A stretch of DNA of 64,000 nucleotides, taken from Rheinheimera sp. SA_1 (GTDB lineage: Bacteria > Pseudomonadota > Gammaproteobacteria > Enterobacterales > Alteromonadaceae). Below are positions 1-64,000 of the stretch, in pieces (positions within the stretch are counted from its first letter, which is position 1; each line of letters opens with the position of its first letter). The DNA lies in the NCBI RefSeq assembly GCF_001669775.1, contig NZ_LXWK01000015.1, positions 558,001-622,000 of the forward strand, in the 5' to 3' direction. The position numbers and the translations under genes are program-made. The notes under the pieces are model-generated. The model ran no database searches, was not told the DNA's origin, and was given only the letters and a program-made list of their open reading frames with translations.

Positions 1-1
1 A

Positions 2-448
2 GCACAGCAACGGTTTTGGCCAGCCTTTACCGAACTGGTGGCGCACAAACAACCACTGAATGCCAGCGAGCAATATCAAGCACTCGCCAATGCACAACAG
101 CTGATTATGAGTAGTGACACTCAGCTGACATTAACCCAGCAACAGACAATTTCCCGCATCACAGTTGCGCAATTGGAGCCGATGTTTACCAATCTGCATC
201 AGGGCTGTGGTTTGTTTCTGGAATTAGCGCTTACAGACTTACAACGATTAAATCCAATGCTGACACAAGCACATCAGACGCTAACAGTATGGGGTGTGGA
301 TACATCACAACTTAAAAACTGGCTAAGCACAGTGCACACAGGCTTGGATAGAATCATGCCGGTTGGTCAGGCACTGAGTTTTAGTCCGGACTGGGATGGC
401 GTGAATTTGATTGAGCAGTTTAGCCGCAAGATAGTCTGCCAGGTTTAA
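2..448 (+). CDS. LuxC-like acyl-CoA reductase, C-terminal part
   Basis: The reading frame is open from the window edge, so the first possible start (GTG at 38) is probably internal and the gene begins outside the window. The C-terminus contains DRIMPVGQALSF followed by WDGVNLIEQFSRK. This resembles the end of LuxC-type acyl-CoA reductases, which reduce activated fatty acids to aldehydes; the family assignment is from memory of that pattern. LuxC/LuxE-like genes are known next to flagellar glycosylation genes in Shewanella and Pseudoalteromonas relatives, which fits this position. The gene ends tail to tail with the minus-strand gene at 445, overlapping it by 4 bases. Only about 148 residues are visible, so catalytic residues cannot be checked. 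Confidence 0.6.
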   Translation, partial: AQQRFWPAFTELVAHKQPLNASEQYQALANAQQLIMSSDTQLTLTQQQTISRITVAQLEPMFTNLHQGCGLFLELALTDLQRLNPMLTQAHQTLTVWGVDTSQLKNWLSTVHTGLDRIMPVGQALSFSPDWDGVNLIEQFSRKIVCQV

Positions 449-1857
449 GGCTGCTGTTTAAGCTGCTGCAAATAAGCAATCAGCGTCGGACAACACAGGG
501 TGTTCACCATACTAAATTTCTGCTGCAAGGCCTGGCGTTTGGCGGCAAAACGGTCGGACGTTAAATCCAGTGCCATCTGCTCTAACAACTGCGCAAAAGT
601 CTCTGCCGTGCTGCCGGCGATAAAATCTTCTTTGGCAATAGCAAACTGACCACGTACTTTGGCGTACTGCTCAATGTCATACATAAAATGCAAAACCGGT
701 TTATTACAAAGCAGAAAGTCAAAAGCTACCGACGAATAGTCGGTGATCAGCAAATCTGCGTCCGCCAGCCAAGGATAAACATTAAAACGCCCGGGATAGT
801 GGAAAATCCGATTACAGCCATCATGTTGGCGCAGCTTTTCAAAAGGCGCCAGGAACGGATGGGTTTTCATCACAAACACCGCGTCGTGCTGCTGCAGAAA
901 TTGCTGTAATTCAGCCCAATCAATCGGATGCTCGTTTTGGCCGTTGTCACGGTAGGTTGGCATGAATACAATCAGTTTCTTGCCTGCCCGAATTTGCTGT
1001 AACTGTTGCTCCGGCAGACTATTGTGCCAACAGCGGTGTGCTGGCACCTGCAGCAAAGCGTCATTGCGAGGATAACCAAAATCCAGATAGTGTCTGGCCT
1101 TAAACATTCCGGGGAAAATCTGCTGATTAAACCAGCTGGAACTGGATGCAAAAGCTTCATCCAGAATATGTGGAAAATGTTTATTGCCAGCAAGATGCTT
1201 AAACGGCAAACCATGCCACAGCTGCACCACTTTTGCCTGAGTGCGCACCCGATTCAACACCGGATCGGTGGATTCATGATCCAGCACCAGCACCTTCGCC
1301 CGCTGCAGCATCCAGCGTACCTGCCATGCCTGGTCAATTTGCGCTGGGTGGAAACAACGCTGCGCGTCTTTCACCACCAAATAAACATTTTTATGCAGAC
1401 GACAATGTGCATCAAAAGCCACCAGCACGTTGCTATCGACATACTTTTCGGCGTAATAAACCACCGGACCTTTAGGCAGCAAATCCAGTACCGATGCAAA
1501 ATATTCATGAAGAATCACTCCGAGCTTTTTCAGCACCGAGCCTGTTTGAAAAGGCACAAACTGCAAGGGTTGCAAGCTGTTGCAACACCAGATCTGGTTG
1601 GCCACAAAGCCATTTTGTAGCATTCCTTCTGCGATTTTCTGCTGAAAATCACTGACGGCAATCAGCACGGCATCATAAGGTTTGCTTTGCGAAGCATGAT
1701 TACAAATATCAGGCCTCTGCTTCAGGTTATCGACCATCCCAAGCACCACAGCACCTCGCTGTTGCAGTACTAGCGCGAGATGCCTGCCGGCCGGATTATC
1801 CGGTGCGATGTAAAGACGCTGGCCTTGCCAGTCATTGACTTCACGCGAGATTGGCAT
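445..1857 (-). CDS. TagB/TagF-like CDP-glycerol glycerophosphotransferase
   Basis: 470 residues. The C-terminal half has the CDP-glycerol glycerophosphotransferase family signature: QLWHGLPFKHL near residue 215, then FMPTYRDNGQ, then LLITDYSSVAFDFLLCNKP. Family members move glycerol phosphate from CDP-glycerol to a glycan or lipid acceptor, as in wall teichoic acid synthesis. A teichoic acid is not expected in a Gram-negative cell, so the likely acceptor here is the flagellar or surface glycan built by this operon. The next gene upstream (1896-2315) looks like the matching CDP-glycerol synthase, which strengthens the donor assignment. It is the last gene of the minus-strand sugar operon. Acceptor and number of units added are unknown. 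Confidence 0.8.
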   Translation of the reverse strand: MPISREVNDWQGQRLYIAPDNPAGRHLALVLQQRGAVVLGMVDNLKQRPDICNHASQSKPYDAVLIAVSDFQQKIAEGMLQNGFVANQIWCCNSLQPLQFVPFQTGSVLKKLGVILHEYFASVLDLLPKGPVVYYAEKYVDSNVLVAFDAHCRLHKNVYLVVKDAQRCFHPAQIDQAWQVRWMLQRAKVLVLDHESTDPVLNRVRTQAKVVQLWHGLPFKHLAGNKHFPHILDEAFASSSSWFNQQIFPGMFKARHYLDFGYPRNDALLQVPAHRCWHNSLPEQQLQQIRAGKKLIVFMPTYRDNGQNEHPIDWAELQQFLQQHDAVFVMKTHPFLAPFEKLRQHDGCNRIFHYPGRFNVYPWLADADLLITDYSSVAFDFLLCNKPVLHFMYDIEQYAKVRGQFAIAKEDFIAGSTAETFAQLLEQMALDLTSDRFAAKRQALQQKFSMVNTLCCPTLIAYLQQLKQQP

Positions 1858-1895
1858 CAGGCGCTCTTAGCTGCTGAAATCTTGCTGCAGGCATG

Positions 1896-2315
1896 TTAAT
1901 CCAGAAAATCCCGTTTCAGTTGCATAAACACCTGAATGGCTTTTTTCAAATCAGTTGAAGACACATTGTCGGTCCGTGGCAAATAAACCACTTCGCAATA
2001 GGGCGTTAAAAAATCAAACTTACCCTGCCAGTCCGACCCCATCACAAACACATCCACCTTGTGCTGCTGCACGTCAGCAATCTTCTGCTCCCACTGCGAT
2101 TCAGCAATGACCTCATCGACATAACGCACGCTACGCACCAGTTCTACCCGGTGCTCAAACGGCATTAGAGTGGTTTTACCTTTGGTGGCGTTAAATTCAT
2201 CGGTGGAGACTGCGACAATCAGCTTGTCACCCAGAGCCCGTGCACGTTTTAGTAAATTCAGATGACCAATATGGAACAAGTCGAACGTGCCGTAGGTTAG
2301 GATGGTTTTCATCAA
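1896..2315 (-). CDS. tagD: Glycerol-3-phosphate cytidylyltransferase (TagD-like)
   Basis: 139 residues, close to the usual length of TagD. It starts TYGTFDLFHIGHLNLL, carrying the HxGH nucleotidyl-transfer motif at H15-H18, and ends with the SSTDLKK segment corresponding to the family's second nucleotide-binding motif; RSVRYVDEVI lies between. The enzyme makes CDP-glycerol from CTP and glycerol 3-phosphate. It sits 38 bases upstream of the TagB/TagF-like transferase on the same strand, giving a donor-synthase and transferase pair. Related cytidylyltransferases for other polyols or heptose phosphates share the fold, so the exact substrate is inferred from the neighbour. A 106-base AT-rich gap separates it from the gene upstream. 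Confidence 0.83.
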   Translation of the reverse strand: MMKTILTYGTFDLFHIGHLNLLKRARALGDKLIVAVSTDEFNATKGKTTLMPFEHRVELVRSVRYVDEVIAESQWEQKIADVQQHKVDVFVMGSDWQGKFDFLTPYCEVVYLPRTDNVSSTDLKKAIQVFMQLKRDFLD

Positions 2316-2421
2316 CTATATCCTCATGTGGTACATATTATATGCTGCAATTATATCGTTAATAACGTTTTGCCTGGAGCAGAGACGAATGTAACAGGCA
2401 TAGTTTTTTCAATCAAAGGGA

Positions 2422-3474
2422 TTACTTAACAGCATGCATGGTAATGCTACTATCGTTTTTTAGATAATCCATAATGATTTGAATGCTTTGATAATTATTA
2501 CACTGTGTCACATTCCATACGTGCGACTGAAGTGCTCCTGTCCAGGCATCCATCCCAGGATCTACACAAATCACCTGAAGCGCCGGAAAACACAAAGCGC
2601 AGGTTGACAGAGCCATCGAGATATAACTGACAACACGAGCAGGAGGCGTTGGATGATTAAACAGCCACTGTTCAACCGGTTGCTCTAATCTCATTACTTC
2701 AAATGAAGTATTCTGTTTAATAGTATTAATCAACTCGACCGAAGAAATGCGATGCGGCTGGTAAATAATAGTCTTTCCAGGGAATAGAGCTTGCGTTTTC
2801 TGAAGCAACTCAATGTAATTGTTGACCGTTATGTAATTCAACTCAACAAAACCACTACCTAAGATAAGTACGTGATCATGCGCAATGTTTTGGTGAACTT
2901 TTGTCATTGCGCTCATCTGATTTTGCCGCACGCTAAGCCACGGAAGTTCCGGCAATGAAAACAGCGTGAATAGTTCTAACTTTGCCGGTTGCTGAACGGA
3001 GACCTGCCATTTACTTCTGATCTGTGCGGCTAGATGTGCACGCTGTTGATCAGAATCCAATGGAAAATCAAAAAATTGTTGCTTAGAAAATAAAACATAA
3101 TAAAAAACTAGCGAAGCGTTCCCATCATCCATCAACGTTGCCTGAGCCTGAGGCAGACTGCATACAATGTCGCGTTGCCACTGCTGGCGAATATTGCTGA
3201 AAAATACCCGTTGATAATGTTGGTGAGTCAAATATGGCAAGTGTTGAGCATAAATACTAATCCGGCTTTCGACCGAACCCGTAACTCTGGGTACGATGAT
3301 CAAGTTACGAGGTGACAAACTTTGTAGCAACACGACTAGTTGTTGATATGCATCAGCACGGCAACAATCGTTAACAATAATGTCATATTCATCAATATTA
3401 TAGCTTATTAGAGCTTCTTTTAGATTAAATACCTGTCCAGGTGTATCAATCACAAATAACGCTTTATTTAGCAT
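2422..3474 (-). CDS. GT52-like (sialyltransferase-like) glycosyltransferase
   Basis: 350 residues with no signal peptide or membrane segment. Three spaced elements resemble family GT52 sialyltransferases and related polysialyltransferase-like proteins: an acidic DDGNASL segment near residue 135, IIYQPHR near 245 (compare the YxPHxR of that family), and SYISMALSTCALCFPALQV near 305. If right, it would transfer a CMP-activated nonulosonic acid, the product of the neighbouring legionaminic-type pathway, and so compete with or complement Maf. Similarity is patchy and the call rests on motif layout plus context. It overlaps the upstream SGNH gene by 7 bases, so the two are translationally coupled. 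Base composition looks more AT-rich than the flagellar genes. Confidence 0.45.
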   Translation of the reverse strand: MLNKALFVIDTPGQVFNLKEALISYNIDEYDIIVNDCCRADAYQQLVVLLQSLSPRNLIIVPRVTGSVESRISIYAQHLPYLTHQHYQRVFFSNIRQQWQRDIVCSLPQAQATLMDDGNASLVFYYVLFSKQQFFDFPLDSDQQRAHLAAQIRSKWQVSVQQPAKLELFTLFSLPELPWLSVRQNQMSAMTKVHQNIAHDHVLILGSGFVELNYITVNNYIELLQKTQALFPGKTIIYQPHRISSVELINTIKQNTSFEVMRLEQPVEQWLFNHPTPPARVVSYISMALSTCALCFPALQVICVDPGMDAWTGALQSHVWNVTQCNNYQSIQIIMDYLKNDSSITMHAVK

Positions 3475-4217
3475 AAGGTGAAACCCGCGGCCACTTTACT
3501 CTGCGACTGATCATTGGGACTGCTAGCTGATTGCAATTTGGCCTTCAAATAATCGATGGCTTGCTGTGCCAACCAATCATTCCCTAACTGATTTAAATGC
3601 ATATCGTGTGGATACAAGTACTTTGAAAAATCAGAAGCAATTAATTCTTTATGGATATCAATCAGATCAAATTGATGCTCTTTGCTCAGCGCCCTTAATC
3701 TGTTCGCATAAACTATTAATGATTCCTGTACGCCCGGAGTGTTTATGTACTCCGTCAGCGGCATTGGCACTGGGGTAATTAAGGCTATTTGCCTACATTT
3801 TCCTAGTTCAACATACTGGTTGCATGCATTTTCAATATCTTCTGCACTTGACCAAGCTTTATTATAAATATAATTTATCCAGAATCTTCGCATCTTTCGC
3901 ACTAAACGCCGCAACCAACTATAGATTTTCTTCGGACTTCGCGTGACATCCGACGACAACGGGCGTGGAAAACAATCCACAATACCGGCATGCACAATGA
4001 CCAGATCACAGTCGGGATATTTTTCTGTAATCATTTGTGGTATTTCAACAAAACGACGATAACTTCTAAAATCACTTATTATTTTATGGTTCGGAAACTG
4101 ACGTTTTACCTGTTCTGGCCACGCACCTTCGGCCGAAACATAACAGTCTCCCTGATAAACCCTTTTTATTCCAAAGCTATCACCAATCAACAAAATAATC
4201 TTTTCAGAACTATTCAT
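3468..4217 (-). CDS. SGNH/GDSL-family hydrolase
   Basis: 249 residues. Block I is LIGDSFG with the nucleophile Ser at about residue 14. A VIVHAGIVDC segment lies around residue 76, and the C-terminal catalytic pair is in YPHDMHLNQLGND. The family removes or adds acyl groups on sugars. In a nonulosonic-acid operon the simplest job is trimming or remodelling an O-acyl group on the glycan. There is no signal peptide, so a cytoplasmic role is likely. The start is supported by GAGGAAAC upstream of the ATG. It overlaps the GT52-like gene by 7 bases, suggesting linked function. Specificity cannot be read from sequence. Confidence 0.7.
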   Translation of the reverse strand: MNSSEKIILLIGDSFGIKRVYQGDCYVSAEGAWPEQVKRQFPNHKIISDFRSYRRFVEIPQMITEKYPDCDLVIVHAGIVDCFPRPLSSDVTRSPKKIYSWLRRLVRKMRRFWINYIYNKAWSSAEDIENACNQYVELGKCRQIALITPVPMPLTEYINTPGVQESLIVYANRLRALSKEHQFDLIDIHKELIASDFSKYLYPHDMHLNQLGNDWLAQQAIDYLKAKLQSASSPNDQSQSKVAAGFTLC

Positions 4218-4238
4218 CTATTGTTTCCTCGCATATCA

Positions 4239-5210
4239 CTAAACATTTGGTTTATCGGCAATTTTATCATCCTTATAGCCAGCCATTTTGTAATACAGAT
4301 CAAACATGATTAGTTGTTCTGTCAGCCCACACAGCGAACTGATGTCACCATGGATAAATGCAGCTGTTTGTCGGAATAATCCTGGCTTAAAACGCTTATC
4401 GATTTCATCATCCAGCACCACACTCTCCATCGTAGTGCTACCAGTTTTAATCCGATGCAAAGTCTCCATAGGCTTAAGGATATAGCGATATTGAGCTGTT
4501 AATACTTCAACTGACCAACGTCCTGCTGCTTGCCAATCAGCACAGTAGCTGAAGGTTGCATTTGCCTCTGTGATGCCAGCGCCTGAAAATCGAGCGCCTG
4601 CCTCATGCCAAGGTAAATAACCGGCCCTGAAGCTACACAGCTCTTTTGGTTTCCCACCTAAAAAAAAAGCCAGATCTATTGCGTGGCTTGAATTTCCTAT
4701 CAAAGCTCTGGCGAGGATATCTTTATCTTTGTCCGATTGAAGGTAAAGATGGCTCCATTCAGTAAATTCAAAATTAAAGGAACTGACACCTCCTTCTTGC
4801 TCTATTAGGTCCCGGGCTTTAATAACAGAGGTGAAATATCGTCTGTTGTACGCTACGAAAACTTTGCACTCGGCCTCCAGCGCCAAGTCAGTTAATTGTT
4901 TGAACTCGTTCCGATACAAGCACCCTGGTTTTTCCAGTAACAGTTCTTTCACTCCCCCCATGATGAGCTTAGAGGCAACACTAAACAACTCTTTTGCACC
5001 GACAGCTACAATAGCCTTGGACGGTGTCAATACAGACCGCTGTAACACTGCATCCACGCCTCCGGGCAACACAGTTTTGCCAGTTGCAGCAGTAAATTCA
5101 GATGCTGACCTGTGACTACGGCCAATAACCTGATAGTCACAATGCATCGCATCCAGCACCTTGGCGTACTGTTGTGCCATGGGACCAGCCCCTACCAACC
5201 AGATTGACAT
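4239..5210 (-). CDS. Gfo/Idh/MocA-family oxidoreductase (copy 1)
   Basis: 323 residues. The N-terminal Rossmann motif is WLVGAGPMAQQY, and the catalytic Lys lies in EKPG (E93, K94, P95). The usual His of the second domain is in SSHAIDLAFF. Members oxidise or reduce a sugar hydroxyl with NAD(P), often as a step before transamination or epimerisation. It is one of three such genes in this operon and the three are clearly different in sequence, so they probably act on different positions or intermediates. GGAG precedes the start, and 12 bases separate it from the upstream paralogue. The substrate is unknown; a sugar phosphate, sugar nucleotide or the nonulosonic acid itself are all possible. Confidence 0.75.
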   Translation of the reverse strand: MSIWLVGAGPMAQQYAKVLDAMHCDYQVIGRSHRSASEFTAATGKTVLPGGVDAVLQRSVLTPSKAIVAVGAKELFSVASKLIMGGVKELLLEKPGCLYRNEFKQLTDLALEAECKVFVAYNRRYFTSVIKARDLIEQEGGVSSFNFEFTEWSHLYLQSDKDKDILARALIGNSSHAIDLAFFLGGKPKELCSFRAGYLPWHEAGARFSGAGITEANATFSYCADWQAAGRWSVEVLTAQYRYILKPMETLHRIKTGSTTMESVVLDDEIDKRFKPGLFRQTAAFIHGDISSLCGLTEQLIMFDLYYKMAGYKDDKIADKPNV

Positions 5211-5222
5211 ATGACAAACTCC

Positions 5223-6224
5223 TCAGGTTATAGGGCAAATGCCATTGCTGGCGAAATCGCCGCCTAAGTGCTTACTCAACGCAGCAATGATTTGTTTATG
5301 TTGCTGACTTGATTGGTGAAAATCAGGTAAATCACAATGGCGATGCTGCAAAATTGACTGATAAACTGCTGTCATTGAGCCACTTGTTGGTGGCAAATGA
5401 AAAGCCACTGTCCGCCAGACTGTATCGTCAGCCAAACAATACAACAGCTGTTTTTTCACTTCATCAATTAAGAATTGATGCTCACCTACTCTGAGTTCAA
5501 TAAGGTGCCTGTGTTTTCCCTTTGAAGACACTAACTCAAGTTGACTGCCATTCTTGAAATAAACATCTACGCTTCCGCCAAACTCGACATAGCCTTGTCG
5601 TTTTGAAGGAATAGAGCCAGGATCCAGCCCTTTTGTATCAACAGACATTATTTGATCGTCAGACAGATAGCTAACTAAATCAATAAAATGGATGGCATTG
5701 CAACCCAGTCCCCATTCACCACCAGCAACTCTGACATGCAACGGCATTCCAACTGGCAACATCGCTTTTAATTCTTTGTAGCTTCGAAAAGTTCTACGGG
5801 TGCAATTTACCCAGGCAGGAACCGCATACTGTGTGAGTAATGCAGTAGCAGTACTGTATTCAGACAATTGAGTAAACAATACTTTTTCAAGGATAAGGGC
5901 TTTAACAGTGCACTTCTCAAGCAAATCTTGCATTACCTTAAGTCGTGGCATCGCACTGGTTGCAATAACAACTAAATCATAGCAACTTATATGTGTAGGC
6001 AAATCTGCGGTAAAAGTCGCGAAACTGTTTTGCGAAGGATCAACTACCTCAACCCAGCGTTGCTCTGCTGTAGCAAGTGCCGCTGGAGAAGGATCAACCA
6101 CACAGATGTTAGCAAAATGCAACTTCGCCATAGCTTGAAGATGCCTGCTCCCCAGAGCTCCGGCACCTATGATGCAAAGTGAATAAGTCTGTCTTTCACT
6201 GGTGTCAGAGTGTGAAGCCATCAT
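5223..6224 (-). CDS. Gfo/Idh/MocA-family oxidoreductase (copy 2, EKV variant)
   Basis: 333 residues. The Rossmann motif is CIIGAGALGSRHL near residue 18. The EKP motif is altered to EKV (E113, K114, V115), keeping the catalytic Lys but losing the Pro. The second-domain His is in NAIHFIDLVSYL. It would be an NAD(P)-dependent sugar dehydrogenase or reductase. The start region overlaps the end of the upstream SDR gene by 20 bases, indicating translational coupling. Two adjacent ATGs (6224 and 6221) could each be the start. The EKV change is unusual enough that activity should not be assumed, although the Lys and His remain. Likely pathway: modification of the nonulosonic acid. Confidence 0.72.
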   Translation of the reverse strand: MMASHSDTSERQTYSLCIIGAGALGSRHLQAMAKLHFANICVVDPSPAALATAEQRWVEVVDPSQNSFATFTADLPTHISCYDLVVIATSAMPRLKVMQDLLEKCTVKALILEKVLFTQLSEYSTATALLTQYAVPAWVNCTRRTFRSYKELKAMLPVGMPLHVRVAGGEWGLGCNAIHFIDLVSYLSDDQIMSVDTKGLDPGSIPSKRQGYVEFGGSVDVYFKNGSQLELVSSKGKHRHLIELRVGEHQFLIDEVKKQLLYCLADDTVWRTVAFHLPPTSGSMTAVYQSILQHRHCDLPDFHQSSQQHKQIIAALSKHLGGDFASNGICPIT

Positions 6225-6954
6225 CCACCACTATATTTTGGCCATTCACATAACGGGCTAAATCTGACAGCAAAAAAATAACAGGGCCACATACATCCTC
6301 AGCCTGCAACATCCCTGTGCCGCAGGTATGTTGCAGATACTTCTGTTGAAACACATCAGGCTGATTATCTGCGATACCGCCTGGGCTAACAGAGTTAACC
6401 CTAAAATCGGAATTTCTGACATACTTTGTGAAATAGCGGTTCAAATGAATGATTGCAGATTTGATCGCCGCATACTCAACCGGCATGGTCATCTTTGTAT
6501 CTTGATAAAGCTCGAACTTAGGAGCAACCAAGCCATAAACAGACGACAAATTCACTAGCGACAAAGGTTTTTGATGTTGCTGAAAGTACGTTGTTGCTTG
6601 CTGGCAAAATAGATAGGCAGCTCCCAAATGTAGACTCACAGTTTCATTAAATGCAGCCATAGATAATTGAGCAACAGAGGTACCATACTGAGGCCCTCTT
6701 GGATAAGTGCAGTTTACAGCACCATCCAGTTGAGGTAATTTCGCAAACAACGCCATGGTTTGCTCTTCGTCAGTGAAATCTGTTTCATGAAACTGCAAAT
6801 GCTTGTGTTCCTGACCAAGCTTTTTTGTCAAAATATCTACACTCAGGTCTACAGCGACGACCAAAGCACCTTGTTGCAGTACCTTATCCACCAGAACTGA
6901 ACCAAGCTTACCCGCAGCGCCAGCGATTAGAATGACTTTATTCTTAAGCAACAT
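6205..6954 (-). CDS. Short-chain dehydrogenase/reductase (PtmA-like position)
   Basis: 249 residues, standard SDR length. It has the cofactor motif IAGAAGKLGSVL, NLSSVYG with the active-site Ser, and a YAAIKSAI segment carrying the Tyr-x3-Lys pair (Y161, K165). The end VNGQNIVVDDGFTL is typical of classical SDRs. Campylobacter legionaminic-acid loci carry an SDR called PtmA next to the CMP-sugar synthetase, and this gene is likewise directly downstream of the legF-like gene, overlapping it by 11 bases. The reaction of PtmA is not well defined, so no symbol is given. A role in keto-group reduction on a sugar intermediate is likely. AGAGG precedes the ATG. Confidence 0.78.
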   Translation of the reverse strand: MLLKNKVILIAGAAGKLGSVLVDKVLQQGALVVAVDLSVDILTKKLGQEHKHLQFHETDFTDEEQTMALFAKLPQLDGAVNCTYPRGPQYGTSVAQLSMAAFNETVSLHLGAAYLFCQQATTYFQQHQKPLSLVNLSSVYGLVAPKFELYQDTKMTMPVEYAAIKSAIIHLNRYFTKYVRNSDFRVNSVSPGGIADNQPDVFQQKYLQHTCGTGMLQAEDVCGPVIFLLSDLARYVNGQNIVVDDGFTL

Positions 6955-7639
6955 GACCTGCCTCTTTCATCAAAGCTTCTGCAACCAAAAAGTCGTAGTG
7001 ATCGTCTATATCTACCGCTCGCTCTTTTGGTACTTCGATAGCAACAACTTTACCTGCAAAGACCCTGTCAGCACTCATAATAAATTCAGGAGTAGTGACA
7101 TAAACAACAGTTGTAATATCAAAAACCTGAGGAGCATCCTGGCGACGGTCAAAGCCACTACTGTCGCAAACGACCTCAACCCTTCCCTCCACAGTGGTCT
7201 TTACCATATTAAAATAAGGATTACGAGAAGCAGGAGTCACCGCAATACAAATATCGGCATCACTCTGTGCAAATTTATCTATAGCAGCCTGCACATCTTC
7301 GATGGCACGAAGTGGGCTGGTCGCAGGCAGACTGATAAAAGTATCAAAATCACCGACCTGTTCCCTGACCCAACAGACCGCGTGGCGCCATGAGAGCCAC
7401 TCTGCACTTGTGTCCGTAGCCAATTCTGCTGGGCGTGGAATCAAAAGAGCTCCGGCAGATTGGGCTATTGTCGCAATTTCATCATCATCAGTGGACACAA
7501 AGACATGTTGAATACCTTCCACTGCTTTTGCAGTTTCAATGGAATAACATATCAGTGGTTTGTTATTTAACAGCTTAATATTCTTACGGGGCAACCCTTT
7601 AGAACCGCCTCTGGCAAAGATAAATGCATAACTGGACAT
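6944..7639 (-). CDS. legF: Acylneuraminate/legionaminate cytidylyltransferase
   Basis: 231 residues. The N-terminus FIFARGGSKGLPRKN is the CTP-binding signature of CMP-nonulosonic acid synthetases, followed by KPLICYSIE and LPATSPLRA. The enzyme couples CTP and a nonulosonic acid to give the CMP-sugar donor used by Maf or GT52-type transferases. Pathway neighbours (a NeuB/LegI-type synthase, a PtmE-type guanylyltransferase and a LegG-type epimerase) favour legionaminic-acid-like over sialic acid. It overlaps the downstream SDR by 11 bases and lies 2 bases after the third Gfo/Idh/MocA gene. Sequence alone cannot separate LegF, NeuA and PseF substrates with certainty. Confidence 0.87.
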   Translation of the reverse strand: MSSYAFIFARGGSKGLPRKNIKLLNNKPLICYSIETAKAVEGIQHVFVSTDDDEIATIAQSAGALLIPRPAELATDTSAEWLSWRHAVCWVREQVGDFDTFISLPATSPLRAIEDVQAAIDKFAQSDADICIAVTPASRNPYFNMVKTTVEGRVEVVCDSSGFDRRQDAPQVFDITTVVYVTTPEFIMSADRVFAGKVVAIEVPKERAVDIDDHYDFLVAEALMKEAGHVA

Positions 7640-7641
7640 AA

Positions 7642-8625
7642 CTAAATGGCCTCTTTCGCAAGTTGTTTTAAGCGTTCGATTAATTTGACTACTTCCACTG
7701 CAGCTGCTAACGACACCGCGGCCGGTTTCTTTGTTTGAATACGATGTACAAAATCATTCAGCATATTCAGATACATAATGTTGCGATCATAAGAAGAGTC
7801 AGAATAAATCAACGTCTCACCTTCAGGACCTGAAATTATTACAGTATTTTTTTTCAAATCCCAACGTAAGCTTGCATCAGAACCAACTACACAACAAAAA
7901 CGCTGATCCGTTTTTTGAACTGCATCCATATGCACAAAACAGCTCACACCATCTGCTGTTCGCAATAACATATCAGCCTGTAACTCAACCTCTGTAGATA
8001 GCTCGGGCACTATTTTTGTCGTACAACTAACTGCATGCAGTTCACCAAACAAGGTGTGTAAATAATCGAACTCATGACTAAGCTCAAGCAAAACACCGCC
8101 ACCAAGCGCAGCTGATGCTGTCACCGAATGTTGATACTCTGTAAATTTACGCCAGTCAGGCAAATATTGCCCAACATGGGCGTAGATATGGAGCACCCGT
8201 CCCAACTTCATTTCAGTGAGTATCCGATTTACTACAGAAAAAGCGGGGAGGTAACGTAGACAATAGCCAACGCTAACCAGTGTGTTCTGAGCTTGCTGAA
8301 GCAAGTCCTCTGCGTGCTCAATACAATCTGAGACTGGTTTTTCCAATAAAACGGGAACACCAGCCTCAATAAAAGGCATGCTGTGCTGATGATGAAAACT
8401 GGATGGAGAAGCAACAATTGCAAAATCAGGATGGAGTTTCACGGCTTCACTTAGATTTATCTGGAAAACTGCTGCATCAGTAAACTCCAGCTCACGACCG
8501 CTACTTGATACCACATAGATGTCAGCCTCTGGAAATAAACTACGACAATTGACTAAATGACGATGCCCTATATTGCCGTAACCTACAATAACGATACGCC
8601 GCACCACTGCTACTGCCTGAAACAT
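7642..8625 (-). CDS. Gfo/Idh/MocA-family oxidoreductase (copy 3)
   Basis: 327 residues. The Rossmann motif is IVIVGYGNIGHRH, the catalytic motif LLEKPVSD (E95, K96, P97), and the second-domain element ELSHEFDYLHTLFG. The last differs from the N-x-x-H-x-I-D-L form seen in the other two copies, so this is a different subgroup. It sits between the ptmE-like and legF-like genes, separated from each by 2-3 bases, which places it in the centre of the core sugar pathway. It could oxidise the sugar nucleotide or the nonulosonic acid before a modification. No substrate can be read from the sequence. Confidence 0.77.
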   Translation of the reverse strand: MFQAVAVVRRIVIVGYGNIGHRHLVNCRSLFPEADIYVVSSSGRELEFTDAAVFQINLSEAVKLHPDFAIVASPSSFHHQHSMPFIEAGVPVLLEKPVSDCIEHAEDLLQQAQNTLVSVGYCLRYLPAFSVVNRILTEMKLGRVLHIYAHVGQYLPDWRKFTEYQHSVTASAALGGGVLLELSHEFDYLHTLFGELHAVSCTTKIVPELSTEVELQADMLLRTADGVSCFVHMDAVQKTDQRFCCVVGSDASLRWDLKKNTVIISGPEGETLIYSDSSYDRNIMYLNMLNDFVHRIQTKKPAAVSLAAAVEVVKLIERLKQLAKEAI

Positions 8626-8628
8626 AAC

Positions 8629-9702
8629 TCAGCCTGCAAAGCTATTTTGAAACGCGATTTCGACCTGTCGCTGGGCTCTTTTAAAATCATCCAGTTGGCC
8701 TATGTCAATCCAGTCATCATCAATACGATACTGGTTAACACGTAAATCTTTTTTCAGGCAACCTTTGATCAAATCAGGCATGTCTATAACCTCTTCAGGG
8801 CTTACTGTGGAGACTAATTCTGGGGATAATAGATAGATGCCAGCGTTAACCAGAAACTTATGCTTTGGTTTTTCAACAATATCAGTGATTTGACTACCTT
8901 GTGTCTGGATCACACCATAAGGCACTTGCTGTTCAAACTCCCGGACGCACATAGTTGCTACCCCTCCATGTTCTTCATGACAGGCCAACATTTGCAGGAA
9001 GTTTACATCCGTCAATAGATCGCCATTCATTACAAATAATGGTTTTTCAATCGCTGTACCATGCAATAATCCAAGAGCACCGGCAGTTCCTAAGGGTTTA
9101 TGTTCATGCAGATAACGGATAGTAACGCCGTAGCGACTGCCATCGCCAAAGTGTTCAGTGATTTGCTCGGAACGGTAGTGAGTGGAAATATAAAAATTAT
9201 GAAACCCTGCGTGGATAAAACGTTCAAGGATCAATTCCAGAATAGGTTTATCGCCCAGTTTTAGCATAGGTTTAGGACATAAATCTGTTAGTGGACGCAA
9301 ACGCGTGCCAAAACCACCCGCCATCAAGCAGACTGGATTATCAATCCGGGGTTTTTGCAACAGATCGTAAAGAAACATCACGTCACAAATCCGGTTATTC
9401 TCATCCAGCACAGGCAACTGCAACAACTGATGTTGCTCCATAAAACTCAATATTCTTGTTTTACTCCAGTCCAGACCTGCGACTTTAGGGGTACATTGCA
9501 TAACCGCGTCGACAGGTTCTGCCAGATTGACCTTCCGAATTAATGCCCTTCGCACATCACCATCACTGACAGTTCCAAGCAGCACATTGTCCTCTGTGGC
9601 TATTAACAAACTGCGTTTTCCTTCCCGATCTAAAATTTCTATAGCTTCAGCCAGAGGAGTATCGGGTGAAACGACGATATTGCCCCAGTTATTTGGTTTC
9701 AT
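8629..9702 (-). CDS. ptmE: CBS-domain sugar-1-phosphate nucleotidyltransferase (PtmE-like)
   Basis: 357 residues from the chosen start. Residues 1-120 form a CBS pair, followed by a nucleotidyltransferase domain starting MAGGFGTRLRPLTD near residue 128 with CPKPMLKLGDKP after it. This architecture matches Campylobacter PtmE, the glucosamine-1-phosphate guanylyltransferase that commits GDP-sugar to legionaminic acid. A longer frame reaches 9756, but the ATG at 9702 has a strong GGAGG eight bases upstream and reduces the overlap with the acyltransferase gene to 14 bases, so it is preferred. The CBS pair suggests adenine-nucleotide control of flux. GDP rather than UDP or dTDP use is inferred from the family. 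Confidence 0.82.
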   Translation of the reverse strand: MKPNNWGNIVVSPDTPLAEAIEILDREGKRSLLIATEDNVLLGTVSDGDVRRALIRKVNLAEPVDAVMQCTPKVAGLDWSKTRILSFMEQHQLLQLPVLDENNRICDVMFLYDLLQKPRIDNPVCLMAGGFGTRLRPLTDLCPKPMLKLGDKPILELILERFIHAGFHNFYISTHYRSEQITEHFGDGSRYGVTIRYLHEHKPLGTAGALGLLHGTAIEKPLFVMNGDLLTDVNFLQMLACHEEHGGVATMCVREFEQQVPYGVIQTQGSQITDIVEKPKHKFLVNAGIYLLSPELVSTVSPEEVIDMPDLIKGCLKKDLRVNQYRIDDDWIDIGQLDDFKRAQRQVEIAFQNSFAG

Positions 9703-10351
9703 TGTGCCCTCCACTTCGGCCAGATTTTCGACCATGAACGCTGCCTGCTTCCACATCTCTTAAAACCAAAGCACCAGCAGCAATTACAGCGCCAGATTTA
9801 ACGATAACTTGTTGAATCAACGTAGCATTTGCGCCAATAAAAACTTGAGATCCAGTGACAACTTCACCACACAATGTTGCACCTGGTGCTATATGGTTAC
9901 TTAAACCTATGCTGCAGTCATGTTCAATAGTTGCATTGGAATTAACAATACTGTTATCGGCAATACTGGCGTTTACTTGAATTACGGCACCAGCCATGAC
10001 CTGACAGCCTTCACCTAGAAAGGAATTCGAATCAACAAACGCGTAAGGGTGAATCAGACTGGCAAAGTTAAAACCTTTAGATTTTGCGTTGCAAAACAAC
10101 TGATGCCTTAGCTGGTTGCCTGGCATAAAACCGACAGCGTTCACCAACAGACAGGTTTCAGGATTTAGTCGTTCCAATTGTTCATCCCCACCTAAAACAG
10201 CAATGCCATTCCAGGTCCTTTCTCTGTCGCCGCTGAGTAAAGGACAACAAACGCCTGTCACTTCAAATTGAAGAAGACGAGCCATTGCCAGCAAAACCTT
10301 CGCATGACCACCAGCGCCAAGAAAAATTAGTGGTTTAACTGATGATGGCAT
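9689..10351 (-). CDS. legH: LegH/PglD/NeuD-type sugar acyltransferase
   Basis: 220 residues. A PglD-type N-terminal Rossmann-like domain (IFLGAGGHAKVLLAMA) is followed by hexapeptide repeats forming a left-handed beta-helix (for example VDSNSFLGEGCQVMAG and NHIAPGATLCGEV). Proteins of this type acetylate the 4-amino group of the bacillosamine-like sugar nucleotide using acetyl-CoA, which is step 3 of the legionaminic pathway. The catalytic His is probably in IEHDCSIG. It lies between ptmE-like and legI-like genes and overlaps both (14 and 25 bases). A NeuD-like O-acetyltransferase is the main alternative, but the full pathway needs an N-acetyltransferase and this is the only candidate in the window. 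Confidence 0.78.
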   Translation of the reverse strand: MPSSVKPLIFLGAGGHAKVLLAMARLLQFEVTGVCCPLLSGDRERTWNGIAVLGGDEQLERLNPETCLLVNAVGFMPGNQLRHQLFCNAKSKGFNFASLIHPYAFVDSNSFLGEGCQVMAGAVIQVNASIADNSIVNSNATIEHDCSIGLSNHIAPGATLCGEVVTGSQVFIGANATLIQQVIVKSGAVIAAGALVLRDVEAGSVHGRKSGRSGGHNETK

Positions 10352-11412
10352 ACAGCTTCCATAGCTTCATAGTCATAGCTGGCCTTGGTATAAAGCAAGT
10401 CCCAGTAAAGATCGGCATCAAGACCTGAGACGCTTCGGCTAGTCCCTAAAGTCTCGGGCGTAAACAGCTCTCCCTTTTTTACTGCTTTAAGCGCTACCAG
10501 ACGTTGTCTGGCAATCAGCCTGTTACAAAACTCTGCGGTTTGTGGCACCTTGCGACCATCTCCTAACATCTGATCAAGTTCACGGATATCAGCTACAAAT
10601 CTGGTCAATTCCTGGACATCAAGCGACGCTTTGTGATCTGGGCCTGGCAGGTCTTTACTCAAAGTGAAATGCTTTTCTATCACTGTAGCCCCTTTAGCAA
10701 CCGCAGCCAAAGAAGCCACATAACCGATAGTGTGATCTGAATAACCAACGGCAACCCCAAAGCACTTTTCCATACTTTGCATAGCGTTTAAGTTCACGTC
10801 CTGAGCTTGAGTCGGGTAACTACTAGTGCAGTGCAACAAAGTGACATAGTTGGCCAACGGCCTCCTGTTAACTTCCTGACTGAAGTACTGCAGTATCTGA
10901 GTTTTGTTAGCCGGAGGATTATCTTGACCCAAAGCAAAACAAATCACGGCCAAAGCAAATTCGATTTCGCCAAGGCTGGCCATGCCAGTGGAGAGAATGA
11001 TTGGCTTTCGTTGCCTTGCAACCTGCCAGACCAGAGGTGCATTGGTCAACTCACCGGATGGAATTTTGTAACGGGCTAAGTCCAGGCTCTGTAGAAAGCC
11101 GATACTTTCACTATCAAAACCCGTTGACATAAACTCAATGCCTATCGACTCACAGTGCTGCTTTAGTTTGCGAAATTCATCAAATGACAACTCTAACTTC
11201 TTCAACATTTCATATTGTGATTCATCAGCGGAGGTTGTCACTTTTTGATATTCTGCTTTTGGTGTTTTTTCTAAAACCAGCCGTTCCGTCTTAAATGTCT
11301 GAAATTTCACAGCATCAGCACCAGCGTTTTTGGCCGCATCAATCAACTGGCAAGCCAAATCAAGGCTTCCGTTATGGTTGACACCTGCTTCCGCTATAAC
11401 AAAAGTTTTCAT
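10327..11412 (-). CDS. legI: Legionaminate/N-acetylneuraminate-type synthase
   Basis: 361 residues. The N-terminal TIM-barrel signature of NeuB enzymes is clear: FVIAEAGVNHNGSLDLA, then DAVKFQTFKTE, then KIPSGE, STGMA, LHCTSSYP, GYSDHT and EKHFTL. The C-terminal 65 residues form the antifreeze-like SAF domain that closes the active site. The enzyme condenses phosphoenolpyruvate with a 6-carbon 2,4-diamino sugar to make a nine-carbon nonulosonic acid. LegI versus NeuB is decided by the pathway genes in the window. The ATG overlaps the stop of the PIG-L gene (ATGA), giving translational coupling. This is the defining gene of the cluster. Confidence 0.88.
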   Translation of the reverse strand: MKTFVIAEAGVNHNGSLDLACQLIDAAKNAGADAVKFQTFKTERLVLEKTPKAEYQKVTTSADESQYEMLKKLELSFDEFRKLKQHCESIGIEFMSTGFDSESIGFLQSLDLARYKIPSGELTNAPLVWQVARQRKPIILSTGMASLGEIEFALAVICFALGQDNPPANKTQILQYFSQEVNRRPLANYVTLLHCTSSYPTQAQDVNLNAMQSMEKCFGVAVGYSDHTIGYVASLAAVAKGATVIEKHFTLSKDLPGPDHKASLDVQELTRFVADIRELDQMLGDGRKVPQTAEFCNRLIARQRLVALKAVKKGELFTPETLGTSRSVSGLDADLYWDLLYTKASYDYEAMEAVCHHQLNH

Positions 11413-12077
11413 AAAATTTCCTTTAACAACACAAAGCTTTCTGCAGCATCAACGTTGCATTGAGCTCCCCTGAGTGTCAGCTTGGCGTTTACGGCTTCAA
11501 CACTTCTGGGAAAAGGATGGGCAAAGATCTCTGTGTGATACAGCAGACAGATAGATAACTTCGCTTTACGGAAATGGCTTACGTCAACAAAAACGTTGGG
11601 ATTAAAATGCACATTCAAAGGATCTAGCGAAAACTCAGACTCAGATAATGTCTCATAAGCTAACCACCTTTTCACGTACGGCGCTCTAAAACTTTTTGAC
11701 GCTGATACCATGGCATTAAACACCACCGCATGATCAGTGTGAACATCATATTTATAGGGCAGGTACAAGGTATCTGGCTGAATTCGTTCAAGACAGCACT
11801 TGAAATCGCTAACAAGAGTGCCGGTAGAATAGGTATCTAAACGACCCGCTACATACTGCAGCTGCGTTACCGAGTCAAACGCATAACTTTTGCTGACTTG
11901 GCTAATGATACGTTCCCGCTCAGAAATTTGCGCATCAGAATAGCCCTGGGAAGGGTCCATGCAACTGGCAATCAGCCAATGAATTTCGTCCCCAGCGGCT
12001 TTGTGTTTCAATAAAGTCCCACCACAACCTAAAGTTTCGTCATCCGGGTGGGGCGCAACTACTAGAACTTTTGTCAA
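11409..12077 (-). CDS. PIG-L/LmbE-family N-deacetylase
   Basis: 222 residues. The zinc-binding signature APHPDDETLGCGG is at residues 8-20, with a second metal region YKYDVHTDHAVVF near residue 119. Family members remove N-acetyl groups from GlcNAc-containing substrates or related amides. It is the first gene of the minus-strand sugar operon and is coupled to the legI-like gene by ATGA overlap. The start is TTG: an in-frame TGA lies just upstream, so there is no longer version, and an AAGGG precedes the TTG. Together with the divergent ATP-grasp gene it suggests removal of one N-acyl group and addition of another; that is inference. Confidence 0.82.
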   Translation of the reverse strand: MTKVLVVAPHPDDETLGCGGTLLKHKAAGDEIHWLIASCMDPSQGYSDAQISERERIISQVSKSYAFDSVTQLQYVAGRLDTYSTGTLVSDFKCCLERIQPDTLYLPYKYDVHTDHAVVFNAMVSASKSFRAPYVKRWLAYETLSESEFSLDPLNVHFNPNVFVDVSHFRKAKLSICLLYHTEIFAHPFPRSVEAVNAKLTLRGAQCNVDAAESFVLLKEIL

Positions 12078-12112
12078 ATCAGGACCCTTTTCTCAATCAA
12101 GCCATGAACACC

Positions 12113-12128
12113 TGTCAATCAGTTGACA
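12113..12128. promoter_or_regulatory. Divergent intergenic palindrome with TTGACA on both strands
   Basis: TGTCAA, four bases, then TTGACA form a perfect 6-bp inverted repeat between the divergent sugar operons. Each half reads as a consensus -35 box facing outward. No good -10 box is seen at 16-18 bases on either side, so promoter function is uncertain. It may instead be an operator. Confidence 0.3.
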
Positions 12129-12275
12129 CTCTATCTTTATAATCGGTATCTCGTTACATTATTATCAAAGACTAAGGCAATAAGTACACCACATTTTCTG
12201 CATTGCTACTACATTGCAGAAAATTGCGGCCGATATAGACCAAAGTTGAATTGGAAACCTAGCGGAAATGGCATT

Positions 12276-12971
12276 ATGACGATTGATGATAAAAAGATGT
12301 TTTGGGAACAATCCTACCTAAACCATGACAATTTTATGTTTTATCCACATGAAGAAATCATTCGTTTTACCGCAAAATATATAGCTAAACGCACAGGATT
12401 AGAGCAAGTAGAATGGCGGTGTAAAAGCGATGCTAAGGTTCTGGATTTGGGATGTGGCATTGGGCGTCATGTGGTTTTTGTTGCAAAAATGGGGATAGAT
12501 ATTTGTGGTATAGATCTGTCGGAAACCGCCATTGCTGTTGCAAAAACCTGGTTAGAAAAAGAAAACCTTGGTAATCAGGCTAAGCTTCAATGTGCCGATA
12601 TAAGGTTTCAACCTTGGCCAGACCAAGAGTTTGATTTTGTGATGAGTCATGGCGTACTGGATAGTATGCCATTTGATGTTGCATGTGCAGCGGTAAAAGA
12701 AACTGCCAGAGTTTGCAAACCTGGAGCGCTGTTTTATTGTGATTTAATCAGTAGTGAAGACTCATGGCATGGTCCGGATTATTGTGGTGAGGAAGTCGTT
12801 CAGACATCTCATGAATTTGGCACCATTCAGTCCTATTTCAACCCAGAAAAAATTTCCCAGTTATTTACTCCATTCTTCACTATTTTAGAGACTACGTTGA
12901 TAAAACGTATGGATACCAAGAGCGGTCAATTCCATTCTCGTTTTCATCTGATCCTCCAACGGTGCAATTAA
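12276..12971 (+). CDS. Class I SAM-dependent methyltransferase
   Basis: 231 residues from the ATG at 12276. SAM-binding motif I is VLDLGCGIGRHVVF, followed by GIDLSETAI and FDFVMSHGVLDSM, typical of the Methyltransf_11/25 group. The frame extends to a TTG at 12123, but that extension runs through the divergent promoter region and has no domain-like sequence, so the internal ATG is preferred. It opens the plus-strand sugar operon and ends 1 base before the TylF-like gene. Likely it methylates a hydroxyl, amine or acyl group of the surface sugar. Small-molecule acceptor is inferred from context only. Confidence 0.72.
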   Translation: MTIDDKKMFWEQSYLNHDNFMFYPHEEIIRFTAKYIAKRTGLEQVEWRCKSDAKVLDLGCGIGRHVVFVAKMGIDICGIDLSETAIAVAKTWLEKENLGNQAKLQCADIRFQPWPDQEFDFVMSHGVLDSMPFDVACAAVKETARVCKPGALFYCDLISSEDSWHGPDYCGEEVVQTSHEFGTIQSYFNPEKISQLFTPFFTILETTLIKRMDTKSGQFHSRFHLILQRCN

Positions 12972-12972
12972 T

Positions 12973-13662
12973 ATGAACAAACCATTATCTTTAAATGATC
13001 CAATGCGGCATTTTGAAAAATATATAAATCGTCAGAGCATGACCAGGTTCTTAGCCAGATATGAGTTGTTTAAATTACAGCAACCCATTAAAGGCTGTAT
13101 CGTCGAGTGTGGTGTTCATCACGGCGCAGGTTTGATGAGCTGGGCGAAACTATCAGCAGGTTTAGAGCCTTACGCTTTGGATCGCCGCATTATTGGATTT
13201 GATACTTTTACCGGCTTCCCCGCAGTACATGACGAAGACAAAACTGGCGACCAATCTGACAATGGCGCTCTGAAAGCCGGAGGCTTTGACACAGGTTATG
13301 ATGTTTATCAGGAACTGAACGAATTAATTGCCGAATATGATCAAAACCGTTACCTGAATCATTTGCAGAAAGTATTTATGGTCAAGGGAGATGCGACCAT
13401 CACTATTCCTCAGTTTATACAAGAACATCCTTACGTGCTTGTCAGCCTGTTATTTCTGGACTTCGATTTGTATGAGCCAACTAAAACAGCACTACAGCAT
13501 TTTTTACCTAGAATGTGCAAAGGTTCGATAATTGCGTTTGATGAAGTGAATAACCCATGGTGGCCAGGTGAAACAAAAGCACTGCTAGAGGTATTGGACT
13601 TATCGAAGTATTCACTCCAGAGATTCAGTTTTGATCCGAATATCTCCTATATCGTGCTTTGA
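12973..13662 (+). CDS. TylF/MycF-like O-methyltransferase
   Basis: 229 residues. The pattern GCIVECGVHHGAG, then IIGFDTFTGFP, then LLFLDFDLYEPTK and FDEVNNPWWPGE matches TylF/MycF-type methyltransferases, which are metal-dependent and methylate sugar hydroxyls in macrolides; members also occur in glycan clusters. The acidic residues of LDFDLY and FDEVN are the probable metal ligands. It lies 1 base after the first methyltransferase and 12 before the ATP-grasp gene. Two methyltransferases in one operon suggest two separate methylations, or one on the sugar and one on its acyl group. Substrate unknown. Confidence 0.75.
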   Translation: MNKPLSLNDPMRHFEKYINRQSMTRFLARYELFKLQQPIKGCIVECGVHHGAGLMSWAKLSAGLEPYALDRRIIGFDTFTGFPAVHDEDKTGDQSDNGALKAGGFDTGYDVYQELNELIAEYDQNRYLNHLQKVFMVKGDATITIPQFIQEHPYVLVSLLFLDFDLYEPTKTALQHFLPRMCKGSIIAFDEVNNPWWPGETKALLEVLDLSKYSLQRFSFDPNISYIVL

Positions 13663-13674
13663 CAGGAGCATTAC

Positions 13675-14571
13675 ATGCTAAGGTTTTTGGTTGAAGCTTC
13701 TGGTTGCCTGACCTCTCATTATTTAATAGCTGCAATACAACAAGCCGGCCATCAGGCTATAGCTTCAGATATTCAGGAAGAGATCGCAGCCCGCCATATG
13801 GCAGATGATTTTATTTTGATGCCTTCGGCGAAAGACCCATTACTGTGGGAAAAAACTATTGAACTAATGCGCAGCCACCGTATTGATGTGGTAATTCCCA
13901 CCTTCGACGATACGTTGACCGGATGGTCTGAACGTAAAGAATTGTTCGCTGCAATGGGTATACATGTGATGATCTCTGATCATCACACTATTAAGACCTG
14001 TACAGATAAATGGTTAACCTATTCCCATTTCAAAAACCATCAACTCCCTATGCCACTGACCAGCACTGAACAAGTGTATCCTTTAATTAAACCAAGACTG
14101 GGGCGAGGAAGCGCAGGAGTCAGAGTTGAACAGAATGCCGTAGCTATGCAGGGTCATATTTCTCAGCAATTGCTGCAGGGACGTGAATACACTGTTGATG
14201 TACTGGTTGGTATCAATAGAAAACCACTTTGTATCGTCCCCCGTTACAGAGCCTCTGTCCGTGAAGGTAAATCGATTGTTGGCGTGGTCGAAATATCTGA
14301 CGAAACAAGCAGACTGGTGCACAAGGTGTGTGAAAGTTTTACCTTCAAAGGCCCCGTGAATATCCAACTCATCGACGATGTAACACAAGGACTACAGGTG
14401 ATTGAAATCAATCCACGGTTAGGAGGAGGTTCAGCACTCGCATTCGCGGCCTCAACGAATTGGATCCCAGCCATGATAGCTATATTTATTGACAACATTG
14501 AGCCCAAAATTCCTCCCGTACAAAACGGAATGAAGATGTACCGCTATTATGCTGAACACTTTGTTAACTGA
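13675..14571 (+). CDS. ATP-grasp carboxylate ligase
   Basis: 298 residues. It has the layout of the carbamoyl-phosphate-synthase-like ATP-grasp fold: an N-terminal part starting RFLVEASGCLTSHYLI, the ATP lid region LIKPRLGRGSAGVRVE near residue 140, EYTVDVLVG near 175, and the metal-binding IEINPRLGGGSALA near 240. Such ligases activate a carboxylate as acyl phosphate and join it to an amine. In a nonulosonic-acid locus an attractive job is adding an unusual acyl or amino-acid group to a freed amino group, matching the PIG-L deacetylase. CAGGAG precedes the start. It overlaps the HAD gene by 23 bases. Confidence 0.72.
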   Translation: MLRFLVEASGCLTSHYLIAAIQQAGHQAIASDIQEEIAARHMADDFILMPSAKDPLLWEKTIELMRSHRIDVVIPTFDDTLTGWSERKELFAAMGIHVMISDHHTIKTCTDKWLTYSHFKNHQLPMPLTSTEQVYPLIKPRLGRGSAGVRVEQNAVAMQGHISQQLLQGREYTVDVLVGINRKPLCIVPRYRASVREGKSIVGVVEISDETSRLVHKVCESFTFKGPVNIQLIDDVTQGLQVIEINPRLGGGSALAFAASTNWIPAMIAIFIDNIEPKIPPVQNGMKMYRYYAEHFVN

Positions 14572-15211
14572 GCTAAACAGGAAAACCATCAGTCATATAG
14601 GCTTTGATTTGGATGGCACCTTGTACGATGAAGCAGACTATGTCATTCAGGCATATGAGCTGATAAGCGCCTACTTTGCGAAGCAGCTGAACATTGATGC
14701 CGCTGCGGTGCATCAAAAGCTATTTCAGCGATGGCAAGAAAAAGGCAGTAGTTATCCCTTCATTTTTTCAGAACTACTCGATCAGTATACGATGGGCAAA
14801 GAGCACATTCAGACCATGGTAAGTGAAGCGGTAAAAATTTATCGCTCAACACCAGCAAAATTAGAATTGCCGCAATCGAGTATCGATATGCTTGATCAAT
14901 TAAAGCCACATTTTTCACTTTTTTTAATCACGGATGGCCAGGTAGCTACACAGAATTATAAAATCAAGCAGCTCGGTTTGTTGCGTTGGTTTGAACCTCA
15001 AAACATCGTTATTACGGGCAGTATAGCCCCTGATGCAGCCAAACCGTCAACCAAAGCTTTGACACAGCTACCAGAACTAGCGCTGGTTCCTGCAAGTCAG
15101 GTTATGTATGTTGGAGACAGAACTGTAGATCAGGATTTTTCTACCACCGCAGGTTTCGTGTTTTGCCAGCATCGCATTGTATCCAAAGAGAATCATTATG
15201 CAAAAACGTAA
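14549..15211 (+). CDS. HAD-superfamily phosphatase
   Basis: 220 residues. Motif I is GFDLDGTLYDEA (nucleophile D20, acid D22), motif II is FLITDG, and the motif IV region is MYVGDRTVDQDFS. A helical cap lies between. It would dephosphorylate a small metabolite. Nonulosonic-acid pathways can include a 9-phosphate phosphatase, but the LegI route does not need one, so an alternative is dephosphorylation of a product of the ATP-grasp or modification branch. It overlaps the ATP-grasp gene (23 bases) and the legG-like gene (14 bases), so it is tightly coupled to both. Confidence 0.72.
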   Translation: MLNTLLTELNRKTISHIGFDLDGTLYDEADYVIQAYELISAYFAKQLNIDAAAVHQKLFQRWQEKGSSYPFIFSELLDQYTMGKEHIQTMVSEAVKIYRSTPAKLELPQSSIDMLDQLKPHFSLFLITDGQVATQNYKIKQLGLLRWFEPQNIVITGSIAPDAAKPSTKALTQLPELALVPASQVMYVGDRTVDQDFSTTAGFVFCQHRIVSKENHYAKT

Positions 15212-16355
15212 AGTATTGGCAGTAACAGGCATAAGGTCTGAATACGATATCATGTCCAGTGTTTACCAGGCTGTTGCTGCTCACCCATATTTAGATCTGG
15301 CATTAGTGGTCACAGGTGCCCATCTTTCACCCGCACATGGCTACACCCTGAATGATATCAAAGCAGACGGCTTCAAAGTGCTTGGAGAGATCCATAGTTT
15401 ACTGAGCTCAGATACAGCCTCTTCCCGGGTGAAAGGTCTGGCAATTCAACTTCTGGGGTTGATTCAATTGATTGAACAGTACAAACCTGACTGGTTACTT
15501 GTATTGGGAGATCGTGAAGAATCAATGACTACAGCACTTGCCGGGGCCTACATGAACATTGCTGTTGCCCACTTATGTGGAGGAGACAGAGTGGTAGGTA
15601 ATGTCGATGATCAGGTAAGGCATGCAGTGAGTAAGCTGGTTCATCTGCATTTAACCAGCAATATGGAGAGTAGTGAACGCTTGTTGCGCATGGGAGAGCA
15701 GCCGTTTCGGGTTCACACTATTGGGAATCCCGGTCTGGACCGTTTACGCACCACTCCCTTAATCAGTTTGCCTATCCTGGCAAAACAGCTGAACTTTCCA
15801 GAGCTCAAATCCCCATTTATTGTGGTGATTCAACACGTTATATCAACGGAAATAGAAGAGGCCTATCAACAGATGAGCATTACAATGCGGGCACTCAAAA
15901 AGCTAAACCTCCCCGCTGTAGTTATTTACCCCAATAGTGACGCTGGGGGCTATGAGTTAATCCGCGCTATCGAAGAATACCGTCAATATCCTCTAATTCA
16001 TATCGCTAAAAACATCCCTCGCCTGCAATTTGTCAACTTGCTAAAGCATGCGTCATGTATGGTCGGGAACTCCAGTGCTGGGATCCTGGAAGCCCCCTTA
16101 CTCAAGTTACCGGTGGTTAATATTGGAAACAGACAAAAAGGACGCCTTCATGCGAACAACGTCAGTTTTGTTAGTCATTCAGAAGATGAAATTATTGCTT
16201 CTGTCACCAGAGCAGTATTTGACAAAGAATATCGCCGGCATATTCAGCAGTGCTCCAATCCATACGGTGACGGACATTCGTCAGAGAAAGTTGCAGCTCT
16301 GTTGGCCGAGCTTCCACTGGATGCAAATTTCATGATTAAAGATATAACTTACTGA
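15198..16355 (+). CDS. legG: Hydrolysing NDP-sugar 2-epimerase (LegG/NeuC-type)
   Basis: 385 residues from the ATG at 15198, which is preceded by AAAGAG; a TTG at 15177 gives seven extra residues with no support. The N-terminus KVLAVTGIRSEYDIMSSV is the hallmark of hydrolysing UDP-GlcNAc 2-epimerases, and later segments LVLGDREESM, HLCGGDRV and MVGNSSAGILEA complete the GT-B-like fold. In the legionaminic pathway LegG releases NDP and inverts C2, producing 2,4-diacetamido-2,4,6-trideoxymannose for LegI. NeuC is the alternative, but the LegB/LegC/PtmE set supports LegG. It ends 22 bases from the convergent legC-like gene. Confidence 0.86.
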   Translation: MQKRKVLAVTGIRSEYDIMSSVYQAVAAHPYLDLALVVTGAHLSPAHGYTLNDIKADGFKVLGEIHSLLSSDTASSRVKGLAIQLLGLIQLIEQYKPDWLLVLGDREESMTTALAGAYMNIAVAHLCGGDRVVGNVDDQVRHAVSKLVHLHLTSNMESSERLLRMGEQPFRVHTIGNPGLDRLRTTPLISLPILAKQLNFPELKSPFIVVIQHVISTEIEEAYQQMSITMRALKKLNLPAVVIYPNSDAGGYELIRAIEEYRQYPLIHIAKNIPRLQFVNLLKHASCMVGNSSAGILEAPLLKLPVVNIGNRQKGRLHANNVSFVSHSEDEIIASVTRAVFDKEYRRHIQQCSNPYGDGHSSEKVAALLAELPLDANFMIKDITY

Positions 16356-16377
16356 AGTCCAAGCTGACAGCTTTACA

Positions 16378-17523
16378 TTAAAGCGTTTCGCGAACTGAAC
16401 TGGGCAAATTAACCAAATGCTCAGCCAGATGCTCAGTTACAGCTAATTTGGTGCGAATACAGTGCTGATAGATAGCAAGTTGATGCATGGGTCGCCAGGC
16501 TGGGCGCAACATAATGCCCTGCTCTGCAGCACTCTCCAGCCATTGTGTTTTTACTTCAGCTGAAGGACAAATCACGGCATTGAGCCAGTAGTTGGACCGG
16601 GCATAAGTCGGCTCTTTGATACAACGAAACTCAGAGCCTGCAAAAAAGTCCTGATACAAGGCAGCGATTTCGCGTTTATCCGCGATGAAACCATCCAGTT
16701 GTTCCAGTTGCCCGCAGCCCAAAGCTGCATTCAGATTTGGCATACGATAATTAAAGCCATAGTCGTCATGCACAAATTCATAACTATGTGGGATTTTGGC
16801 TGTGGTCGTCAGATGTTTAAGCGCCATGCCGTCATTAGCATCAGCACAAAGCACCATGCCACCACCACCCGTAGTAATAATTTTATTCCCATTAAAACTT
16901 AAAGTGCCAAAACGGCCAAAAGTACCGGTATGTCTACCTTTATACAAAGAACCCAGACTTTCAGCAGCATCTTCAACTAACACTAACTGCCATTGCTGGC
17001 ACAGTAGCATTAGCTCATCCAGCTGAACCGGGTGACCAAAAGTATGCATAGGTACAACTGCCCTTACCCTGCGCTGACTTTTGATATGAATACAGCCTTT
17101 TTCCGTCAATTCACATTGTTGCTGTAAAAAATCAGCCAGCGACTTTGGACATAAACCAAGACTAAGCTCAGAGACATCAACAAATACTGGCTCTGCACCT
17201 GACCAATGAATAGCATTACAGGTAGCGACAAAAGTAAATGACTGAGTCACCACCAAATCATTGTTTATCACGCCTGCCGCATATAATGCGGCTTGCAGCG
17301 CTGCAGTGCCATTCATGACCGCGACGGCTTTAGATACCTTGCAGTACGAGGCTAGATCAGCTTCAAACCGGTCAACATAAGCTCCTACACTGGAAACAAA
17401 AGTAGAGTCTAAAGTGTGCTGTACATAAGCTGATTCCTGTCCGACAAAACGAGGAGCATGCAAAGGGATAAAATCCTTTGTCTGGTAAAGCTCTCTGATA
17501 AATTCAAACAAGTGCTGGTGCAT
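16378..17523 (-). CDS. legC: DegT/DnrJ-family sugar aminotransferase (LegC-type)
   Basis: 381 residues. The PLP Lys is in LSFNGNKIITTGGGG (K214), preceded by LVEDAAESLGS, the usual Asp and Ala-rich region of DegT/DnrJ/EryC1 aminotransferases. Its start is FIPLHAPRFVGQE. It would transfer an amino group from glutamate to C4 of a 4-keto-6-deoxy sugar nucleotide, the product of the neighbouring legB-like dehydratase. The two genes are 8 bases apart in the expected reaction order. It is the last gene of the flaG-fliD-fliS-fliT-maf-legB-legC unit. PseC and PglE are close relatives; pathway context decides the name. Confidence 0.85.
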   Translation of the reverse strand: MHQHLFEFIRELYQTKDFIPLHAPRFVGQESAYVQHTLDSTFVSSVGAYVDRFEADLASYCKVSKAVAVMNGTAALQAALYAAGVINNDLVVTQSFTFVATCNAIHWSGAEPVFVDVSELSLGLCPKSLADFLQQQCELTEKGCIHIKSQRRVRAVVPMHTFGHPVQLDELMLLCQQWQLVLVEDAAESLGSLYKGRHTGTFGRFGTLSFNGNKIITTGGGGMVLCADANDGMALKHLTTTAKIPHSYEFVHDDYGFNYRMPNLNAALGCGQLEQLDGFIADKREIAALYQDFFAGSEFRCIKEPTYARSNYWLNAVICPSAEVKTQWLESAAEQGIMLRPAWRPMHQLAIYQHCIRTKLAVTEHLAEHLVNLPSSVRETL

Positions 17524-17531
17524 AACTGCGT

Positions 17532-18506
17532 CTACTTATTATATTGGCTAGCTTTATAGCGAGCCAGATGCTGTGGCTGAGTGAACCAGTCGATAGTGCG
17601 GCGTAAGCCTTCAGTCAAATCAAGTTCTGGTGAAAAACCAGTTAATTGTACTAGTTTGCTGTTGTCGCCCCATAATCTAAACACTTCAGAGCCCGGGGGG
17701 CGCAATCGTTGTTCATCCATGATGAAATCAACATCACTTTTCATCAGGTTGCGGATCAAATCTAAAGTATCGGCGACAGATATCTCATAATTTGAACTGA
17801 TATTCACAGTCTCACCAATTGCTGCATCGCAACGACTGAGTAATTCAAAACCTGCACAGGTATCAAGGACATAATTAAAATCACGGGTTGGACTGGTATC
17901 CCCCAACTTAATCTGTGTCACACCGGTTGCAATCTGACTGATTATCGTCGGGATCACTGCTCTTGCAGACTGACGAGGTCCATAAGTATTAAACGGCCTG
18001 GCAATGATGACTGGCAGCCCGAAGGCACTGTAATAACTCATGGCCATCGCATCAGCACCAATTTTGGAAGCGCTGTAAGGTGACTGTGCCTGCAAAGGGT
18101 GTTTTTCGTCGATAGGAACATATAACGCCGTACCATAAACCTCGCTGGTTGAAGTCTGAATAAAACGCTTCACGCCAGAATCTAAAGCCGCCTGACACAT
18201 ATTAAGAGTGCCGGTTACGTTTGTTTCAACATAACTTTGAGGCGCAGCATAAGAAAATGGTATAGCAATTAAAGCTGCCAGATGAAAAACAGTGTCGATC
18301 CCTTGGCATAATTTGCGGCAGAAAAATGGATCCCGGATGTCCCCTGCTACAACTTCAAGGTTGTTATTTGATACACCATCAAGCCAACCCCATGAATTAA
18401 AAGAGTTGTAACAAACCAAAGCACGAACCTGATAACCTTGCTGGAGCAGCATTTCAACCAGATGTGAACCTATAAATCCATCTGCACCAGTCACTAATAC
18501 TTGCAT
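17532..18506 (-). CDS. legB: NAD-dependent 4,6-dehydratase (LegB-type)
   Basis: 324 residues. The Rossmann motif is VLVTGADGFIGSHL. The catalytic Tyr-x3-Lys is in SPYSASKIGADAM (Y144, K148), with TSTSEVYG supplying the Thr-Ser-Glu part of the dehydratase active site. The enzyme removes water from GDP- or UDP-GlcNAc to give the 4-keto-6-deoxy intermediate. The frame extends to 18563, but the ATG at 18506 has AAGGAG at good spacing and does not run into maf, so it is used. Ten bases separate it from the maf stop. Residue SWGWLDG near 38 fits the LegB subgroup, as I recall it. Confidence 0.86.
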   Translation of the reverse strand: MQVLVTGADGFIGSHLVEMLLQQGYQVRALVCYNSFNSWGWLDGVSNNNLEVVAGDIRDPFFCRKLCQGIDTVFHLAALIAIPFSYAAPQSYVETNVTGTLNMCQAALDSGVKRFIQTSTSEVYGTALYVPIDEKHPLQAQSPYSASKIGADAMAMSYYSAFGLPVIIARPFNTYGPRQSARAVIPTIISQIATGVTQIKLGDTSPTRDFNYVLDTCAGFELLSRCDAAIGETVNISSNYEISVADTLDLIRNLMKSDVDFIMDEQRLRPPGSEVFRLWGDNSKLVQLTGFSPELDLTEGLRRTIDWFTQPQHLARYKASQYNK

Positions 18507-18516
18507 TGCTGACTCC

Positions 18517-21342
18517 TTAAGCGGCCGGAGGCGTAAATAAGTAGTTGACATCAACCGCATCACATTCTAAAGCATGGTTCAAATACAGCTCCTCGCCTTG
18601 TTGCAGATAATCGCGCCAGTGAACTAAAACCTGATTAAATGTATTCAGAAAATCTGGTGTTTCTTCATTGATATTTGCTGCGAGCTTGGTCAGGATGCCG
18701 GCCATATAATTGGCACTGCCATGAAACAAACAAAAAGTAGCGTCCGTATCACGAACAGCTCGTTGTTTCAGCAGATTCCACTGAGCCGCAATCAACGCTT
18801 TCGCTTCTTCTTGATTAGTGACGTCTTCGGATAACAGTGATTGCCACTCGGACATGGTTTCACTAAATACTTCAGGTTTGAATTGATTTAAAATCTCATC
18901 AGCAAAGTGGCTCACTTCAGGATAATAAGCCTGTTCAAGCAACTCGGTGTAAGATGTGTTTTTATCAATATCGTTTTGTGACAGTAAAATATTCTCTGGA
19001 TATAAGCTTACTGTTCCAGCAATTTTTACACCATCACTGCAGTTGTAAACTTCAACTTTGCGACCCGCCTTTGATATCGCCTGTTCCAGCAGCTTCCGGG
19101 AAACATCAAACTCAGGTTTGGTGTACACCATACTTCGGAAATTGCCCGTCGCCGGCACTCCGCCGCCATGTCGTGCAAGATAGTTGTATGCCTGAGAACC
19201 GTCAGCTTTATAATAAGATGAGTGTTGCGAATGGTGCTGATTAATATCAATAAATCCCAAATCAACACCGAAGAGGTAAAACAGCTTAAAACCCATTTTA
19301 AGGGTGTAGTTCAACACTAGGTTCGTCACCGTCGGATAGGCATATGACAATGACGCGGCTTTAATTCCGCGCTTTTTTAATCCATTATTAAATACATAGG
19401 TCGATGCTTCGCCGTCTTTAAAACACAACAAAGTTTCTTTAAATAATGCAGCAGTATCCGGATGGATCCCATTTACACTGAGCAACGTAATTGCTTTGAG
19501 GTATACCGGATCGTCGATTTGGGTAATCCAGTCATAAGTTGCACGATTTTGTTCGATTTCCGCATGGAAATCGGGACGAATGTCATTTTTATACAAAGAG
19601 CGAAGTGCGGTTCCACAGCTGATTACAATTACCTGGTCTCTATATTCTTTTATATATTCAAAGCTATTATCTAAACTAGGACCATTACCAATAATAAAAA
19701 CCGGCATATCGAATATCGGCAAATCACTATATTGGCTATTATCATGTCTTAAATACCGATGATGATTGACCAGACTGTGATACGTATGCGCTATTCCGAA
19801 TCGCGCGTGATCGTAATATTCACCAAGTGCAAGTACAACTTTTAATTCTGAACGCAGCTCGGAAATAGCTTTTTGCATACCAATGTTGTAGTAAGTGCTT
19901 AACATATATGTATTAGCTATAGAATAGGCACCAACCTGATAAAACTGAGCCATTAGATCATAAAAGTAATGACTGCCGTCGCCACCTAAATTTAGATATA
20001 CCCTGCTTTGCTGCTCATCAGCCCGATTGAATAAATCGGCCCAGTCTGTGACATATAAACTTGCAGCGAAAAAATCCAGATTAGGTTCACAAATGAATAA
20101 ATTTTGGATTTGATGTGCCTGGCTTAGCAACTCAATATGTTTGCCTAGAGCAACGCCAAAAATGATTAACGAATCAACTTTTTGTGGCAACTGACTTTGA
20201 GTGTTTAAAATCTGTTCGATCAAAGGCTGCATTTCCTGAACCTTTGAAAAGTGAAGATATTTCATAAGCTTACGCGATACCCGCTGGTTCAGTATCACAT
20301 CATCTTTATAAGGGTGATTGACAAAATATTCAACCAATTGCGCCGTCTCAGATTTTTCATCAAGATGAAATAAAGCGCGTCGCTGTTGATGATACAAATT
20401 CATTTGCCCAGCAGAATCAACAACCAGTTGCCAGGCTCTCGTTTTATGCTCAATCAGCGCTTTGTGAACTTTTGGATAGAACTTTTCAAAAGCTGCGATA
20501 TTTTTTTCGTACAATGCTTTCGCTTGTGGGTTATCAACAGGTCTAACATAACCATTTCCAAGCACATTCCCTGCACGCTCCGCCACATAGTCCGCATAAT
20601 CTTTGTAGGGTGTAAAAATATGTGAGCTTTGCAGCAGCGCTTCGCTGTTGCCATGGTTTTTCATCACATAAGCGATAACGTCATCCATCATCGGGTGAAA
20701 CTGGTGGCGATAGACAAAAATTTCATTAAGTTCAGGATCAAAATCGAGAAGTTCTTGCAATTCTGCCGGTAACGCATTCGCCTCGCTACCAATTTGCAGA
20801 AAAATGTGGGTGCCAACTGCATGTGCTGTGTCGAGAATTTCACGCCAATCAGCGGCTTGAGCTGAACAGGCAAACACATCAGCACTGGGCTCGTAAATCA
20901 CCATAAAGCGGATACGGCTACTGGAAATTAACTCGAGCAAATGCAACCCCAGCCCCATGCCAAACACCAACATTACATCGACTTTCGCTGGCAAGGGCTG
21001 ATCCCGCCACGCTTGTTGGTCAGCGCCATTTTTAAGACAGAAATAACTGGCATGCTGAAAATAATCCGACAATTCATTCGCGACTTCCTGCATCGGATCT
21101 GCCGTATAAAATACCCGGCCGGTCGCAAAGTCGACAATATTAAGCTGTTGTTGTGCGGTACAAAATATTGAAAATTGCTGCACTTCATGCTCTTCGAGCA
21201 TCTGTAATACGGAGGGAATATACTGTCTGAAGGCGTCAATATTTTGCCGGATATTCCGGCTGATCAAGGGGGCAACAGCACGTTCAAGTTGCTTTTGCTG
21301 TTCTTCGTCGTCCAGCAATTGGTAATTGATGTATTTCAGCAT
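18517..21342 (-). CDS. maf: Motility accessory factor (Maf) flagellin glycosyltransferase
   Basis: 941 residues, long for the Maf family. The conserved DUF115/MAF_flag10 core begins near residue 545 with FIIGNGPSLDNS, followed by VIVISCGTALRSLY and PDFHAEIEQN, which bind the CMP-sugar in the GT29/GT42-like fold. An upstream N-terminal region contains two repeated stretches of the form (L/I)IFGVALGKHIELL and MLVFGMGLGLHLLEL, characteristic of Maf N-terminal domains. Maf proteins transfer pseudaminic or legionaminic acid onto Ser/Thr of flagellin in the cytoplasm before export. It sits between fliT and legB, placing donor synthesis and transfer with filament genes. It is the only Maf gene in the window. 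Confidence 0.9.
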   Translation of the reverse strand: MLKYINYQLLDDEEQQKQLERAVAPLISRNIRQNIDAFRQYIPSVLQMLEEHEVQQFSIFCTAQQQLNIVDFATGRVFYTADPMQEVANELSDYFQHASYFCLKNGADQQAWRDQPLPAKVDVMLVFGMGLGLHLLELISSSRIRFMVIYEPSADVFACSAQAADWREILDTAHAVGTHIFLQIGSEANALPAELQELLDFDPELNEIFVYRHQFHPMMDDVIAYVMKNHGNSEALLQSSHIFTPYKDYADYVAERAGNVLGNGYVRPVDNPQAKALYEKNIAAFEKFYPKVHKALIEHKTRAWQLVVDSAGQMNLYHQQRRALFHLDEKSETAQLVEYFVNHPYKDDVILNQRVSRKLMKYLHFSKVQEMQPLIEQILNTQSQLPQKVDSLIIFGVALGKHIELLSQAHQIQNLFICEPNLDFFAASLYVTDWADLFNRADEQQSRVYLNLGGDGSHYFYDLMAQFYQVGAYSIANTYMLSTYYNIGMQKAISELRSELKVVLALGEYYDHARFGIAHTYHSLVNHHRYLRHDNSQYSDLPIFDMPVFIIGNGPSLDNSFEYIKEYRDQVIVISCGTALRSLYKNDIRPDFHAEIEQNRATYDWITQIDDPVYLKAITLLSVNGIHPDTAALFKETLLCFKDGEASTYVFNNGLKKRGIKAASLSYAYPTVTNLVLNYTLKMGFKLFYLFGVDLGFIDINQHHSQHSSYYKADGSQAYNYLARHGGGVPATGNFRSMVYTKPEFDVSRKLLEQAISKAGRKVEVYNCSDGVKIAGTVSLYPENILLSQNDIDKNTSYTELLEQAYYPEVSHFADEILNQFKPEVFSETMSEWQSLLSEDVTNQEEAKALIAAQWNLLKQRAVRDTDATFCLFHGSANYMAGILTKLAANINEETPDFLNTFNQVLVHWRDYLQQGEELYLNHALECDAVDVNYLFTPPAA

Positions 21343-21358
21343 AACCGCCAGCTTTTGC

Positions 21359-21661
21359 TTAGTTGTTGTCGCCGTAGCTTTGCTGAGCTCTTTTGCCTTT
21401 TTGCAGTTGCAATACTTTCGCCGCTACGGCGTCTTTTTCAGAAGATACTTGTTGTACTATCAGAGTAACCCACTGCAAGTTATCTGCCAATATACTTTCT
21501 AAATCAGCAGGATCGGTGCTTTCGCTGCAGCAGCTTTCAAGGCTTTGTTGATAGGTTTGCCAAAGTTCGGCAAAAAGTTCGATGGGGTAAGCTTCGGTTT
21601 GCAGCAACATCTCGATATCATCGCGTTGTTGCTGCAGTTGGACGGACCAAGACAAAGTCAA
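21359..21661 (-). CDS. fliT: FliT-like flagellar chaperone
   Basis: 100 residues, mostly helical with high Gln and Glu content. It lies directly after fliS, where fliT is found in many gammaproteobacteria; there is little readable sequence identity, so the call is by position, size and helicity. FliT binds the cap protein FliD and keeps it export-ready. The start is TTG at 21661: the FliS stop in the same frame lies 10 bases upstream, so no earlier start exists, and no ATG is found before residue 18. It ends 16 bases before maf. Confidence that it is a gene is higher than in the name. Confidence 0.6.
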   Translation of the reverse strand: MTLSWSVQLQQQRDDIEMLLQTEAYPIELFAELWQTYQQSLESCCSESTDPADLESILADNLQWVTLIVQQVSSEKDAVAAKVLQLQKGKRAQQSYGDNN

Positions 21662-21670
21662 AACAAATAC

Positions 21671-22111
21671 TCAGGCTGTCGCCAGGTTGGCCTGACCATT
21701 TTTTTCAGCCAGTAAAGCGAAGCCTTTTTCACGGTCGGCCACTGAAATTTGATCCCAAGCCGATTTGATTTTTAACATGATGTCCATCACATCATCAATT
21801 TTAGCCACGCTACTTTCACGACTCGCCTGCATTAAATGGTTCACCATAAAATCGTAAAGTGACCACAGGTTCTCAGAAACTTCTCCACCAGCGGCCATGT
21901 CCAGCGAGTTTTGCAGCGCCGCAATAATGGTCATGGCTTTGGACACTGATTTTGATTTCACTACAAAATCTTTACGCTCAATTGCACCTTTGGCTAATGC
22001 CATATTCTCCAGTGAGCCTTGCATAAGCAACTGGATCACCCGGTGTGGATCGGCAACAGCCAGATCATTCTTAACGCCCACCGATTTATATGCTTTGATG
22101 CCGTAACTCAT
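21671..22111 (-). CDS. fliS: Flagellin export chaperone FliS
   Basis: 146 residues, slightly longer than E. coli FliS. The N-terminus YGIKAYKSVGVKNDL and the segment PHRVIQLLMQGSLENMALAKGAIE match FliS, which wraps the C-terminal helix of flagellin to stop polymerisation in the cytoplasm. The C-terminal 20 residues are variable. It follows fliD by 9 bases and precedes fliT. GGAGTAGG is upstream of the ATG. Expression should follow the sigma-28 site upstream of flaG. Confidence 0.93.
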   Translation of the reverse strand: MSYGIKAYKSVGVKNDLAVADPHRVIQLLMQGSLENMALAKGAIERKDFVVKSKSVSKAMTIIAALQNSLDMAAGGEVSENLWSLYDFMVNHLMQASRESSVAKIDDVMDIMLKIKSAWDQISVADREKGFALLAEKNGQANLATA

Positions 22112-22120
22112 GTCCTACTC

Positions 22121-23548
22121 CTAACCACCGATTCTCGGTAAAGACGCCAATTGTGATGTTAAAAATGAAGAGGTACGTTGCAAACTACCTAACTGACTAT
22201 CGAGTGCGCCGTAACGCTGACGCATGGTACTTTCAAAACTAAACATATAAAGTTCAAACGCTTCTTTATCTTTACCGTTCTTTTTTATTTCAGCTTTTAA
22301 GGCTTCCTCTTTGCCGGCTAATAAACCACCACGCTGGGTGAATTCAGTCGACAACTTCGTTGAAAGCGTACCCAAACCGTCCTTGCTGGTAAATAAACTG
22401 CCAATCAAATCGTAATTTTCATTCAGAGCTTTATCCAGGCGCTCCCGACCAGATAAATTACCGAATGAACTTTTGGCTTGAATCTCCATTTTGCCCTGGT
22501 CAGTAAAGGTAATTCCCAACGCATAGAGGTTATTTAGTTTGGGATCGGCAGTTTTGACAGCCCCAGTCATGATCGAACTGACCTGGCTCATGATGCCTCG
22601 GACCATCGAATCGCCGTTTAAATCACCACCTTCCAGAATAACGGTTTTGCCATCTGTCGACAGCATCCGGTTACGGCTCAAAGTCTCGACTTCTGTCACT
22701 AAGGCGTTGTAAGAATCCATAAACGTCTTAATTTTATCTTCGGCTTGTTTTTTATCAGTGGCAATTGTCATCCGGGCATTATTGCCGTCCGGAGTGATAT
22801 TACTAACAGTAAGCTCTGTGTCCTGGATAGCATTGCTAAAAACGTTGGTTTTACTTTTTGTAAGAATGCCATCTATAGTAATCACCGCATCAGCAGCATT
22901 TTTGGCAACAACTAGACCGCCAGTGGAGACATTGTTTAATTCGGCATTGTTATTGGTGACGCTTAGATTATTACCAAGACCAGTCACATTGGAAGTTAAT
23001 ACCAGCTTAGTACCAGTATCACTACTATTAATTAAGTTAGCGCTGACGCCGAAATTGCTACCGGTGCTATTAATTTTCTGTCTGAGCTGGTCAAGCGTCA
23101 TATTCGCGGTAACGTTGACTTCAAAGCTTTTTGTGCCAGCACTGAAGGTCATTTTTCCTGCTGTGGTACTGACTATACTGCTGGCAGAAGCAAAGGCTCC
23201 CCCCGCGGTTTCGAGCCGGCTGCCTTCTGCAAGAGCATTCACTTTGATATCAAAAGAACCTGTTGCTGAAGTTGTTTTTGCTTTCGCTTCTAGATAGGTT
23301 TTATCGTCGGTGGGTTGTTTAACGGTGGTGGTACGGGCCGACAGGTTTTCTGTACTTAACGCTTTTACTGAATCCTGAAACTTCGACAACGCGGATTTCA
23401 GTTTACCAAAACCGGAAAGAGATGAATCAAGGCCTTTGCTTACTTTTTCTAACCGCGACTCTTTGCTTGCACGCTCAACCTGAACAAGCTGTTTAACCAG
23501 CGATTCCAGATCAAGACCAGAAGCGGTACCTAATGCGGTTATGGCCAT
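22121..23548 (-). CDS. fliD: Filament cap protein FliD
   Basis: 475 residues. The N-terminus ITALGTASGLDLESLVKQLVQVE is the FliD N-terminal coiled-coil signature, and the end RYGALDSQLGSLQRTSSFL is the C-terminal counterpart. It forms the pentameric or hexameric cap that folds flagellin subunits at the filament tip, and is secreted by the flagellar export apparatus without a cleaved signal. It follows flaG by 25 bases and precedes fliS. The central region with many Ser and Thr is variable, as is normal. Confidence 0.94.
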   Translation of the reverse strand: MAITALGTASGLDLESLVKQLVQVERASKESRLEKVSKGLDSSLSGFGKLKSALSKFQDSVKALSTENLSARTTTVKQPTDDKTYLEAKAKTTSATGSFDIKVNALAEGSRLETAGGAFASASSIVSTTAGKMTFSAGTKSFEVNVTANMTLDQLRQKINSTGSNFGVSANLINSSDTGTKLVLTSNVTGLGNNLSVTNNNAELNNVSTGGLVVAKNAADAVITIDGILTKSKTNVFSNAIQDTELTVSNITPDGNNARMTIATDKKQAEDKIKTFMDSYNALVTEVETLSRNRMLSTDGKTVILEGGDLNGDSMVRGIMSQVSSIMTGAVKTADPKLNNLYALGITFTDQGKMEIQAKSSFGNLSGRERLDKALNENYDLIGSLFTSKDGLGTLSTKLSTEFTQRGGLLAGKEEALKAEIKKNGKDKEAFELYMFSFESTMRQRYGALDSQLGSLQRTSSFLTSQLASLPRIGG

Positions 23549-23573
23549 GATTCACTCTCCGTATTTATGTTTA

Positions 23574-23978
23574 CTACACTTTACTGTCGATCAACAAGCC
23601 TGTTGCCGACCCTAAGTCTTCTTGCAACCTTTTGATTGCACTTGCCATTCGTAATACTTCATCGCCCGGAATTTGCCGGATCACGTCTTTGGTTTCAAAA
23701 TCGATCACTTTGACTACAGCTTTGCCAGAGTTTTCATCGACTGAGAAATTTAACGTACGCATTTCTGCATTAACAAACTGGTTAATACGTTCAACAGCTT
23801 CACCTAATTGCTTTGGTGTAACCTGCTCTTCAGGCTGCTCCTCAACTTTGTCGGCTTCGGATTGTTGCTTAGCAATGATATCAGTCACTTTCGTGCTTCT
23901 CAGGTCAACTGCGGTGTTACCTTGAGTAACCTGAGTCGCATTTGTGTTGCTGAAACTGCCGGTGATTACTGAGCTCAT
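23574..23978 (-). CDS. flaG: FlaG family protein
   Basis: 134 residues from ATG 23978; a GTG at 23984 would add two residues. The conserved C-terminal FlaG domain reads LNFSVDENSGKAVVKVIDFETKD, then VIRQIPGDEVLRMA. FlaG affects filament length in Pseudomonas, Vibrio and Aeromonas. AAGGT lies 9 bases upstream of the ATG. The sigma-28 -10 box ends only about 13 bases before the ATG, which would give a leader of about 7 bases and place that ribosome site upstream of the transcript start. Either the message is nearly leaderless or another promoter serves it. First gene of the fliD-fliS-maf unit. Confidence 0.88.
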   Translation of the reverse strand: MSSVITGSFSNTNATQVTQGNTAVDLRSTKVTDIIAKQQSEADKVEEQPEEQVTPKQLGEAVERINQFVNAEMRTLNFSVDENSGKAVVKVIDFETKDVIRQIPGDEVLRMASAIKRLQEDLGSATGLLIDSKV

Positions 23979-23991
23979 ATGCACTTACCTT

Positions 23992-24018
23992 TTATCGGCT
24001 GCTTAAACGGAGACTTGA
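23992..24018 (-). promoter_or_regulatory. Sigma-28 promoter for flaG-fliD-fliS-fliT-maf-legBC
   Basis: On the minus strand, TCAAG (one mismatch to TAAAG), 14 bases, then GCCGATAA. Spacing is identical to the other sigma-28 sites in the window. The -35 and spacer overlap the hairpin that follows flagellin 24045-24872. Confidence 0.75.
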
Positions 24019-24029
24019 ATTAATCTCCG
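24008..24029 (-). terminator. Hairpin after flagellin 1, overlapping the flaG promoter
   Basis: CGGAGA, ten bases, TCTCCG, followed on the minus strand by TTTAAGC. A 6-bp stem with a short T run: a weak intrinsic terminator for flagellin 1. Confidence 0.5.
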
Positions 24030-24044
24030 CCTTCAGCATTAAGA

Positions 24045-24872
24045 TTAGCCTAATAATGATAGTGCAGATTGTGGCCTGGTGTTGGCCTGAGCCAGAATCG
24101 TTGTACTGGCCTGCTGCAATATCTGTGCCCGGGTCAGTTCAGCCGTTTCTTTCGCAAAGTCAGTGTCTTTGATCCGGCTACGAGCAGCGGATACGTTTTC
24201 CACGATGTTACTTAAGTTACGGATAGTAGACTGGAACCGGTTTTGAATCGCACCTAAGTCGGCACGTGCACCATCAACAGCTTTGATTGCGCTATCGATG
24301 CTGGCTAATGCTGCTGACGCACCTGCCACAGACGATACTGACAGGTTATTAATTTTCAGGCCTGATGCGCCATAACCACCGCCTGTCCGTGAAATATTGA
24401 CACTGATGGTTTGACCGGCATTGGCACCGACCAGAAACTTCGCTGAATAATCGCCTTTAAGCAGATCCACACCACCAAACTGTGTGTTTTGAGCGATACG
24501 GCTGATTTCCGTTTTTAACGCTGATACTTCTTTTTGCAGTGCTAAACGGTCAGAAGAACTGTTAATACCGTTTTGTGACTGAACCGCTAACACCCGGATC
24601 CGTTGCAGTGCAGTGGTAATTTCGTCCATTGCACCTTCAGCAACCTGGGCTACAGAGATACCGTCATTGGCATTACTGATTGCTTGGTTCAGACCATTGA
24701 CCTGGCTGGTTAAACGGTTACTGATTTGCAAACCAGCAGCGTCATCAGCGGCGCTGTTAATCCGAAAACCAGAAGACAAACGTTTGTAGGCGGTATCCAG
24801 CGCGCCACCAGAATTTAATAACTGCCGTTGGGCATTTAATGAGGATACGTTGGTATTTACTGCTAAAGCCAT
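24045..24872 (-). CDS. fliC: Flagellin 1
   Basis: 275 residues. The N-terminal D0/D1 part ([13 protein letters not shown], then [21 protein letters not shown]) and the C-terminal part ending [13 protein letters not shown] are canonical. Only about 45 residues, near 140-185, separate the two halves, so there are no outer D2/D3 domains. This copy differs from the others in its middle (DLLKGDYSAKFLVG) and in using Thr-Arg near the C-terminus. Such short flagellins are typical of glycosylated polar filaments. It has its own sigma-28 site at 24977-25002 and a hairpin after the stop, so it is probably monocistronic. Confidence 0.95.
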   Translation of the reverse strand: MALAVNTNVSSLNAQRQLLNSGGALDTAYKRLSSGFRINSAADDAAGLQISNRLTSQVNGLNQAISNANDGISVAQVAEGAMDEITTALQRIRVLAVQSQNGINSSSDRLALQKEVSALKTEISRIAQNTQFGGVDLLKGDYSAKFLVGANAGQTISVNISRTGGGYGASGLKINNLSVSSVAGASAALASIDSAIKAVDGARADLGAIQNRFQSTIRNLSNIVENVSAARSRIKDTDFAKETAELTRAQILQQASTTILAQANTRPQSALSLLG

Positions 24873-24976
24873 GAGCCACTCCTTAAGTTTTCAGCAGCCT
24901 GCAAGCCACATTCAACTTGGTTTTGTTACGCGGAATTCCGCAATTTACGCCAGACTGCAATCTGGCTTAACTTAGG

Positions 24977-25002
24977 TATCGGCAACCAACTTCAGGACTT
25001 TA
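24977..25002 (-). promoter_or_regulatory. Sigma-28 promoter of flagellin 1
   Basis: Minus strand: TAAAG, 14 bases, GCCGATA. Exact match to both boxes with the standard spacing. Leader to the ATG is about 100 bases. Confidence 0.88.
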
Positions 25003-25263
25003 ATAAAAAAAGGCACTTTTTTTCCTCAAAGCGGCAATTATTTGCAATAGACATTTATTTTCAACAAGTTACGTCAAAAATTATTTTTAAAATAAATTAA
25101 AGTTTTCGCTAAAGCGGCATTAAAACGAACTCCGATGCCTAAAAAATTGCGTAATTGAATTGGAATTGACGTGTAGACTCAGGCTATTTCAGAAGAATTA
25201 AAGTTGAGAACATCGGGATGGGCAGCGTCCGACATCAGGGGACGAACGACTATTTACTATAGT

Positions 25264-25299
25264 CAAAAAAAGAAAACCGGACTGGATAAGAGCCCGGTT
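25264..25299 (-). terminator. Terminator of flagellin 2
   Basis: Minus strand: AACCGG, spacer, CCGGTT, followed by TTCTTTTTTT. Standard intrinsic terminator placed about 40 bases after the stop. Confidence 0.8.
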
Positions 25300-25340
25300 G
25301 TTCTGACATGTGGCACCGAAGGTAGCAGCTGTAAAGTATA

Positions 25341-26168
25341 TTAACCTAACAGCGATAAAGCAGACTGTGGCCGCTGATTTGCCTGAGACAGGATAGTAGT
25401 ACTGGCCTGTTGCAGGATCTGCGAACGTGTTAATTCTGCAGTTTCTTTAGCAAAATCAGTGTCTTTGATTCGGCTTCGTGCAGCTGACACGTTTTCCACA
25501 ATATTACTCAGGTTACGAACAGTTGACTGGAAGCGGTTTTGAATCGCACCCAAGTCGGCCCTTTTACTATCAATCGTTTTAATCGCACTATCGATACTCG
25601 CTAAAGCGGCTGATGCTCCAGTGATCGACGAAACCGACAGATTGTTAATTTTCAGACCAGAAGCACCAAAACCACCACCAGTACGGGACAGATTGACACT
25701 AATGGTCTGGCCAGCGTTTGCACCCACCAGGAATGTTGATGAATATTTACCATCCAACAACTTCACACCACCAAACTGCGTGGTCGTACTGATCCGGCTA
25801 ATTTCAGTTTTCAAAGCTGACACTTCTTTTTGCAGCGCCACACGGTCAGATGAACTGTTAATACCGTTTTGTGACTGCACCGCTAACACCCGGATCCGTT
25901 GCAGTGCAGTGGTAATTTCATCCATTGCACCTTCGGCAGTCTGAGCCAGCGAAATACCGTCATTGGCATTTCGGATGGCCTGGTCTAATCCCTGGACCTG
26001 ACTGGTTAAACGGTTACTGATTTGTAATCCCGCCGCATCATCAGCTGCACTATTAATGCGAAAACCTGATGACAATCTTTGGAACGACGTATCCAGTGAT
26101 TTGCCAGAATTAATTAACTGACGTTGTGCATTGAGCGCCGAGACGTTCGTGTTTACATATAATGACAT
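25341..26168 (-). CDS. fliC: Flagellin 2
   Basis: 275 residues with the same layout as flagellin 1 ([23 protein letters not shown] at the start, [13 protein letters not shown] at the end). It has the middle [14 protein letters not shown] shared with flagellins 3 and 4, but the GLKINNLSVSSITG segment shared with flagellin 1, so it is intermediate between the two types. GGAGG precedes the ATG. Its 186-base upstream gap has no sigma-28 site at the usual spacing and no GG-N10-GC sigma-54 site, unlike the other copies. It may depend on read-through from flagellin 3 or on another sigma factor. Confidence 0.95.
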   Translation of the reverse strand: MSLYVNTNVSALNAQRQLINSGKSLDTSFQRLSSGFRINSAADDAAGLQISNRLTSQVQGLDQAIRNANDGISLAQTAEGAMDEITTALQRIRVLAVQSQNGINSSSDRVALQKEVSALKTEISRISTTTQFGGVKLLDGKYSSTFLVGANAGQTISVNLSRTGGGFGASGLKINNLSVSSITGASAALASIDSAIKTIDSKRADLGAIQNRFQSTVRNLSNIVENVSAARSRIKDTDFAKETAELTRSQILQQASTTILSQANQRPQSALSLLG

Positions 26169-26354
26169 AGTGTCATCCTCCGGTTACATTATCTTAGCCA
26201 TAAAAGCTTTCCTCTTTATTAATTGGTGCGACCCGAGACATCGTCATTCAGGGTCGTGCCATAAAGTTGGTTGTTAAGCCGGTAAATCTGAATGCGCCGG
26301 CTCTGTCAATTTGTCACTACATCAGCATGTCTAAAGCATTAATCCGCGGCTGGA

Positions 26355-27185
26355 TTAGCCCTGTAATAACGACAATGCTGATTGAGGTCTCTGGTTTGAT
26401 TGCGCCAAGATAGTGGTACTGGCCTGCTGCAGGATTTGCGAGCGTGTCAGTTCAGCAGTTTCTTTGGCAAAATCGGTGTCTTTAATCCGGCTACGAGCTG
26501 CCGATACGTTTTCAACAATGTTTGATAAGTTGCGGATGGTGGACTGGAACCGGTTTTGAATCGCACCTAAGTCAGCCCGTTTTGAATCTATAAGCCCAAT
26601 AGCACTATCAATACTTGCCAGCGCACGTGATGCACCAGCCAGGCTACTGATCGACAATTGGGTAAGGCCAAGCCCTGAAGTACCGAAACCGCCACCAGCA
26701 CGTGAAATATTCACACTAATCGTCTGGCCAGCATTGGCGCCAACCAAAAAGGTCGACGAATACTTACCGTCCAGCAGCTTCACACCACCAAACTGCGTTG
26801 TAGAAGCGATTCGGCTGATTTCTGCTTTAAGTGCAGACACTTCTTTTTGAAGCGCCAAGCGGTCACTGGAACTATTGATACCGTTCTGTGACTGCACCGA
26901 TAACACACGGATACGTTGCAGCGCGCTGGTGATTTCATCCATTGCACCTTCAGCAACCTGCGCGAGTGAAATACCATCGTTGGCGTTACGAATGGCTTGA
27001 TCCAGGCCCTGAATTTGACTGGTTAAACGGTTGCTGATCTGCAAACCTGCCGCATCATCAGCAGCACTGTTAATGCGAAAACCTGACGACAGCCGTTGAA
27101 ATGATGTATCAAGTGTTTTACCTGAGTTAATCAATTGCCGCTGAGAGTTCAACGACGAAACGTTGGTATTGACATATAAAGCCAT
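26355..27185 (-). CDS. fliC: Flagellin 3
   Basis: 276 residues. It is nearly identical to flagellin 4 and differs mainly at [14 protein letters not shown] and at a few positions in the first 50 residues. It ends [14 protein letters not shown], one residue longer than flagellins 1 and 2. A sigma-28 site lies about 70 bases upstream of the ATG. No strong terminator separates it from flagellin 2; only a 5-bp GCCGG/CCGGC stem at 26278-26301 with a poor T run. Co-transcription of 3 and 2 is therefore possible. Confidence 0.95.
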   Translation of the reverse strand: MALYVNTNVSSLNSQRQLINSGKTLDTSFQRLSSGFRINSAADDAAGLQISNRLTSQIQGLDQAIRNANDGISLAQVAEGAMDEITSALQRIRVLSVQSQNGINSSSDRLALQKEVSALKAEISRIASTTQFGGVKLLDGKYSSTFLVGANAGQTISVNISRAGGGFGTSGLGLTQLSISSLAGASRALASIDSAIGLIDSKRADLGAIQNRFQSTIRNLSNIVENVSAARSRIKDTDFAKETAELTRSQILQQASTTILAQSNQRPQSALSLLQG

Positions 27186-27253
27186 AGTATATCTCCTGAG
27201 CTATTTAAGTAATCAGCGAATACTTCTTTTATTTTAATTTCGCTTAATTAATG

Positions 27254-27279
27254 TATCGGCACAGGATTTTTATACTTTA
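27254..27279 (-). promoter_or_regulatory. Sigma-28 promoter of flagellin 3
   Basis: Minus strand: TAAAG, 14 bases, GCCGATA. Exact in both boxes; leader about 60 bases. Confidence 0.88.
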
Positions 27280-27330
27280 GAGATATATTCAATATTATTT
27301 GAAATTAAATAAACGACAGATATTTAATTC

Positions 27331-27365
27331 AATAAATAAAAAAGGCCACACAATAAAGCGTGGCC
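27331..27365 (-). terminator. Terminator of flagellin 4
   Basis: Minus strand: GGCCAC, ten bases, GTGGCC, followed by TTTTTTATT. Separates flagellin 4 from the flagellin 3 promoter. Confidence 0.85.
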
Positions 27366-27421
27366 AATGAGCAAAAAGCTCAGGAGTCGTTGTTAAATAT
27401 AAAGCCGGTCTACTAAACTTA

Positions 27422-28252
27422 TTAACCTTGTAACAATGATAATGCTGATTGTGGTCTTTGATTCGATTGCGCAAGGATCGTGGTACTTGCTTGCTGCAGA
27501 ATTTGCGAACGAGTTAGTTCTGCAGTTTCTTTAGCAAAATCAGTATCTTTGATTCGGCTTCTTGCTGAAGACACGTTTTCAACAATGTTTGATAAGTTGC
27601 GGATTGTTGACTGAAACCGGTTTTGAATCGCACCCAGATCAGCACGTTTTGAGTCGATAATACCAATCGCACTGTCGATGCTCGCTAAAGCCCGTGACGC
27701 ACCGGCCAGACTGCTGATAGATAAATTAGATAAACCCAAGCCTGAAGTTCCAAAACCACCGCCGGTACGTGAAATATTGACACTGATAGTTTGGCCAGCG
27801 TTTGCACCAACCAGAAAAGTTGACGAATATTTGCCATCTAACAGCTTCACGCCACCAAATTGAGTTGTAGAAGCGATCCGACTGATTTCTGCCTTTAATG
27901 CCGATACTTCTTTTTGCAGAGCCAGACGATCACTGGAACTGTTGATACCGTTTTGTGATTGCACCGACAGAACTCGGATCCGTTGCAGTGCACCGGTAAT
28001 CTCGTCCATCGCACCTTCAGCAACCTGCGCAAGCGAAATACCATCATTGGCATTACGGATTGCTTGATCCAAACCCTGGATCTGGCTGGTCAAACGGTTA
28101 CTGATTTGTAAGCCTGCGGCATCATCCGCAGCGCTGTTTATCCGTAAACCAGAAGATAAACGTTGAAACGCAGTATCTAATGATTTACCTGAATTGATTA
28201 ATTGTCTCTGTGAGTTCAACGACGATACGTTGGTGTTTACATATAAAGCCAT
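27422..28252 (-). CDS. fliC: Flagellin 4
   Basis: 276 residues with canonical D0/D1 halves and a very short centre. It is close to flagellin 3 (shared [14 protein letters not shown] and [17 protein letters not shown]). Differences include [12 protein letters not shown] in place of [12 protein letters not shown] and [11 protein letters not shown] in place of NVSAARSRIKD. It is the only copy with two sigma-28-like sites upstream, suggesting the strongest or most finely controlled expression. The terminator after the stop makes it monocistronic. Export with FliS and modification by Maf are inferred for all four copies. Confidence 0.95.
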
Positions 28253-28313
28253 GATATTATCTCCTGAGTTATAATTTACCGGTTATTTATTGTTTGTTCC
28301 GGCTTAATTAATG

Positions 28314-28339
28314 TATCGACTCAGAAATCATAAACTTTA
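28314..28339 (-). promoter_or_regulatory. Sigma-28 promoter of flagellin 4, proximal
   Basis: Minus strand: TAAAG, 14 bases, GTCGATA (one mismatch in the -10). Leader about 55 bases. Confidence 0.78.
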
Positions 28340-28403
28340 GATATTTTTTAAAAAACATGCCAATAAACAACAATAATTAATACTTATTTTATCGTGCGTT
28401 ATG

Positions 28404-28429
28404 TATCGGCAGACGCTGTTACAACTTGA
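28404..28429 (-). promoter_or_regulatory. Sigma-28 promoter of flagellin 4, distal
   Basis: Minus strand: TCAAG (one mismatch), 14 bases, GCCGATA. It lies 90 bases upstream of the proximal site at the same spacing. Confidence 0.7.
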
Positions 28430-28541
28430 GAGATATTTAAATTTTTTTCCAAACTTGCTCAAACAGGTGGAATGTCCACTTGCTATAGCGTCGTTATTCA
28501 AGAAAATGGGCATCGGTGGGAATTTGGACAGCAGCTCAACG

Positions 28542-28565
28542 CTGACGTTTCTGTCGTAACGTCAG
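28542..28565 (-). terminator. Hairpin after flgL
   Basis: CTGACGTT, eight bases, AACGTCAG: an 8-bp perfect stem. There is no T run on the minus strand, so it may be a transcript-end stabiliser rather than an intrinsic terminator. Confidence 0.4.
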
Positions 28566-28597
28566 ATGTTTACCATCAATAGAAACCCAATAATGTG

Positions 28598-29824
28598 CTA
28601 ACGGATGTAATCGAACAAACTAGTTCCGGTCACTTTGTTGAAAGTCGCCTGAACCGCCTGTAATGCGGTTTCTTGTTTGGTAAGTTCGGTAATAGCCGAT
28701 GCATAATCGACTTCATAGATGTCGGCACGGTATTTTTTATTGGACAATTGCAAATCTTCGTTACTGTCAAAAATATTATCAATGCTATTTTGGCGGCCAC
28801 CAATGGCAGACACGGTACCATCAACTTTTAGAGCTGCACTATCAATTTGTACCAGTGCATCCGCAATCTTTTCTGCCAATGCATCGCCACTTTGCAAATC
28901 GCGCTCAACCGCATTGATAATATCGGTTAAAGTATTGAGAATATTGCTCTTCGATGGCGGAGGAAGAGAAAAATCAACAGTACCCGGCGCCGGTCCATTA
29001 GCGGTTATACTTAACCCTTTAAAGCTAATAGGTTCGCCCGGTGTATAACCACCGGTGACAGCCGGAGTCAGGCTTGCGCCATTACGGAAAATCTCATAGG
29101 TATTGCCTGCAGCAATCTGCACTCGATAGTTGTTATTTGCAGCAGTCACACCATCATAATTTTTCTGATAAAACTGATCAAAAGCACTTTGATCTTTCAC
29201 CACAATTTTTGCTGAAGTGACGCTGCCACCAGCTACTGGTAGGGTTGTTTTATTACGTGCATTGACATCTTCAAAAATGTTTTTACCACTGTCGTTGCTT
29301 GGCAAGGCAACTGATGGTGACACCTGCAATGATTTTTGTCCCTCATCACCATTAAACTTGTAATAGCCAGTTGCAACGTCAATGCTGTAACTTTGGGTTT
29401 GTTCTTGGTAGCCAGAAAACAAATATCCGCCGTTGGCATCTTTTTGATTCATTAAATCAAAGACTTCAGAACGAATGTTTTCCAGCTGTTTAGCCACCGC
29501 ACTACGGTCTAACTGCGAGTATGCACCATCGCCAAGCGACACTGTGAGTAACCGCGCCTGATCCATTGATTTGCGAATACCAGATAAAACTGTCTCTTCA
29601 ATGTTCAGGCTGTTTTTCAAACCGATGCTATTGGCCTGATATTGGTCGGTTTGGGTGATTTGTTGATCGAGTGCCACGACGCGTGCCGAACCTGATGGAT
29701 CGTCAGCCGGAGTCAAAATTTTGGTTTGTTTTTCTAATTGCGCACTTGCAGTAAGCAGTTTGTCCTGTGCCCGTAAAATGGCAGACAAACCGTGTTCATA
29801 CTTCTGATTAAATGAAATGCGCAT
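28598..29824 (-). CDS. flgL: Hook-filament junction protein FlgL
   Basis: 408 residues. The N-terminus MRISFNQKYEHGLSAILRAQ with LLTASAQLEKQTKILTPADDPSGSARV is the FlgL/HAP3 signature. The C-terminal helix YEVDYASAITELTKQETALQAVQ is flagellin-like. It connects FlgK to the filament. The central insert from about 150 to 300 is rich in Gly, Asn and Ser. It follows flgK by 2 bases and is the last gene of flgFGHIJKL. Exported by the flagellar apparatus without a cleaved signal. Confidence 0.93.
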   Translation of the reverse strand: MRISFNQKYEHGLSAILRAQDKLLTASAQLEKQTKILTPADDPSGSARVVALDQQITQTDQYQANSIGLKNSLNIEETVLSGIRKSMDQARLLTVSLGDGAYSQLDRSAVAKQLENIRSEVFDLMNQKDANGGYLFSGYQEQTQSYSIDVATGYYKFNGDEGQKSLQVSPSVALPSNDSGKNIFEDVNARNKTTLPVAGGSVTSAKIVVKDQSAFDQFYQKNYDGVTAANNNYRVQIAAGNTYEIFRNGASLTPAVTGGYTPGEPISFKGLSITANGPAPGTVDFSLPPPSKSNILNTLTDIINAVERDLQSGDALAEKIADALVQIDSAALKVDGTVSAIGGRQNSIDNIFDSNEDLQLSNKKYRADIYEVDYASAITELTKQETALQAVQATFNKVTGTSLFDYIR

Positions 29825-29826
29825 AA

Positions 29827-31857
29827 TTACCTCGCCGCAGCCAGTAAAGTGTCAAAAATCGATTGCGATGTTGAAATGATTTTAGCCGCAGCGGCATAAG
29901 ATTGCTGAAACCGGATCAAATTTGCCGCTTCTTCGTCCAAATTAACGCCAGAAACTGACTCATGCCAAGCAGTCGATTGCTCTAACAATGAACTAGAAGA
30001 CTGAGCGGCAACTCTGATTTGACTGGTTTTTTCACCAACAAATCCAACCATCGCGCCATAGGCTTCGTTAAAACTATATTTGTTATCGGCAGTCGCCGAC
30101 GCAACTGCAGTTTTTCTCATGGTATCTGTTGTTTGAAGTTGACCAAGTTTAAGACCATTGCGATTGTCTTTAAAGCCGCCGTCGTTATAACCCAGTGTAA
30201 AAGTGTCGCCAGCTTTGGGTACACCAGTAATCGAAAAATCAAATCCATAATTATTCAGGCCGGCTGACGCCAAAATATTGTTGTATTGCCCGCCGGCCAT
30301 CACTGCAGTGGTGCCAACTAAAGTGTTGGCACTGTCTCGGATTTCAAATTGGTCGCCACCGATAAACCGTATTTCAAATGGTGCACCATCCAGTGTGCCT
30401 GGCGCGCTGAATTCTGACGTCGCAGGATCCGTGTCAGTTACTTTGATATCCCCAAACTTACCATTACCTAAGTTGTTGATATTAAAGTCCCCGCGCAACG
30501 GACCGGCCAGAGCCAAATCTTCACCACGGGTCGTGGCCAGTTGAATATTCTGCGCAGCAGAAGTTAATGGCTTCAGGATAAACTGGTCTCCGTCGGCAAA
30601 AGCACCAACAGAGTTATCCAGCGTTACTTCAAAACCATACAAAAAACCGCCAGTGGCATTCCCGGTATTAAAGGTCGCTGGATAGCCGGTAATGGTACTG
30701 GTCACAGCAGATCCAGCAATTGCTTTACCGTTATCATCCAGAGCTTCCATGGTGAATTGGTCTGGCGCGGTGAACGTAACGATAAAATCATTGGGCGGGA
30801 TATCAACACCTCGACCAGGCTCAATTTTCGCAGTCACCTGACCAGCGCCGGTATTCAGATCCAATGCCATTCCGCCAAACGTTGGAAAAGTAAAAATATC
30901 TTTCCCTAGCTGACCATTCGCATCCATACCCAATTTATTTTGGGTATTAAAACTATCACCGAACGCCAACGCCAACTGCCCCAACCGGTTTTGGGTTGGT
31001 TCCAGCATTTTTGACCGAAACTCCAGCAAACCGCCAATTTTTCCACCCAGTTCGTTGCTGTCGACATCCAACCTCACGTTACTGTTAAAATCTAACTGCA
31101 GCTTTACAACCTTACGATCAATTTCCGGATCACCCTCGGCACTGAGCATATTAAATTTGCCTTGCTCAAGTACCAGAGACTGACCAGTTGCCAGAAACAC
31201 CAGTTTTTCGCCATTGTTTGCATCCAGGGTCGTGATTTCCATCAGCTCGGAAAGTTTACGCAGTGCTTCATCACGCTTATCCAATAAATCAAGCGGGGGC
31301 GGCGTATTGATCCCACTTCCGTAACTGGCTATCTCTTTGTTCAGCAGTGCCACGGTGCCAACAGCAGAATTTGCTTCGTTGACATAGGTATCAAGCTGTT
31401 GGTTGATATAGGTCCGTTGTTCCAGCACTAAGTTAGATAAGGTATTAAATTTATTAATTAAAGTTTGCCCACTCCCCAGAACCAACTGCCTTGAAGAATT
31501 ATTCGCTGGGTCGTTGTTGGCGGCCTGAAGCTGCTTAAATAAGTCGGTAACGCCGGTAGAAATACTATTGGCGGAATTGGCAAACAAGGTATCGACTCGG
31601 GTTGCTTCTGCTAAGTACTGGCTGGTAAAACCAACATTTGACGTATCCCGCCGCAGTTGACGCAACGTAAACTCGTTGACGATACGGTCTGTCGTCCCGC
31701 GCCCGACACCCATGCCTAAGATAGCTGAATCGTATTCCGTCGATTGCCGGATATAGCCTTTGGTGTTCAGGTTAGCGATATTGTTTGACGTCGTACTCAG
31801 CAAACCATTGCTGGCAAGTACACCGGATGTGCCTATTCTAAGCAAATTGTCGGACAT
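29827..31857 (-). CDS. flgK: Hook-filament junction protein FlgK
   Basis: 676 residues, longer than E. coli FlgK (about 547). The N-terminus LLRIGTSGVLASNGLLSTTSNNIANLNTKGY carries the rod/hook ANN motif, and the end LDEEAANLIRFQQSYAAAAKIISTSQSIFDTLLAA is the conserved C-terminal helix. The extra length is in the middle (about 330-560), a region often expanded in Alteromonadales. It forms the first junction ring. GGAG lies upstream of the ATG. An 88-base gap to flgJ contains no recognised flagellar promoter. Confidence 0.94.
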   Translation of the reverse strand: MSDNLLRIGTSGVLASNGLLSTTSNNIANLNTKGYIRQSTEYDSAILGMGVGRGTTDRIVNEFTLRQLRRDTSNVGFTSQYLAEATRVDTLFANSANSISTGVTDLFKQLQAANNDPANNSSRQLVLGSGQTLINKFNTLSNLVLEQRTYINQQLDTYVNEANSAVGTVALLNKEIASYGSGINTPPPLDLLDKRDEALRKLSELMEITTLDANNGEKLVFLATGQSLVLEQGKFNMLSAEGDPEIDRKVVKLQLDFNSNVRLDVDSNELGGKIGGLLEFRSKMLEPTQNRLGQLALAFGDSFNTQNKLGMDANGQLGKDIFTFPTFGGMALDLNTGAGQVTAKIEPGRGVDIPPNDFIVTFTAPDQFTMEALDDNGKAIAGSAVTSTITGYPATFNTGNATGGFLYGFEVTLDNSVGAFADGDQFILKPLTSAAQNIQLATTRGEDLALAGPLRGDFNINNLGNGKFGDIKVTDTDPATSEFSAPGTLDGAPFEIRFIGGDQFEIRDSANTLVGTTAVMAGGQYNNILASAGLNNYGFDFSITGVPKAGDTFTLGYNDGGFKDNRNGLKLGQLQTTDTMRKTAVASATADNKYSFNEAYGAMVGFVGEKTSQIRVAAQSSSSLLEQSTAWHESVSGVNLDEEAANLIRFQQSYAAAAKIISTSQSIFDTLLAAAR

Positions 31858-31945
31858 GGTGAACTCCTGCTACTTCAACAATACGAACGACCGCGAACGG
31901 CTCTGAGTGATCTATTGGTTTCATCAACTTTGCTACACTGATGAC

Positions 31946-33208
31946 TTACTGTTGTTTTCCTAGCAAGTTTCGCACCTCTTTAAACGAGCTGCCTTCCAAT
32001 ACCGACAATATTTTTTGAGCATAGTTCGGATCTGTAGCATATCCGGCAGCCTGCAGACGCTGAAAATAAGCTTTGGTGTCGCTGGCTACTGACAGCGCAG
32101 CTTGATAACGCGGATTCGATTGAATTAAATCGACATAGTCATGCAAACTTTGCTCTGCATTGTCGTATGCCCGAAATTTAGCTTTTTCCTTTTGGGCTAC
32201 TCCCTCACGATATTCCAGTGTATCAACCACCGCAACCTGCCCTTGCCAATTTGCCTGGGCTTTGATCCCAAACAAATTATTGCTGTTCTGACCCGCAGTA
32301 TTTTTAAACATCCGCTGTCCCCAGCCGGTTTCCAACGCTGCTTGCGCAATCAGTGCCAGCGGCTCCAGACCTAAACTGGCTGCAGCTTTTTCTGCTGCCG
32401 GTAACAAGCTTTGAATAAACGCTACTGGATCGCTGCTATCAATGGCTGCAGGACTATCGATGCTTTGTGCGGATTGCTTTGCCTTCAAGTGAGCAGTGTC
32501 CGGCACGACCACAACTTCAGTTGATGCCGGTTTCCCAGTGCCAATAGACTGCGGCGCTAGCTGCGGCAATTGCTTTGAAAAAGTCGCTGGTAAGCCAAAA
32601 ATAACTTCGGCAGCCAGTTGTTGCACACCGGGTTGGGATATTTTGTGCTGCAATCCGGACTGCAATGGTGAATGTTCTGGCGCAAGTTGAGTTGCTGCAC
32701 TCATCGGGGATACTGTTTCAACCGGACTTACCGCTTTGGGCGCTGGTGCGATGATCCGCTCCGGATCTAACTGACGGAATCCTGTTCGGGCAACCGGCAA
32801 TGCCATCATCTGCTGCTCACCCGGCTGTTTGAAGTTTTTTTCTTTCGGCGGATCAAATCTTGACGGCGCACTAATTTGGCTGGCAGCTTTGGTATCACTA
32901 TGCTGTGGTGCTAATTGTTGCACCATCAGATCGGCGAGCCCCAAAGCCCCTTTCTTGGATAATTCTGCCGACATCTGACTGTCATGCATATCACGGAAAA
33001 ATTCAGTGGCCTGACTGTTTAACGGATTATCGGCTTCAAAAGAGGCATTGGCTTTGCGCATACTTTGCATCAGCATGCCCATAAATACTGACTCAAACTG
33101 CTGCGCCGCTTGTTTGATGGCGGCTGTCTCATCCGTTTTTGCTGTTGCCCGCAGTTGATGGAGGCTCGACAAATCATGGTAAGAGGCATTCACATCAGGC
33201 GTGGTCAT
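31946..33208 (-). CDS. flgJ: FlgJ rod cap and peptidoglycan hydrolase
   Basis: 420 residues. Residues 1-100 are the rod-binding domain (AAQQFESVFMGMLMQSMRKAN, then EFFRDMHDSQMS). The C-terminal GH73 glucosaminidase begins near residue 265 and has ALIAQAALETGWGQRMF with the catalytic Glu, followed by NNLFGIKA. The linker between them, about 105-260, is unusually long and rich in Pro, Gln and Ser. FlgJ caps the growing rod and opens the peptidoglycan. Its start is 1 base after the flgI stop. Full-length bifunctional FlgJ agrees with a gammaproteobacterial origin. Confidence 0.93.
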   Translation of the reverse strand: MTTPDVNASYHDLSSLHQLRATAKTDETAAIKQAAQQFESVFMGMLMQSMRKANASFEADNPLNSQATEFFRDMHDSQMSAELSKKGALGLADLMVQQLAPQHSDTKAASQISAPSRFDPPKEKNFKQPGEQQMMALPVARTGFRQLDPERIIAPAPKAVSPVETVSPMSAATQLAPEHSPLQSGLQHKISQPGVQQLAAEVIFGLPATFSKQLPQLAPQSIGTGKPASTEVVVVPDTAHLKAKQSAQSIDSPAAIDSSDPVAFIQSLLPAAEKAAASLGLEPLALIAQAALETGWGQRMFKNTAGQNSNNLFGIKAQANWQGQVAVVDTLEYREGVAQKEKAKFRAYDNAEQSLHDYVDLIQSNPRYQAALSVASDTKAYFQRLQAAGYATDPNYAQKILSVLEGSSFKEVRNLLGKQQ

Positions 33209-33209
33209 C

Positions 33210-34313
33210 TTAGATCACCACCAGCTCACCATGAATGGCACCGGCTTCTTTTAACGCTTCCAGAATTGCCATCAGATCGCCAGGCGCGGCGCCAACAGCG
33301 TTTACAGTGCTGACCAATTCGTCCAGTGTGGTGCCGGGATCAAATTTGAACATCCGTGAACGGTCTGGTCGCACATCAATAATGGTATTTGGCACCACGA
33401 CGGTTTCACCTTCCGCCAGTGGATTCGGCTGACTGACTGTTGGATTTTCAGCAATAGTGACTGTCATACCGCCATGGGTAATTGCCGCAGGAAACAACCG
33501 CACTTCTTTACCGATGACAATGGTGCCGGTACGGGAATTAATAATAATTTTCGCGGCGTCAGATGCAGGCTCAAATGTCAGGTTTTCCAGAGTCGATAAA
33601 TAGGACACCCGTTGCGTGACGTCCCGTGGTGCACGAACCTGAATTGAACGCGCGTCCAGCGTACGTGCGGTATCATCGCCAATAAAGGTGTTAATGGCGG
33701 CAGCCAGATTTTTGGCGGTGGTAAAATCACCACGATTCAGGTTAAAAGTGATGTAATCGCCCTGAGCAAAAGGTGTGACCACTTCACGCTCGACAGTTCC
33801 GCCGTTCGGCACGCGGCCAACAGTTGGCGTATTCACCACGACTTTTGAACCATCAGCACCTTCTGCACCCAGACCACTGACAATCAAACTGCCTTGCGCT
33901 ACTGCGTATACCTGACCGTCCAGACCTTTGAGAAAAGTTTGTAATAGAGTGCCGCCCCGAAGTCCTTTCGAACTGCCAACAGAAGATACCGTCACGTCAA
34001 TATTCTGGCCTGGTTTGGCAAAGGCAGGTAACTCAGCATGCACCGCAACAGCCGCAACATTCTTTATTTGTGATTTCATACCGGCCGGCAAGTTAATGCC
34101 AAAATTGGCCAGCATGGTTTTAAAACTTTGTTCGGTGAACGGACTTTGTTCCCCTGTTCCGGGTAAACCAACCACCAGACCATAACCAACCAGCTGGTTG
34201 GAACGCACGCCTTCGACCGAGGCGACGTCTTTAATTCTGGCCGCTTGCGCTTGAAAACTGCTTCCGACGCAGACAATCAGGCTCAATACTGCAATCCAGG
34301 ATGTTGTTTTCAT
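33210..34313 (-). CDS. flgI: P-ring protein FlgI
   Basis: 367 residues with a signal peptide ending near FQAQA-AR. The mature protein has the FlgI pattern [38 protein letters not shown] and [20 protein letters not shown]. It is exported by Sec to the periplasm and forms the P ring around the rod, helped by FlgA. It is followed by flgJ after 1 base and preceded by flgH 15 bases away. The sequence is complete and ordinary. Confidence 0.95.
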
Positions 34314-34328
34314 GGGAATTCCCTCAGC

Positions 34329-35006
34329 CTAAAACGGCCACAACACAGTAGAAAAAAACCGACTGAGCCAACCAGGCCCTTGTCCGCCATGAGTTGCGCC
34401 AGTGCCACTATATTCAATCCTGGCGTTGGCGATCTTACTTGATTCCACCGTATTTTTTGCATCAATATCTTCTGGCCGGATCACACCGGTTAAGCGGATA
34501 TATTCTTTCCCAGTGTTCAGCGTCAGCCATTTTTCACCGCGGATCACCAAGTTGCCATTGGCCATCACCCGCAGCACATTGACAGAGATGTCGCCAGTCA
34601 GACTATTGCTCTGATCTGCTTTAGAATCTCCTTTAAAATCGCTGCTGGAATTGATCCCTAATTGCAACGCATTGCCAGCGATGCTGACATTTCGTCCATC
34701 TAAACCAATCATTGGATCAATAGAGTTGGAACTATCTTTGCCAAACTCGGTTTTGGCCTTTTTTGATGCCTGAGTATTTTCGCGCAGCACCACGGTAATA
34801 ATGTCGCCTTCCCGACGCGCTTTGTTATCCGAATACAAGCCATTGGACATACCTGCAGCAAATAAACTACCCGTTTGCAGCACAGGTTGTGGCTCGGGTT
34901 CCGGCGGCAACGGAGCAAACGCCGGGTCATCCGGAAAGGCTTCCGGCACATAACTGGCGCATCCTTGCATTAAGTACAACGCGAACAAAGCAATAACAAG
35001 ACGCAT
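34329..35006 (-). CDS. flgH: L-ring lipoprotein FlgH
   Basis: 225 residues from the ATG at 35006, which has GGAGG upstream. A longer frame to 35060 lacks a signal sequence and overlaps flgG. The lipobox is in LFALYLMQGC-AS, and the mature protein has LFAAGMSNGLYSDNKARREGDIITVVL and LVIRGEKWLTLNTGKEYIRL. It is the outer-membrane L-ring subunit. The end WLSRFFSTVLWPF is typical of the family. FlgT, FlgP and FlgO encoded about 10 kb away form accessory rings around it in polar systems. Confidence 0.95.
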   Translation of the reverse strand: MRLVIALFALYLMQGCASYVPEAFPDDPAFAPLPPEPEPQPVLQTGSLFAAGMSNGLYSDNKARREGDIITVVLRENTQASKKAKTEFGKDSSNSIDPMIGLDGRNVSIAGNALQLGINSSSDFKGDSKADQSNSLTGDISVNVLRVMANGNLVIRGEKWLTLNTGKEYIRLTGVIRPEDIDAKNTVESSKIANARIEYSGTGATHGGQGPGWLSRFFSTVLWPF

Positions 35007-35022
35007 AACAACCTCCACGCCG

Positions 35023-35811
35023 TTACAGTTGCTGAATAGCGAAACTGAGCATCTGATCAACTGCTGAAATGACTTTCGAATTCATTTCATAAACCCGCTG
35101 ACTTTCAATTAAACCGACCAGTTCTTCAGTGACATTGACGTTAGAAGACTCCAGCGCGCCCTGCACTATGTAGCCAATCCCTTCAAGGCCTGGCACCCCT
35201 TGCACTGGGTCACCACTGGCTCCGGTTTGGCGGAATAAGTTCTGCCCAATTGGTTCCAGTCCGGCCGGATTAATAAAGTTCGTCACAATCAATTGGCCAA
35301 GTACCGCATTCTCAGGCTGACCCGGCAATTTCACCGATACTTCACCGTCCTGAGAAATGTTAATGTCAGTTGCTTCAGGCGGAACTGTAATGGTGGGTTG
35401 AATTTGATATCCCGCACCGGAAGTGACCAGGTTGCCTTCACTGTCAGTGGTAAACTGGCCGTTGCGGCTATACGAAATACTACCGTCCGGCATCAGTATT
35501 TCGAAAAAGCCAGATCCCTGAATCATCACGTCCAACGCATTGTCGGTTGTCATATGATTACCTTGGGTAAAGTTCTTCTGTGTCGCCACCACTTTGGTAC
35601 CGGCACCGAGCATCAGACCGTTCGGCAATTCCGAGTTTTGTGAGGATCGGCCACCGGGCTGATTTACATTCTGGTACAACAAATCTTCGAACACTGCACG
35701 GCTTTTCTTGTAGCCGACAGTACTGGCGTTAGCCAGGTTATTTGATATCACCGAAATATCACGCTGCTTGGCGTCTAAACCGGTTTTGCTGATCCAAAGA
35801 GCTGGATGCAT
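35023..35811 (-). CDS. flgG: Distal rod protein FlgG
   Basis: 262 residues. It begins MHPALWISKTGLDAKQRDIS followed by the NNLANASTVGYK motif of axial proteins, and ends NVTEELVGLIESQRVYEMNSK. Size is standard. FlgG builds the distal rod inside the P and L rings. It lies between flgF (23 bases) and flgH. Exported through the flagellar type III system. Confidence 0.96.
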   Translation of the reverse strand: MHPALWISKTGLDAKQRDISVISNNLANASTVGYKKSRAVFEDLLYQNVNQPGGRSSQNSELPNGLMLGAGTKVVATQKNFTQGNHMTTDNALDVMIQGSGFFEILMPDGSISYSRNGQFTTDSEGNLVTSGAGYQIQPTITVPPEATDINISQDGEVSVKLPGQPENAVLGQLIVTNFINPAGLEPIGQNLFRQTGASGDPVQGVPGLEGIGYIVQGALESSNVNVTEELVGLIESQRVYEMNSKVISAVDQMLSFAIQQL

Positions 35812-35834
35812 GGTGTCCTCCTGAGCTTAATGCT

Positions 35835-36578
35835 CTAGATGATGCGTAAAAGCTGGTTTTGCTGACGATCCATCTCTTCAGCGGTTTTCATCATTTTTAC
35901 TTGTAATTCAAATTGTTTCTGTAGACTAATCAGATACGTCATTTCACCAACGGCATTGACATTACTGCCTTCCAGCGCACCACTTAGTAAATTTACGCTG
36001 GCATCTGGTTCTGCAATAGCACCGTCTTTTCGACGGAATAAACCATCGTTGCCTTTAAACATGTCCGGGTTTTCCGGCTTGACCAGTTTGATCCGCCCAA
36101 CTTCGACCATTGCCGTCGCCGGAGCGCCTTGTGGTACCGCCTGAATGCTGCCATCTGCAGCAATATCAATTTTCGCCAGTGGCACCGGCAGTTGCACCGG
36201 ACCACCATCACTTAACACATTCAGACCAGAAGCTGTCTGTAAAAAACCTTCAACACTGATTTTCAAATTGCCACTACGGGTATAGGCTTCCTGACCATCA
36301 GCATCTTCCACTGCAAACCAGCCATCGCCCTGAATGGCAACGTCCAGCTCATTTTCAGTGATTTTAATTTCCCCAGCGTCAAAATTCTGACTAGGCATTT
36401 CGGTCATCGCAAACACCCGACTAGGCAGACCATCACCAAACGCCTGCATCGAGCGTGCTTGTTCCAGATCTGCCTTAAAGCCATTGGTATTGGCGTTGGC
36501 GAGGTTATTCGCCCGCACAGCCAGCGCATTCATATTTTCTTTAGCGCCGCTCATCGCGATGTAAAGTAAGTGGTCCAT
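35835..36578 (-). CDS. flgF: Proximal rod protein FlgF
   Basis: 247 residues. The N-terminus LLYIAMSGAKENMNALAVRANNLANANTNGFK is the FlgF signature, and the C-terminus NAVGEMTYLISLQKQFELQVKMM matches the axial-protein family. It opens the flgFGHIJKL unit and lies downstream of a near-perfect sigma-54 site at 36634-36649. The gene upstream on the same strand is not flgE but an unrelated secreted protein (36814-37959). Confidence 0.95.
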   Translation of the reverse strand: MDHLLYIAMSGAKENMNALAVRANNLANANTNGFKADLEQARSMQAFGDGLPSRVFAMTEMPSQNFDAGEIKITENELDVAIQGDGWFAVEDADGQEAYTRSGNLKISVEGFLQTASGLNVLSDGGPVQLPVPLAKIDIAADGSIQAVPQGAPATAMVEVGRIKLVKPENPDMFKGNDGLFRRKDGAIAEPDASVNLLSGALEGSNVNAVGEMTYLISLQKQFELQVKMMKTAEEMDRQQNQLLRII

Positions 36579-36633
36579 GTGCTGCTCCGTGGTTGAAGAA
36601 ATAAGGTTTAAAAAACCTGTGATAAAGGATTAA

Positions 36634-36649
36634 AGCAAAGAAGATGCCA
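36634..36649 (-). promoter_or_regulatory. Sigma-54 promoter of flgFGHIJKL
   Basis: Minus strand TGGCATCTTCTTTGCT: GG, 10 bases, GC, with -24 TGGC and -12 TTGCT exact. About 56 bases upstream of flgF. Confidence 0.85.
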
Positions 36650-36750
36650 GATCTTGTTTCAAGAATTTAATTTGGGAGAGAAAAAAAGTAGGAGAAGGCT
36701 TACTAACGCTCAAGTAATTGAAATTAAAAAATTTAATTTAGAAACTAGGC

Positions 36751-36782
36751 AAAAAAAAGCTACCATAATTGTGGCAGCTTTT
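36751..36782 (-). terminator. Terminator of the calcium-repeat protein gene
   Basis: Minus strand: AGCTGCCA, six bases, TGGTAGCT, followed by TTTTTTT. It isolates gene 36814-37959 from the flgF operon. Confidence 0.85.
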
Positions 36783-36813
36783 CAGAAATCAGAACCATGA
36801 TGATCTGAAAGAT

Positions 36814-37959
36814 TTATTCTGGTTTGCTGCTCGCAATCTTTGGATCTGTGCCAGCATAATATTCCTGCAAATTTGAATAACCATCAGCGTCTGTATCCAG
36901 ATCGGCATCCGTCAGCAGGCTATCGGACAAGCCATGAAGTTCTTCGTACCAGGCAGGTAAACCATCGAGGTCTTTATCGCTGGCATCACCATAAATGGCT
37001 TCCGCGGCGTAAGAAAGACTTAGATTATAAGCACTTGAATTATAGCCATTAGTTGAAACGGTTAATGCGGCATTGACCGGTATATTCGGGGTTTTACTAA
37101 ACAATGTGCCCATATCTTTGCATGCCGCTGTTTTCAACTGAACAGGCGCTTTAGCAGGCTCAACATATGAAACCACCATTTGGCAACTCATTTGAGAGTT
37201 TAACCCACCAACACCACCATTTAACGGTTTCAAACCGACAAATGCGGTATAAGGTGCTTCGGGTGCGCGCACATTCACCAACATACTAAATTGGCGCGAA
37301 CCACCTTTCAGCGGAAACTGTTTGTATTGGCTGACGTTCACTTTTTTTAATGAACTGGCCGCTGGAGGATAAATCGGAGGAGTGCCGCCATCTGGTGGTA
37401 CTGGACTATTGACCTTAGTCGGGTCCGTGTTGTGCAGATATTCTTGCAAATTGCTATAACCATCACCATCTTTATCGAGCAATGCATCCGCTGAATTAGC
37501 ATCATTAAAAGCCCAGTTGGTTTCAAACCAGGATGGCATACCATCACCATCGGCATCAATCAGGGTGCCAAAACGGAAAATGGACTGGACTGTAACACTC
37601 GATTGCGGCTGGCTAAAGTTAGCATTATAAACTTCCATCGTGGCATGAATAACTGAAGGCGACGAAGTTGGCATTTTAAAATGTTGGAAAAAACTACCGG
37701 CACAGTTAAAGGTTCCTAAGGACTTACCTGCTGAATCGGCAAGTGCTAAATCACAGTTCACGCCAGCAACACCTGCATTATTGACGCCAAGCATCACAAA
37801 AGCATCCATATTGGACGGTTTCATTACGTCAAAACGAACAATTTTCCGTTCACCTTTTGGTAGTGAAAATACATGTTGTTGTAGCTGATCCATGGTACTG
37901 GCACTGACAGAACCAGCAGCCAGAGCTAACAAAGTACCAAAGCCCAATTTCATTTCCAT
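36814..37959 (-). CDS. Secreted protein with two calcium-binding (TSP3-like) repeats
   Basis: 381 residues; not a known flagellar protein. A signal peptide ends near residue 20 (GSVSA-ST). The rest is an internal duplication: a beta-rich domain (21-130), then DADGDGMPSWFE and DKDGDGYSNLQEYLHNTDP (135-180), a Pro-rich linker (186-202), a second beta-rich domain (203-320), then DKDLDGLPAWYEE and DTDADGYSNLQEYYAGTDP (328-373). The Asp-rich repeats are thrombospondin type 3-like calcium sites. It lies between flgF and flgE with its own terminator, and no sigma-28 or sigma-54 site was found upstream. It could be a surface or adhesive protein; function unknown. Confidence 0.85.
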   Translation of the reverse strand: MEMKLGFGTLLALAAGSVSASTMDQLQQHVFSLPKGERKIVRFDVMKPSNMDAFVMLGVNNAGVAGVNCDLALADSAGKSLGTFNCAGSFFQHFKMPTSSPSVIHATMEVYNANFSQPQSSVTVQSIFRFGTLIDADGDGMPSWFETNWAFNDANSADALLDKDGDGYSNLQEYLHNTDPTKVNSPVPPDGGTPPIYPPAASSLKKVNVSQYKQFPLKGGSRQFSMLVNVRAPEAPYTAFVGLKPLNGGVGGLNSQMSCQMVVSYVEPAKAPVQLKTAACKDMGTLFSKTPNIPVNAALTVSTNGYNSSAYNLSLSYAAEAIYGDASDKDLDGLPAWYEELHGLSDSLLTDADLDTDADGYSNLQEYYAGTDPKIASSKPE

Positions 37960-38101
37960 TGTTACTCTCCATTTACATAAAAAACGACTTTATACATAAA
38001 AATCAGACAGATAACAATGAATTTATATGCGTAACAGATTGATTTGTAACAACTTAATTAGCCGCCTCTAATTTTAAAGTGATGTTATTACAGAGTTGCT
38101 C

Positions 38102-38131
38102 AAAAAAAATACCGGCACAAAGGCCGGTATT
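38102..38131 (-). terminator. Terminator of flgBCDE
   Basis: Minus strand: AATACCGGC, six bases, GCCGGTATT, followed by TTTTTT. A 9-bp stem directly after flgE. Confidence 0.9.
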
Positions 38132-38157
38132 TGCAATAGATAAAAGATAAAGCAGAT

Positions 38158-39486
38158 TTAGCGGATCTGTAACACGGTTTGCTGCAGCGAACTGTTGACT
38201 TCAAGAGCCCGCGAGTTGGCCTGAAAGTTCCGCTGTGCTGAAATCAGGTCAACCAATTCATTCGTCAGATTGACATTGGAGTTTTCCAACGCTGACGAGT
38301 TAATAGCACCTAAAGTCCCGGTGTTGGCTTCACCTGCCAGAGGTTCACCTGAACGAAGACTGCTTTTCCAGGACGTATTGCCGGTTTGGGTTAAACCCTG
38401 CGGGTTGGCGAATTTCACCATGGCAATTTGTGACAGATAAGTCTGGTCACCGTTGCTGTAGCTGGCCATCACTTTTCCGGAAGCATCAATATCGATACTG
38501 GTTAAACGACCGACAGTGGTACCGTCTTGACTCAACGAGCCCACTTCAAACTTTGAAGAATACTGCGTAGGCAACCGTGTTGCTGCCTGATCATTAAAGT
38601 TTACTGTCAATGGAGTGGTAAACTGCGCACCATTCTGCAAGTAGTTAACCGTGTTTAACGTTGCCTGAGGGATTACCAGATCGGGTAACGATGCCGTAGT
38701 AGGAACTTCCGGCACACCATTGGCGTCAAAACGAATCGTAGTTGGACCAAAATACGAGCCAAGCGCTGGAGGAATCGCGGTCTTGTCATCAAACACAGCA
38801 TATACTTCCCAGTCGTTGTCTGTCGCGGTGGCAGTACGACGAAAGTAAAACGACAATATATGTGGTTCACCCAAGCTGTCATACACTGTGGTCGAAGTGC
38901 CCGCAGTGTTGTTATAGGTAGTTTTGTCCAATGGGTTGAATGTTGCCCAACCACCGCCTGGTGCCACGTCTTTTGAATTGAGGTTCATCGTCAAATACAC
39001 ATTCGACGTTGACCTTGGCGCACCGGCTGTACTCGGAATTTGCACTGGTTTAGTGGTACTTAAACTAATGGAACTGACTGCTCCTGAACTTGCGTCGACC
39101 GGATAACCCTGCAAATAATTGCCGTTGTTATCCACAATAAAGTTCTCTTTAGATAACTTAAAAGCACCAGCACGGGTGTACGACATATCGCGGTCGGCAA
39201 TACTAGGAGTCATGGCAAAAAAACCATCACCAGTAATGGCTAAATCAAGCGAGTTGTTGGTGAATTTCAGCGCCCCCTGACTGAATTGTTGCGCCACCAT
39301 TGAGGTTGACACACCGTCCCCCACCTTGGTACGGGCGGATGAAAAAATGGAGCCTGCATACACATCGGCAAATTCAGCACGGGATTCTTTAAAACCGGTG
39401 GTATTGACGTTGGCAATGTTATTTGCCGTGGTATCCAGGTCTTTCTGGGCTGCTGCCAGACCACTTAATGCAATATTAAAACTCAT
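38158..39486 (-). CDS. flgE: Hook protein FlgE
   Basis: 442 residues. It starts SFNIALSGLAAAQKDLDTTANNIANVNTTGFKES and ends ENSNVNLTNELVDLISAQRNFQANSRALEV, both FlgE signatures. It polymerises into the hook under control of FlgD. It lies 21 bases after flgD and is followed by a strong terminator, so it ends the flgBCDE unit. The length is within the normal range of 400-450. Confidence 0.95.
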   Translation of the reverse strand: MSFNIALSGLAAAQKDLDTTANNIANVNTTGFKESRAEFADVYAGSIFSSARTKVGDGVSTSMVAQQFSQGALKFTNNSLDLAITGDGFFAMTPSIADRDMSYTRAGAFKLSKENFIVDNNGNYLQGYPVDASSGAVSSISLSTTKPVQIPSTAGAPRSTSNVYLTMNLNSKDVAPGGGWATFNPLDKTTYNNTAGTSTTVYDSLGEPHILSFYFRRTATATDNDWEVYAVFDDKTAIPPALGSYFGPTTIRFDANGVPEVPTTASLPDLVIPQATLNTVNYLQNGAQFTTPLTVNFNDQAATRLPTQYSSKFEVGSLSQDGTTVGRLTSIDIDASGKVMASYSNGDQTYLSQIAMVKFANPQGLTQTGNTSWKSSLRSGEPLAGEANTGTLGAINSSALENSNVNLTNELVDLISAQRNFQANSRALEVNSSLQQTVLQIR

Positions 39487-39506
39487 AGTTCACCTCGTTG
39501 ACGGAC

Positions 39507-40202
39507 TTAGCCCGCTGCAATTTCTAAAATATCTGCCAGTTTTTTCGCGCCTAAACCGTACAGATTTAATGTCATGTCACCTGTACCTTTGCCAAGCGTC
39601 ACGCTGGTCACAGGTACATAAGAAGAAGTTGGCAGCGCCTCGGTTTTGCCGTTAATGGAGGCTTCAACTTTGACTGTATACATGCCTTTGGGCAGCGCTT
39701 TTTCGTTGTCGTCTTTCCCATCCCAGACAAAATCGAACTTACCACTGGCCGGGTTTTCCACGGGCTCTGACCGAACCAGCTCCCCAGCTGCGTTATAAAT
39801 TTTCACCGTCATTAAACTGGTATTGGCTGGTACTTCTGTTGACCCCATCGCCATATTAGTGCCATCAAATGGCACTTTATCCGAGCTTACCCGCACTGTT
39901 CTGCCAACCAGACTTGAAGCCTGCAAAGCCTGATTTGAATTCATACCGCTGGCAAACTCTTTAAAGTTGGTATTAAGCGAACTAATCCCGTCGGCCATGG
40001 TAAAGCTGGTCATTTGCGCAATCATCTGGTCGTTTTCAACCGGCTTGGTCGGGTCCTGAAAAGCTAGTTGTTGAGTTAGCAACGCAAAAAAATCGGATTG
40101 AGTCAGTGCTCCGGCTTTTTCGGCATCGGTCTTCTCTTTGGCAGTACTTTGCTTCAGGCTATCAATATAACTTGGTGTGGTCGTTGAATTAATTGTCGAC
40201 AT
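39507..40202 (-). CDS. flgD: Hook scaffolding protein FlgD
   Basis: 231 residues. The N-terminal region has LTQSDFFALLTQQLAFQDPTKPVEN, the FlgD signature, and the C-terminal part folds into FlgD Ig-like and tudor-like domains (VKIYNAAGELVRSEPVE, FVWDGKDDNEKALPKGMYTVKV). FlgD caps the hook during assembly and is then replaced by FlgK. It lies 11 bases after flgC and 21 before flgE. Confidence 0.95.
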   Translation of the reverse strand: MSTINSTTTPSYIDSLKQSTAKEKTDAEKAGALTQSDFFALLTQQLAFQDPTKPVENDQMIAQMTSFTMADGISSLNTNFKEFASGMNSNQALQASSLVGRTVRVSSDKVPFDGTNMAMGSTEVPANTSLMTVKIYNAAGELVRSEPVENPASGKFDFVWDGKDDNEKALPKGMYTVKVEASINGKTEALPTSSYVPVTSVTLGKGTGDMTLNLYGLGAKKLADILEIAAG

Positions 40203-40212
40203 GATTTACTCC

Positions 40213-40626
40213 TTATCGTTGTCCGAGTGTCAAAGTTCGGCTCAGCATCTGCTTCGCTGCATCAGCAACCTGCACATTCGCATCGTAGGAACGACTGGCG
40301 GAAATCATGTTGGCCATCTCTTCCATCACATTTACGTTGGGTTTGTAGATAAACCCTTTTTCATCTGCTAACGGGTGACTTGGATTGTATTCAGTGGTCA
40401 AAGGGGCATCACTTTCTACAATACCCAATACTTTCACCCCTGCGCCCTGCTCTTCCTTGGCACGGTCAAATTCAGCAGCAAATACCGGATGCCTGCCCCG
40501 ATATGTTTGATCAATGCTGCTACTAACGGTATTAGCGTTAGCAATATTGCTGGCGGTGGTATTCAAACGCAGCGCTTGTGCTGTCAGTCCGCTGCCGGCT
40601 ATATCAAAAACCCGATATAAACTCAT
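40213..40626 (-). CDS. flgC: Proximal rod protein FlgC
   Basis: 137 residues. It starts YRVFDIAGSGLTAQALRLNTTASNIANANTVS and ends MISASRSYDANVQVADAAKQMLSRTLTLGQ, matching FlgC throughout. Its ATG overlaps the flgB stop (TAATG), so it is translationally coupled. Confidence 0.96.
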   Translation of the reverse strand: MSLYRVFDIAGSGLTAQALRLNTTASNIANANTVSSSIDQTYRGRHPVFAAEFDRAKEEQGAGVKVLGIVESDAPLTTEYNPSHPLADEKGFIYKPNVNVMEEMANMISASRSYDANVQVADAAKQMLSRTLTLGQR

Positions 40627-41024
40627 TAGGATTGCCCTCCAACTGCTTTTTTCAAGCCGCTGATTTTGCTATTTAAAAAATTCAACGACGCCTGATATTC
40701 CATGCTGTTTTGGCTAAACGCATTTCGCTCGCGATGAATATCTACGCTATTCCCATCACCAGTGTCAGTTTGTTCGACATTCCGGAATTTCACTTCCTGC
40801 TGCATGTCAGTGGAAATTTGAAAGTGTTTTTCATGAGTGCGGCTAATAGAAGAAGATTGTCTGGACTGCGCATTCGCCAGCGCTGTACCAAAATCCAGAT
40901 CTTTGGCTTTGTAACCCGGCGTATCGGCATTGGCAATATTGTCCGCCAATATCGCTGAGCGCTTTTCTCTCAGGAGCATACCTTCAGGGTGAAGACCGAA
41001 CGCCTTTTCAAAACTAATTGCCAT
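40626..41024 (-). CDS. flgB: Proximal rod protein FlgB
   Basis: 132 residues from the ATG at 41024 (AISFEKAFGLHPEGMLLREKRS, then LADNIANADTPGYKAKDLDF). A frame extending to 41066 adds 14 residues that are not seen in FlgB proteins and run towards the sigma-54 site, so the ATG is preferred. It is the first gene of flgBCDE, with the sigma-54 site about 40 bases upstream. Confidence 0.95.
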   Translation of the reverse strand: MAISFEKAFGLHPEGMLLREKRSAILADNIANADTPGYKAKDLDFGTALANAQSRQSSSISRTHEKHFQISTDMQQEVKFRNVEQTDTGDGNSVDIHRERNAFSQNSMEYQASLNFLNSKISGLKKAVGGQS

Positions 41025-41061
41025 GTTGCTGCACTCTCGTCGAATCTCGATAAGAATTATT

Positions 41062-41077
41062 AGCAAAACTTAGGCCA
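41062..41077 (-). promoter_or_regulatory. Sigma-54 promoter of flgBCDE
   Basis: Minus strand TGGCCTAAGTTTTGCT: GG, 10 bases, GC, with exact -12 TTGCT and -24 TGGC. It lies in the 119-base gap between cheR and flgB. Confidence 0.8.
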
Positions 41078-41143
41078 ATAGTTACAAAAGACTATGGGGA
41101 AGAAAAACTATCTGGTTAAATGCAGATGTTTGGGGGATGATCG

Positions 41144-41974
41144 CTAGTTTTTGCGGCGGTAGATAATCCCTGGATTACAGCGGATCATTTCAAAATCGGT
41201 ATTGATGCTGGATAAGGATTCAGAAGCGCCCAAAAACAAATAACCACGGGGATTTAACGCTTGCGCGAATTGACGGATAATTTTCGCTTTGACTTCAGGT
41301 GAGAAGTAAATCAATACGTTACGACAGAAAATAATGTCAAATTTGCCCAATAAGGTATAGCTGTCGAGCAAATTTAAATGACGAAACGACACATTCTTCC
41401 TAACTGGATCTTTTACCCGCATCATGCCATTTCCACTATCCTCAAAGAACTTGCTACGCCGTTCCGGAGATAACCCGCGAGACAAAGCCAAACCATCGTA
41501 TTCGCCCCGTTGACAATGTTCGAGCATGGCATTGGAAATATCAGTGCCAAGAATTTGCACGCCCAAACTAAATGCTGAAGGCTTAAGCTGCTGATATTCA
41601 AGACCAGTCATCGCAATCGAATAGGGTTCCTGCCCGGAAGAACTGGCTGCCGACCAAATTTTGACGGTTCGATGATCTTTTTCCAACTCTGGAAGAATTT
41701 GCTTCTTTAGCAGTTCATATGGGTAGGTATCACGAAACCACAATGTCTCGTTCGTGGTCATCGCATCGATCACTGCGGAACGAAGTTGCCGCTCAAAAGG
41801 ACTGAGTGTTTTTGAGACTAAATCTGACAAACTTGCCAGATTAAACCGCAACATCAAAGGGCCGAGGCGGCTTTTCACCAAATACTGTTTATTATCACCA
41901 AGCACGATGCCACACTGCTGTTCCAGAAAGTCCCGGAACAACTTATATTCACTGTCATGCAGCTCTTTATTCAA
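41144..41974 (-). CDS. cheR: Chemoreceptor methyltransferase CheR
   Basis: 276 residues. The N-terminal helical domain (FRDFLEQQCGIVLGDNKQYLVKSRL) precedes the SAM-binding domain, with VKIWSAASSSGQEPYSIAM, then FDIIFCRNVLIYFSPEV and GYLFLGASES. CheR adds methyl groups to chemoreceptor glutamates. It lies 17 bases after cheV, with which it is commonly paired in Vibrio and Shewanella near flgA and flgB. All expected motifs are intact. Confidence 0.95.
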   Translation of the reverse strand: MNKELHDSEYKLFRDFLEQQCGIVLGDNKQYLVKSRLGPLMLRFNLASLSDLVSKTLSPFERQLRSAVIDAMTTNETLWFRDTYPYELLKKQILPELEKDHRTVKIWSAASSSGQEPYSIAMTGLEYQQLKPSAFSLGVQILGTDISNAMLEHCQRGEYDGLALSRGLSPERRSKFFEDSGNGMMRVKDPVRKNVSFRHLNLLDSYTLLGKFDIIFCRNVLIYFSPEVKAKIIRQFAQALNPRGYLFLGASESLSSINTDFEMIRCNPGIIYRRKN

Positions 41975-41991
41975 GACAGCACCACCATTGT

Positions 41992-42921
41992 TTAATCAGC
42001 ATGTAACCACTTACGTACCGAATCCCCGAGTTCGTCCGGGTTAAATTTGGCAATAAAATCATCAGCGCCAACCTTTTGAACCATTTGCTGATTAAAGACC
42101 CCGCTTAATGATGTATGCAATATAACATGCAGTTTCTTGAGTTTTTGGTCCATGCGGATTTCTGCAGTCAATGTGTATCCATCCATTTCGGGCATTTCAA
42201 TATCTGAAATTAACAGACCAATTTTTTCAGTCACTGAATCCTGGCAGCTTGCGGCAACTTCCTGCAGATAAGTGAGTGCTTCACGTCCATTCTTCACCAG
42301 ATGCATCGTGACACCGAGGCTTTCTAATGCGCGTTTGACCTGATTACGAGCTACTGCAGAGTCATCAGCAATCAAGATAGTGCGCTCACCAAGATCGGCC
42401 ATGATACTTTCAGTTTCAATATTGCCGGTAATCGTGGTAGGTGATGGTGAAATTTCTTCAAGGATTTTTTCTACATCAATAATTTCAACAAGTTCGTTGT
42501 CGATTTCAGTGACTGCAGTCAGATAACTTTGCCGGCCACCTGTACCTTTTGGCGGAGGCATAATGCTTGACCAGTTAATATTGATGATGCGTTCGACCGA
42601 ATTCACCAAAAATCCTTGTACGGATCTATTGTATTCAGCAATAACGATAAAACTGTCTTTCGTATTTTCGATCGGACGACCACCTGTTGCCAGACTTAAA
42701 TCAATGACAGAAATAGTCTGGCCACGAATGTGGGCAATACCGCGTACAAATTTGTTTCTTTTAGGAATAGCGGTCAGCGGGGGGCATTGCAATACTTCTC
42801 TGACTTTAAACACATTGATACCAAACCGCTGCCTGCCAGCTAACCGAAACAGCAATAATTCCAATCGGTTTTGCCCAACCAACTGCGTTCGTTGGTTGAC
42901 AGAATCAAGAATACCGGCCAT
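41992..42921 (-). CDS. cheV: Chemotaxis coupling protein CheV
   Basis: 309 residues. A CheW domain (1-155; FRLAGRQRFGINVFKVREVL, VRGIAHIRGQTISVIDL) is fused to a receiver domain (180-305; ILIADDSAVARNQ, phospho-acceptor D240 in LLISDIEMPEMDG, and K292). CheV couples receptors to CheA and its phosphorylation tunes adaptation. It is divergent from flgA across a 125-base gap. No clear flagellar promoter is seen upstream, so housekeeping expression is possible. Confidence 0.95.
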   Translation of the reverse strand: MAGILDSVNQRTQLVGQNRLELLLFRLAGRQRFGINVFKVREVLQCPPLTAIPKRNKFVRGIAHIRGQTISVIDLSLATGGRPIENTKDSFIVIAEYNRSVQGFLVNSVERIININWSSIMPPPKGTGGRQSYLTAVTEIDNELVEIIDVEKILEEISPSPTTITGNIETESIMADLGERTILIADDSAVARNQVKRALESLGVTMHLVKNGREALTYLQEVAASCQDSVTEKIGLLISDIEMPEMDGYTLTAEIRMDQKLKKLHVILHTSLSGVFNQQMVQKVGADDFIAKFNPDELGDSVRKWLHAD

Positions 42922-42995
42922 TTGTGACTCCCCAGAGAAGTTCAGGATCGATTCTTGCAGCAGATAATTGAAAGCGGCAAGTCACTGAAAAATTG

Positions 42996-43010
42996 ACATA
43001 CTTGGTATGT
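42996..43010. promoter_or_regulatory. Palindrome in the cheV-flgA intergenic region
   Basis: ACATAC, TTG, GTATGT is a perfect 6-bp inverted repeat in the 125-base divergent gap. It overlaps a TTGACA (42993-42998) and is followed by TATAAC (43011). The spacing between those boxes is only 12, so they do not form a normal promoter. A regulator-binding site is possible. Confidence 0.35.
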
Positions 43011-43046
43011 TATAACCCTTTGCCGATAAAGCATAGCTGAAACAAT

Positions 43047-43760
43047 ATGAAAATGTACGATAAATTTTTGCCGGAATTCCGCCATTTGCAGGCCTTGTTT
43101 ACTGGCGTTGCTTTGCTGAGTTGGGGAGTCTCTGCAACCAGTTATTCAATGTCGGATTTGACGACACACACCACAACATGGCTGGAGCAGCAAGCACCGG
43201 ATCCGTCTGTCAATAAGTTAAAAATTCAGGTCTATCCACTGGACAATCGGCTACCGGATAAAAACTGTGAACAATCTTTGCAAATGTCTTTAGTGAACGT
43301 ACAACTGCAGCGTCAAAATACTGTCAGAATTCAATGTCCGGACACCGGTGGCTGGCAATTGTTCGTATCAGTGAAAGTTAGCCAGTTGGTAAATGCGGTG
43401 GCAGTGACCCGGCAATTAGCAGCCGGTAGTTACTTAAGCAATGACTTACTGGTTCAAACCGAAACCGAACTTTTGCAAAGCCGTGGCGCCTTAGTAAAGG
43501 AAGCTCAACTTATTGTTGGGGCCAGAACAAAAAAAGCGCTAAATTCCGGTCAAATAATAACCCAAAACGATCTTTGTCTTGTATGTAAGGGAGATGTTGT
43601 TACAATTGCAGGAGTATCAAACGGACTCTCAGTGACAACACAGGCTACCGCCTTACAGGACGGCACTTTAGGCGATGAAGTCAGAGTGCAGAACCTACAG
43701 TCAAAACGGGTTGTTACAGCACAAATTACCGCAGTAAAACGAGTTGAAATTAAATTATAA
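43047..43760 (+). CDS. flgA: P-ring chaperone FlgA
   Basis: 237 residues. A hydrophobic stretch near residues 14-30 serves as signal sequence. The C-terminal SAF/ChapFlgA domain has AVTRQLAAGSYLSNDLLVQ, then GARTKKALNSGQIITQNDL and VTIAGVSNGLSVTTQATALQDGTLGDEVRVQN, all typical. FlgA is a periplasmic chaperone for FlgI. It is divergent from cheV and followed by flgM after 78 bases, which contain the flgM sigma-28 site. Its own promoter is not clear. Confidence 0.93.
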   Translation: MKMYDKFLPEFRHLQALFTGVALLSWGVSATSYSMSDLTTHTTTWLEQQAPDPSVNKLKIQVYPLDNRLPDKNCEQSLQMSLVNVQLQRQNTVRIQCPDTGGWQLFVSVKVSQLVNAVAVTRQLAAGSYLSNDLLVQTETELLQSRGALVKEAQLIVGARTKKALNSGQIITQNDLCLVCKGDVVTIAGVSNGLSVTTQATALQDGTLGDEVRVQNLQSKRVVTAQITAVKRVEIKL

Positions 43761-43767
43761 AAAATCC

Positions 43768-43794
43768 TAAAGTTTTACTGACTGCTGCCGTTAA
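43768..43794 (+). promoter_or_regulatory. Sigma-28 promoter of flgMN
   Basis: TAAAG, 14 bases, GCCGTTAA (one mismatch to GCCGATAA). Places flgM under its own target sigma factor, the usual feedback arrangement. About 45 bases upstream of the flgM ATG. Confidence 0.82.
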
Positions 43795-43838
43795 AATGAT
43801 CAAGGAATAGACCAGTGGGTCTGATGAGGGGGTAAATT

Positions 43839-44162
43839 ATGGCTATCAATGTAAATCAAGGTGTGCAAACCACACCTGCGGTGAAAACCGATAAAATCGA
43901 TCAAAACATTCAAAAACAGCAAGATGCTCAGCAACAAGCGACGTTGAATGCACCGACACAAAAACAGGATTCAGTATCTCTGACCACTCAGGCTCAGCAG
44001 TTTACGAAAGCACAAGAAAAAGCCAGCGGCAGCTCTGGCATCGATCAGAAAAAAATCGATGACATCAAGCAGGCGATTGCTGAAGGCAAATACAAAATTA
44101 ATGTCGAACAACTGGCGAAACGCATCGTTCAGTTTGAAGGCGAGTTGTTTAATAAAAGATGA
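43839..44162 (+). CDS. flgM: Anti-sigma-28 factor FlgM
   Basis: 107 residues. The C-terminal sigma-binding segment reads KIDDIKQAIAEGKYKINVEQLAKRIVQFE, the FlgM signature; the N-terminal half is Gln-rich and likely disordered. FlgM holds FliA until it is exported through the completed hook. The stop overlaps flgN by 4 bases. A good ribosome site (GAGGGGG) precedes the ATG. Confidence 0.95.
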   Translation: MAINVNQGVQTTPAVKTDKIDQNIQKQQDAQQQATLNAPTQKQDSVSLTTQAQQFTKAQEKASGSSGIDQKKIDDIKQAIAEGKYKINVEQLAKRIVQFEGELFNKR

Positions 44163-44590
44163 TTGAACCCTCCCTCATCCTGTCTTTGTTAAACAAACAA
44201 CAAGAGCACCTCCAGGTGCTTTTGTCGTTATTAAAATCTGAGTTAGCTGCCATTTCTAGTCGCGACGTAGAGAGACTGGATCAAGGTTGTGTGTCAAAAG
44301 TGCAACAGTTGGAATTGATCCAACAACTTGACCAGCAAATTTCCGAACTGCCTCAACTTGCTGAACTAAAAAACCAAAGCTGGTTTAGTGATGCTGTCAG
44401 TCAGTTAGATAATCTGCTTGAGCAATGCAAAGAACAAAATGAAGTAAACCGGCAAAGTGTTGAACAAAGCCAGTTAGTTGTGGAACGATTTAAACATGAA
44501 ATTCTACAGAATCGCGGTAAAGCCGGACTGACCTATACCGCCAAAGGCAAGCCTGCTGTTGACAGTATTGGTAAAGGTATCAAAGCCTGA
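44159..44590 (+). CDS. flgN: FlgK/FlgL export chaperone FlgN
   Basis: 143 residues, almost entirely helical with heptad-like Leu spacing (LLSLLKSELAAISSRDVERLDQ). The end GKAGLTYTAKGKPAV matches the FlgN C-terminus of polar-flagellum bacteria. It keeps FlgK and FlgL unfolded for export. Overlap with flgM shows translational coupling. It is the last gene of the plus-strand unit and is convergent with flgP. Confidence 0.88.
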   Translation: MIEPSLILSLLNKQQEHLQVLLSLLKSELAAISSRDVERLDQGCVSKVQQLELIQQLDQQISELPQLAELKNQSWFSDAVSQLDNLLEQCKEQNEVNRQSVEQSQLVVERFKHEILQNRGKAGLTYTAKGKPAVDSIGKGIKA

Positions 44591-44667
44591 ATTGAATTAG
44601 CTCAAATCAACGTTTTAGCTCCGCCGCCATCGAACCATCCTGCAATACTCAGTGAACCTAAATTGTA

Positions 44668-45123
44668 TTAATAATACTTCACTGCTTTGACTCGCCGCAC
44701 TGGCTGCGCATTTTGATATAAATCATAAACTTGCTTGAAATCTAACTCCATCTCTGTCGCATAGAACTGGCCGACAGGATAGGTTTTCACCACACGTGCA
44801 CCACGGATGACCCCCTGCAAAGAGGCTTTGAGTTGCTCGTTACCCATTGCAGCCTGGGCCATCGTTACTTTGTAATCTATTTTTTGTCCATACACTTGCT
44901 CTGCGAGCTCTTTGTACGCTTCAAGTTTTGAAGCTTTCATCGCCATCAGCATTTTTTGATCGTCACTCTCTGCTTGTTGCGCTGAAACCGGCGCATACCC
45001 AATGGCTTTTAACACTGGAAATTGCTCTGGCGGCACCGATTCCCACTGCACTTCTTTGTCCATAAATACACTGCAACCAGATAAAAGTGCTGCGCTCAGG
45101 AGTATTAACATGGATCTGTTCAT
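44668..45123 (-). CDS. flgP: Outer-membrane lipoprotein FlgP
   Basis: 151 residues from the ATG at 45123, with GAGGTC upstream; a longer frame to 45162 is not needed. The lipobox is LLSAALLSGC-SV. The mature part has AMKASKLEAYKELAEQVYG and VIRGARVVKTYPVGQFYATEMELDF, the LPP20/FlgP pattern. In Vibrio FlgP forms part of the outer ring around the polar flagellar motor. It is divergent from flgT, each with its own sigma-54 site in the 144-base gap. Confidence 0.9.
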   Translation of the reverse strand: MNRSMLILLSAALLSGCSVFMDKEVQWESVPPEQFPVLKAIGYAPVSAQQAESDDQKMLMAMKASKLEAYKELAEQVYGQKIDYKVTMAQAAMGNEQLKASLQGVIRGARVVKTYPVGQFYATEMELDFKQVYDLYQNAQPVRRVKAVKYY

Positions 45124-45181
45124 TCTGACCTCGTGGGAAAATATCGGTAGTATTGTTCGCATTTACCGGCTATCAATCCAC

Positions 45182-45197
45182 TGCAGAAATCGAGCCA
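45182..45197 (-). promoter_or_regulatory. Sigma-54 promoter of flgP
   Basis: Minus strand TGGCTCGATTTCTGCA: GG, 10 bases, GC. About 60 bases upstream of flgP. Confidence 0.7.
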
Positions 45198-45217
45198 AAA
45201 TTCACTAGATATACAGC

Positions 45218-45233
45218 AGGCACGTAAATTGCT
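45218..45233 (+). promoter_or_regulatory. Sigma-54 promoter of flgT
   Basis: AGGCACGTAAATTGCT: GG, 10 bases, GC; matches the consensus at every fixed position except the first base. About 35 bases upstream of the flgT ATG. Confidence 0.85.
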
Positions 45234-45267
45234 TTAGCTTGTTCAAGATAATGTGGAGAGTAGCAAC

Positions 45268-46452
45268 ATGCGGACAATTGGTGGTTTAATGCTGGTCATG
45301 CTGGCCGGACAAGCCCAGGGGCAGTGGTACGAAACGACCGGCCAGGCGACCATCCGCAATGGCGATCAGGCCGCTGCCCGGGCTCAAGCCACGGAAGACG
45401 CCGTCAAACGGGCGCTGTTGTTTGCTGGCGTTTCTATTCGCAGTGTACAGCAGGTAACTGACGGACTTTTGACGCAAGAAAGCACCCAGGTTAAAAGTTT
45501 TGGTGAAATCCAACAAGTGCAGCTGGTCACCGAGCGAGCGCACAATGGTGTGTTTGAGGTGACCATTCGAGCCGATATCTTTCAGACGGAACCGGCTTGC
45601 CCCACCCTCTCTTACAAGAAAAAATTACTCATCACGCCTTTTAAGCTAAAACTACCCGAACAAGCGGTGGTTGGTGAATTATTTGAACTCGGCAAAGTCA
45701 GCAGCAAGTTGTTCAGTGACAAACTCAGTGAAATCAGTCAAAGCAGCTGGCCACAGCAACTCAATAATCCAATCAACGGCCAAAATTTAAGCTATCAGGA
45801 ACGCCAGGCAGTTCAGCAGCAATATGGTGCCCGTTACATTTTGTCAGCAACGCTGGATGATGTGTCTCTGGGAGAAACCAGTGGCACCAATTGGCAGTTC
45901 TGGTCCAATGCTGATCGGGAAAGGTTTTTCCACATTGATGTGGCGCTGTTTGATCTGGTTGATGAACGGATGGTGTTTCAGCAAAAATACCAGACCTCAG
46001 CCATTTGGTCTGTCCGAAAAAGTACAGCGTTGGATCCACAGTACCAACGGTTCTGGCGTACCGATTACGGTAAAGCTGCGGAGCGGATTTTAGATGCTGC
46101 AGTGATGGATGTTGAAGAAGCAATTCGCTGTGAGCCATTATTAGCCGATGTGAAGCAAGTGCGGCAAAATCAGGTACTGCTGAGTATTGGCTCGGCGCAT
46201 GGTGTGAAAGTTGGTGATAGTTTTACGCTCATTCATCGACGTGAACTGACGGATAACTTTGGCAATGCACAGGAATTATTAACGCTGACGCCACTGGTCG
46301 TTCAGGTGACCCAATTGAGTCATGAAACTGCCTGGGCACAAAGTATCAATAATGAATTGCTGGCAAATATTCAGGCTGGTGATTTGGCCTCTGTTGCAGC
46401 ACAAGCCGAAACCGAAGAAAACGATTCAGTGTTTCCGGAAGCTCAGCAGTAA
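45268..46452 (+). CDS. flgT: H-ring protein FlgT
   Basis: 394 residues from the ATG at 45268 with GGAGAG upstream; a GTG at 45253 is less likely. The signal peptide ends around AQGQ-WY. The mature N-terminal domain has EATGQA-like GQATIRNGDQAAARAQATEDAVKRALLFAGV, which is the FlgT N-terminal pattern; middle and C-terminal domains follow (ARYILSATLDDVSLGE; QVLLSIGSAHGVKVGDSF). FlgT forms the H ring and stabilises the P and L rings and the stator ring in sodium-driven polar motors. Confidence 0.92.
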   Translation: MRTIGGLMLVMLAGQAQGQWYETTGQATIRNGDQAAARAQATEDAVKRALLFAGVSIRSVQQVTDGLLTQESTQVKSFGEIQQVQLVTERAHNGVFEVTIRADIFQTEPACPTLSYKKKLLITPFKLKLPEQAVVGELFELGKVSSKLFSDKLSEISQSSWPQQLNNPINGQNLSYQERQAVQQQYGARYILSATLDDVSLGETSGTNWQFWSNADRERFFHIDVALFDLVDERMVFQQKYQTSAIWSVRKSTALDPQYQRFWRTDYGKAAERILDAAVMDVEEAIRCEPLLADVKQVRQNQVLLSIGSAHGVKVGDSFTLIHRRELTDNFGNAQELLTLTPLVVQVTQLSHETAWAQSINNELLANIQAGDLASVAAQAETEENDSVFPEAQQ

Positions 46453-46474
46453 ATCAGCAACCAGCCCAGGCAAA

Positions 46475-46549
46475 TGGCGGCCCCAACAGGAATCGAACCT
46501 GTAACTGCCCCTTAGGAGGGGGCCGTTATATCCATTTAACTATGGGGCC
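46475..46549 (-). tRNA. tRNA-Arg (anticodon CCT)
   Basis: Folded by eye on the minus strand. The acceptor stem GGCCCCA pairs with TGGGGCC, the anticodon stem GCCCC/GGGGC encloses loop CTCCTAA (anticodon CCT, reading AGG), the T arm is ACAGG-TTCGATT-CCTGT, and CCA is encoded. 75 bases including CCA. It lies between flgT and the flgO-like genes. Confidence 0.95.
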
Positions 46550-46683
46550 GGTGAAGTAAATTTTTCAGTTTTCGCGGTCAACTTCTTCCGCCAACAGCAC
46601 AAAGCTACATGCCAGTCAGCGGTCGCCATGCTGCTAAAATTCCACGCAGTTGTCAATCGAAGCTTTTATTTTCTGTATGAAAT

Positions 46684-46709
46684 TCAGGCAACTGGCGAAC
46701 GTTGCCTGA
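46684..46709 (-). terminator. Hairpin after the flgO-like operon
   Basis: TCAGGCAAC, eight bases, GTTGCCTGA: a 9-bp perfect stem. Minus-strand continuation ATTTCATAC is only weakly T-rich. Confidence 0.5.
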
Positions 46710-46743
46710 GATGAAGGTTGATCCTGCCAAGCAATTACACCGA

Positions 46744-47583
46744 TTACGGCTGAATTTGTTGTAGCACCAAATGCGGAATAAGGGTTGAAGTGGCGGCTAT
46801 TACTTTGTGCTGAGAGACAGACACCACCCGACTATGGATTTGCAAGCCACGTTTGGTTGCTACCACGGTTCCGGTCAGGATGTAATCCATCCCAACGTTT
46901 TGCTGTAATTCTTTAATATCTCGTGATAATGCGAGATCGCCGGCCGGGCCAATGGTAATACCTCGTGTTAGTTTGTATTCAATCACATCCACCCCATATT
47001 GCGGCAACAAACTAACCATCGCTTCAGCGAACTGGTTGCCTACGGCTGTGGTTTGTCGCAGCGTTGGATCAAATTCAACAAAACTGGTCACACCCACTTT
47101 GGCACCACGTAAAGCTTCAAAACCAGCCAGCTTAAATGCAGCCTGCGCTGCATAATCCATCAATTCTTTACGACTGTGCTGCAGCTGCGGATAAGGCGAG
47201 GCTGGTAGTTCAGGTGCAAATACCTGCCCGGATTCTGAAGGCAGTACCCGGCGCTGCAGGCGTCCAGCGGTCAATTGCATAATAGGTTTTGCATTTGGGT
47301 CTGCCAGCAATTGATCAAACTGGGAAGGCTCATTGGCACTATTGACCGGTGTTGCTTCCTGCATTGGTCTGGAATTAATCACTTCTAACCCTGAACTACC
47401 GACCTGCTGCGAATTTTCTGCTGAAGCCATACTTTCAGCCTGCATTTCATCGGCGATAGAAGTAGCTGCCGTATTGTCCGACGTAGTTTGATTGGTGCCG
47501 GCAGTTTTGGCCGGCTGGCAATCACACAACTGACTACAGGCGGCTAACTGCGTCAACAGCAAAACCATTCCAAGGTTACGCAT
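46744..47583 (-). CDS. FlgO-like lipoprotein (copy 3)
   Basis: 279 residues from the ATG at 47583, preceded by AAGGTGA; a GTG at 47590 is less likely. The lipobox is LLLTQLAAC-SQ. Residues 20-130 are low complexity, rich in Ser, Gln and Ala. The FlgO domain is C-terminal: AKVGVTSFVEFDPTLRQTTAVGNQFAEAM, then DLALSRDIKELQQNVGMDYILTGTVV. FlgO is an outer-membrane protein that, with FlgP and FlgT, supports polar flagellum anchoring. It is the last of three tandem paralogues; its start overlaps or abuts the copy 2 stop. Confidence 0.85.
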   Translation of the reverse strand: MRNLGMVLLLTQLAACSQLCDCQPAKTAGTNQTTSDNTAATSIADEMQAESMASAENSQQVGSSGLEVINSRPMQEATPVNSANEPSQFDQLLADPNAKPIMQLTAGRLQRRVLPSESGQVFAPELPASPYPQLQHSRKELMDYAAQAAFKLAGFEALRGAKVGVTSFVEFDPTLRQTTAVGNQFAEAMVSLLPQYGVDVIEYKLTRGITIGPAGDLALSRDIKELQQNVGMDYILTGTVVATKRGLQIHSRVVSVSQHKVIAATSTLIPHLVLQQIQP

Positions 47584-47584
47584 A

Positions 47585-48373
47585 TTATTCACCTTGTTTC
47601 AGATAAAGTTTACCTGGCAGTGCCGACGGTTGAATCGCGCTGACCACATGTTGGGGTACAAAGCTCTGGGCGCTGGCCAGCACTTTTTTACTGGCGACCG
47701 ATACAATCCGTGCATTGACCAAAGTACCGCCTTGGTGCTGCACTAACGTGCCACCAAGCACATATTCAATCGGTTGCTCTTCTCGTAACTCCATAAAATC
47801 CCGGCTGAACACAAAATCGCCTTTTGGCGTCACCCGAATAAAATCAGTGGTTTTGAAATCGACGACATCTAATCCAAACTGATGAATTTCATGCATAAAT
47901 CCTTCAGATAGCTGATTGCCGAATAAATCGGTTTGATCATAAGCACCATCAAGGTACACAAAGCTGGTGACACCAATGATCATGCCCTGCTTAACCATAT
48001 CCAGATTCGCCACCAGGTCGTGCATCATGCCCTGCACATAGTGATTTACATTCACGCCAACCTGCGGCTGATAATGCTGCTGCATTTTCTGCGCGCTCAT
48101 GCGGGTTGCCTGATAGGCGGCACCGTCATAGAGACCCGGTGTCACATAGAGCGGCGAACTGTTTTGAACTGAAGGCAGTACTGGCGCTGCCACTGCACCA
48201 GCTGGCTTGGCCGGTTGTGGCGCCCCTTGTAAAGCTACATCATGACGAGCTGGCGGGCCTTCAGCTTCCATTTGCGCCTGTTGCGCTTCATCAAAAGCAC
48301 TAAAAGAAGAACAACCGACAACGGCCAGACTCAGACCGGCGATGACGAGATGCTTAGTTAAATGAGTTTTCAT
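47585..48373 (-). CDS. FlgO-like lipoprotein (copy 2)
   Basis: 262 residues. The lipobox is LSLAVVGC-SS. An Ala/Pro-rich linker (about 40-75) leads to the FlgO domain: GMIIGVTSFVYLDGAYDQTDLFGNQLSEGFMHE, then DFVFSRDFMELREEQPIEYVLGGTLV. The domain is the same as in the flanking copies but the sequences differ widely, so the duplication is old. It lies 17 bases after copy 1. It probably acts at the flagellar base in the outer membrane; a role different from copy 1 is possible. Confidence 0.83.
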   Translation of the reverse strand: MKTHLTKHLVIAGLSLAVVGCSSFSAFDEAQQAQMEAEGPPARHDVALQGAPQPAKPAGAVAAPVLPSVQNSSPLYVTPGLYDGAAYQATRMSAQKMQQHYQPQVGVNVNHYVQGMMHDLVANLDMVKQGMIIGVTSFVYLDGAYDQTDLFGNQLSEGFMHEIHQFGLDVVDFKTTDFIRVTPKGDFVFSRDFMELREEQPIEYVLGGTLVQHQGGTLVNARIVSVASKKVLASAQSFVPQHVVSAIQPSALPGKLYLKQGE

Positions 48374-48390
48374 AAGGCTGAAATCCTGTG

Positions 48391-48984
48391 TTAGTCGCCA
48401 CTGCGATACAGTTGTTGCTGGCGTAACTGCACTTTTTCGGCACTGCCAAGCACATTGGCCGGCACCAGATCCGATGCAGCGGCAATAATGGTATTACTTT
48501 GGATATCGACCAACCTGGCATTCACTGTAGTGTAATTTTCGGCTTGATTGAGTGTCCCGGCAATGACGTAACGTACCGATTGCTGCGTGGCAAGTTCAGT
48601 GATATCACGGCTTAAGATCCGTTCATGGTCGCTATACACCTTCACCTGCGAGGCTAAACGAAGCTCTTTCACCTTGTAACCGCGCTGACTGGCCACGGTT
48701 AGCATGCTTTCCTGCAGCTGCAGCCCTAATAAATTCATCGACAGATTATAGGGATCCGGTGCCAATGATTTCAGCTCGGTGAAACTAACGACCGCAATAG
48801 TGCCATCCGGAATAGGGCCCAAATCCTGAAACAGCCGATCGGCTATGCGTTCGGTGTAATACAGCACCGGCGTGATGGCAACTTGTTGCTCAGTACGGGC
48901 AGAATGCTGCCGCTGCGGTTCCTGCGCACAACTGCTGATAAGCAGTAAACAGATCACCGATAACATTGATTTAAGCTGGATCAT
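48391..48984 (-). CDS. flgO: FlgO-like lipoprotein (copy 1)
   Basis: 197 residues, the shortest of the three and closest in length to Vibrio FlgO, hence the symbol. The lipobox is VICLLLISSC-AQ. The FlgO domain has GTIAVVSFTELKSLAPDPYNLSMNLLGLQLQESM, then ERILSRDITELATQQSVRYVIAGTLN. It is the first gene of the unit, downstream of a sigma-54 site at 49097-49112 and a leader hairpin. In Vibrio flgO lies in one operon with flgP; here they are split by flgT and a tRNA gene. Confidence 0.85.
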   Translation of the reverse strand: MIQLKSMLSVICLLLISSCAQEPQRQHSARTEQQVAITPVLYYTERIADRLFQDLGPIPDGTIAVVSFTELKSLAPDPYNLSMNLLGLQLQESMLTVASQRGYKVKELRLASQVKVYSDHERILSRDITELATQQSVRYVIAGTLNQAENYTTVNARLVDIQSNTIIAAASDLVPANVLGSAEKVQLRQQQLYRSGD

Positions 48985-49065
48985 TCTAAGCTTCCCCTTG
49001 GGTTGCCGCTGCTGCGCACGACGGTTACACCCGACTTTATTACCGCATACATCAATCTATAGCGG

Positions 49066-49096
49066 CAAGTCGAACTGTTGATGATAGTTCGACTTG
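49066..49096. repeat. 11-bp inverted repeat in the flgO leader
   Basis: CAAGTCGAACT, nine bases, AGTTCGACTTG: perfect 11-bp arms. It lies just downstream of the sigma-54 site on the minus strand, at or over the expected transcript start, so it would be in the leader RNA or act as an operator. Confidence 0.7.
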
Positions 49097-49112
49097 AGCA
49101 AAATCAATGCCA
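49097..49112 (-). promoter_or_regulatory. Sigma-54 promoter of the flgO-like operon
   Basis: Minus strand TGGCATTGATTTTGCT: GG, 10 bases, GC, with exact TGGC and TTGCT. About 113 bases upstream of copy 1. Confidence 0.83.
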
Positions 49113-49197
49113 GCATTAGCACTGACGCCGGCAGATAACCACGATATACTGCGCCGCTTTTTTACCTTGACGGCAAATTCCGCAACAACAGGCGCTG

Positions 49198-50532
49198 ATG
49201 ATGACGAAGAACTACTGTGGTATTGATTTTGGCACTTCCAACTGTACCGCCGGCTGGCTGAATGGCAATGAACCAGAACTGGCATTGATGGATGGCGACA
49301 GCCGCTATCTGAGTTCTGCGCTTTACATCCAAAGACGTAAAGCAGATGACAATGATCAGCATCATGACAGCGATGAGCCTTATATCAATGAAAGCCTGCA
49401 TCGGCTGCTGGCGCAGGATGCCAAAGTCTTTCTGGGCCAGGCGGCGCACCAGCATTACAGCTCGGATCCGTTGGCGGGCGTATTTATCCGATCGCCAAAA
49501 TCAATGTTGGGATCACGGCTCACCCCGGCACAAAGTCTGATATATCGGCAGATTTGTACCTTATTACTCAAAGAAATCAAACATAAAGCCCAGCAACACA
49601 AGCAAATTACCGAAGCAGCCGCCCTGGACTACGCGGTTTTAGGTCGTCCGGTGCATTTTCAGGGCATTGATGGCGCTTTGGGCGATGAACGCGCTGAAGC
49701 TATTTTGCGCCAGGCTGCGGCCGATGTTGGTTTTCGCGAAATTCAGTTTGCTTATGAGCCGGTCGCGGCTGCAATGGAATTTGAACGGAGTTTAAGCAAA
49801 GAACAACTGGTACTGGTAGTCGATATTGGTGGTGGTACCAGCGATATCAGTTTGATCAGGCTTGGTCCACAACGCATGGCGCAATTGGATCGAAGTAGCG
49901 ATTTGCTTGGCCACGCCGGTCGGCGGATTGGCGGTGTTGATATGGACATTAAATTAGCCATTTACAGCCTGATGCCATTATTAGGCCGCGGCACACAAGC
50001 CCTTACCGGCCGACCGCTGCCAAATTCGTTATTTAGCGATGCGGTGAATATTATTGATATTCAGGCGCAAGAGAATTTCTACCGGCCACAAACTAGCGCT
50101 GAAATTCAGCAATTACTGTTACAGGCGAAAGAGCCGGCCAAAGTAGCCCGATTGCACCAGCTTTATCAACAGCATTTAAGTTATTACCTGGTGCAGGCAG
50201 CAGAACAGGCCAAAATTAATCTGGCGGATCAAACTGATACCGAAGTGTCGCTGTCAAGGGTGGAACCGGATCTGGCACAACTGATCAGCAGCGCACAGCT
50301 GGATCAAGCGATTTATCAGGAATTAAACGGTATTCAGAAACTGATTAGTCAAAGTATGTCGGACGCCAGCAGCAAACCCGATTGTATCTTCTTAACTGGC
50401 GGTGCTTCGGCGGCGAAAGGGATCCGAGCGTTATTACAAACGATGTTGCCGGATATTCCGTTGGTGCATGGTGACCGCTTTGGATCAGTTGGCAAAGGTT
50501 TGTGTAGTATTGCTGCGCGCACCTTTCGCTAA
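49198..50532 (+). CDS. yegD: YegD-like Hsp70-family protein
   Basis: 444 residues: an Hsp70-type ATPase fold without the substrate-binding domain. Phosphate 1 motif is CGIDFGTSNCTAGW, phosphate 2 is VLVVDIGGGTSDISLIR, and the adenosine motif is FLTGGASAAKGIRALL. This matches the YegD group, which is well conserved but poorly characterised. Two ATGs (49198 and 49201) are possible starts. It is divergent from the flgO operon and followed by a strong hairpin, so it is monocistronic. No link to the flagellum is evident. Confidence 0.88.
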   Translation: MMTKNYCGIDFGTSNCTAGWLNGNEPELALMDGDSRYLSSALYIQRRKADDNDQHHDSDEPYINESLHRLLAQDAKVFLGQAAHQHYSSDPLAGVFIRSPKSMLGSRLTPAQSLIYRQICTLLLKEIKHKAQQHKQITEAAALDYAVLGRPVHFQGIDGALGDERAEAILRQAAADVGFREIQFAYEPVAAAMEFERSLSKEQLVLVVDIGGGTSDISLIRLGPQRMAQLDRSSDLLGHAGRRIGGVDMDIKLAIYSLMPLLGRGTQALTGRPLPNSLFSDAVNIIDIQAQENFYRPQTSAEIQQLLLQAKEPAKVARLHQLYQQHLSYYLVQAAEQAKINLADQTDTEVSLSRVEPDLAQLISSAQLDQAIYQELNGIQKLISQSMSDASSKPDCIFLTGGASAAKGIRALLQTMLPDIPLVHGDRFGSVGKGLCSIAARTFR

Positions 50533-50578
50533 AGGTATTTCGCAAAAGGTATTGCCAATCAGCCAAGCGAAGCCCAAC

Positions 50579-50620
50579 AACAGCGGTGATTGCAGACAAT
50601 TCCTGCAATCACCGCTGTTT
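50579..50620 (+). terminator. Terminator of the yegD-like gene
   Basis: A perfect 17-bp stem (arms 50579-50595 and 50603-50619) with a 7-base loop, followed by a short T run. Unusually long and GC-balanced. Confidence 0.8.
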
Positions 50621-50773
50621 CTGTCGCCAATCTTCACCGTTTTCCAGTTCCTTTTAGATTCGTTTTAGATAATGGACAGGCAAAGATGGTAGTTGGCGGC
50701 GATACCGGTTAGAATGCGCGACTTTTTTGTACAGCCCCCCATTCCGGCAGGCTGACAATATGTGGGGTTTTAG

Positions 50774-52150
50774 ATGTCATTTTCGTTATTAGGGTTACAA
50801 CCAGCCATTCAAAAAGCAGTCGAACAGGCGGGTTACACCCAACCGACCCCAATTCAGCAGCAGGCTATTCCTGCCGTGCTGGCGGGTCGGGATTTACTGG
50901 CCGCCGCGCAAACCGGTACTGGTAAAACCGCTGGTTTTGTGTTGCCAATTTTGCAACGTTTAAGCCAGACCAAAAGCAAACACCCGCGCCCTACCCGCGC
51001 TTTGATCCTGACGCCAACGCGTGAACTTGCCGCGCAAATCAGTGAACAAATTACCAAATACAGCCAATTCCTTGAGCCAAAACTGAAACACCTGGTGGTG
51101 TTCGGTGGCGTCAATATCAACCCGCAAATGATGGGTTTACGCGGCGGTGTCGACATTCTGACCGCAACGCCTGGCCGTTTGCTGGACTTAATTGGCCAGA
51201 ACGCGGTGAAAATTAATGAAGTCGAAGTGCTGGTACTGGATGAAGCCGACCGCATGCTGGATATGGGTTTTATCCGCGACATTCAGAAAATCCTGAATTT
51301 ATTACCAAAAGTGCGGCAGAACCTATTGTTCTCGGCCACTTTTGACAACGAAATCAAAAGCCTGACCAATAAACTTTTAAAAGATCCGCTGATGATCAAC
51401 GTGGCGCCGGAAAACAGCACCGCCGAGAAAATCGAGCAAAAAGTTTACCATGTGACTAAAGGTCAAAAAACCGGCGCTTTAATTTCGCTGATTGAACAAA
51501 ACAACTGGCAACAAGTGCTGGTGTTTATGGCGACCAAACACGAAGCCAACCGTTTAACCGAAAAATTAGAAGCCGCTGGTATTACGGCCGCCGCTATTCA
51601 CGGTAATAAAAGCCAGAACGCCCGTACCGCTGCTTTAGCTGGTTTTAAAAGTAACGAAGTGCGGGTATTGGTAGCATCAGACGTTGCTGCCCGTGGCATC
51701 GACATTGCGCAGCTGCCATTTGTGGTGAACTTCGCGCTGCCACGTTCAGCTGCTGATTATGTCCACCGTATCGGTCGGACTGGTCGTGCTGGTATGACGG
51801 GCCTTGCTGTATCACTGGTGTGCCCGGATGAAATTCCACAGTTAAAACAAGTGGAAAAGCTGATTGGAATGAAAATTCCGGTGGCAGAGCTGAGCGGTAT
51901 TCCGTCAAGCAATCACAACGATCACGACTTAACAGTACGTCCGCCGCGTCCGCCACGGCCACAAGCGAAAAAACCTGTAGCTGCCGGTCAAAAACCAGCC
52001 ACAGCAGGCGGCGCCAAGCCAGCAGCACCACGTCGGCCACGCCCAGCTGGTGCCCCAGCTCAGCAACACAATGCTGGCGGCAATGGTCAGGGTCAACGCC
52101 CGGCACCACGTCGGAGCAACCCGGCGCCACAGCGTCAGGGTAATAACTAA
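50774..52150 (+). CDS. rhlE: DEAD-box RNA helicase, RhlE type
   Basis: 458 residues. It has the Q motif ([14 protein letters not shown]), Walker A AQTGTGKT at 45-52, PTRELA, DEAD at 156-159, SAT, and the C-terminal helicase motifs [14 protein letters not shown] and [10 protein letters not shown]. The last 75 residues are a basic, Pro- and Gln-rich tail that usually binds RNA. RhlE helicases act in ribosome assembly and RNA turnover. A GC-rich hairpin (CCCC to GGGG, about 50733-50766) sits just upstream of the ATG and could affect translation. The pseudouridine synthase gene follows after 11 bases. Confidence 0.93.
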
Positions 52151-52161
52151 CAGTCGCTTGG

Positions 52162-52971
52162 ATGACGATTCCATTCGCCGCGTCTGCAGCTTCAACAGAG
52201 CCTTTTGTTGAAACTGCAGTTGCTACAGTAAAGGAATCCTCATCAACCAACGATAACCCCGCCACTTTGGTCGGGCTTCGTTTAAATCAGGCGATTGCCC
52301 ATAGTGGTTTATGCTCGCGCAAAGCGGCAGCCCGGCTGATTAGCGAATTGAGAGTCCTGGTCAACGGCCAGCAACAACCTCATCATTACCTTGTAAAAAC
52401 CGGCGACCTGATCCAGGTCGATAGCGAAGCTTTGCCGCAAGCAGCTCCCCGCCAATGCTGGTTGTATCACAAACCAGTGGGTGTTGATTGTAATGTCAAA
52501 ATGGACGATCCCAGCAGCATTGCGCAGCTACTGGCAACTTTGGCGTTGCGGTTGTTTCCGCTTGGGCGGTTGGATAAAGACAGCAGTGGTTTGTTACTGC
52601 TGAGTAATGATGGCGCTTTGGCGCATCGGCTGATGCACGCCGATCAGCTGCAGCAAAAAGAATATCGGGTGGAAGTGGATAAATTGGTGACTGAAGCCCA
52701 ACTGCAGCAACTGGCTTCGGGCGTTAGCTGGCAGCTTGGTACTACGCTTTATCAGTCAGATCCTTGTATTGTTCTGGCCGACAATACGGTGCTGACGATT
52801 GTACTAACGCAAGGCTTAAACCGGCAAATCCGTTATATGTGCCGCGCTGTTGGCCTAAAAGTGCTGACATTACATCGGGTACGGATTAATCAGCTGCAAC
52901 TCAGCGACGCTGTCGGTTGTTGCCGGCCTTTAACTGCAGATGAAATGTTATTGCTGACTGCATCGAGTTAA
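52162..52971 (+). CDS. rRNA pseudouridine synthase (RsuA/RluB/RluF family)
   Basis: 269 residues. An S4 RNA-binding domain (LRLNQAIAHSGLCSRKAAARLISELRVLVNG, about 39-70) is followed by the pseudouridine synthase domain, with catalytic Asp in GRLDKDSSGLLLL (D138) and LTQGLNRQIRYMC later. The first 35 residues are low complexity and could mean a later start. It converts a specific rRNA uridine to pseudouridine; RluF-like 23S rRNA modification is the best guess, so no symbol is given. It follows the helicase gene after 11 bases, consistent with ribosome maturation. Confidence 0.87.
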   Translation: MTIPFAASAASTEPFVETAVATVKESSSTNDNPATLVGLRLNQAIAHSGLCSRKAAARLISELRVLVNGQQQPHHYLVKTGDLIQVDSEALPQAAPRQCWLYHKPVGVDCNVKMDDPSSIAQLLATLALRLFPLGRLDKDSSGLLLLSNDGALAHRLMHADQLQQKEYRVEVDKLVTEAQLQQLASGVSWQLGTTLYQSDPCIVLADNTVLTIVLTQGLNRQIRYMCRAVGLKVLTLHRVRINQLQLSDAVGCCRPLTADEMLLLTASS

Positions 52972-52989
52972 CCTGTGTTATCTAGTGAG

Positions 52990-54210
52990 TCAGGCCGAGA
53001 TATCGCGCGTACGACGGCGCAAATACCAACTCATTGCCAGCGTCACGCCATACATCAGCAGCGAAGCCATCACCACACCAGGCCAACCGGCGGCTTGCCA
53101 GAATGGATGCAGATACAGACCGCCGCTACTGGCGCCGACATAATAAAACACCAGATAAAGTGCACTGGCACTCGCTTTGGCGCGGGTTGCATGTTGATTG
53201 ACAAAACCGGTCGCCAGACTGTGCGTCAGGAAAAAACCAAAAGCACTGATAAAAAAACCCAGTACGATGCCCCAAATTTGTGGGATTAACGTCACGACAG
53301 TTCCCAGCATCATAATGGCAATGCCAAGCGCCATGCCTTCAGGCGCTGTCAGTTTTTTACTGATCCGCCCCGAAATGGCCGAGCCTAAAGTACCGGTAAG
53401 ATAAGTCAGAAACAGCAAGCCAATATATCCACTGCTCAGATCATATGGCGCTTGGGACAGTGCAAAGCTGATGTAAGTATATTGATTTAAATAAACAAAA
53501 AAGTTAAAGCCGCCAATCAGAAAGCACAGTAATAACACCGGCTGTCGCAAATGAAACCCGTTATCCGCCAGCGCCTGACGCAACGAAAAAGGTTTGGCAA
53601 CAAAATGCTGCGACGGCGGCAAAAAACGCCAGAACATCACCACTAACAGCAAACTGAGCGCCGCCATTGGCCAAAACGCCCATTGCCAATGGCCAAGCTC
53701 AGCACAAAAACCGGCCAGCACCCGACCAGAAATACCACCCAGCGAACTGGCACTGATGTAATACCCAACTGCCGCAAGTAGTGCTGGTTTGCTCAGCTCC
53801 TCACCCATATAGGCAATAGCGATGGCAGGCAAACCGCCAAGGAAAAAACCCTGTACAGCGCGCCAGAATAATAACTGCGGATAAGTTTCGACCTGAGTAA
53901 TAGCAACAGTCGCTGCAGCCATGCCGAGCAACGTCAGCCCAAGCAACTGCCGCCGGCCAAAGGCATCAGACAAAGCGCCATAAAACAACAGACTGACGCC
54001 AAGCGCCAGCGTCCCAATGGCATAACTCCAGCTAGTTTGCAAAGCACTCAGTGCAAAACTGCGACTGAGTTCAGGCAGCAGCGGCTGTAGCGCATGTAGG
54101 TTGGCGAACACCACCACAGCGGCAAAACTTAAGATCCAGGTGATCTGCCGATAGCGCGGGCTATTTTTGGCGTACGGCTCTGCCGGTGTTGCTGAGAAGT
54201 GATGAGACAA
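52990..54210 (-). CDS. MFS transporter (YnfM-like)
   Basis: 406 residues from a TTG at 54210, which has AGGA six bases upstream; the frame is open to a GTG at 54294 but the extra residues lack a membrane or conserved pattern. About 12 hydrophobic segments are visible. A typical MFS loop is FYGALSDAFGRRQLLGL, and GFFLGGLPAIAIAYMGEEL follows. This layout fits the YnfM-like drug/H+ antiporter group. Substrate unknown. It is convergent with the pseudouridine synthase (18-base gap) and divergent from the DUF885 lipoprotein gene. Confidence 0.85.
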   Translation of the reverse strand: MSHHFSATPAEPYAKNSPRYRQITWILSFAAVVVFANLHALQPLLPELSRSFALSALQTSWSYAIGTLALGVSLLFYGALSDAFGRRQLLGLTLLGMAAATVAITQVETYPQLLFWRAVQGFFLGGLPAIAIAYMGEELSKPALLAAVGYYISASSLGGISGRVLAGFCAELGHWQWAFWPMAALSLLLVVMFWRFLPPSQHFVAKPFSLRQALADNGFHLRQPVLLLCFLIGGFNFFVYLNQYTYISFALSQAPYDLSSGYIGLLFLTYLTGTLGSAISGRISKKLTAPEGMALGIAIMMLGTVVTLIPQIWGIVLGFFISAFGFFLTHSLATGFVNQHATRAKASASALYLVFYYVGASSGGLYLHPFWQAAGWPGVVMASLLMYGVTLAMSWYLRRRTRDISA

Positions 54211-54388
54211 GAAAGGTCCTGTAGCAATACTCAAATTGCTATAACGCCAAGAAACTACACTGATTCTAAAGCAAAGCAGGTTTTGCTGCAGCACCTCTGC
54301 GTATCGATTTTTGACCTGCCGTATCCAATATATTCTGTGTATGATAACGCTTTATGAAATATCTCCCTGCCGTTAAGGATTTTTATCA

Positions 54389-56278
54389 ATGCGCATGTCC
54401 CTATTAAGTCTGGCCATTGCCAGCAGTTTGTTGCTGACGCAATGTACCGAAGCTCCAAAAACATCTGAAACACCACCGGCTGCCGCACTGCCAGCCGCAA
54501 AACCAGTGGCTGACGTTGCCGCCGCCAAAGCCTTGTATGAAAAGGCCACCCAGACGCTGTTTCAGGCGCGCGCCTTAAGTGCTTCCGCCTACGGCCTGAC
54601 CGAGCAGCAGGTTGGCCAGAACTACAAAGCGCAGCTGGAATTATTCGACAGTAAAACTGAAGGCGATTTACGTCTGGCGCTGAGTAAAATTGCCGCAGAA
54701 CTGGTGGCGATGCCATTGCCTACCGACGCGGTGGATGCAGATAACCAAAACGTGATGGCCAACATCATCGGTTATTACGCCGGTGATAGCCGTTTTGCTG
54801 GCGGTTATATCGACCCCTGGATGGGCCATTCAGCTTTTATCATTAACCAAATCAATGGGCCGACTATCGATATGCCGGGCTCGATGGTGAACTCACATCC
54901 AATCAATAACGAGCAGGATGCCAAGGATTATCTCGCTCGCTTAGCCCTATTCGGACCTGCACTGAAAAGCATTAGCGACAAATTTAATACCGATGTAAAA
55001 GCCGGTTGGATCCCGCCACGGGTGCTGCTAGATAAAGCGCAAAATATCCTGAAAAATTATGGTAATAGCAACGCGACTGAGCATCCGCTGTACCGCGACT
55101 TTGCAGCAAAACTCGACAAAGTTACCACCTTCACTGCCGAACAAAAACAACCCTTGCTGGAGCAAGCAGCTAAGCACATCAGCAGTGTCGTAGCGCCAGG
55201 TTATCAGCAGTTACTCGCTGATGTAGTCGCCACTCTACCGCATGCCCGCAGTGAAGCCGGGATTTGGGCGCAGCCAAACGGCAGCGATTTTTATGCCTAT
55301 TCAGTGCGTCAGCTTGGTGATACTGATTTAACGCCGGATCAAATTCACCAGCTTGGTCTGGCTGAAGTGGCGCGGATCAGTAAAGAAATGGACAGCATCC
55401 TCAAAGCCAACGGCTACAGCGAAGGTTCGGTCGGCGATCGGATGACGGCTCTGGCGGAAGAACCACGCTTTTTATATGAAGATTCAGACCAAGGCCGAGC
55501 GACGTTGTTGGCGGATTTAAACCGCTATATCGCCGAAATGGACGTACGGATGCCGGAGCAATTCGCCTCCAAACCGCCTTATGCAGTAGAAGTCCGCCGC
55601 ATTCCGGTAGAAGTGCAAGACAGCGCCGCAGGTGGTCAATACACCAGTCCAGCGATGGATGGCAGTAAACCAGGGATTTATTGGATCAATTTGGCTGATA
55701 TGAAAGCCAACTCAAAATTCGATTTAAAAACACTCACTTATCATGAAGCCAACCCAGGCCATCATTGGCAAATTGCGTTGAATCTGGCACAGGATCAACT
55801 GCCATTGTTACGCCGCATCGCACCTTACAACGCTTATGCCGAAGGTTGGGGTTTGTATTCTGAACTGGTCGCTTATGAAATGGGCATGTACAAAGATGAC
55901 CCATTTGGCAATTTAGGCCGGTTAAAAGCTGAACTGTTCCGTTCAGTGCGGTTGGTAGTCGACACCGGTATGCACGCCAAAAAATGGACCCGTGAGCAAG
56001 CGGTACAATATATGGCGCAAACCACCGGTACGGCCTCTTCTGATGTCATTTCGGAAATTGAACGTTATATGGCATGGCCTGGCCAAGCACTGGGTTACAA
56101 ACTCGGCATGCTGAAAATTGTCGAGCTGCGCGAACTCGCGCGCACCGAACTGGGTGCGCAATTTGATATTCGCGCTTTCCATGATTTAGTGCTGTTATCG
56201 GGCGCCGTGCCAATGAAAGTGCTGGAGCAAAAAGTGCGAGATTGGATTATCTTGCAAAAGCAGCCGGTTCCAGCTTAA
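54389..56278 (+). CDS. DUF885-family lipoprotein (putative metallopeptidase)
   Basis: 629 residues. The lipobox is SSLLLTQC-TE. The DUF885 region covers most of the protein, with the conserved TYHEANPGHHWQ (H452, E453, H458, H459), which resembles a zinc metallopeptidase centre, and YAEGWGLYSE downstream providing a Glu. Family members occur in many proteobacteria and are thought to be peptidases, but the activity is rarely shown. AAGGA lies upstream of the start. A hairpin at 56345 ends the unit. It is likely anchored facing the periplasm. Confidence 0.86.
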   Translation: MRMSLLSLAIASSLLLTQCTEAPKTSETPPAAALPAAKPVADVAAAKALYEKATQTLFQARALSASAYGLTEQQVGQNYKAQLELFDSKTEGDLRLALSKIAAELVAMPLPTDAVDADNQNVMANIIGYYAGDSRFAGGYIDPWMGHSAFIINQINGPTIDMPGSMVNSHPINNEQDAKDYLARLALFGPALKSISDKFNTDVKAGWIPPRVLLDKAQNILKNYGNSNATEHPLYRDFAAKLDKVTTFTAEQKQPLLEQAAKHISSVVAPGYQQLLADVVATLPHARSEAGIWAQPNGSDFYAYSVRQLGDTDLTPDQIHQLGLAEVARISKEMDSILKANGYSEGSVGDRMTALAEEPRFLYEDSDQGRATLLADLNRYIAEMDVRMPEQFASKPPYAVEVRRIPVEVQDSAAGGQYTSPAMDGSKPGIYWINLADMKANSKFDLKTLTYHEANPGHHWQIALNLAQDQLPLLRRIAPYNAYAEGWGLYSELVAYEMGMYKDDPFGNLGRLKAELFRSVRLVVDTGMHAKKWTREQAVQYMAQTTGTASSDVISEIERYMAWPGQALGYKLGMLKIVELRELARTELGAQFDIRAFHDLVLLSGAVPMKVLEQKVRDWIILQKQPVPA

Positions 56279-56344
56279 GTTAAGGACTCAATTTACTGAA
56301 TTAAAAGAACAACTTAATTTGGTAATTTGCGTCAATAATCCACT

Positions 56345-56372
56345 GCTGCGGTAATTAGCCGCAGCGTTTATT
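56345..56372 (+). terminator. Terminator of the DUF885 gene
   Basis: GCTGCGG, seven bases, CCGCAGC, then GTTTATT. A 7-bp GC-rich stem with a weak T run. Confidence 0.65.
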
Positions 56373-56390
56373 CAACAAGGAAAATTCCCG

Positions 56391-56792
56391 ATGACCGATC
56401 GCAATCAGGCCGAATGGCTGTTACAGCAACAAAGTTATGATCAGATGGAAAAACAAGCGCTGTGGCTGAAAGTGGTCGCCATAGTTCTGTGGTTATGGCT
56501 GGTGCAAACCGAAAGTAGCCTGGTGTTGCAACTGGGGTTAATTGGCGTGTTCTGGTTGCATGAAGCCATCTGGAAAACCCAACAAAGCCGCACCGCCGAG
56601 CGGTTGTTAGCGCTGGAACAGGCGTTGTCACAGGGCCAAGACATCGGTTGTCAGTGGCATCAAAGCTGGTTACAACAACGCGGTGGTGCTGTTAGTCTGG
56701 CACTGTCGTATTTGAAACACTGCTTTAAACCGACGGTTGCGATTACTTATCTGGTGCTGCTGGCGGCGACCTTCGCCCGCCATTTTAACTAA
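56391..56792 (+). CDS. Small membrane protein of unknown function
   Basis: 133 residues; not recognised. It has a polar N-terminus (about 1-22), two adjacent hydrophobic segments (about 24-55, VVAIVLWLWLVQ and LGLIGVFWL), a polar helical stretch with many Gln and Glu (58-95), and a last hydrophobic segment (112-130, PTVAITYLVLLAATF). AAGGAAAATTCCCG precedes the ATG, a good ribosome site. Codon use looks like that of its neighbours. It may be an inner-membrane protein; no function is suggested by context. Confidence 0.7.
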   Translation: MTDRNQAEWLLQQQSYDQMEKQALWLKVVAIVLWLWLVQTESSLVLQLGLIGVFWLHEAIWKTQQSRTAERLLALEQALSQGQDIGCQWHQSWLQQRGGAVSLALSYLKHCFKPTVAITYLVLLAATFARHFN

Positions 56793-57118
56793 GTCCAGAG
56801 GGCGGCAGCTGTTCCATTGCTGCAAGCAGCGAAAATACAGCGAAAGTGCCGCCTGTTGTTCTGCTTATCTTGTTAGCTGCATCTACCGCAGCGCCCGAAA
56901 TTTCCCACTAATGTCACCCCAGCGCCAATCACCATAAACTGCCGTCAACCTTCCCGCATAAGTTCCTAATTTAGTTAGTCTAAAAATTAAGCAATTTCTA
57001 ATTTGATATTCCCAAATAGAATCAAGGATATATTGTATACATTATTCAATAGTCTAATATACCTTTGCCTTCGGGTAACATAAATGACATACAACAATAA
57101 TCTTCGCAGGAACATGAC
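56793..57118. other. 326-base gap before the collagenase gene
   Basis: The first 60 bases hold an imperfect inverted repeat (GGCGGCA at 56801, TGCCGCC at 56847) that may end the upstream gene. From about 56960 the sequence is strongly AT-rich and probably carries the collagenase promoter, but I see no clear -35/-10 pair. Confidence 0.6.
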
Positions 57119-59851
57119 ATGCAAAAAAACACTAAAGCGCGGCAACTTAGTTCAAGCGCAACCCTCGCCCCTGGTTTATTGACGATGGCCGTCAGCCTTG
57201 CGCTGTTCAGTCCACAAATGTTGGCAGCAGACAACCGACAGCTGCAGCCGCCACAAACTCAGCAGCAAACCGGGCAGCTTGTACAACAACCCAAGCAACA
57301 AGCTTCTCAACAACAAACTTCATTATTACAAGCTACCAATCAACACCAGCGGCACCAAATTCCGCAGCAGCACCAATGGGTACCTAAATCAAAAACTCAA
57401 CCGGCCGTGATCAATGCGCCGGTTGAGCCAAAACCAGAACATCTGCAGCAGCAAGTACAGGACGAAGAAAGTTATTTCCGCGCCCACAGTCACTCGCAGC
57501 AATTATTGGCCGAGCAAGCGCAAGCAGCCGACGAGTGCACGACAGCAGTGACCGGATATGGCAGCAAATCTGGTCAGGCGTTGGTTGACCATATTCTGGC
57601 GACGCCAAATCACTGTATTAACGATCTTTTTAATGGCGAGCCCAATTCCATTGCTGCCTTTAGTGCCAGCAAAATGACCTTTGTCGCCAACGCGACTGCC
57701 AGCCTTGCCAGCAGCTACAACGCCAGTGGCAGCGAAGTCACAATCGGTAAACTGTACTACTTCCTGCGCGCAGGTTTTTTTGTACAGTACTACAACGACA
57801 CGCTGATCCCGGACTACCCGGCCGCTGTGAAAACAGCCGTACGGGCCGCGTTGGATAATCTGTTCAGCAACCCGGTGTTTTATCAGAATTCATCGCTGAA
57901 TGGTCGCAACATCCAGGATGCCTTGACGCTGGTCGACAGCGCCGGTGAAAACAGCCGCTATTTGTATGTGGTCAAAGAATGGCTGCAACGCTGGAACACC
58001 AGCTACGCCGCCGACTGGGATATGCGTGGTGCGGTGAATCAGATTTTCACCATTTTGTTCCGCGGCCATCAGGACAACGCTTTTGTTGCAGCCACCGCCA
58101 ACGATACGGTTCTGATTAACCGGCTCGGCAATTTCGCCCGTCAAAGCTGGATGATTGGCACAGAAGCATCATTTTTGCAGGAAAATGCCGCCGCTGAACT
58201 GGCGCGGTTTTTACAGTACCCTAATGCGGCCATATACAATGATGTGAAAACGCATGTCACGGCGATTTTGAGCCAATACAGTATGTCCGGCAACGGTTCA
58301 GCGGTGTGGCTACGGGTAGCCGCTGCGGTGGATTATTACGGCCAGTGCGCCACTTACAATATCTGTGGTTTTCAGGAACAGCTGGAACAACAGGTACTGT
58401 CTCAACAGCATGCCTGTAGTGGTTCGATGAAGTTTCGCGCCCAGGATATGACGAGCGCAGAGCTTACCGACTCCTGTAATGCGGTAACAGCGCAGGAAAC
58501 ATATTTCCACCAGTTTTTACGCACTAACCAGCAACCGGTGACTGCCGATCTCAACAGCAATCTGGAAATGGTGGTGTTTGATTCAAGTGCCGACTATGGC
58601 CAATACGCCGGATTATTTTTTGGCATCGATACTAATAATGGCGGCATGTATTTGGAAGGAAATCCGGCAACTGCGACCAATCAAGCGCGCTTTATTGCTT
58701 ATGAAGCCGAATGGTTACGTCCGGAATTTCATGTCTGGAACCTGACGCACGAAATGGTGCATTACCTCGACGGCCGCTTTAACCTCGAGGGCGATTTTGG
58801 TGCGGCCAAAGTCGACACCCATAAGACCGTATGGTGGATTGAAGGTCTGGCCGAATATGTGTCAAAGAAAAACCGCAACGATACGGCTATCACCATAGCG
58901 CGCACCAAGCAGTTTAAGCTCAGTGAAATTCTCGCTAACAACTACAGCAGTGGCCAGGACAGAGTGTATCGCTGGGGTTATCTGGCGGTGCGGTTTATGT
59001 TTGAAACCCAGCCTGCCACGGTCACTAATTTGCTGACACATTTCCGCGACGGCGACTACGATGCCTATTTAAGCGCCATCAACGCCATCGGTACCAGTCT
59101 GGACAGTCAATGGTCGACCTGGCTTGGCAACGTGCAAAGCAACGACACTATCCCGCAAGTGACCATCGGCCAAACCGGCAATGGCGCGGCACTGGTGAAT
59201 GGCCAGGCCAAAACCGGGCTTGGTGCCGCTCAGGGCAACTGGCTGCAGCATTATATTGATGTGCCGGCCAATCAGGCGAAACTGGTGGTGGCACAAAATG
59301 GTGGCAGCGGCGACTCCGATTTGTATCTGAATCATGGTTCGCAACCGACGTTACAAACCTATAGCTGTCGGCCTTATGTCGGTGGCAACAGCGAAACTTG
59401 CACCGTCAACAATCCGGCAGCTGGTCGCTGGTATGTCGGCAATTATGCTTATGCCAACTTTAGTAACCTCAGTCTGACGGCGACTTACACACCAAGGCCG
59501 CCACAACCGGATGCCTGCGCCAATCAAGCGCCGGTCGATTATATTTCGGTGCAGGCGGGACAAATGTATTGTGTGGTGGCAGGAAATGATGGCTACACCT
59601 ATTTCTACTATTACAACAACGTCGCCAACGCCCGGTTAAAATTGAACCTGTACGGCCCGACCACCGGCAACGCTGATTTGTATTTCAGTGCGCTGAACTG
59701 GCCAACCAATAGCAGTTATCAGCAGCGCTCAGAAAACAGCGACAGCACTGAGCAGATCCTGACGAATCCGCTGCCGGTTGGCTGGAGTTATATCGGGGTG
59801 AAAGGCAATCCAACCAAAGGACAGACCACATTGGTGGTTAGTCTGCAGTAA
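57119..59851 (+). CDS. Secreted M9-family collagenase-like metalloprotease
   Basis: 910 residues. The signal sequence ends near MLA-AD (about residue 36). Residues 40-100 are Gln-rich, probably a pro-region. The M9 N-terminal domain follows, and the zinc site is HEMVHYLDGRF (H544, E545, H548), with EGLAEY (E575, E579) giving the third ligand. Two C-terminal PPC domains occupy about 690-790 and 800-908 (SGDSDLYLNHG; TGNADLYFSAL). It probably degrades collagen or similar animal protein outside the cell. No type II secretion or other partner genes adjoin it. It ends 9 bases before a perfect 27-bp inverted repeat. Confidence 0.9.
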   Translation: MQKNTKARQLSSSATLAPGLLTMAVSLALFSPQMLAADNRQLQPPQTQQQTGQLVQQPKQQASQQQTSLLQATNQHQRHQIPQQHQWVPKSKTQPAVINAPVEPKPEHLQQQVQDEESYFRAHSHSQQLLAEQAQAADECTTAVTGYGSKSGQALVDHILATPNHCINDLFNGEPNSIAAFSASKMTFVANATASLASSYNASGSEVTIGKLYYFLRAGFFVQYYNDTLIPDYPAAVKTAVRAALDNLFSNPVFYQNSSLNGRNIQDALTLVDSAGENSRYLYVVKEWLQRWNTSYAADWDMRGAVNQIFTILFRGHQDNAFVAATANDTVLINRLGNFARQSWMIGTEASFLQENAAAELARFLQYPNAAIYNDVKTHVTAILSQYSMSGNGSAVWLRVAAAVDYYGQCATYNICGFQEQLEQQVLSQQHACSGSMKFRAQDMTSAELTDSCNAVTAQETYFHQFLRTNQQPVTADLNSNLEMVVFDSSADYGQYAGLFFGIDTNNGGMYLEGNPATATNQARFIAYEAEWLRPEFHVWNLTHEMVHYLDGRFNLEGDFGAAKVDTHKTVWWIEGLAEYVSKKNRNDTAITIARTKQFKLSEILANNYSSGQDRVYRWGYLAVRFMFETQPATVTNLLTHFRDGDYDAYLSAINAIGTSLDSQWSTWLGNVQSNDTIPQVTIGQTGNGAALVNGQAKTGLGAAQGNWLQHYIDVPANQAKLVVAQNGGSGDSDLYLNHGSQPTLQTYSCRPYVGGNSETCTVNNPAAGRWYVGNYAYANFSNLSLTATYTPRPPQPDACANQAPVDYISVQAGQMYCVVAGNDGYTYFYYYNNVANARLKLNLYGPTTGNADLYFSALNWPTNSSYQQRSENSDSTEQILTNPLPVGWSYIGVKGNPTKGQTTLVVSLQ

Positions 59852-59860
59852 TTGTTAACA

Positions 59861-59916
59861 TCGGGGTCAGAGTCAATTGTTAACAGAAATCTGTTAACAA
59901 TTGACTCTGACCCCGA
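59861..59916. repeat. Perfect 27-bp inverted repeat with GGGGTCAGAGTC ends
   Basis: Arms 59861-59887 and 59890-59916 are exact reverse complements with a 2-base loop. The outer sequence GGGGTCAGAGTCAATT resembles REP-like repeats linked to REP-associated tyrosine transposases, as I recall them. It lies between two convergent genes and could act as a bidirectional terminator. Confidence 0.85.
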
Positions 59917-59942
59917 AATTTACATTTGGATAGAATTTAGAG

Positions 59943-61235
59943 TTAGAGGTCTTGCTTCACTTTGGTCACCAGTAACTGATCAATTTTGTAGTTGTCGATA
60001 TCGACCACTTCAAATTTGTAACCCTGATGCAAGACAAAGTCGGTACGTTTGGGGATTTTACGCAGCATATACATCATAAAACCGGCGATGGTTTCGTAGT
60101 TCTCCTGGTCCGGAAATTGGTCTATCGACAATACCCGCATCACATCATCGAGCGGAGTCAAGCCTTCAACTAACCAGGAATCGTCATCGCGTTTAACGAT
60201 TTGTTCTTCTTCCGAATTCACCAGTTCGCCCATCACAATGCTCATCACATCTTTAAGCGTGATCATGCCAACCACCAGCGCGTATTCATTTAAAATCACT
60301 GCAAAATCCACACCACTGGCTTTAAATTGCGCGAGTGCTTCATATAACGACAAGGTATCCGGAATGATTAATGGTGTGCGTAAAATGCCTTCTTTACTGA
60401 GCGAAATTGATTGCTCATGCAGCACCTGCATCAGAATATCGCGGGTATCAACATAACCGACCACCCGATCAAGCGCTTGATCACAAACGATAAATTTCGC
60501 GTGCGGGTGTTCGGCAATTTTCGCTTTGATGCTTTCCGGGGTTTCTTTCAGTACAAAATAGATCAGGCTTTCGCGTGGCGTCATTGCGGATGTCACGGTG
60601 CGCTGGTCCATATCAAAGACGTTTTCCAGCAGTTTATGTTCTTGTTGTTGCAACACGCCGGCTTCTGCGCCTTCGTCCATCATCGAAATAATGTCTTCCG
60701 GGGTGATTTGGTCTTTGCGCTGAATGGGCACATTAAAAACTTTAAACACCAGATTGGCGATGCTGTTAAACAGCCAGACCAGCGGTTTCAGCACAATTAA
60801 CAATAACAAAATCGGTCGTACCACAGCCACCGCCACTTGCTCCGGCGCCAGCATCGCCAGGCGCTTTGGCATTAAATCAGCAAACAGAATAAATAAAGCG
60901 GTGACAAAAAATACCGACAAACCAAAGCCAAGCGACTGTAGCGCTGGGCCATCGTAGATGAATTGCAGCAATTCAACAAAGGTCGGCGTAAAAGCAGCTT
61001 CACCCAAAATGCCGCCCAAAATGGCGACAGCGTTCAGGCCAATCTGAATAATGGTAAAAAAACCACCGGGATGTTCTTGTAGCGCCAGCACTTGTTTGGC
61101 GCGGAGTTCGCCATCACTGAACAGCTGTCGTAACCGCTGTTTACGCGATGCAGCCAGCGCGATTTCTGACATTGAAAAAAATGCACTGACACTAATCAGC
61201 AGCACGATAATAAGGACATGTTCAAACAAAGACAT
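59943..61235 (-). CDS. CorC/HlyC-family membrane protein (DUF21-CBS)
   Basis: 430 residues from the ATG at 61235 (GGTGAG upstream); a GTG at 61247 adds four. The DUF21/CNNM membrane domain (about 1-190) has VSAFFSMSEIALAASRKQRLRQL and ADLMPKRLAML. A CBS pair follows (about 210-330; RTVTSAMTPRESL, GYVDTRDILMQV), then a CorC_HlyC domain (about 345-428). YtfL/PaeA-type proteins of this layout export polyamines or act on divalent cations. It is convergent with the collagenase gene, with the 27-bp inverted repeat between them. Confidence 0.88.
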   Translation of the reverse strand: MSLFEHVLIIVLLISVSAFFSMSEIALAASRKQRLRQLFSDGELRAKQVLALQEHPGGFFTIIQIGLNAVAILGGILGEAAFTPTFVELLQFIYDGPALQSLGFGLSVFFVTALFILFADLMPKRLAMLAPEQVAVAVVRPILLLLIVLKPLVWLFNSIANLVFKVFNVPIQRKDQITPEDIISMMDEGAEAGVLQQQEHKLLENVFDMDQRTVTSAMTPRESLIYFVLKETPESIKAKIAEHPHAKFIVCDQALDRVVGYVDTRDILMQVLHEQSISLSKEGILRTPLIIPDTLSLYEALAQFKASGVDFAVILNEYALVVGMITLKDVMSIVMGELVNSEEEQIVKRDDDSWLVEGLTPLDDVMRVLSIDQFPDQENYETIAGFMMYMLRKIPKRTDFVLHQGYKFEVVDIDNYKIDQLLVTKVKQDL

Positions 61236-61314
61236 TGGATCACTCACCAGGCATGGGCACCCGCAGTTACATTTAGCTGCGTATGGTGCCGTGGATTACT
61301 GAAACTTTTATGAC

Positions 61315-61346
61315 AACGCCCGACAGTATAGGCTGTCGGGCGTTTT
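61315..61346. terminator. 12-bp hairpin between CorC-like and S9 peptidase genes
   Basis: AACGCCCGACAG, six bases, CTGTCGGGCGTT, perfect 12-bp stem. The plus-strand side is followed by TTATTT; the minus side, which would serve the S9 peptidase gene, is followed by GTCATAAAAG, a poor T run. Confidence 0.65.
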
Positions 61347-61420
61347 ATTTCAGCTGCTTAGCGCAATTGATTCCGCAACTCAGTGCAAATGATCAAAGCT
61401 CAAATCGAGGCGGGGTTATT

Positions 61421-63403
61421 TCATAACACCAAATGTTTTGAAAAATAAACCTTCAGTTCATTAAAATATTTAGTGCGGTTCACTGGATCATAAAATCCAT
61501 GAGTCTCGTCGTTAAATTCCAACCATTGGTAAGGTTTACCCGCTTTATCCAAGGCTTGTTGTAACCGTTCAGCATGAATATAAGGTGCCCGTTCATCTTT
61601 TTTGCCATGAGCTATCAACAGGTGTGCCTTGAGCTTACTCACATGATGAATCGGCGAATATTGCTGCAACTGCGCTTCGTCAGTCCCTACCGCTTCATCT
61701 AAGTACGCTTTACCATAGGACAAATACTGAATATCACCTTTGCCCGCCAGTAGTGATAAGTCGTAAACACCCGCCACTGCGACGCCACATTTAAACAGAT
61801 CCGGTGCCAGCGTTGCCGACTGAACCGTCGAATACGCACCAAAGGAACCGCCCATAATGCACAGGTTTCCCGCTTTTGCTTTTCCTTGCGCTATCGCCCA
61901 TTCAGTCCCAGCAATAATATCCCGCTGAATCGCATCGCCCCACTGCCGATGTCCCAGCTGCTGAAACTTGTAACCATAGCCGCCGGACCCCCGAAAATTC
62001 ACCTGCAACACGTTATAACCGGATAAGGCTAAAAATTGTAGTTCAGTATCAAAACCCCAATAATCGCGAACACCATGCGGGCCGCCATGCACCAGCACTA
62101 TGGTCGGTTTATGTTCAGATTGAACCGGACTTTGCGTCCAGTAGCCATGAATGTCCAACCCATCAAAGGATTTGAATTTCACCGGCTCTGTGGTCGCAAA
62201 TTTCTTTCCGGCCAATTCGGGTCTGCTATCGGCGATTTTAGCTAACGTCACTTTTTCATGATCGTATAAATAAAAAATCGCGGCAGCTTTATCTGAGCTC
62301 ACTTTCACCACCCACTTTTTGCCATCTCGGCTTTTACTGGTGATGGCCACGTCATCGCCAGGAAAAGTCTCCAGCAAATTACTGAACACTGTTGCTTCTT
62401 GTAGCTGGTCAGATAAAAAAACGAAAGATGGTTTACCGTCATCAAGTCGCACCGCGTAGACACTTTGGGTGTCTGCAGTCAGCAGAGTATTGGTGATGCT
62501 GACGGTGTCGTCGGTAAATACCGGCTTATAGCTGCCATCGGCAAAACGATATTCAAAGATGCCGGCAATATCTTGCTCGAAATTATCAAGGACATGTAGT
62601 CCCTGGTTGTCAGCAGTCACTGCTATTGGCGAAAAGTAATGGCCATAATTGCGAGCTGGTAGTTGTTGCCATTGATCAGTTTTTATATCTTTTAAATAAA
62701 CCTGACGGTCGTATTTGTTGTCGATACCGGAAGCGATACGGGGTTCACCTTGCTGATCTGCCACCACATCTGCATAAGCAATCGGGGCACGCCCTTTAGA
62801 TTTTAATTCGCCGTTGTACACATCCATCGCCACCAGATCTGGCAATCTGTCACCACCTTCACTGGACGGGGTTGCTTTGAGCAAAATCCGATCCGTTTCA
62901 TTCGCCTGATTAAATACAAAATCTGCCCAGGCACTTTTACCTTCCCGTTGCTTTAGCCGGGTCCCAGTTTGTTTTTTGCCGGCCCGAAAACCAAATAACA
63001 ATTCACCTTTGCTGCCGTCATAATTCACCCCATATAACTCACCGTAATACACAGGTTCACGTTGCCACGCCAGCGTTTCAGTGAGTTTAAACACGACTCG
63101 CTCATTATTGACCCAATGAAATTCACCAACTTGCATTGGCTTTTGCATCCGAAAAGAACCAACCATTTTCATCGAAGCCGCATCATAAAAGGCTAGTGAC
63201 TGATGGCCTTCAACAAATACGCGAATTGCCAGATGGCGGCCATCTGGCGCTATTTTGACGTCGGTGATCGCAGGGTGTTTTGCCAACAACTCAATCATTG
63301 CAGTGTCGATCAATTGACTGCGGGCATAAGATATTGGGGTGTACAATGTGGCAGAACTACAAAGGATCGTGGCCACAGCCAGTTTAAAAACCAGTGATTG
63401 CAT
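61421..63403 (-). CDS. S9-family prolyl oligopeptidase-like peptidase
   Basis: 660 residues. The signal sequence ends near SYA-RS (about 28). A beta-propeller domain (about 35-400) is followed by the alpha/beta hydrolase domain with VLVHGGPHGVRDYWG, nucleophile S520 in GGSFGAYS, D603 in HGKKDERAP and H635 in DETHGF. It cleaves short peptides, probably in the periplasm. The length and layout match S9C-type acylaminoacyl or dipeptidyl peptidases of Alteromonadales. It is monocistronic as far as can be seen. Confidence 0.9.
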   Translation of the reverse strand: MQSLVFKLAVATILCSSATLYTPISYARSQLIDTAMIELLAKHPAITDVKIAPDGRHLAIRVFVEGHQSLAFYDAASMKMVGSFRMQKPMQVGEFHWVNNERVVFKLTETLAWQREPVYYGELYGVNYDGSKGELLFGFRAGKKQTGTRLKQREGKSAWADFVFNQANETDRILLKATPSSEGGDRLPDLVAMDVYNGELKSKGRAPIAYADVVADQQGEPRIASGIDNKYDRQVYLKDIKTDQWQQLPARNYGHYFSPIAVTADNQGLHVLDNFEQDIAGIFEYRFADGSYKPVFTDDTVSITNTLLTADTQSVYAVRLDDGKPSFVFLSDQLQEATVFSNLLETFPGDDVAITSKSRDGKKWVVKVSSDKAAAIFYLYDHEKVTLAKIADSRPELAGKKFATTEPVKFKSFDGLDIHGYWTQSPVQSEHKPTIVLVHGGPHGVRDYWGFDTELQFLALSGYNVLQVNFRGSGGYGYKFQQLGHRQWGDAIQRDIIAGTEWAIAQGKAKAGNLCIMGGSFGAYSTVQSATLAPDLFKCGVAVAGVYDLSLLAGKGDIQYLSYGKAYLDEAVGTDEAQLQQYSPIHHVSKLKAHLLIAHGKKDERAPYIHAERLQQALDKAGKPYQWLEFNDETHGFYDPVNRTKYFNELKVYFSKHLVL

Positions 63404-63578
63404 TGTGCATTTCCTTGTTGCGGCCAGGCGTCAACCAACAGGGGATATGGTGACAGCTCCGGAACCTGGAGCTAATAAAAACGTCCAGACCATATCATAC
63501 AGTTTGCAACTAGTCACAAATAAAATTCAAATAAATTACAAATAATACCTTTTTACCCATTTCAATCCCAGTCACCGG

Positions 63579-64000
63579 CTATTGGCAAAACAACTGCCTT
63601 GCCTGCTGATACACCCAGAGCGCCAGTGCCGGGTCGTATCGCTCGCCTTCATCACGCATAAAAGCATGTTGGGCATTGAGTTCATGCCAACTGAAATTGC
63701 AACCGGACGCGCTGAGTTGTTGATAAATTTTCAAGCGGCCTTCAGCGGGAATATGCGGGTCTTGTTTGCCCCAAATCAGCATCAACTCGCCTTTGATGTC
63801 GCCAGCGCGTGCGAGCGTCTGATCACCCGGGGCTGCGGGTAACGTATCGCTGTGTAAATCGGTGGCATATAAACAACAGGCCGCAGTAAGCGCTGGGTTT
63901 AACGCTGCCCGAAACGCCAGATGGCCGCCAATACAGACGCCATAACTAGTGGTTTTGCCGTTAAATTCGGCCAACGTCTGTAAATAAGCGAGCATCGCCA
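63579..64000 (-). CDS. Dienelactone hydrolase family protein, C-terminal part
   Basis: About 140 residues are visible and the frame is open to the right edge, so the N-terminus is missing. The nucleophile is Cys in YGVCIGGHLAF, the acid in WGKQDPHIP, and the His in NAQHAFMRDEG: the Cys-Asp-His triad of dienelactone hydrolases. It is a cytoplasmic alpha/beta hydrolase of uncertain substrate. The M at 63995 is internal. It ends 175 bases from the S9 peptidase start on the same strand. Confidence 0.85.
   Translation of the reverse strand, partial: AMLAYLQTLAEFNGKTTSYGVCIGGHLAFRAALNPALTAACCLYATDLHSDTLPAAPGDQTLARAGDIKGELMLIWGKQDPHIPAEGRLKIYQQLSASGCNFSWHELNAQHAFMRDEGERYDPALALWVYQQARQLFCQ

What the first reader, a model, noticed from the sequence alone, without database searches (positions are those of the whole stretch)
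6944..18506. Complete legionaminic-type CMP-sugar pathway with many extra modifying enzymes
All seven activities of the GDP-sugar legionaminic route are visible (PtmE, LegB, LegC, LegH, LegG, LegI, LegF types), split over three transcription units. Around them are three distinct Gfo/Idh/MocA oxidoreductases, an SDR, a PIG-L deacetylase, an ATP-grasp ligase, a HAD phosphatase and two methyltransferases. The core pathway needs none of these, so the final sugar is likely a derivative not seen in the Campylobacter or Legionella systems. This is the best candidate in the window for an undescribed system.
Basis: partly seen in the sequence, partly recalled or inferred. Interest (0 to 1): 0.72.

Follow-up and report, generated by a model that had tools for sequence, protein, structure and literature searches.

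The report
Legionaminic-type flagellin sugar with swapped acyl
Next to its flagellin genes this bacterium carries a complete pathway for a sialic-acid-like sugar plus an exchangeable gene cassette that probably removes one acetyl group and puts another acid in its place, so the finished flagellar sugar may be predictable from the genes.

Summary
In detail: all seven leg activities are present, beside Maf and four flagellins. The reading needs correcting. PtmF (one Gfo/Idh) and PtmA (the SDR) are not decorations: PtmF stands beside LegF in 18 of 40 related loci and PtmA in 17. That LegF type occurs only in loci with PtmF (26 of 26 rows), including E. coli O61 and O108, whose O antigens carry 8-epilegionaminic acid; an 8-epi sugar is likely. 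GfoA/GfoB belong to the genus's basic island.

The real additions are MT1, MT2, ATP-grasp, HAD, PIG-L and a variant LegG. The ATP-grasp recurs with this LegG type in 8 of 8 loci (three phyla), and in 0 of 40 control loci. In those 40, each of 9 PIG-L loci also has an acyl-installing gene: formyltransferase (5) or GNAT (4). One congener, G672, has PIG-L without a recognised installer; another, G679, showed the expected formyltransferase plus PIG-L.

Best reading: PIG-L removes the 5-N-acetyl, the ATP-grasp ligates another acid, MTs methylate, Maf transfers. Comparable sugars are known (5-N-formyl-Leg; Leg5GluNMe7Ac); I found no paper describing this cassette. The chemistry is inferred.

The parts
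17532..18506 (-). LegB, GDP-GlcNAc 4,6-dehydratase type
   Evidence: TIGR04180 above cut-off; 83-84% identical in G672, G676 and G678
16378..17523 (-). LegC aminotransferase
   Evidence: TIGR04181 above cut-off; 89-90% identical in G672, G676 and G678
15177..16355 (+). LegG' (variant hydrolysing 2-epimerase), part of the cassette
   Evidence: TIGR03568 above cut-off; variant clade and motifs GDREE/GGD
14549..15211 (+). HAD-family phosphatase, cassette
   Evidence: PF13419; DLDGT motif in the translation; HAD next to the ATP-grasp in other loci
13675..14571 (+). ATP-grasp carboxylate-amine ligase type, cassette
   Evidence: PF02655/PF15632/PylC-like_N; nearest folds 2pn1 and PylC; orthologues in 7 other loci
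12973..13662 (+). MT2, sugar O-methyltransferase type
   Evidence: PF05711/PF13578; CalS11 TDP-rhamnose 3'-O-methyltransferase, E 2.7e-42
12276..12971 (+). MT1, SAM methyltransferase (likely start 12276; ORF from 12123)
   Evidence: PF13649/PF08241; homologues align from about residue 45-55
11409..12077 (-). PIG-L/LmbE-type N-deacetylase
   Evidence: PF02585; the only PIG-L match in the genome; solved relatives are TT1542 (hypothetical) and diacetylchitobiose deacetylases
10327..11412 (-). LegI, nonulosonic acid synthase
   Evidence: TIGR03569 above cut-off
9689..10351 (-). LegH, NeuD/PglB-type N-acetyltransferase
   Evidence: TIGR03570 above cut-off
8629..9756 (-). PtmE, CBS + nucleotidyltransferase (GDP-sugar forming type)
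   Evidence: PF00571 + PF00483
7642..8625 (-). PtmF, Gfo/Idh/MocA oxidoreductase, part of the PtmF-LegF-PtmA unit
   Evidence: PF01408/PF22725; 18 of 40 loci
6944..7639 (-). LegF, CMP-NulO synthetase of the 'A' type
   Evidence: PF02348; clade with E. coli O61 and O108 loci
6205..6954 (-). PtmA, SDR
   Evidence: NF006619 above cut-off; NF050062 PtmA below cut-off
5223..6224 (-). GfoA oxidoreductase, part of the basic island of the genus
   Evidence: PF01408; G052, G676, G678
4239..5210 (-). GfoB oxidoreductase, part of the basic island of the genus
   Evidence: PF01408; G052, G676, G678
3468..4217 (-). GDSL/SGNH hydrolase
   Evidence: PF13472; no hit in the pieces read from G052, G672, G676, G678 (over 45 bits) and G679
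2422..3474 (-). polysialyltransferase-like protein
   Evidence: PF07388; also in G052, G672, G676 and G678
18517..21342 (-). Maf flagellin glycosyltransferase, the only MptE-like match in the genome
   Evidence: PF20157 + PF01973
24045..28252 (-). four flagellin genes, likely acceptors
   Evidence: PF00669/PF00700 for the gene at 24045-24872; the other three by their alike translations

Best explanation
The island makes a CMP-activated legionaminic-type nonulosonic acid for Maf-dependent flagellin glycosylation. In this genome an exchanged cassette changes the N-acyl group. Proposed order: PtmE, LegB, LegC and LegH build the GDP-linked 2,4-diamino sugar with 4-N-acetyl. PIG-L removes the 2-N-acetyl group (the future C5). 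The ATP-grasp ligase joins a free carboxylic acid, most likely an amino acid or a phosphorylated hydroxy acid, to that amine. HAD removes a phosphate from the donor or product. LegG', an altered 2-epimerase, accepts the changed substrate; LegI adds phosphoenolpyruvate. PtmF and PtmA probably invert C8, and LegF activates with CTP. MT2 O-methylates the sugar and MT1 methylates the acyl group or the sugar. Maf transfers the product to flagellin. Shown here: gene content, module boundaries, coupling of the genes across genomes, and subfamily splits. Inferred: every chemical step, the position (C5), the nature of the acid, the 8-epi configuration and the acceptor.
For: (1) Coupling: ATP-grasp orthologues (about 41% identity or more) lie with a LegG of the variant clade in 8 of 8 loci, from Pseudomonadota, Bacillota and Campylobacterota; 0 of 40 loci read around other LegG/NeuC-type genes of the order have the ATP-grasp, the HAD or MT2. 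(2) Acyl swap: all 9 PIG-L loci among those 40 hold an acyl-installing gene between LegC and LegI (formyltransferase 5, GNAT 4). Of 26 PIG-L-negative loci with LegC, LegG and LegI, 23 hold only LegG there; 3 hold a FemAB-like gene and have no LegH hit. (3) G679, a congener, has LegC-LegG-formyltransferase-PIG-L-LegI near Maf, as I expected before fetching it. (4) The LegG variant has PIG-L in 12 of 12 evaluable loci, against 5 of 42 others (6 of 42). (5) Position: LegH is kept; Halorubrum, with a possible formyltransferase gene next to legG, makes 5-N-formyl-Leg (PMC6137143 passages); C. botulinum flagellin carries Leg5GluNMe7Ac (PMC5207245 passage). (6) Fold: after 2pn1, PylC is nearest; two L-amino-acid ligases appear at ranks 17 and 40 among many biotin-dependent carboxylases. 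(7) Precedents: an ATP-grasp gene is needed for full flagellin modification in Shewanella (sfmE) and in C. difficile (CDR20291_0245). (8) C8.
Against: No product structure is known to me for any ATP-grasp locus found here. PIG-L also occurs with ordinary LegG (5 of 34 in the order), so the LegG change is not needed for every swap. The LegG variant also occurs without the ATP-grasp: in four of the 40 control loci (with a GNAT instead) and in G672. G672 has PIG-L but no recognised acyl-installing gene (methyltransferase, FAD oxidase-like, DegT, weak sulfotransferase match) and no ATP-grasp in the 40 kb read; a weak ATP-grasp hit lies about 32 kb from its LegB. The ATP-grasp loci were found by searching for the ATP-grasp, so their number is not an unbiased frequency. 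The role of HAD is a guess. PtmA is missing beside LegF in one PtmF locus (L083). Campylobacter PtmF/PtmA are assigned to GDP-GlcNAc supply (recalled; the Plesiomonas paper places PtmA there), and the C. coli LegF is only 31% identical to the Plesiomonas LegF, which speaks against one role for PtmF/PtmA everywhere. The genome also has a complete pseudaminic acid set close by, so the flagellin might carry Pse instead or as well.
Confidence: 0.6

Rival explanations
1. Same cassette, but the new acyl group sits on N7 (from C4 of the hexose): PIG-L removes the acetyl set by LegH.
For: Leg5Ac7AcAla, with an alanyl group on N7, is mentioned for Vibrio vulnificus (PMC7371886 passage). LegH was not detected by similarity search in the Aliiglaciecola locus.
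Against: LegH is kept in the window and in 8 of the 9 PIG-L loci of the order sample. Where LegH is missing, another acyl gene is present (a formyltransferase at its place in L105, a FemAB-like gene in L114-L116). The known formyl and Glu examples are at N5.
Confidence: 0.15
2. The ligated acid is not an amino acid but a phosphorylated hydroxy acid such as phosphoglycerate; HAD removes the phosphate and the two methyltransferases make an O-methylated acyl group. This is a sub-variant of the best explanation.
For: HAD follows the ATP-grasp in 7 of 8 loci, and also stands beside more distant ATP-grasps in G670, G679 and G595, whereas MT1 and MT2 relatives were not found next to it in the Vibrio, Psychromonas and Ensifer loci. 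In Shewanella, whose flagellin modification needs an ATP-grasp gene, the outer moiety is methylated and reported as free of nitrogen, on a nonulosonic acid with a single acetyl group (PMC3765264 passages). Dimethylglyceric acid on Campylobacter pseudaminic acid is recalled.
Against: The nearest enzyme by fold with a known reaction joins amino acids (PylC), and C. botulinum uses N-methyl-glutamate on this sugar.
Confidence: 0.3
3. PtmF and PtmA supply glucosamine phosphate for GDP-GlcNAc, as proposed for Campylobacter, and the sugar is ordinary legionaminic acid at C8.
For: Published assignment (recalled); [quoted passage not shown]
Against: 20 of 40 loci have a LegF of the other type and no PtmF; 17 of these 20 still have PtmE, LegC, LegG and LegI. 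PtmF presence follows the subtype of LegF, the last enzyme. E. coli O61/O108 loci with this unit belong to serogroups whose O antigens carry 8eLeg, and A. baumannii elaABC accompanies 8eLeg where lgaG accompanies Leg.
Confidence: 0.4
4. The extra genes serve an unrelated surface polysaccharide that merely shares the locus.
For: GlyphosT, glycerol-3-phosphate cytidylyltransferase and a polyST-like gene lie to the left. Some related loci are not flagellar (the Psychromonas one lies among LPS-type genes).
Against: The cassette sits inside the LegC-LegI interval and includes LegG itself; the same module recurs in a locus with flagellins and a Maf-like hit in Paenibacillus.
Confidence: 0.07

Closest known systems
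Campylobacter/Plesiomonas GDP-route legionaminic flagellin pathway (PtmA, PtmE, PtmF, LegBCFGHI)
   Same: All enzymes and, for the LegI-to-PtmA stretch, the same order as Plesiomonas Table 5 (PMC4481668); flagellar location.
   Different: LegG replaced by a variant and inverted with MT1, MT2, ATP-grasp and HAD; PIG-L added; no GlmU-like gene at the PtmA end.
8-epilegionaminic acid loci: E. coli O61/O108 (elg) and A. baumannii lga + elaABC
   Same: PtmF-LegF-PtmA unit with the same LegF clade as E. coli O61 and O108.
   Different: Those are O-antigen or capsule loci; the three E. coli loci read here gave no PIG-L, ATP-grasp or HAD hit. ElaABC sequences were not compared.
C. botulinum flagellin Leg5GluNMe7Ac
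   Same: Predicted chemistry: 5-N substituent with an amide-linked acid, a methyl group, 7-N-acetyl, flagellin.
   Different: Its gene set was not examined here; the structure and a PtmH-like methyltransferase gene are cited from paper passages.
Halorubrum PV6 5-N-formyl-legionaminic acid
   Same: A possible acyl-transferring gene directly after legG; substituent at C5.
   Different: Formyltransferase, not ATP-grasp; N-glycan of an archaeon; the identity of HrrPV6_1052 is not given in the main text.
Shewanella oneidensis sfmABCDE and C. difficile type B flagellin cluster
   Same: An ATP-grasp gene in a flagellin modification cluster whose loss alters the flagellin glycan; in Shewanella with a methyltransferase and a nonulosonic acid.
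   Different: No PIG-L, HAD or LegG linkage is described in the passages; the C. difficile glycan is not a nonulosonic acid. Sequences were not compared.

Membership tests
GDP-route legionaminic acid pathway | LegB, LegC, LegH, LegG, LegI, LegF and PtmE all present | tested here: met
   LegF and PtmE by domain and context, below or without an NCBIfam cut-off
GDP-route legionaminic acid pathway | GDP-linked intermediates and Leg5Ac7Ac as product | not testable with these tools
   needs enzyme assays or mass spectrometry
GDP-route legionaminic acid pathway | usual LegG motifs (GDR[FYSV]E with GGE) | tested here: not met
   window has GDREE and GGD; 34 of 40 order loci have the usual motifs, 4 have GDRED/GGD, 2 could not be typed
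8-epilegionaminic acid type loci | PtmF-LegF(A)-PtmA unit | tested here: met
   E. coli O61 and O108 loci
8-epilegionaminic acid type loci | L-glycero-D-galacto configuration of the sugar | not testable with these tools
   needs NMR
Maf-dependent flagellin O-glycosylation | Maf beside flagellar genes and a nonulosonic acid cluster | tested here: met
   same site in G052, G672, G676, G678 and G679
C. botulinum-type Leg5GluNMe7Ac system | homologous ligase, deacetylase and methyltransferase genes | not tested
   no Clostridium genome was reached; only statements in papers
PIG-L plus acyl-installer pairs in leg loci (defined here) | PIG-L and an acyl-installing gene near LegG | tested here: met
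   window: ATP-grasp with PIG-L; 9 of 9 PIG-L loci in the order sample; exception outside that sample: G672

The most novel reading that the evidence does not exclude
Legionaminic loci use a readable substitution code: PIG-L strips the C5 N-acetyl group and an exchangeable enzyme writes a new one (formyltransferase, GNAT, or ATP-grasp + HAD), with a matched LegG subfamily for acyl groups that are put on before the 2-epimerase step. The window holds the ATP-grasp version, giving an O-methylated 5-N-acyl (perhaps aminoacyl) 8-epilegionaminic acid on flagellin of which I found no description. Swapping at the same chromosomal site gives congeners different flagellar surface chemistries.
Probability: 0.45. 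Interest if true: 0.75.

Novelty: new variant of a known kind. Interest (0 to 1): 0.6.

Why it matters
Many nonulosonic acids are known as chemical structures with odd N-substituents, but I found no paper naming the gene that attaches an amino acid to one of them. If the PIG-L plus acyl-installer rule is right, the kind of substituent can be read from the genome. It also gives a defined enzyme set to test, and would suggest that the 'legionaminic acid like' glycan of Plesiomonas flagella, assigned by tandem mass spectrometry in the section I read, could be the 8-epimer. The flagellar surface is seen by phages and hosts, so exchange of this cassette within a genus is a plausible route of surface change.

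Tried and rejected
Rejected: (a) all three Gfo/Idh and the SDR as decorations. (b) PIG-L as exclusive to the ATP-grasp module: 9 of 40 other loci have it, which led to the wider acyl-swap rule. (c) The ATP-grasp-positive LegGs as one strict clade: held together they fit slightly worse (p-AU 0.0425), because G672, which lacks the ATP-grasp, falls inside; only the larger variant clade is claimed, and it also holds four GNAT loci. (d) Recent foreign origin by base composition: gene G+C from GDSL to LegB is flat, about 0.39-0.46 (window 0.46), so composition gives no support. (e) Sequence search for a solved relative of GfoB gave none. (f) A DNA search of E. coli genomes with the window's own PtmA-LegF-PtmF found nothing; loci closer to E. 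coli were used instead. (g) Literature: no paper found that joins legionaminic acid with an ATP-grasp/PIG-L cassette; papers outside the open library were not searched. Weak spots: the LegF tree and the large LegG tree are quick trees with some long branches. Rows left out of the large LegG tree or its counts: L103 and L117 (no usable motif), L121 (like L123), the second LegG of H. marmotae (kept in the tree, not in the counts), and G735 (PIG-L not evaluable).

Full report
What is there. The window lies at G000:C12:558001-622000 of a 5.16 Mb genome. Pfam and NCBIfam confirm LegB, LegC, LegG, LegI, LegH, LegF and PtmE, and the extra PIG-L, two methyltransferases, ATP-grasp, HAD, SDR and three Gfo/Idh proteins. 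To the right are Maf (18517-21342), FliS, FliD and four flagellin genes. A search of the genome for MptE-like proteins found only this Maf, and a search for PIG-L only this PIG-L. The genome has two NeuB-family synthases; the other, about 5 kb outside the left edge, belongs to a pseudaminic acid set PseB, C, F, G and I, all above cut-offs.

Comparison inside the genus. Five of 22 genomes held for the genus, the window's among them, have a LegB (TIGR04180), and a sixth, G679, was reached through a weak ATP-grasp hit. The others were not examined for leg islands of another build. All six have a leg island next to Maf and flagellar genes. G676 and G678: Maf-LegB-LegC-LegG-LegI-LegH-PtmE-PtmF-LegF-PtmA-GfoA-GfoB-polyST, with GlyphosT further on. 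G052 is the same up to polyST, but no LegC was detected in the piece read. G672: LegC, a methyltransferase, LegG, a FAD oxidase-like gene, a DegT aminotransferase, PIG-L, a weak sulfotransferase match, LegI, LegH, PtmE, LegF, polyST. G679: LegC-LegG-formyltransferase-PIG-L-LegI-LegH-PtmE-LegF. Window: LegC, then the inverted block LegG'-HAD-ATP-grasp-MT2-MT1, then PIG-L-LegI and onward. Identity of the window to G678 is 84% (LegB), 89% (LegC) and 81% (GlyphosT) on the two sides, but 33% (LegG), 55% (LegI), 51% (LegH), 60% (PtmE), 42% (PtmF), 61% (LegF), 55% (PtmA), 38% (GfoA), 44% (GfoB) and 58% (polyST) between them. This looks like a segment exchanged as a unit, though Maf outside it is also only 68%. 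A true ATP-grasp orthologue occurs in 1 of 22 genus genomes; three others have weak hits of 95-133 bits against 504.

The ATP-grasp module elsewhere. Strong orthologues (about 41% identity or more) are rare. Besides the window there was one in 295 genomes of the order (7 of 295 with any hit at 1e-15, the window included), none in 369 of the class (one hit at 32%), one in 398 of the phylum (4 of 398 with any hit at 1e-30, the window included), one in 72,556 plasmid records, and five loci in the species-representative collection, a search that depends on short peptide patterns and will miss relatives; one of these five appears to be the same Psychromonas contig as in the order search. That makes eight loci: window, Psychromonas, Paenibacillus cymbidii, Vibrio jasicida, Aliiglaciecola, Helicobacter marmotae (where the gene reads as two pieces), G735, and an Ensifer adhaerens plasmid. 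Gene order around it: HAD lies directly downstream in 7 of 8 (in Psychromonas by Pfam; in V. jasicida and Aliiglaciecola by weak similarity), and in H. marmotae downstream of a second ATP-grasp; a LegG of the variant clade is present in 8 of 8; PIG-L in 7 of 7 evaluable (the G735 contig ends first). MT2 relatives lie beside it in Aliiglaciecola (60%) and G735 (56%). The Paenibacillus locus has flagellin, FliD-like and Maf-like hits around it, which supports a flagellar role there; the Psychromonas locus lies among LPS-type genes, so the sugar is not always flagellar.

Controls. A profile of the variant LegG was run over 295 genomes of the order: G275 and the window score over 650 bits, and 55 further matches score 220-328. 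I read up to about 20 kb around 40 of these 55, from the top of the list with some low scorers left out; three more had been read before and 12 were not read. ATP-grasp 0 of 40, HAD 0 of 40, MT1 0 of 40, MT2 0 of 40, PIG-L 9 of 40, PtmF 18 of 40, PtmA 17 of 40, GfoA and GfoB 3 of 40 each (tblastn; PtmA counted above 60 bits). So PIG-L is not special to the module, but the ATP-grasp and HAD are.

PIG-L comes with an acyl gene. Of the 40 loci, 35 have LegC, LegG and LegI close together. All 9 with PIG-L have an extra acyl gene in the LegC-LegI interval: N-formyltransferase in L082, L083, L086, L099 and L105, and a GNAT in L081, L106, L112 and L113 (L081 also has a 3-hydroxyacyl-CoA dehydrogenase). 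Of 26 without PIG-L, 23 have only LegG there (up to 160 bases unaccounted), and 3 have a FemAB-like acyltransferase and no LegH hit. L105 has a second formyltransferase where LegH normally is. The simplest reading is one installing enzyme per amino group: LegH or its replacement for one, and a PIG-L partner for the other. G672, outside this sample, has PIG-L without an installer that Pfam recognises. G679 had first been counted as lacking PIG-L because my stretch ended too early. Its LegG grouped with the formyltransferase loci, so I expected formyltransferase plus PIG-L and fetched the next stretch: both are there. The expectation was not written in the notebook beforehand.

The LegG variant. 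In a tree of 16 rows the LegGs split 100/100 into nine (eight with the ATP-grasp, and G672) and seven others. Held as a clade of the eight alone they fit worse, p-AU 0.0425. All nine have GDREE and GGD where the seven have GDR[FY]E and GGE. Four of the 40 order loci also have variant motifs (GDRED, GGD), fall in the same clade (SH-aLRT 99, quick tree), and all four have PIG-L and a GNAT but no ATP-grasp. PIG-L accompanies the variant in 6 of 6 order loci against 5 of 34 with the ordinary motif (Fisher p 1.2e-4), and in 12 of 12 against 5 of 42 over all loci (p 1.8e-8; 6 of 42 once G679 is corrected). These p values ignore shared ancestry. Because LegG works at C2 of the hexose, a changed LegG fits a changed group on the C2 nitrogen, which becomes N5 of the nine-carbon sugar. 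That step is inference.

Position and nature of the acyl group. Halorubrum PV6 makes 5-N-formyl-legionaminic acid and has a gene that possibly encodes the N-formyltransferase next to legG (PMC6137143, passages). C. botulinum flagellin carries 7-acetamido-5-(N-methyl-glutam-4-yl)-amino legionaminic acid (PMC5207245, passage). Both are at C5. The ATP-grasp model (pLDDT 78.5, pTM 0.80, with a poor stretch at 129-166) is nearest to 2pn1, of no stated activity beyond its title, then to PylC, an amino-acid amide ligase; L-amino-acid ligases appear at ranks 17 and 40 among many biotin-dependent carboxylases. Sequence search also puts 2pn1 first, then carbamoyl-phosphate synthases, then PylC. In Shewanella, where an ATP-grasp gene (sfmE) is needed for full flagellin modification, the outer group is reported as methylated and free of nitrogen (PMC3765264 passages); in C. 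difficile an ATP-grasp gene is needed for an amino-acid-bearing cap (PMC5207246 passages). So the acid may or may not be an amino acid. HAD beside the ligase hints at a phosphorylated acid or product. MT2 is a relative of CalS11, which methylates a nucleotide-bound sugar.

C8 configuration. LegF of the window belongs to a clade of 26 rows, all from loci with PtmF. The other 29 rows come from loci without it, apart from one LegF of the Ensifer plasmid, which has both types. In the 40 loci PtmF-LegF-PtmA stand together in 17 and PtmF-LegF alone in L083. E. coli genomes with a similar stretch: 23 of 5,426. Of three that I read, one is annotated with O61 and one with O108 wzx and wzy, and both LegFs fall in this clade. 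The O61 O antigen contains 8eLeg5Ac7Ac (PMC3628348 passage), and O108 likewise by the title of a paper in its reference list. In A. baumannii, lgaABCDEFG goes with Leg5Ac7Ac and lgaABCDEF plus elaABC with 8eLeg5Ac7Ac (PMC9676051 Table 7 passage). I did not compare ElaABC sequences. So the unit probably inverts C8. Against this stands the published role in GDP-GlcNAc supply in Campylobacter (recalled).

Novelty. The parts are known families and the product class is known. The ATP-grasp, HAD and LegG variant module, the PIG-L plus acyl-installer rule, and the tie between LegF type and PtmF/PtmA were not found in the papers searched (papers were seen as listings, passages, or the two sections, not in full). 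I call it a new variant of a known kind.

Noticed in passing
L003:9740-19276 (G000:C12, about 5 kb outside the left window edge): Pseudaminic acid set PseB, C, F, G, I and a GNAT, followed by a weakly carrier-protein-like gene, an SDR, an AMP-binding enzyme and a LuxE-type protein, which suggests an unusual acylated Pse.
   Followed up: partly
window 445-2315: Glycerol-3-phosphate cytidylyltransferase (TIGR01518 above cut-off) beside a CDP-glycerol glycerophosphotransferase-like gene. The latter is 81-82% identical in G672, G676 and G678: possible glycerophosphate decoration, a conserved flank of the exchanged segment.
   Followed up: partly
L039, L040 (G670, G679) and L013 (G595): Distant ATP-grasp + HAD pairs (26-30% identity to the window ATP-grasp) beside NeuB-family synthases in loci with flagellins. 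In G670 and G679 these are probably pseudaminic (their CMP-synthetases group with the genome's own PseF): the pair may also serve pseudaminic acid.
   Followed up: partly
L049 (Ensifer adhaerens plasmid pA): One locus with two CMP-sugar synthetases, one of each LegF type, the second inside a PtmF-LegF-PtmA unit.
   Followed up: no
L014:8814-9968 and L018:13046-14098: A second ATP-grasp-like gene in the Paenibacillus locus (judged from its N-terminal sequence only) and in the Helicobacter locus (PF15632): perhaps two acids are added.
   Followed up: no
G672 island, L044:332-6172: Variant LegG and PIG-L with a second DegT aminotransferase, a FAD amine-oxidase-like protein and a weak sulfotransferase match instead of the ATP-grasp: another decoration route at the same site.
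   Followed up: partly
L012, L015, L082 and L106 (gene before LegC): TIGR04180 LegB is rare (5 of 295 genomes of the order); the four leg loci whose gene before LegC I tested use a Polysacc_synt_2 type dehydratase instead.
   Followed up: no
window 2422-3474 and 3468-4217: A polyST-like protein is conserved in G052, G672, G676 and G678, but the GDSL hydrolase beside it was not found in the congener pieces read.
   Followed up: partly
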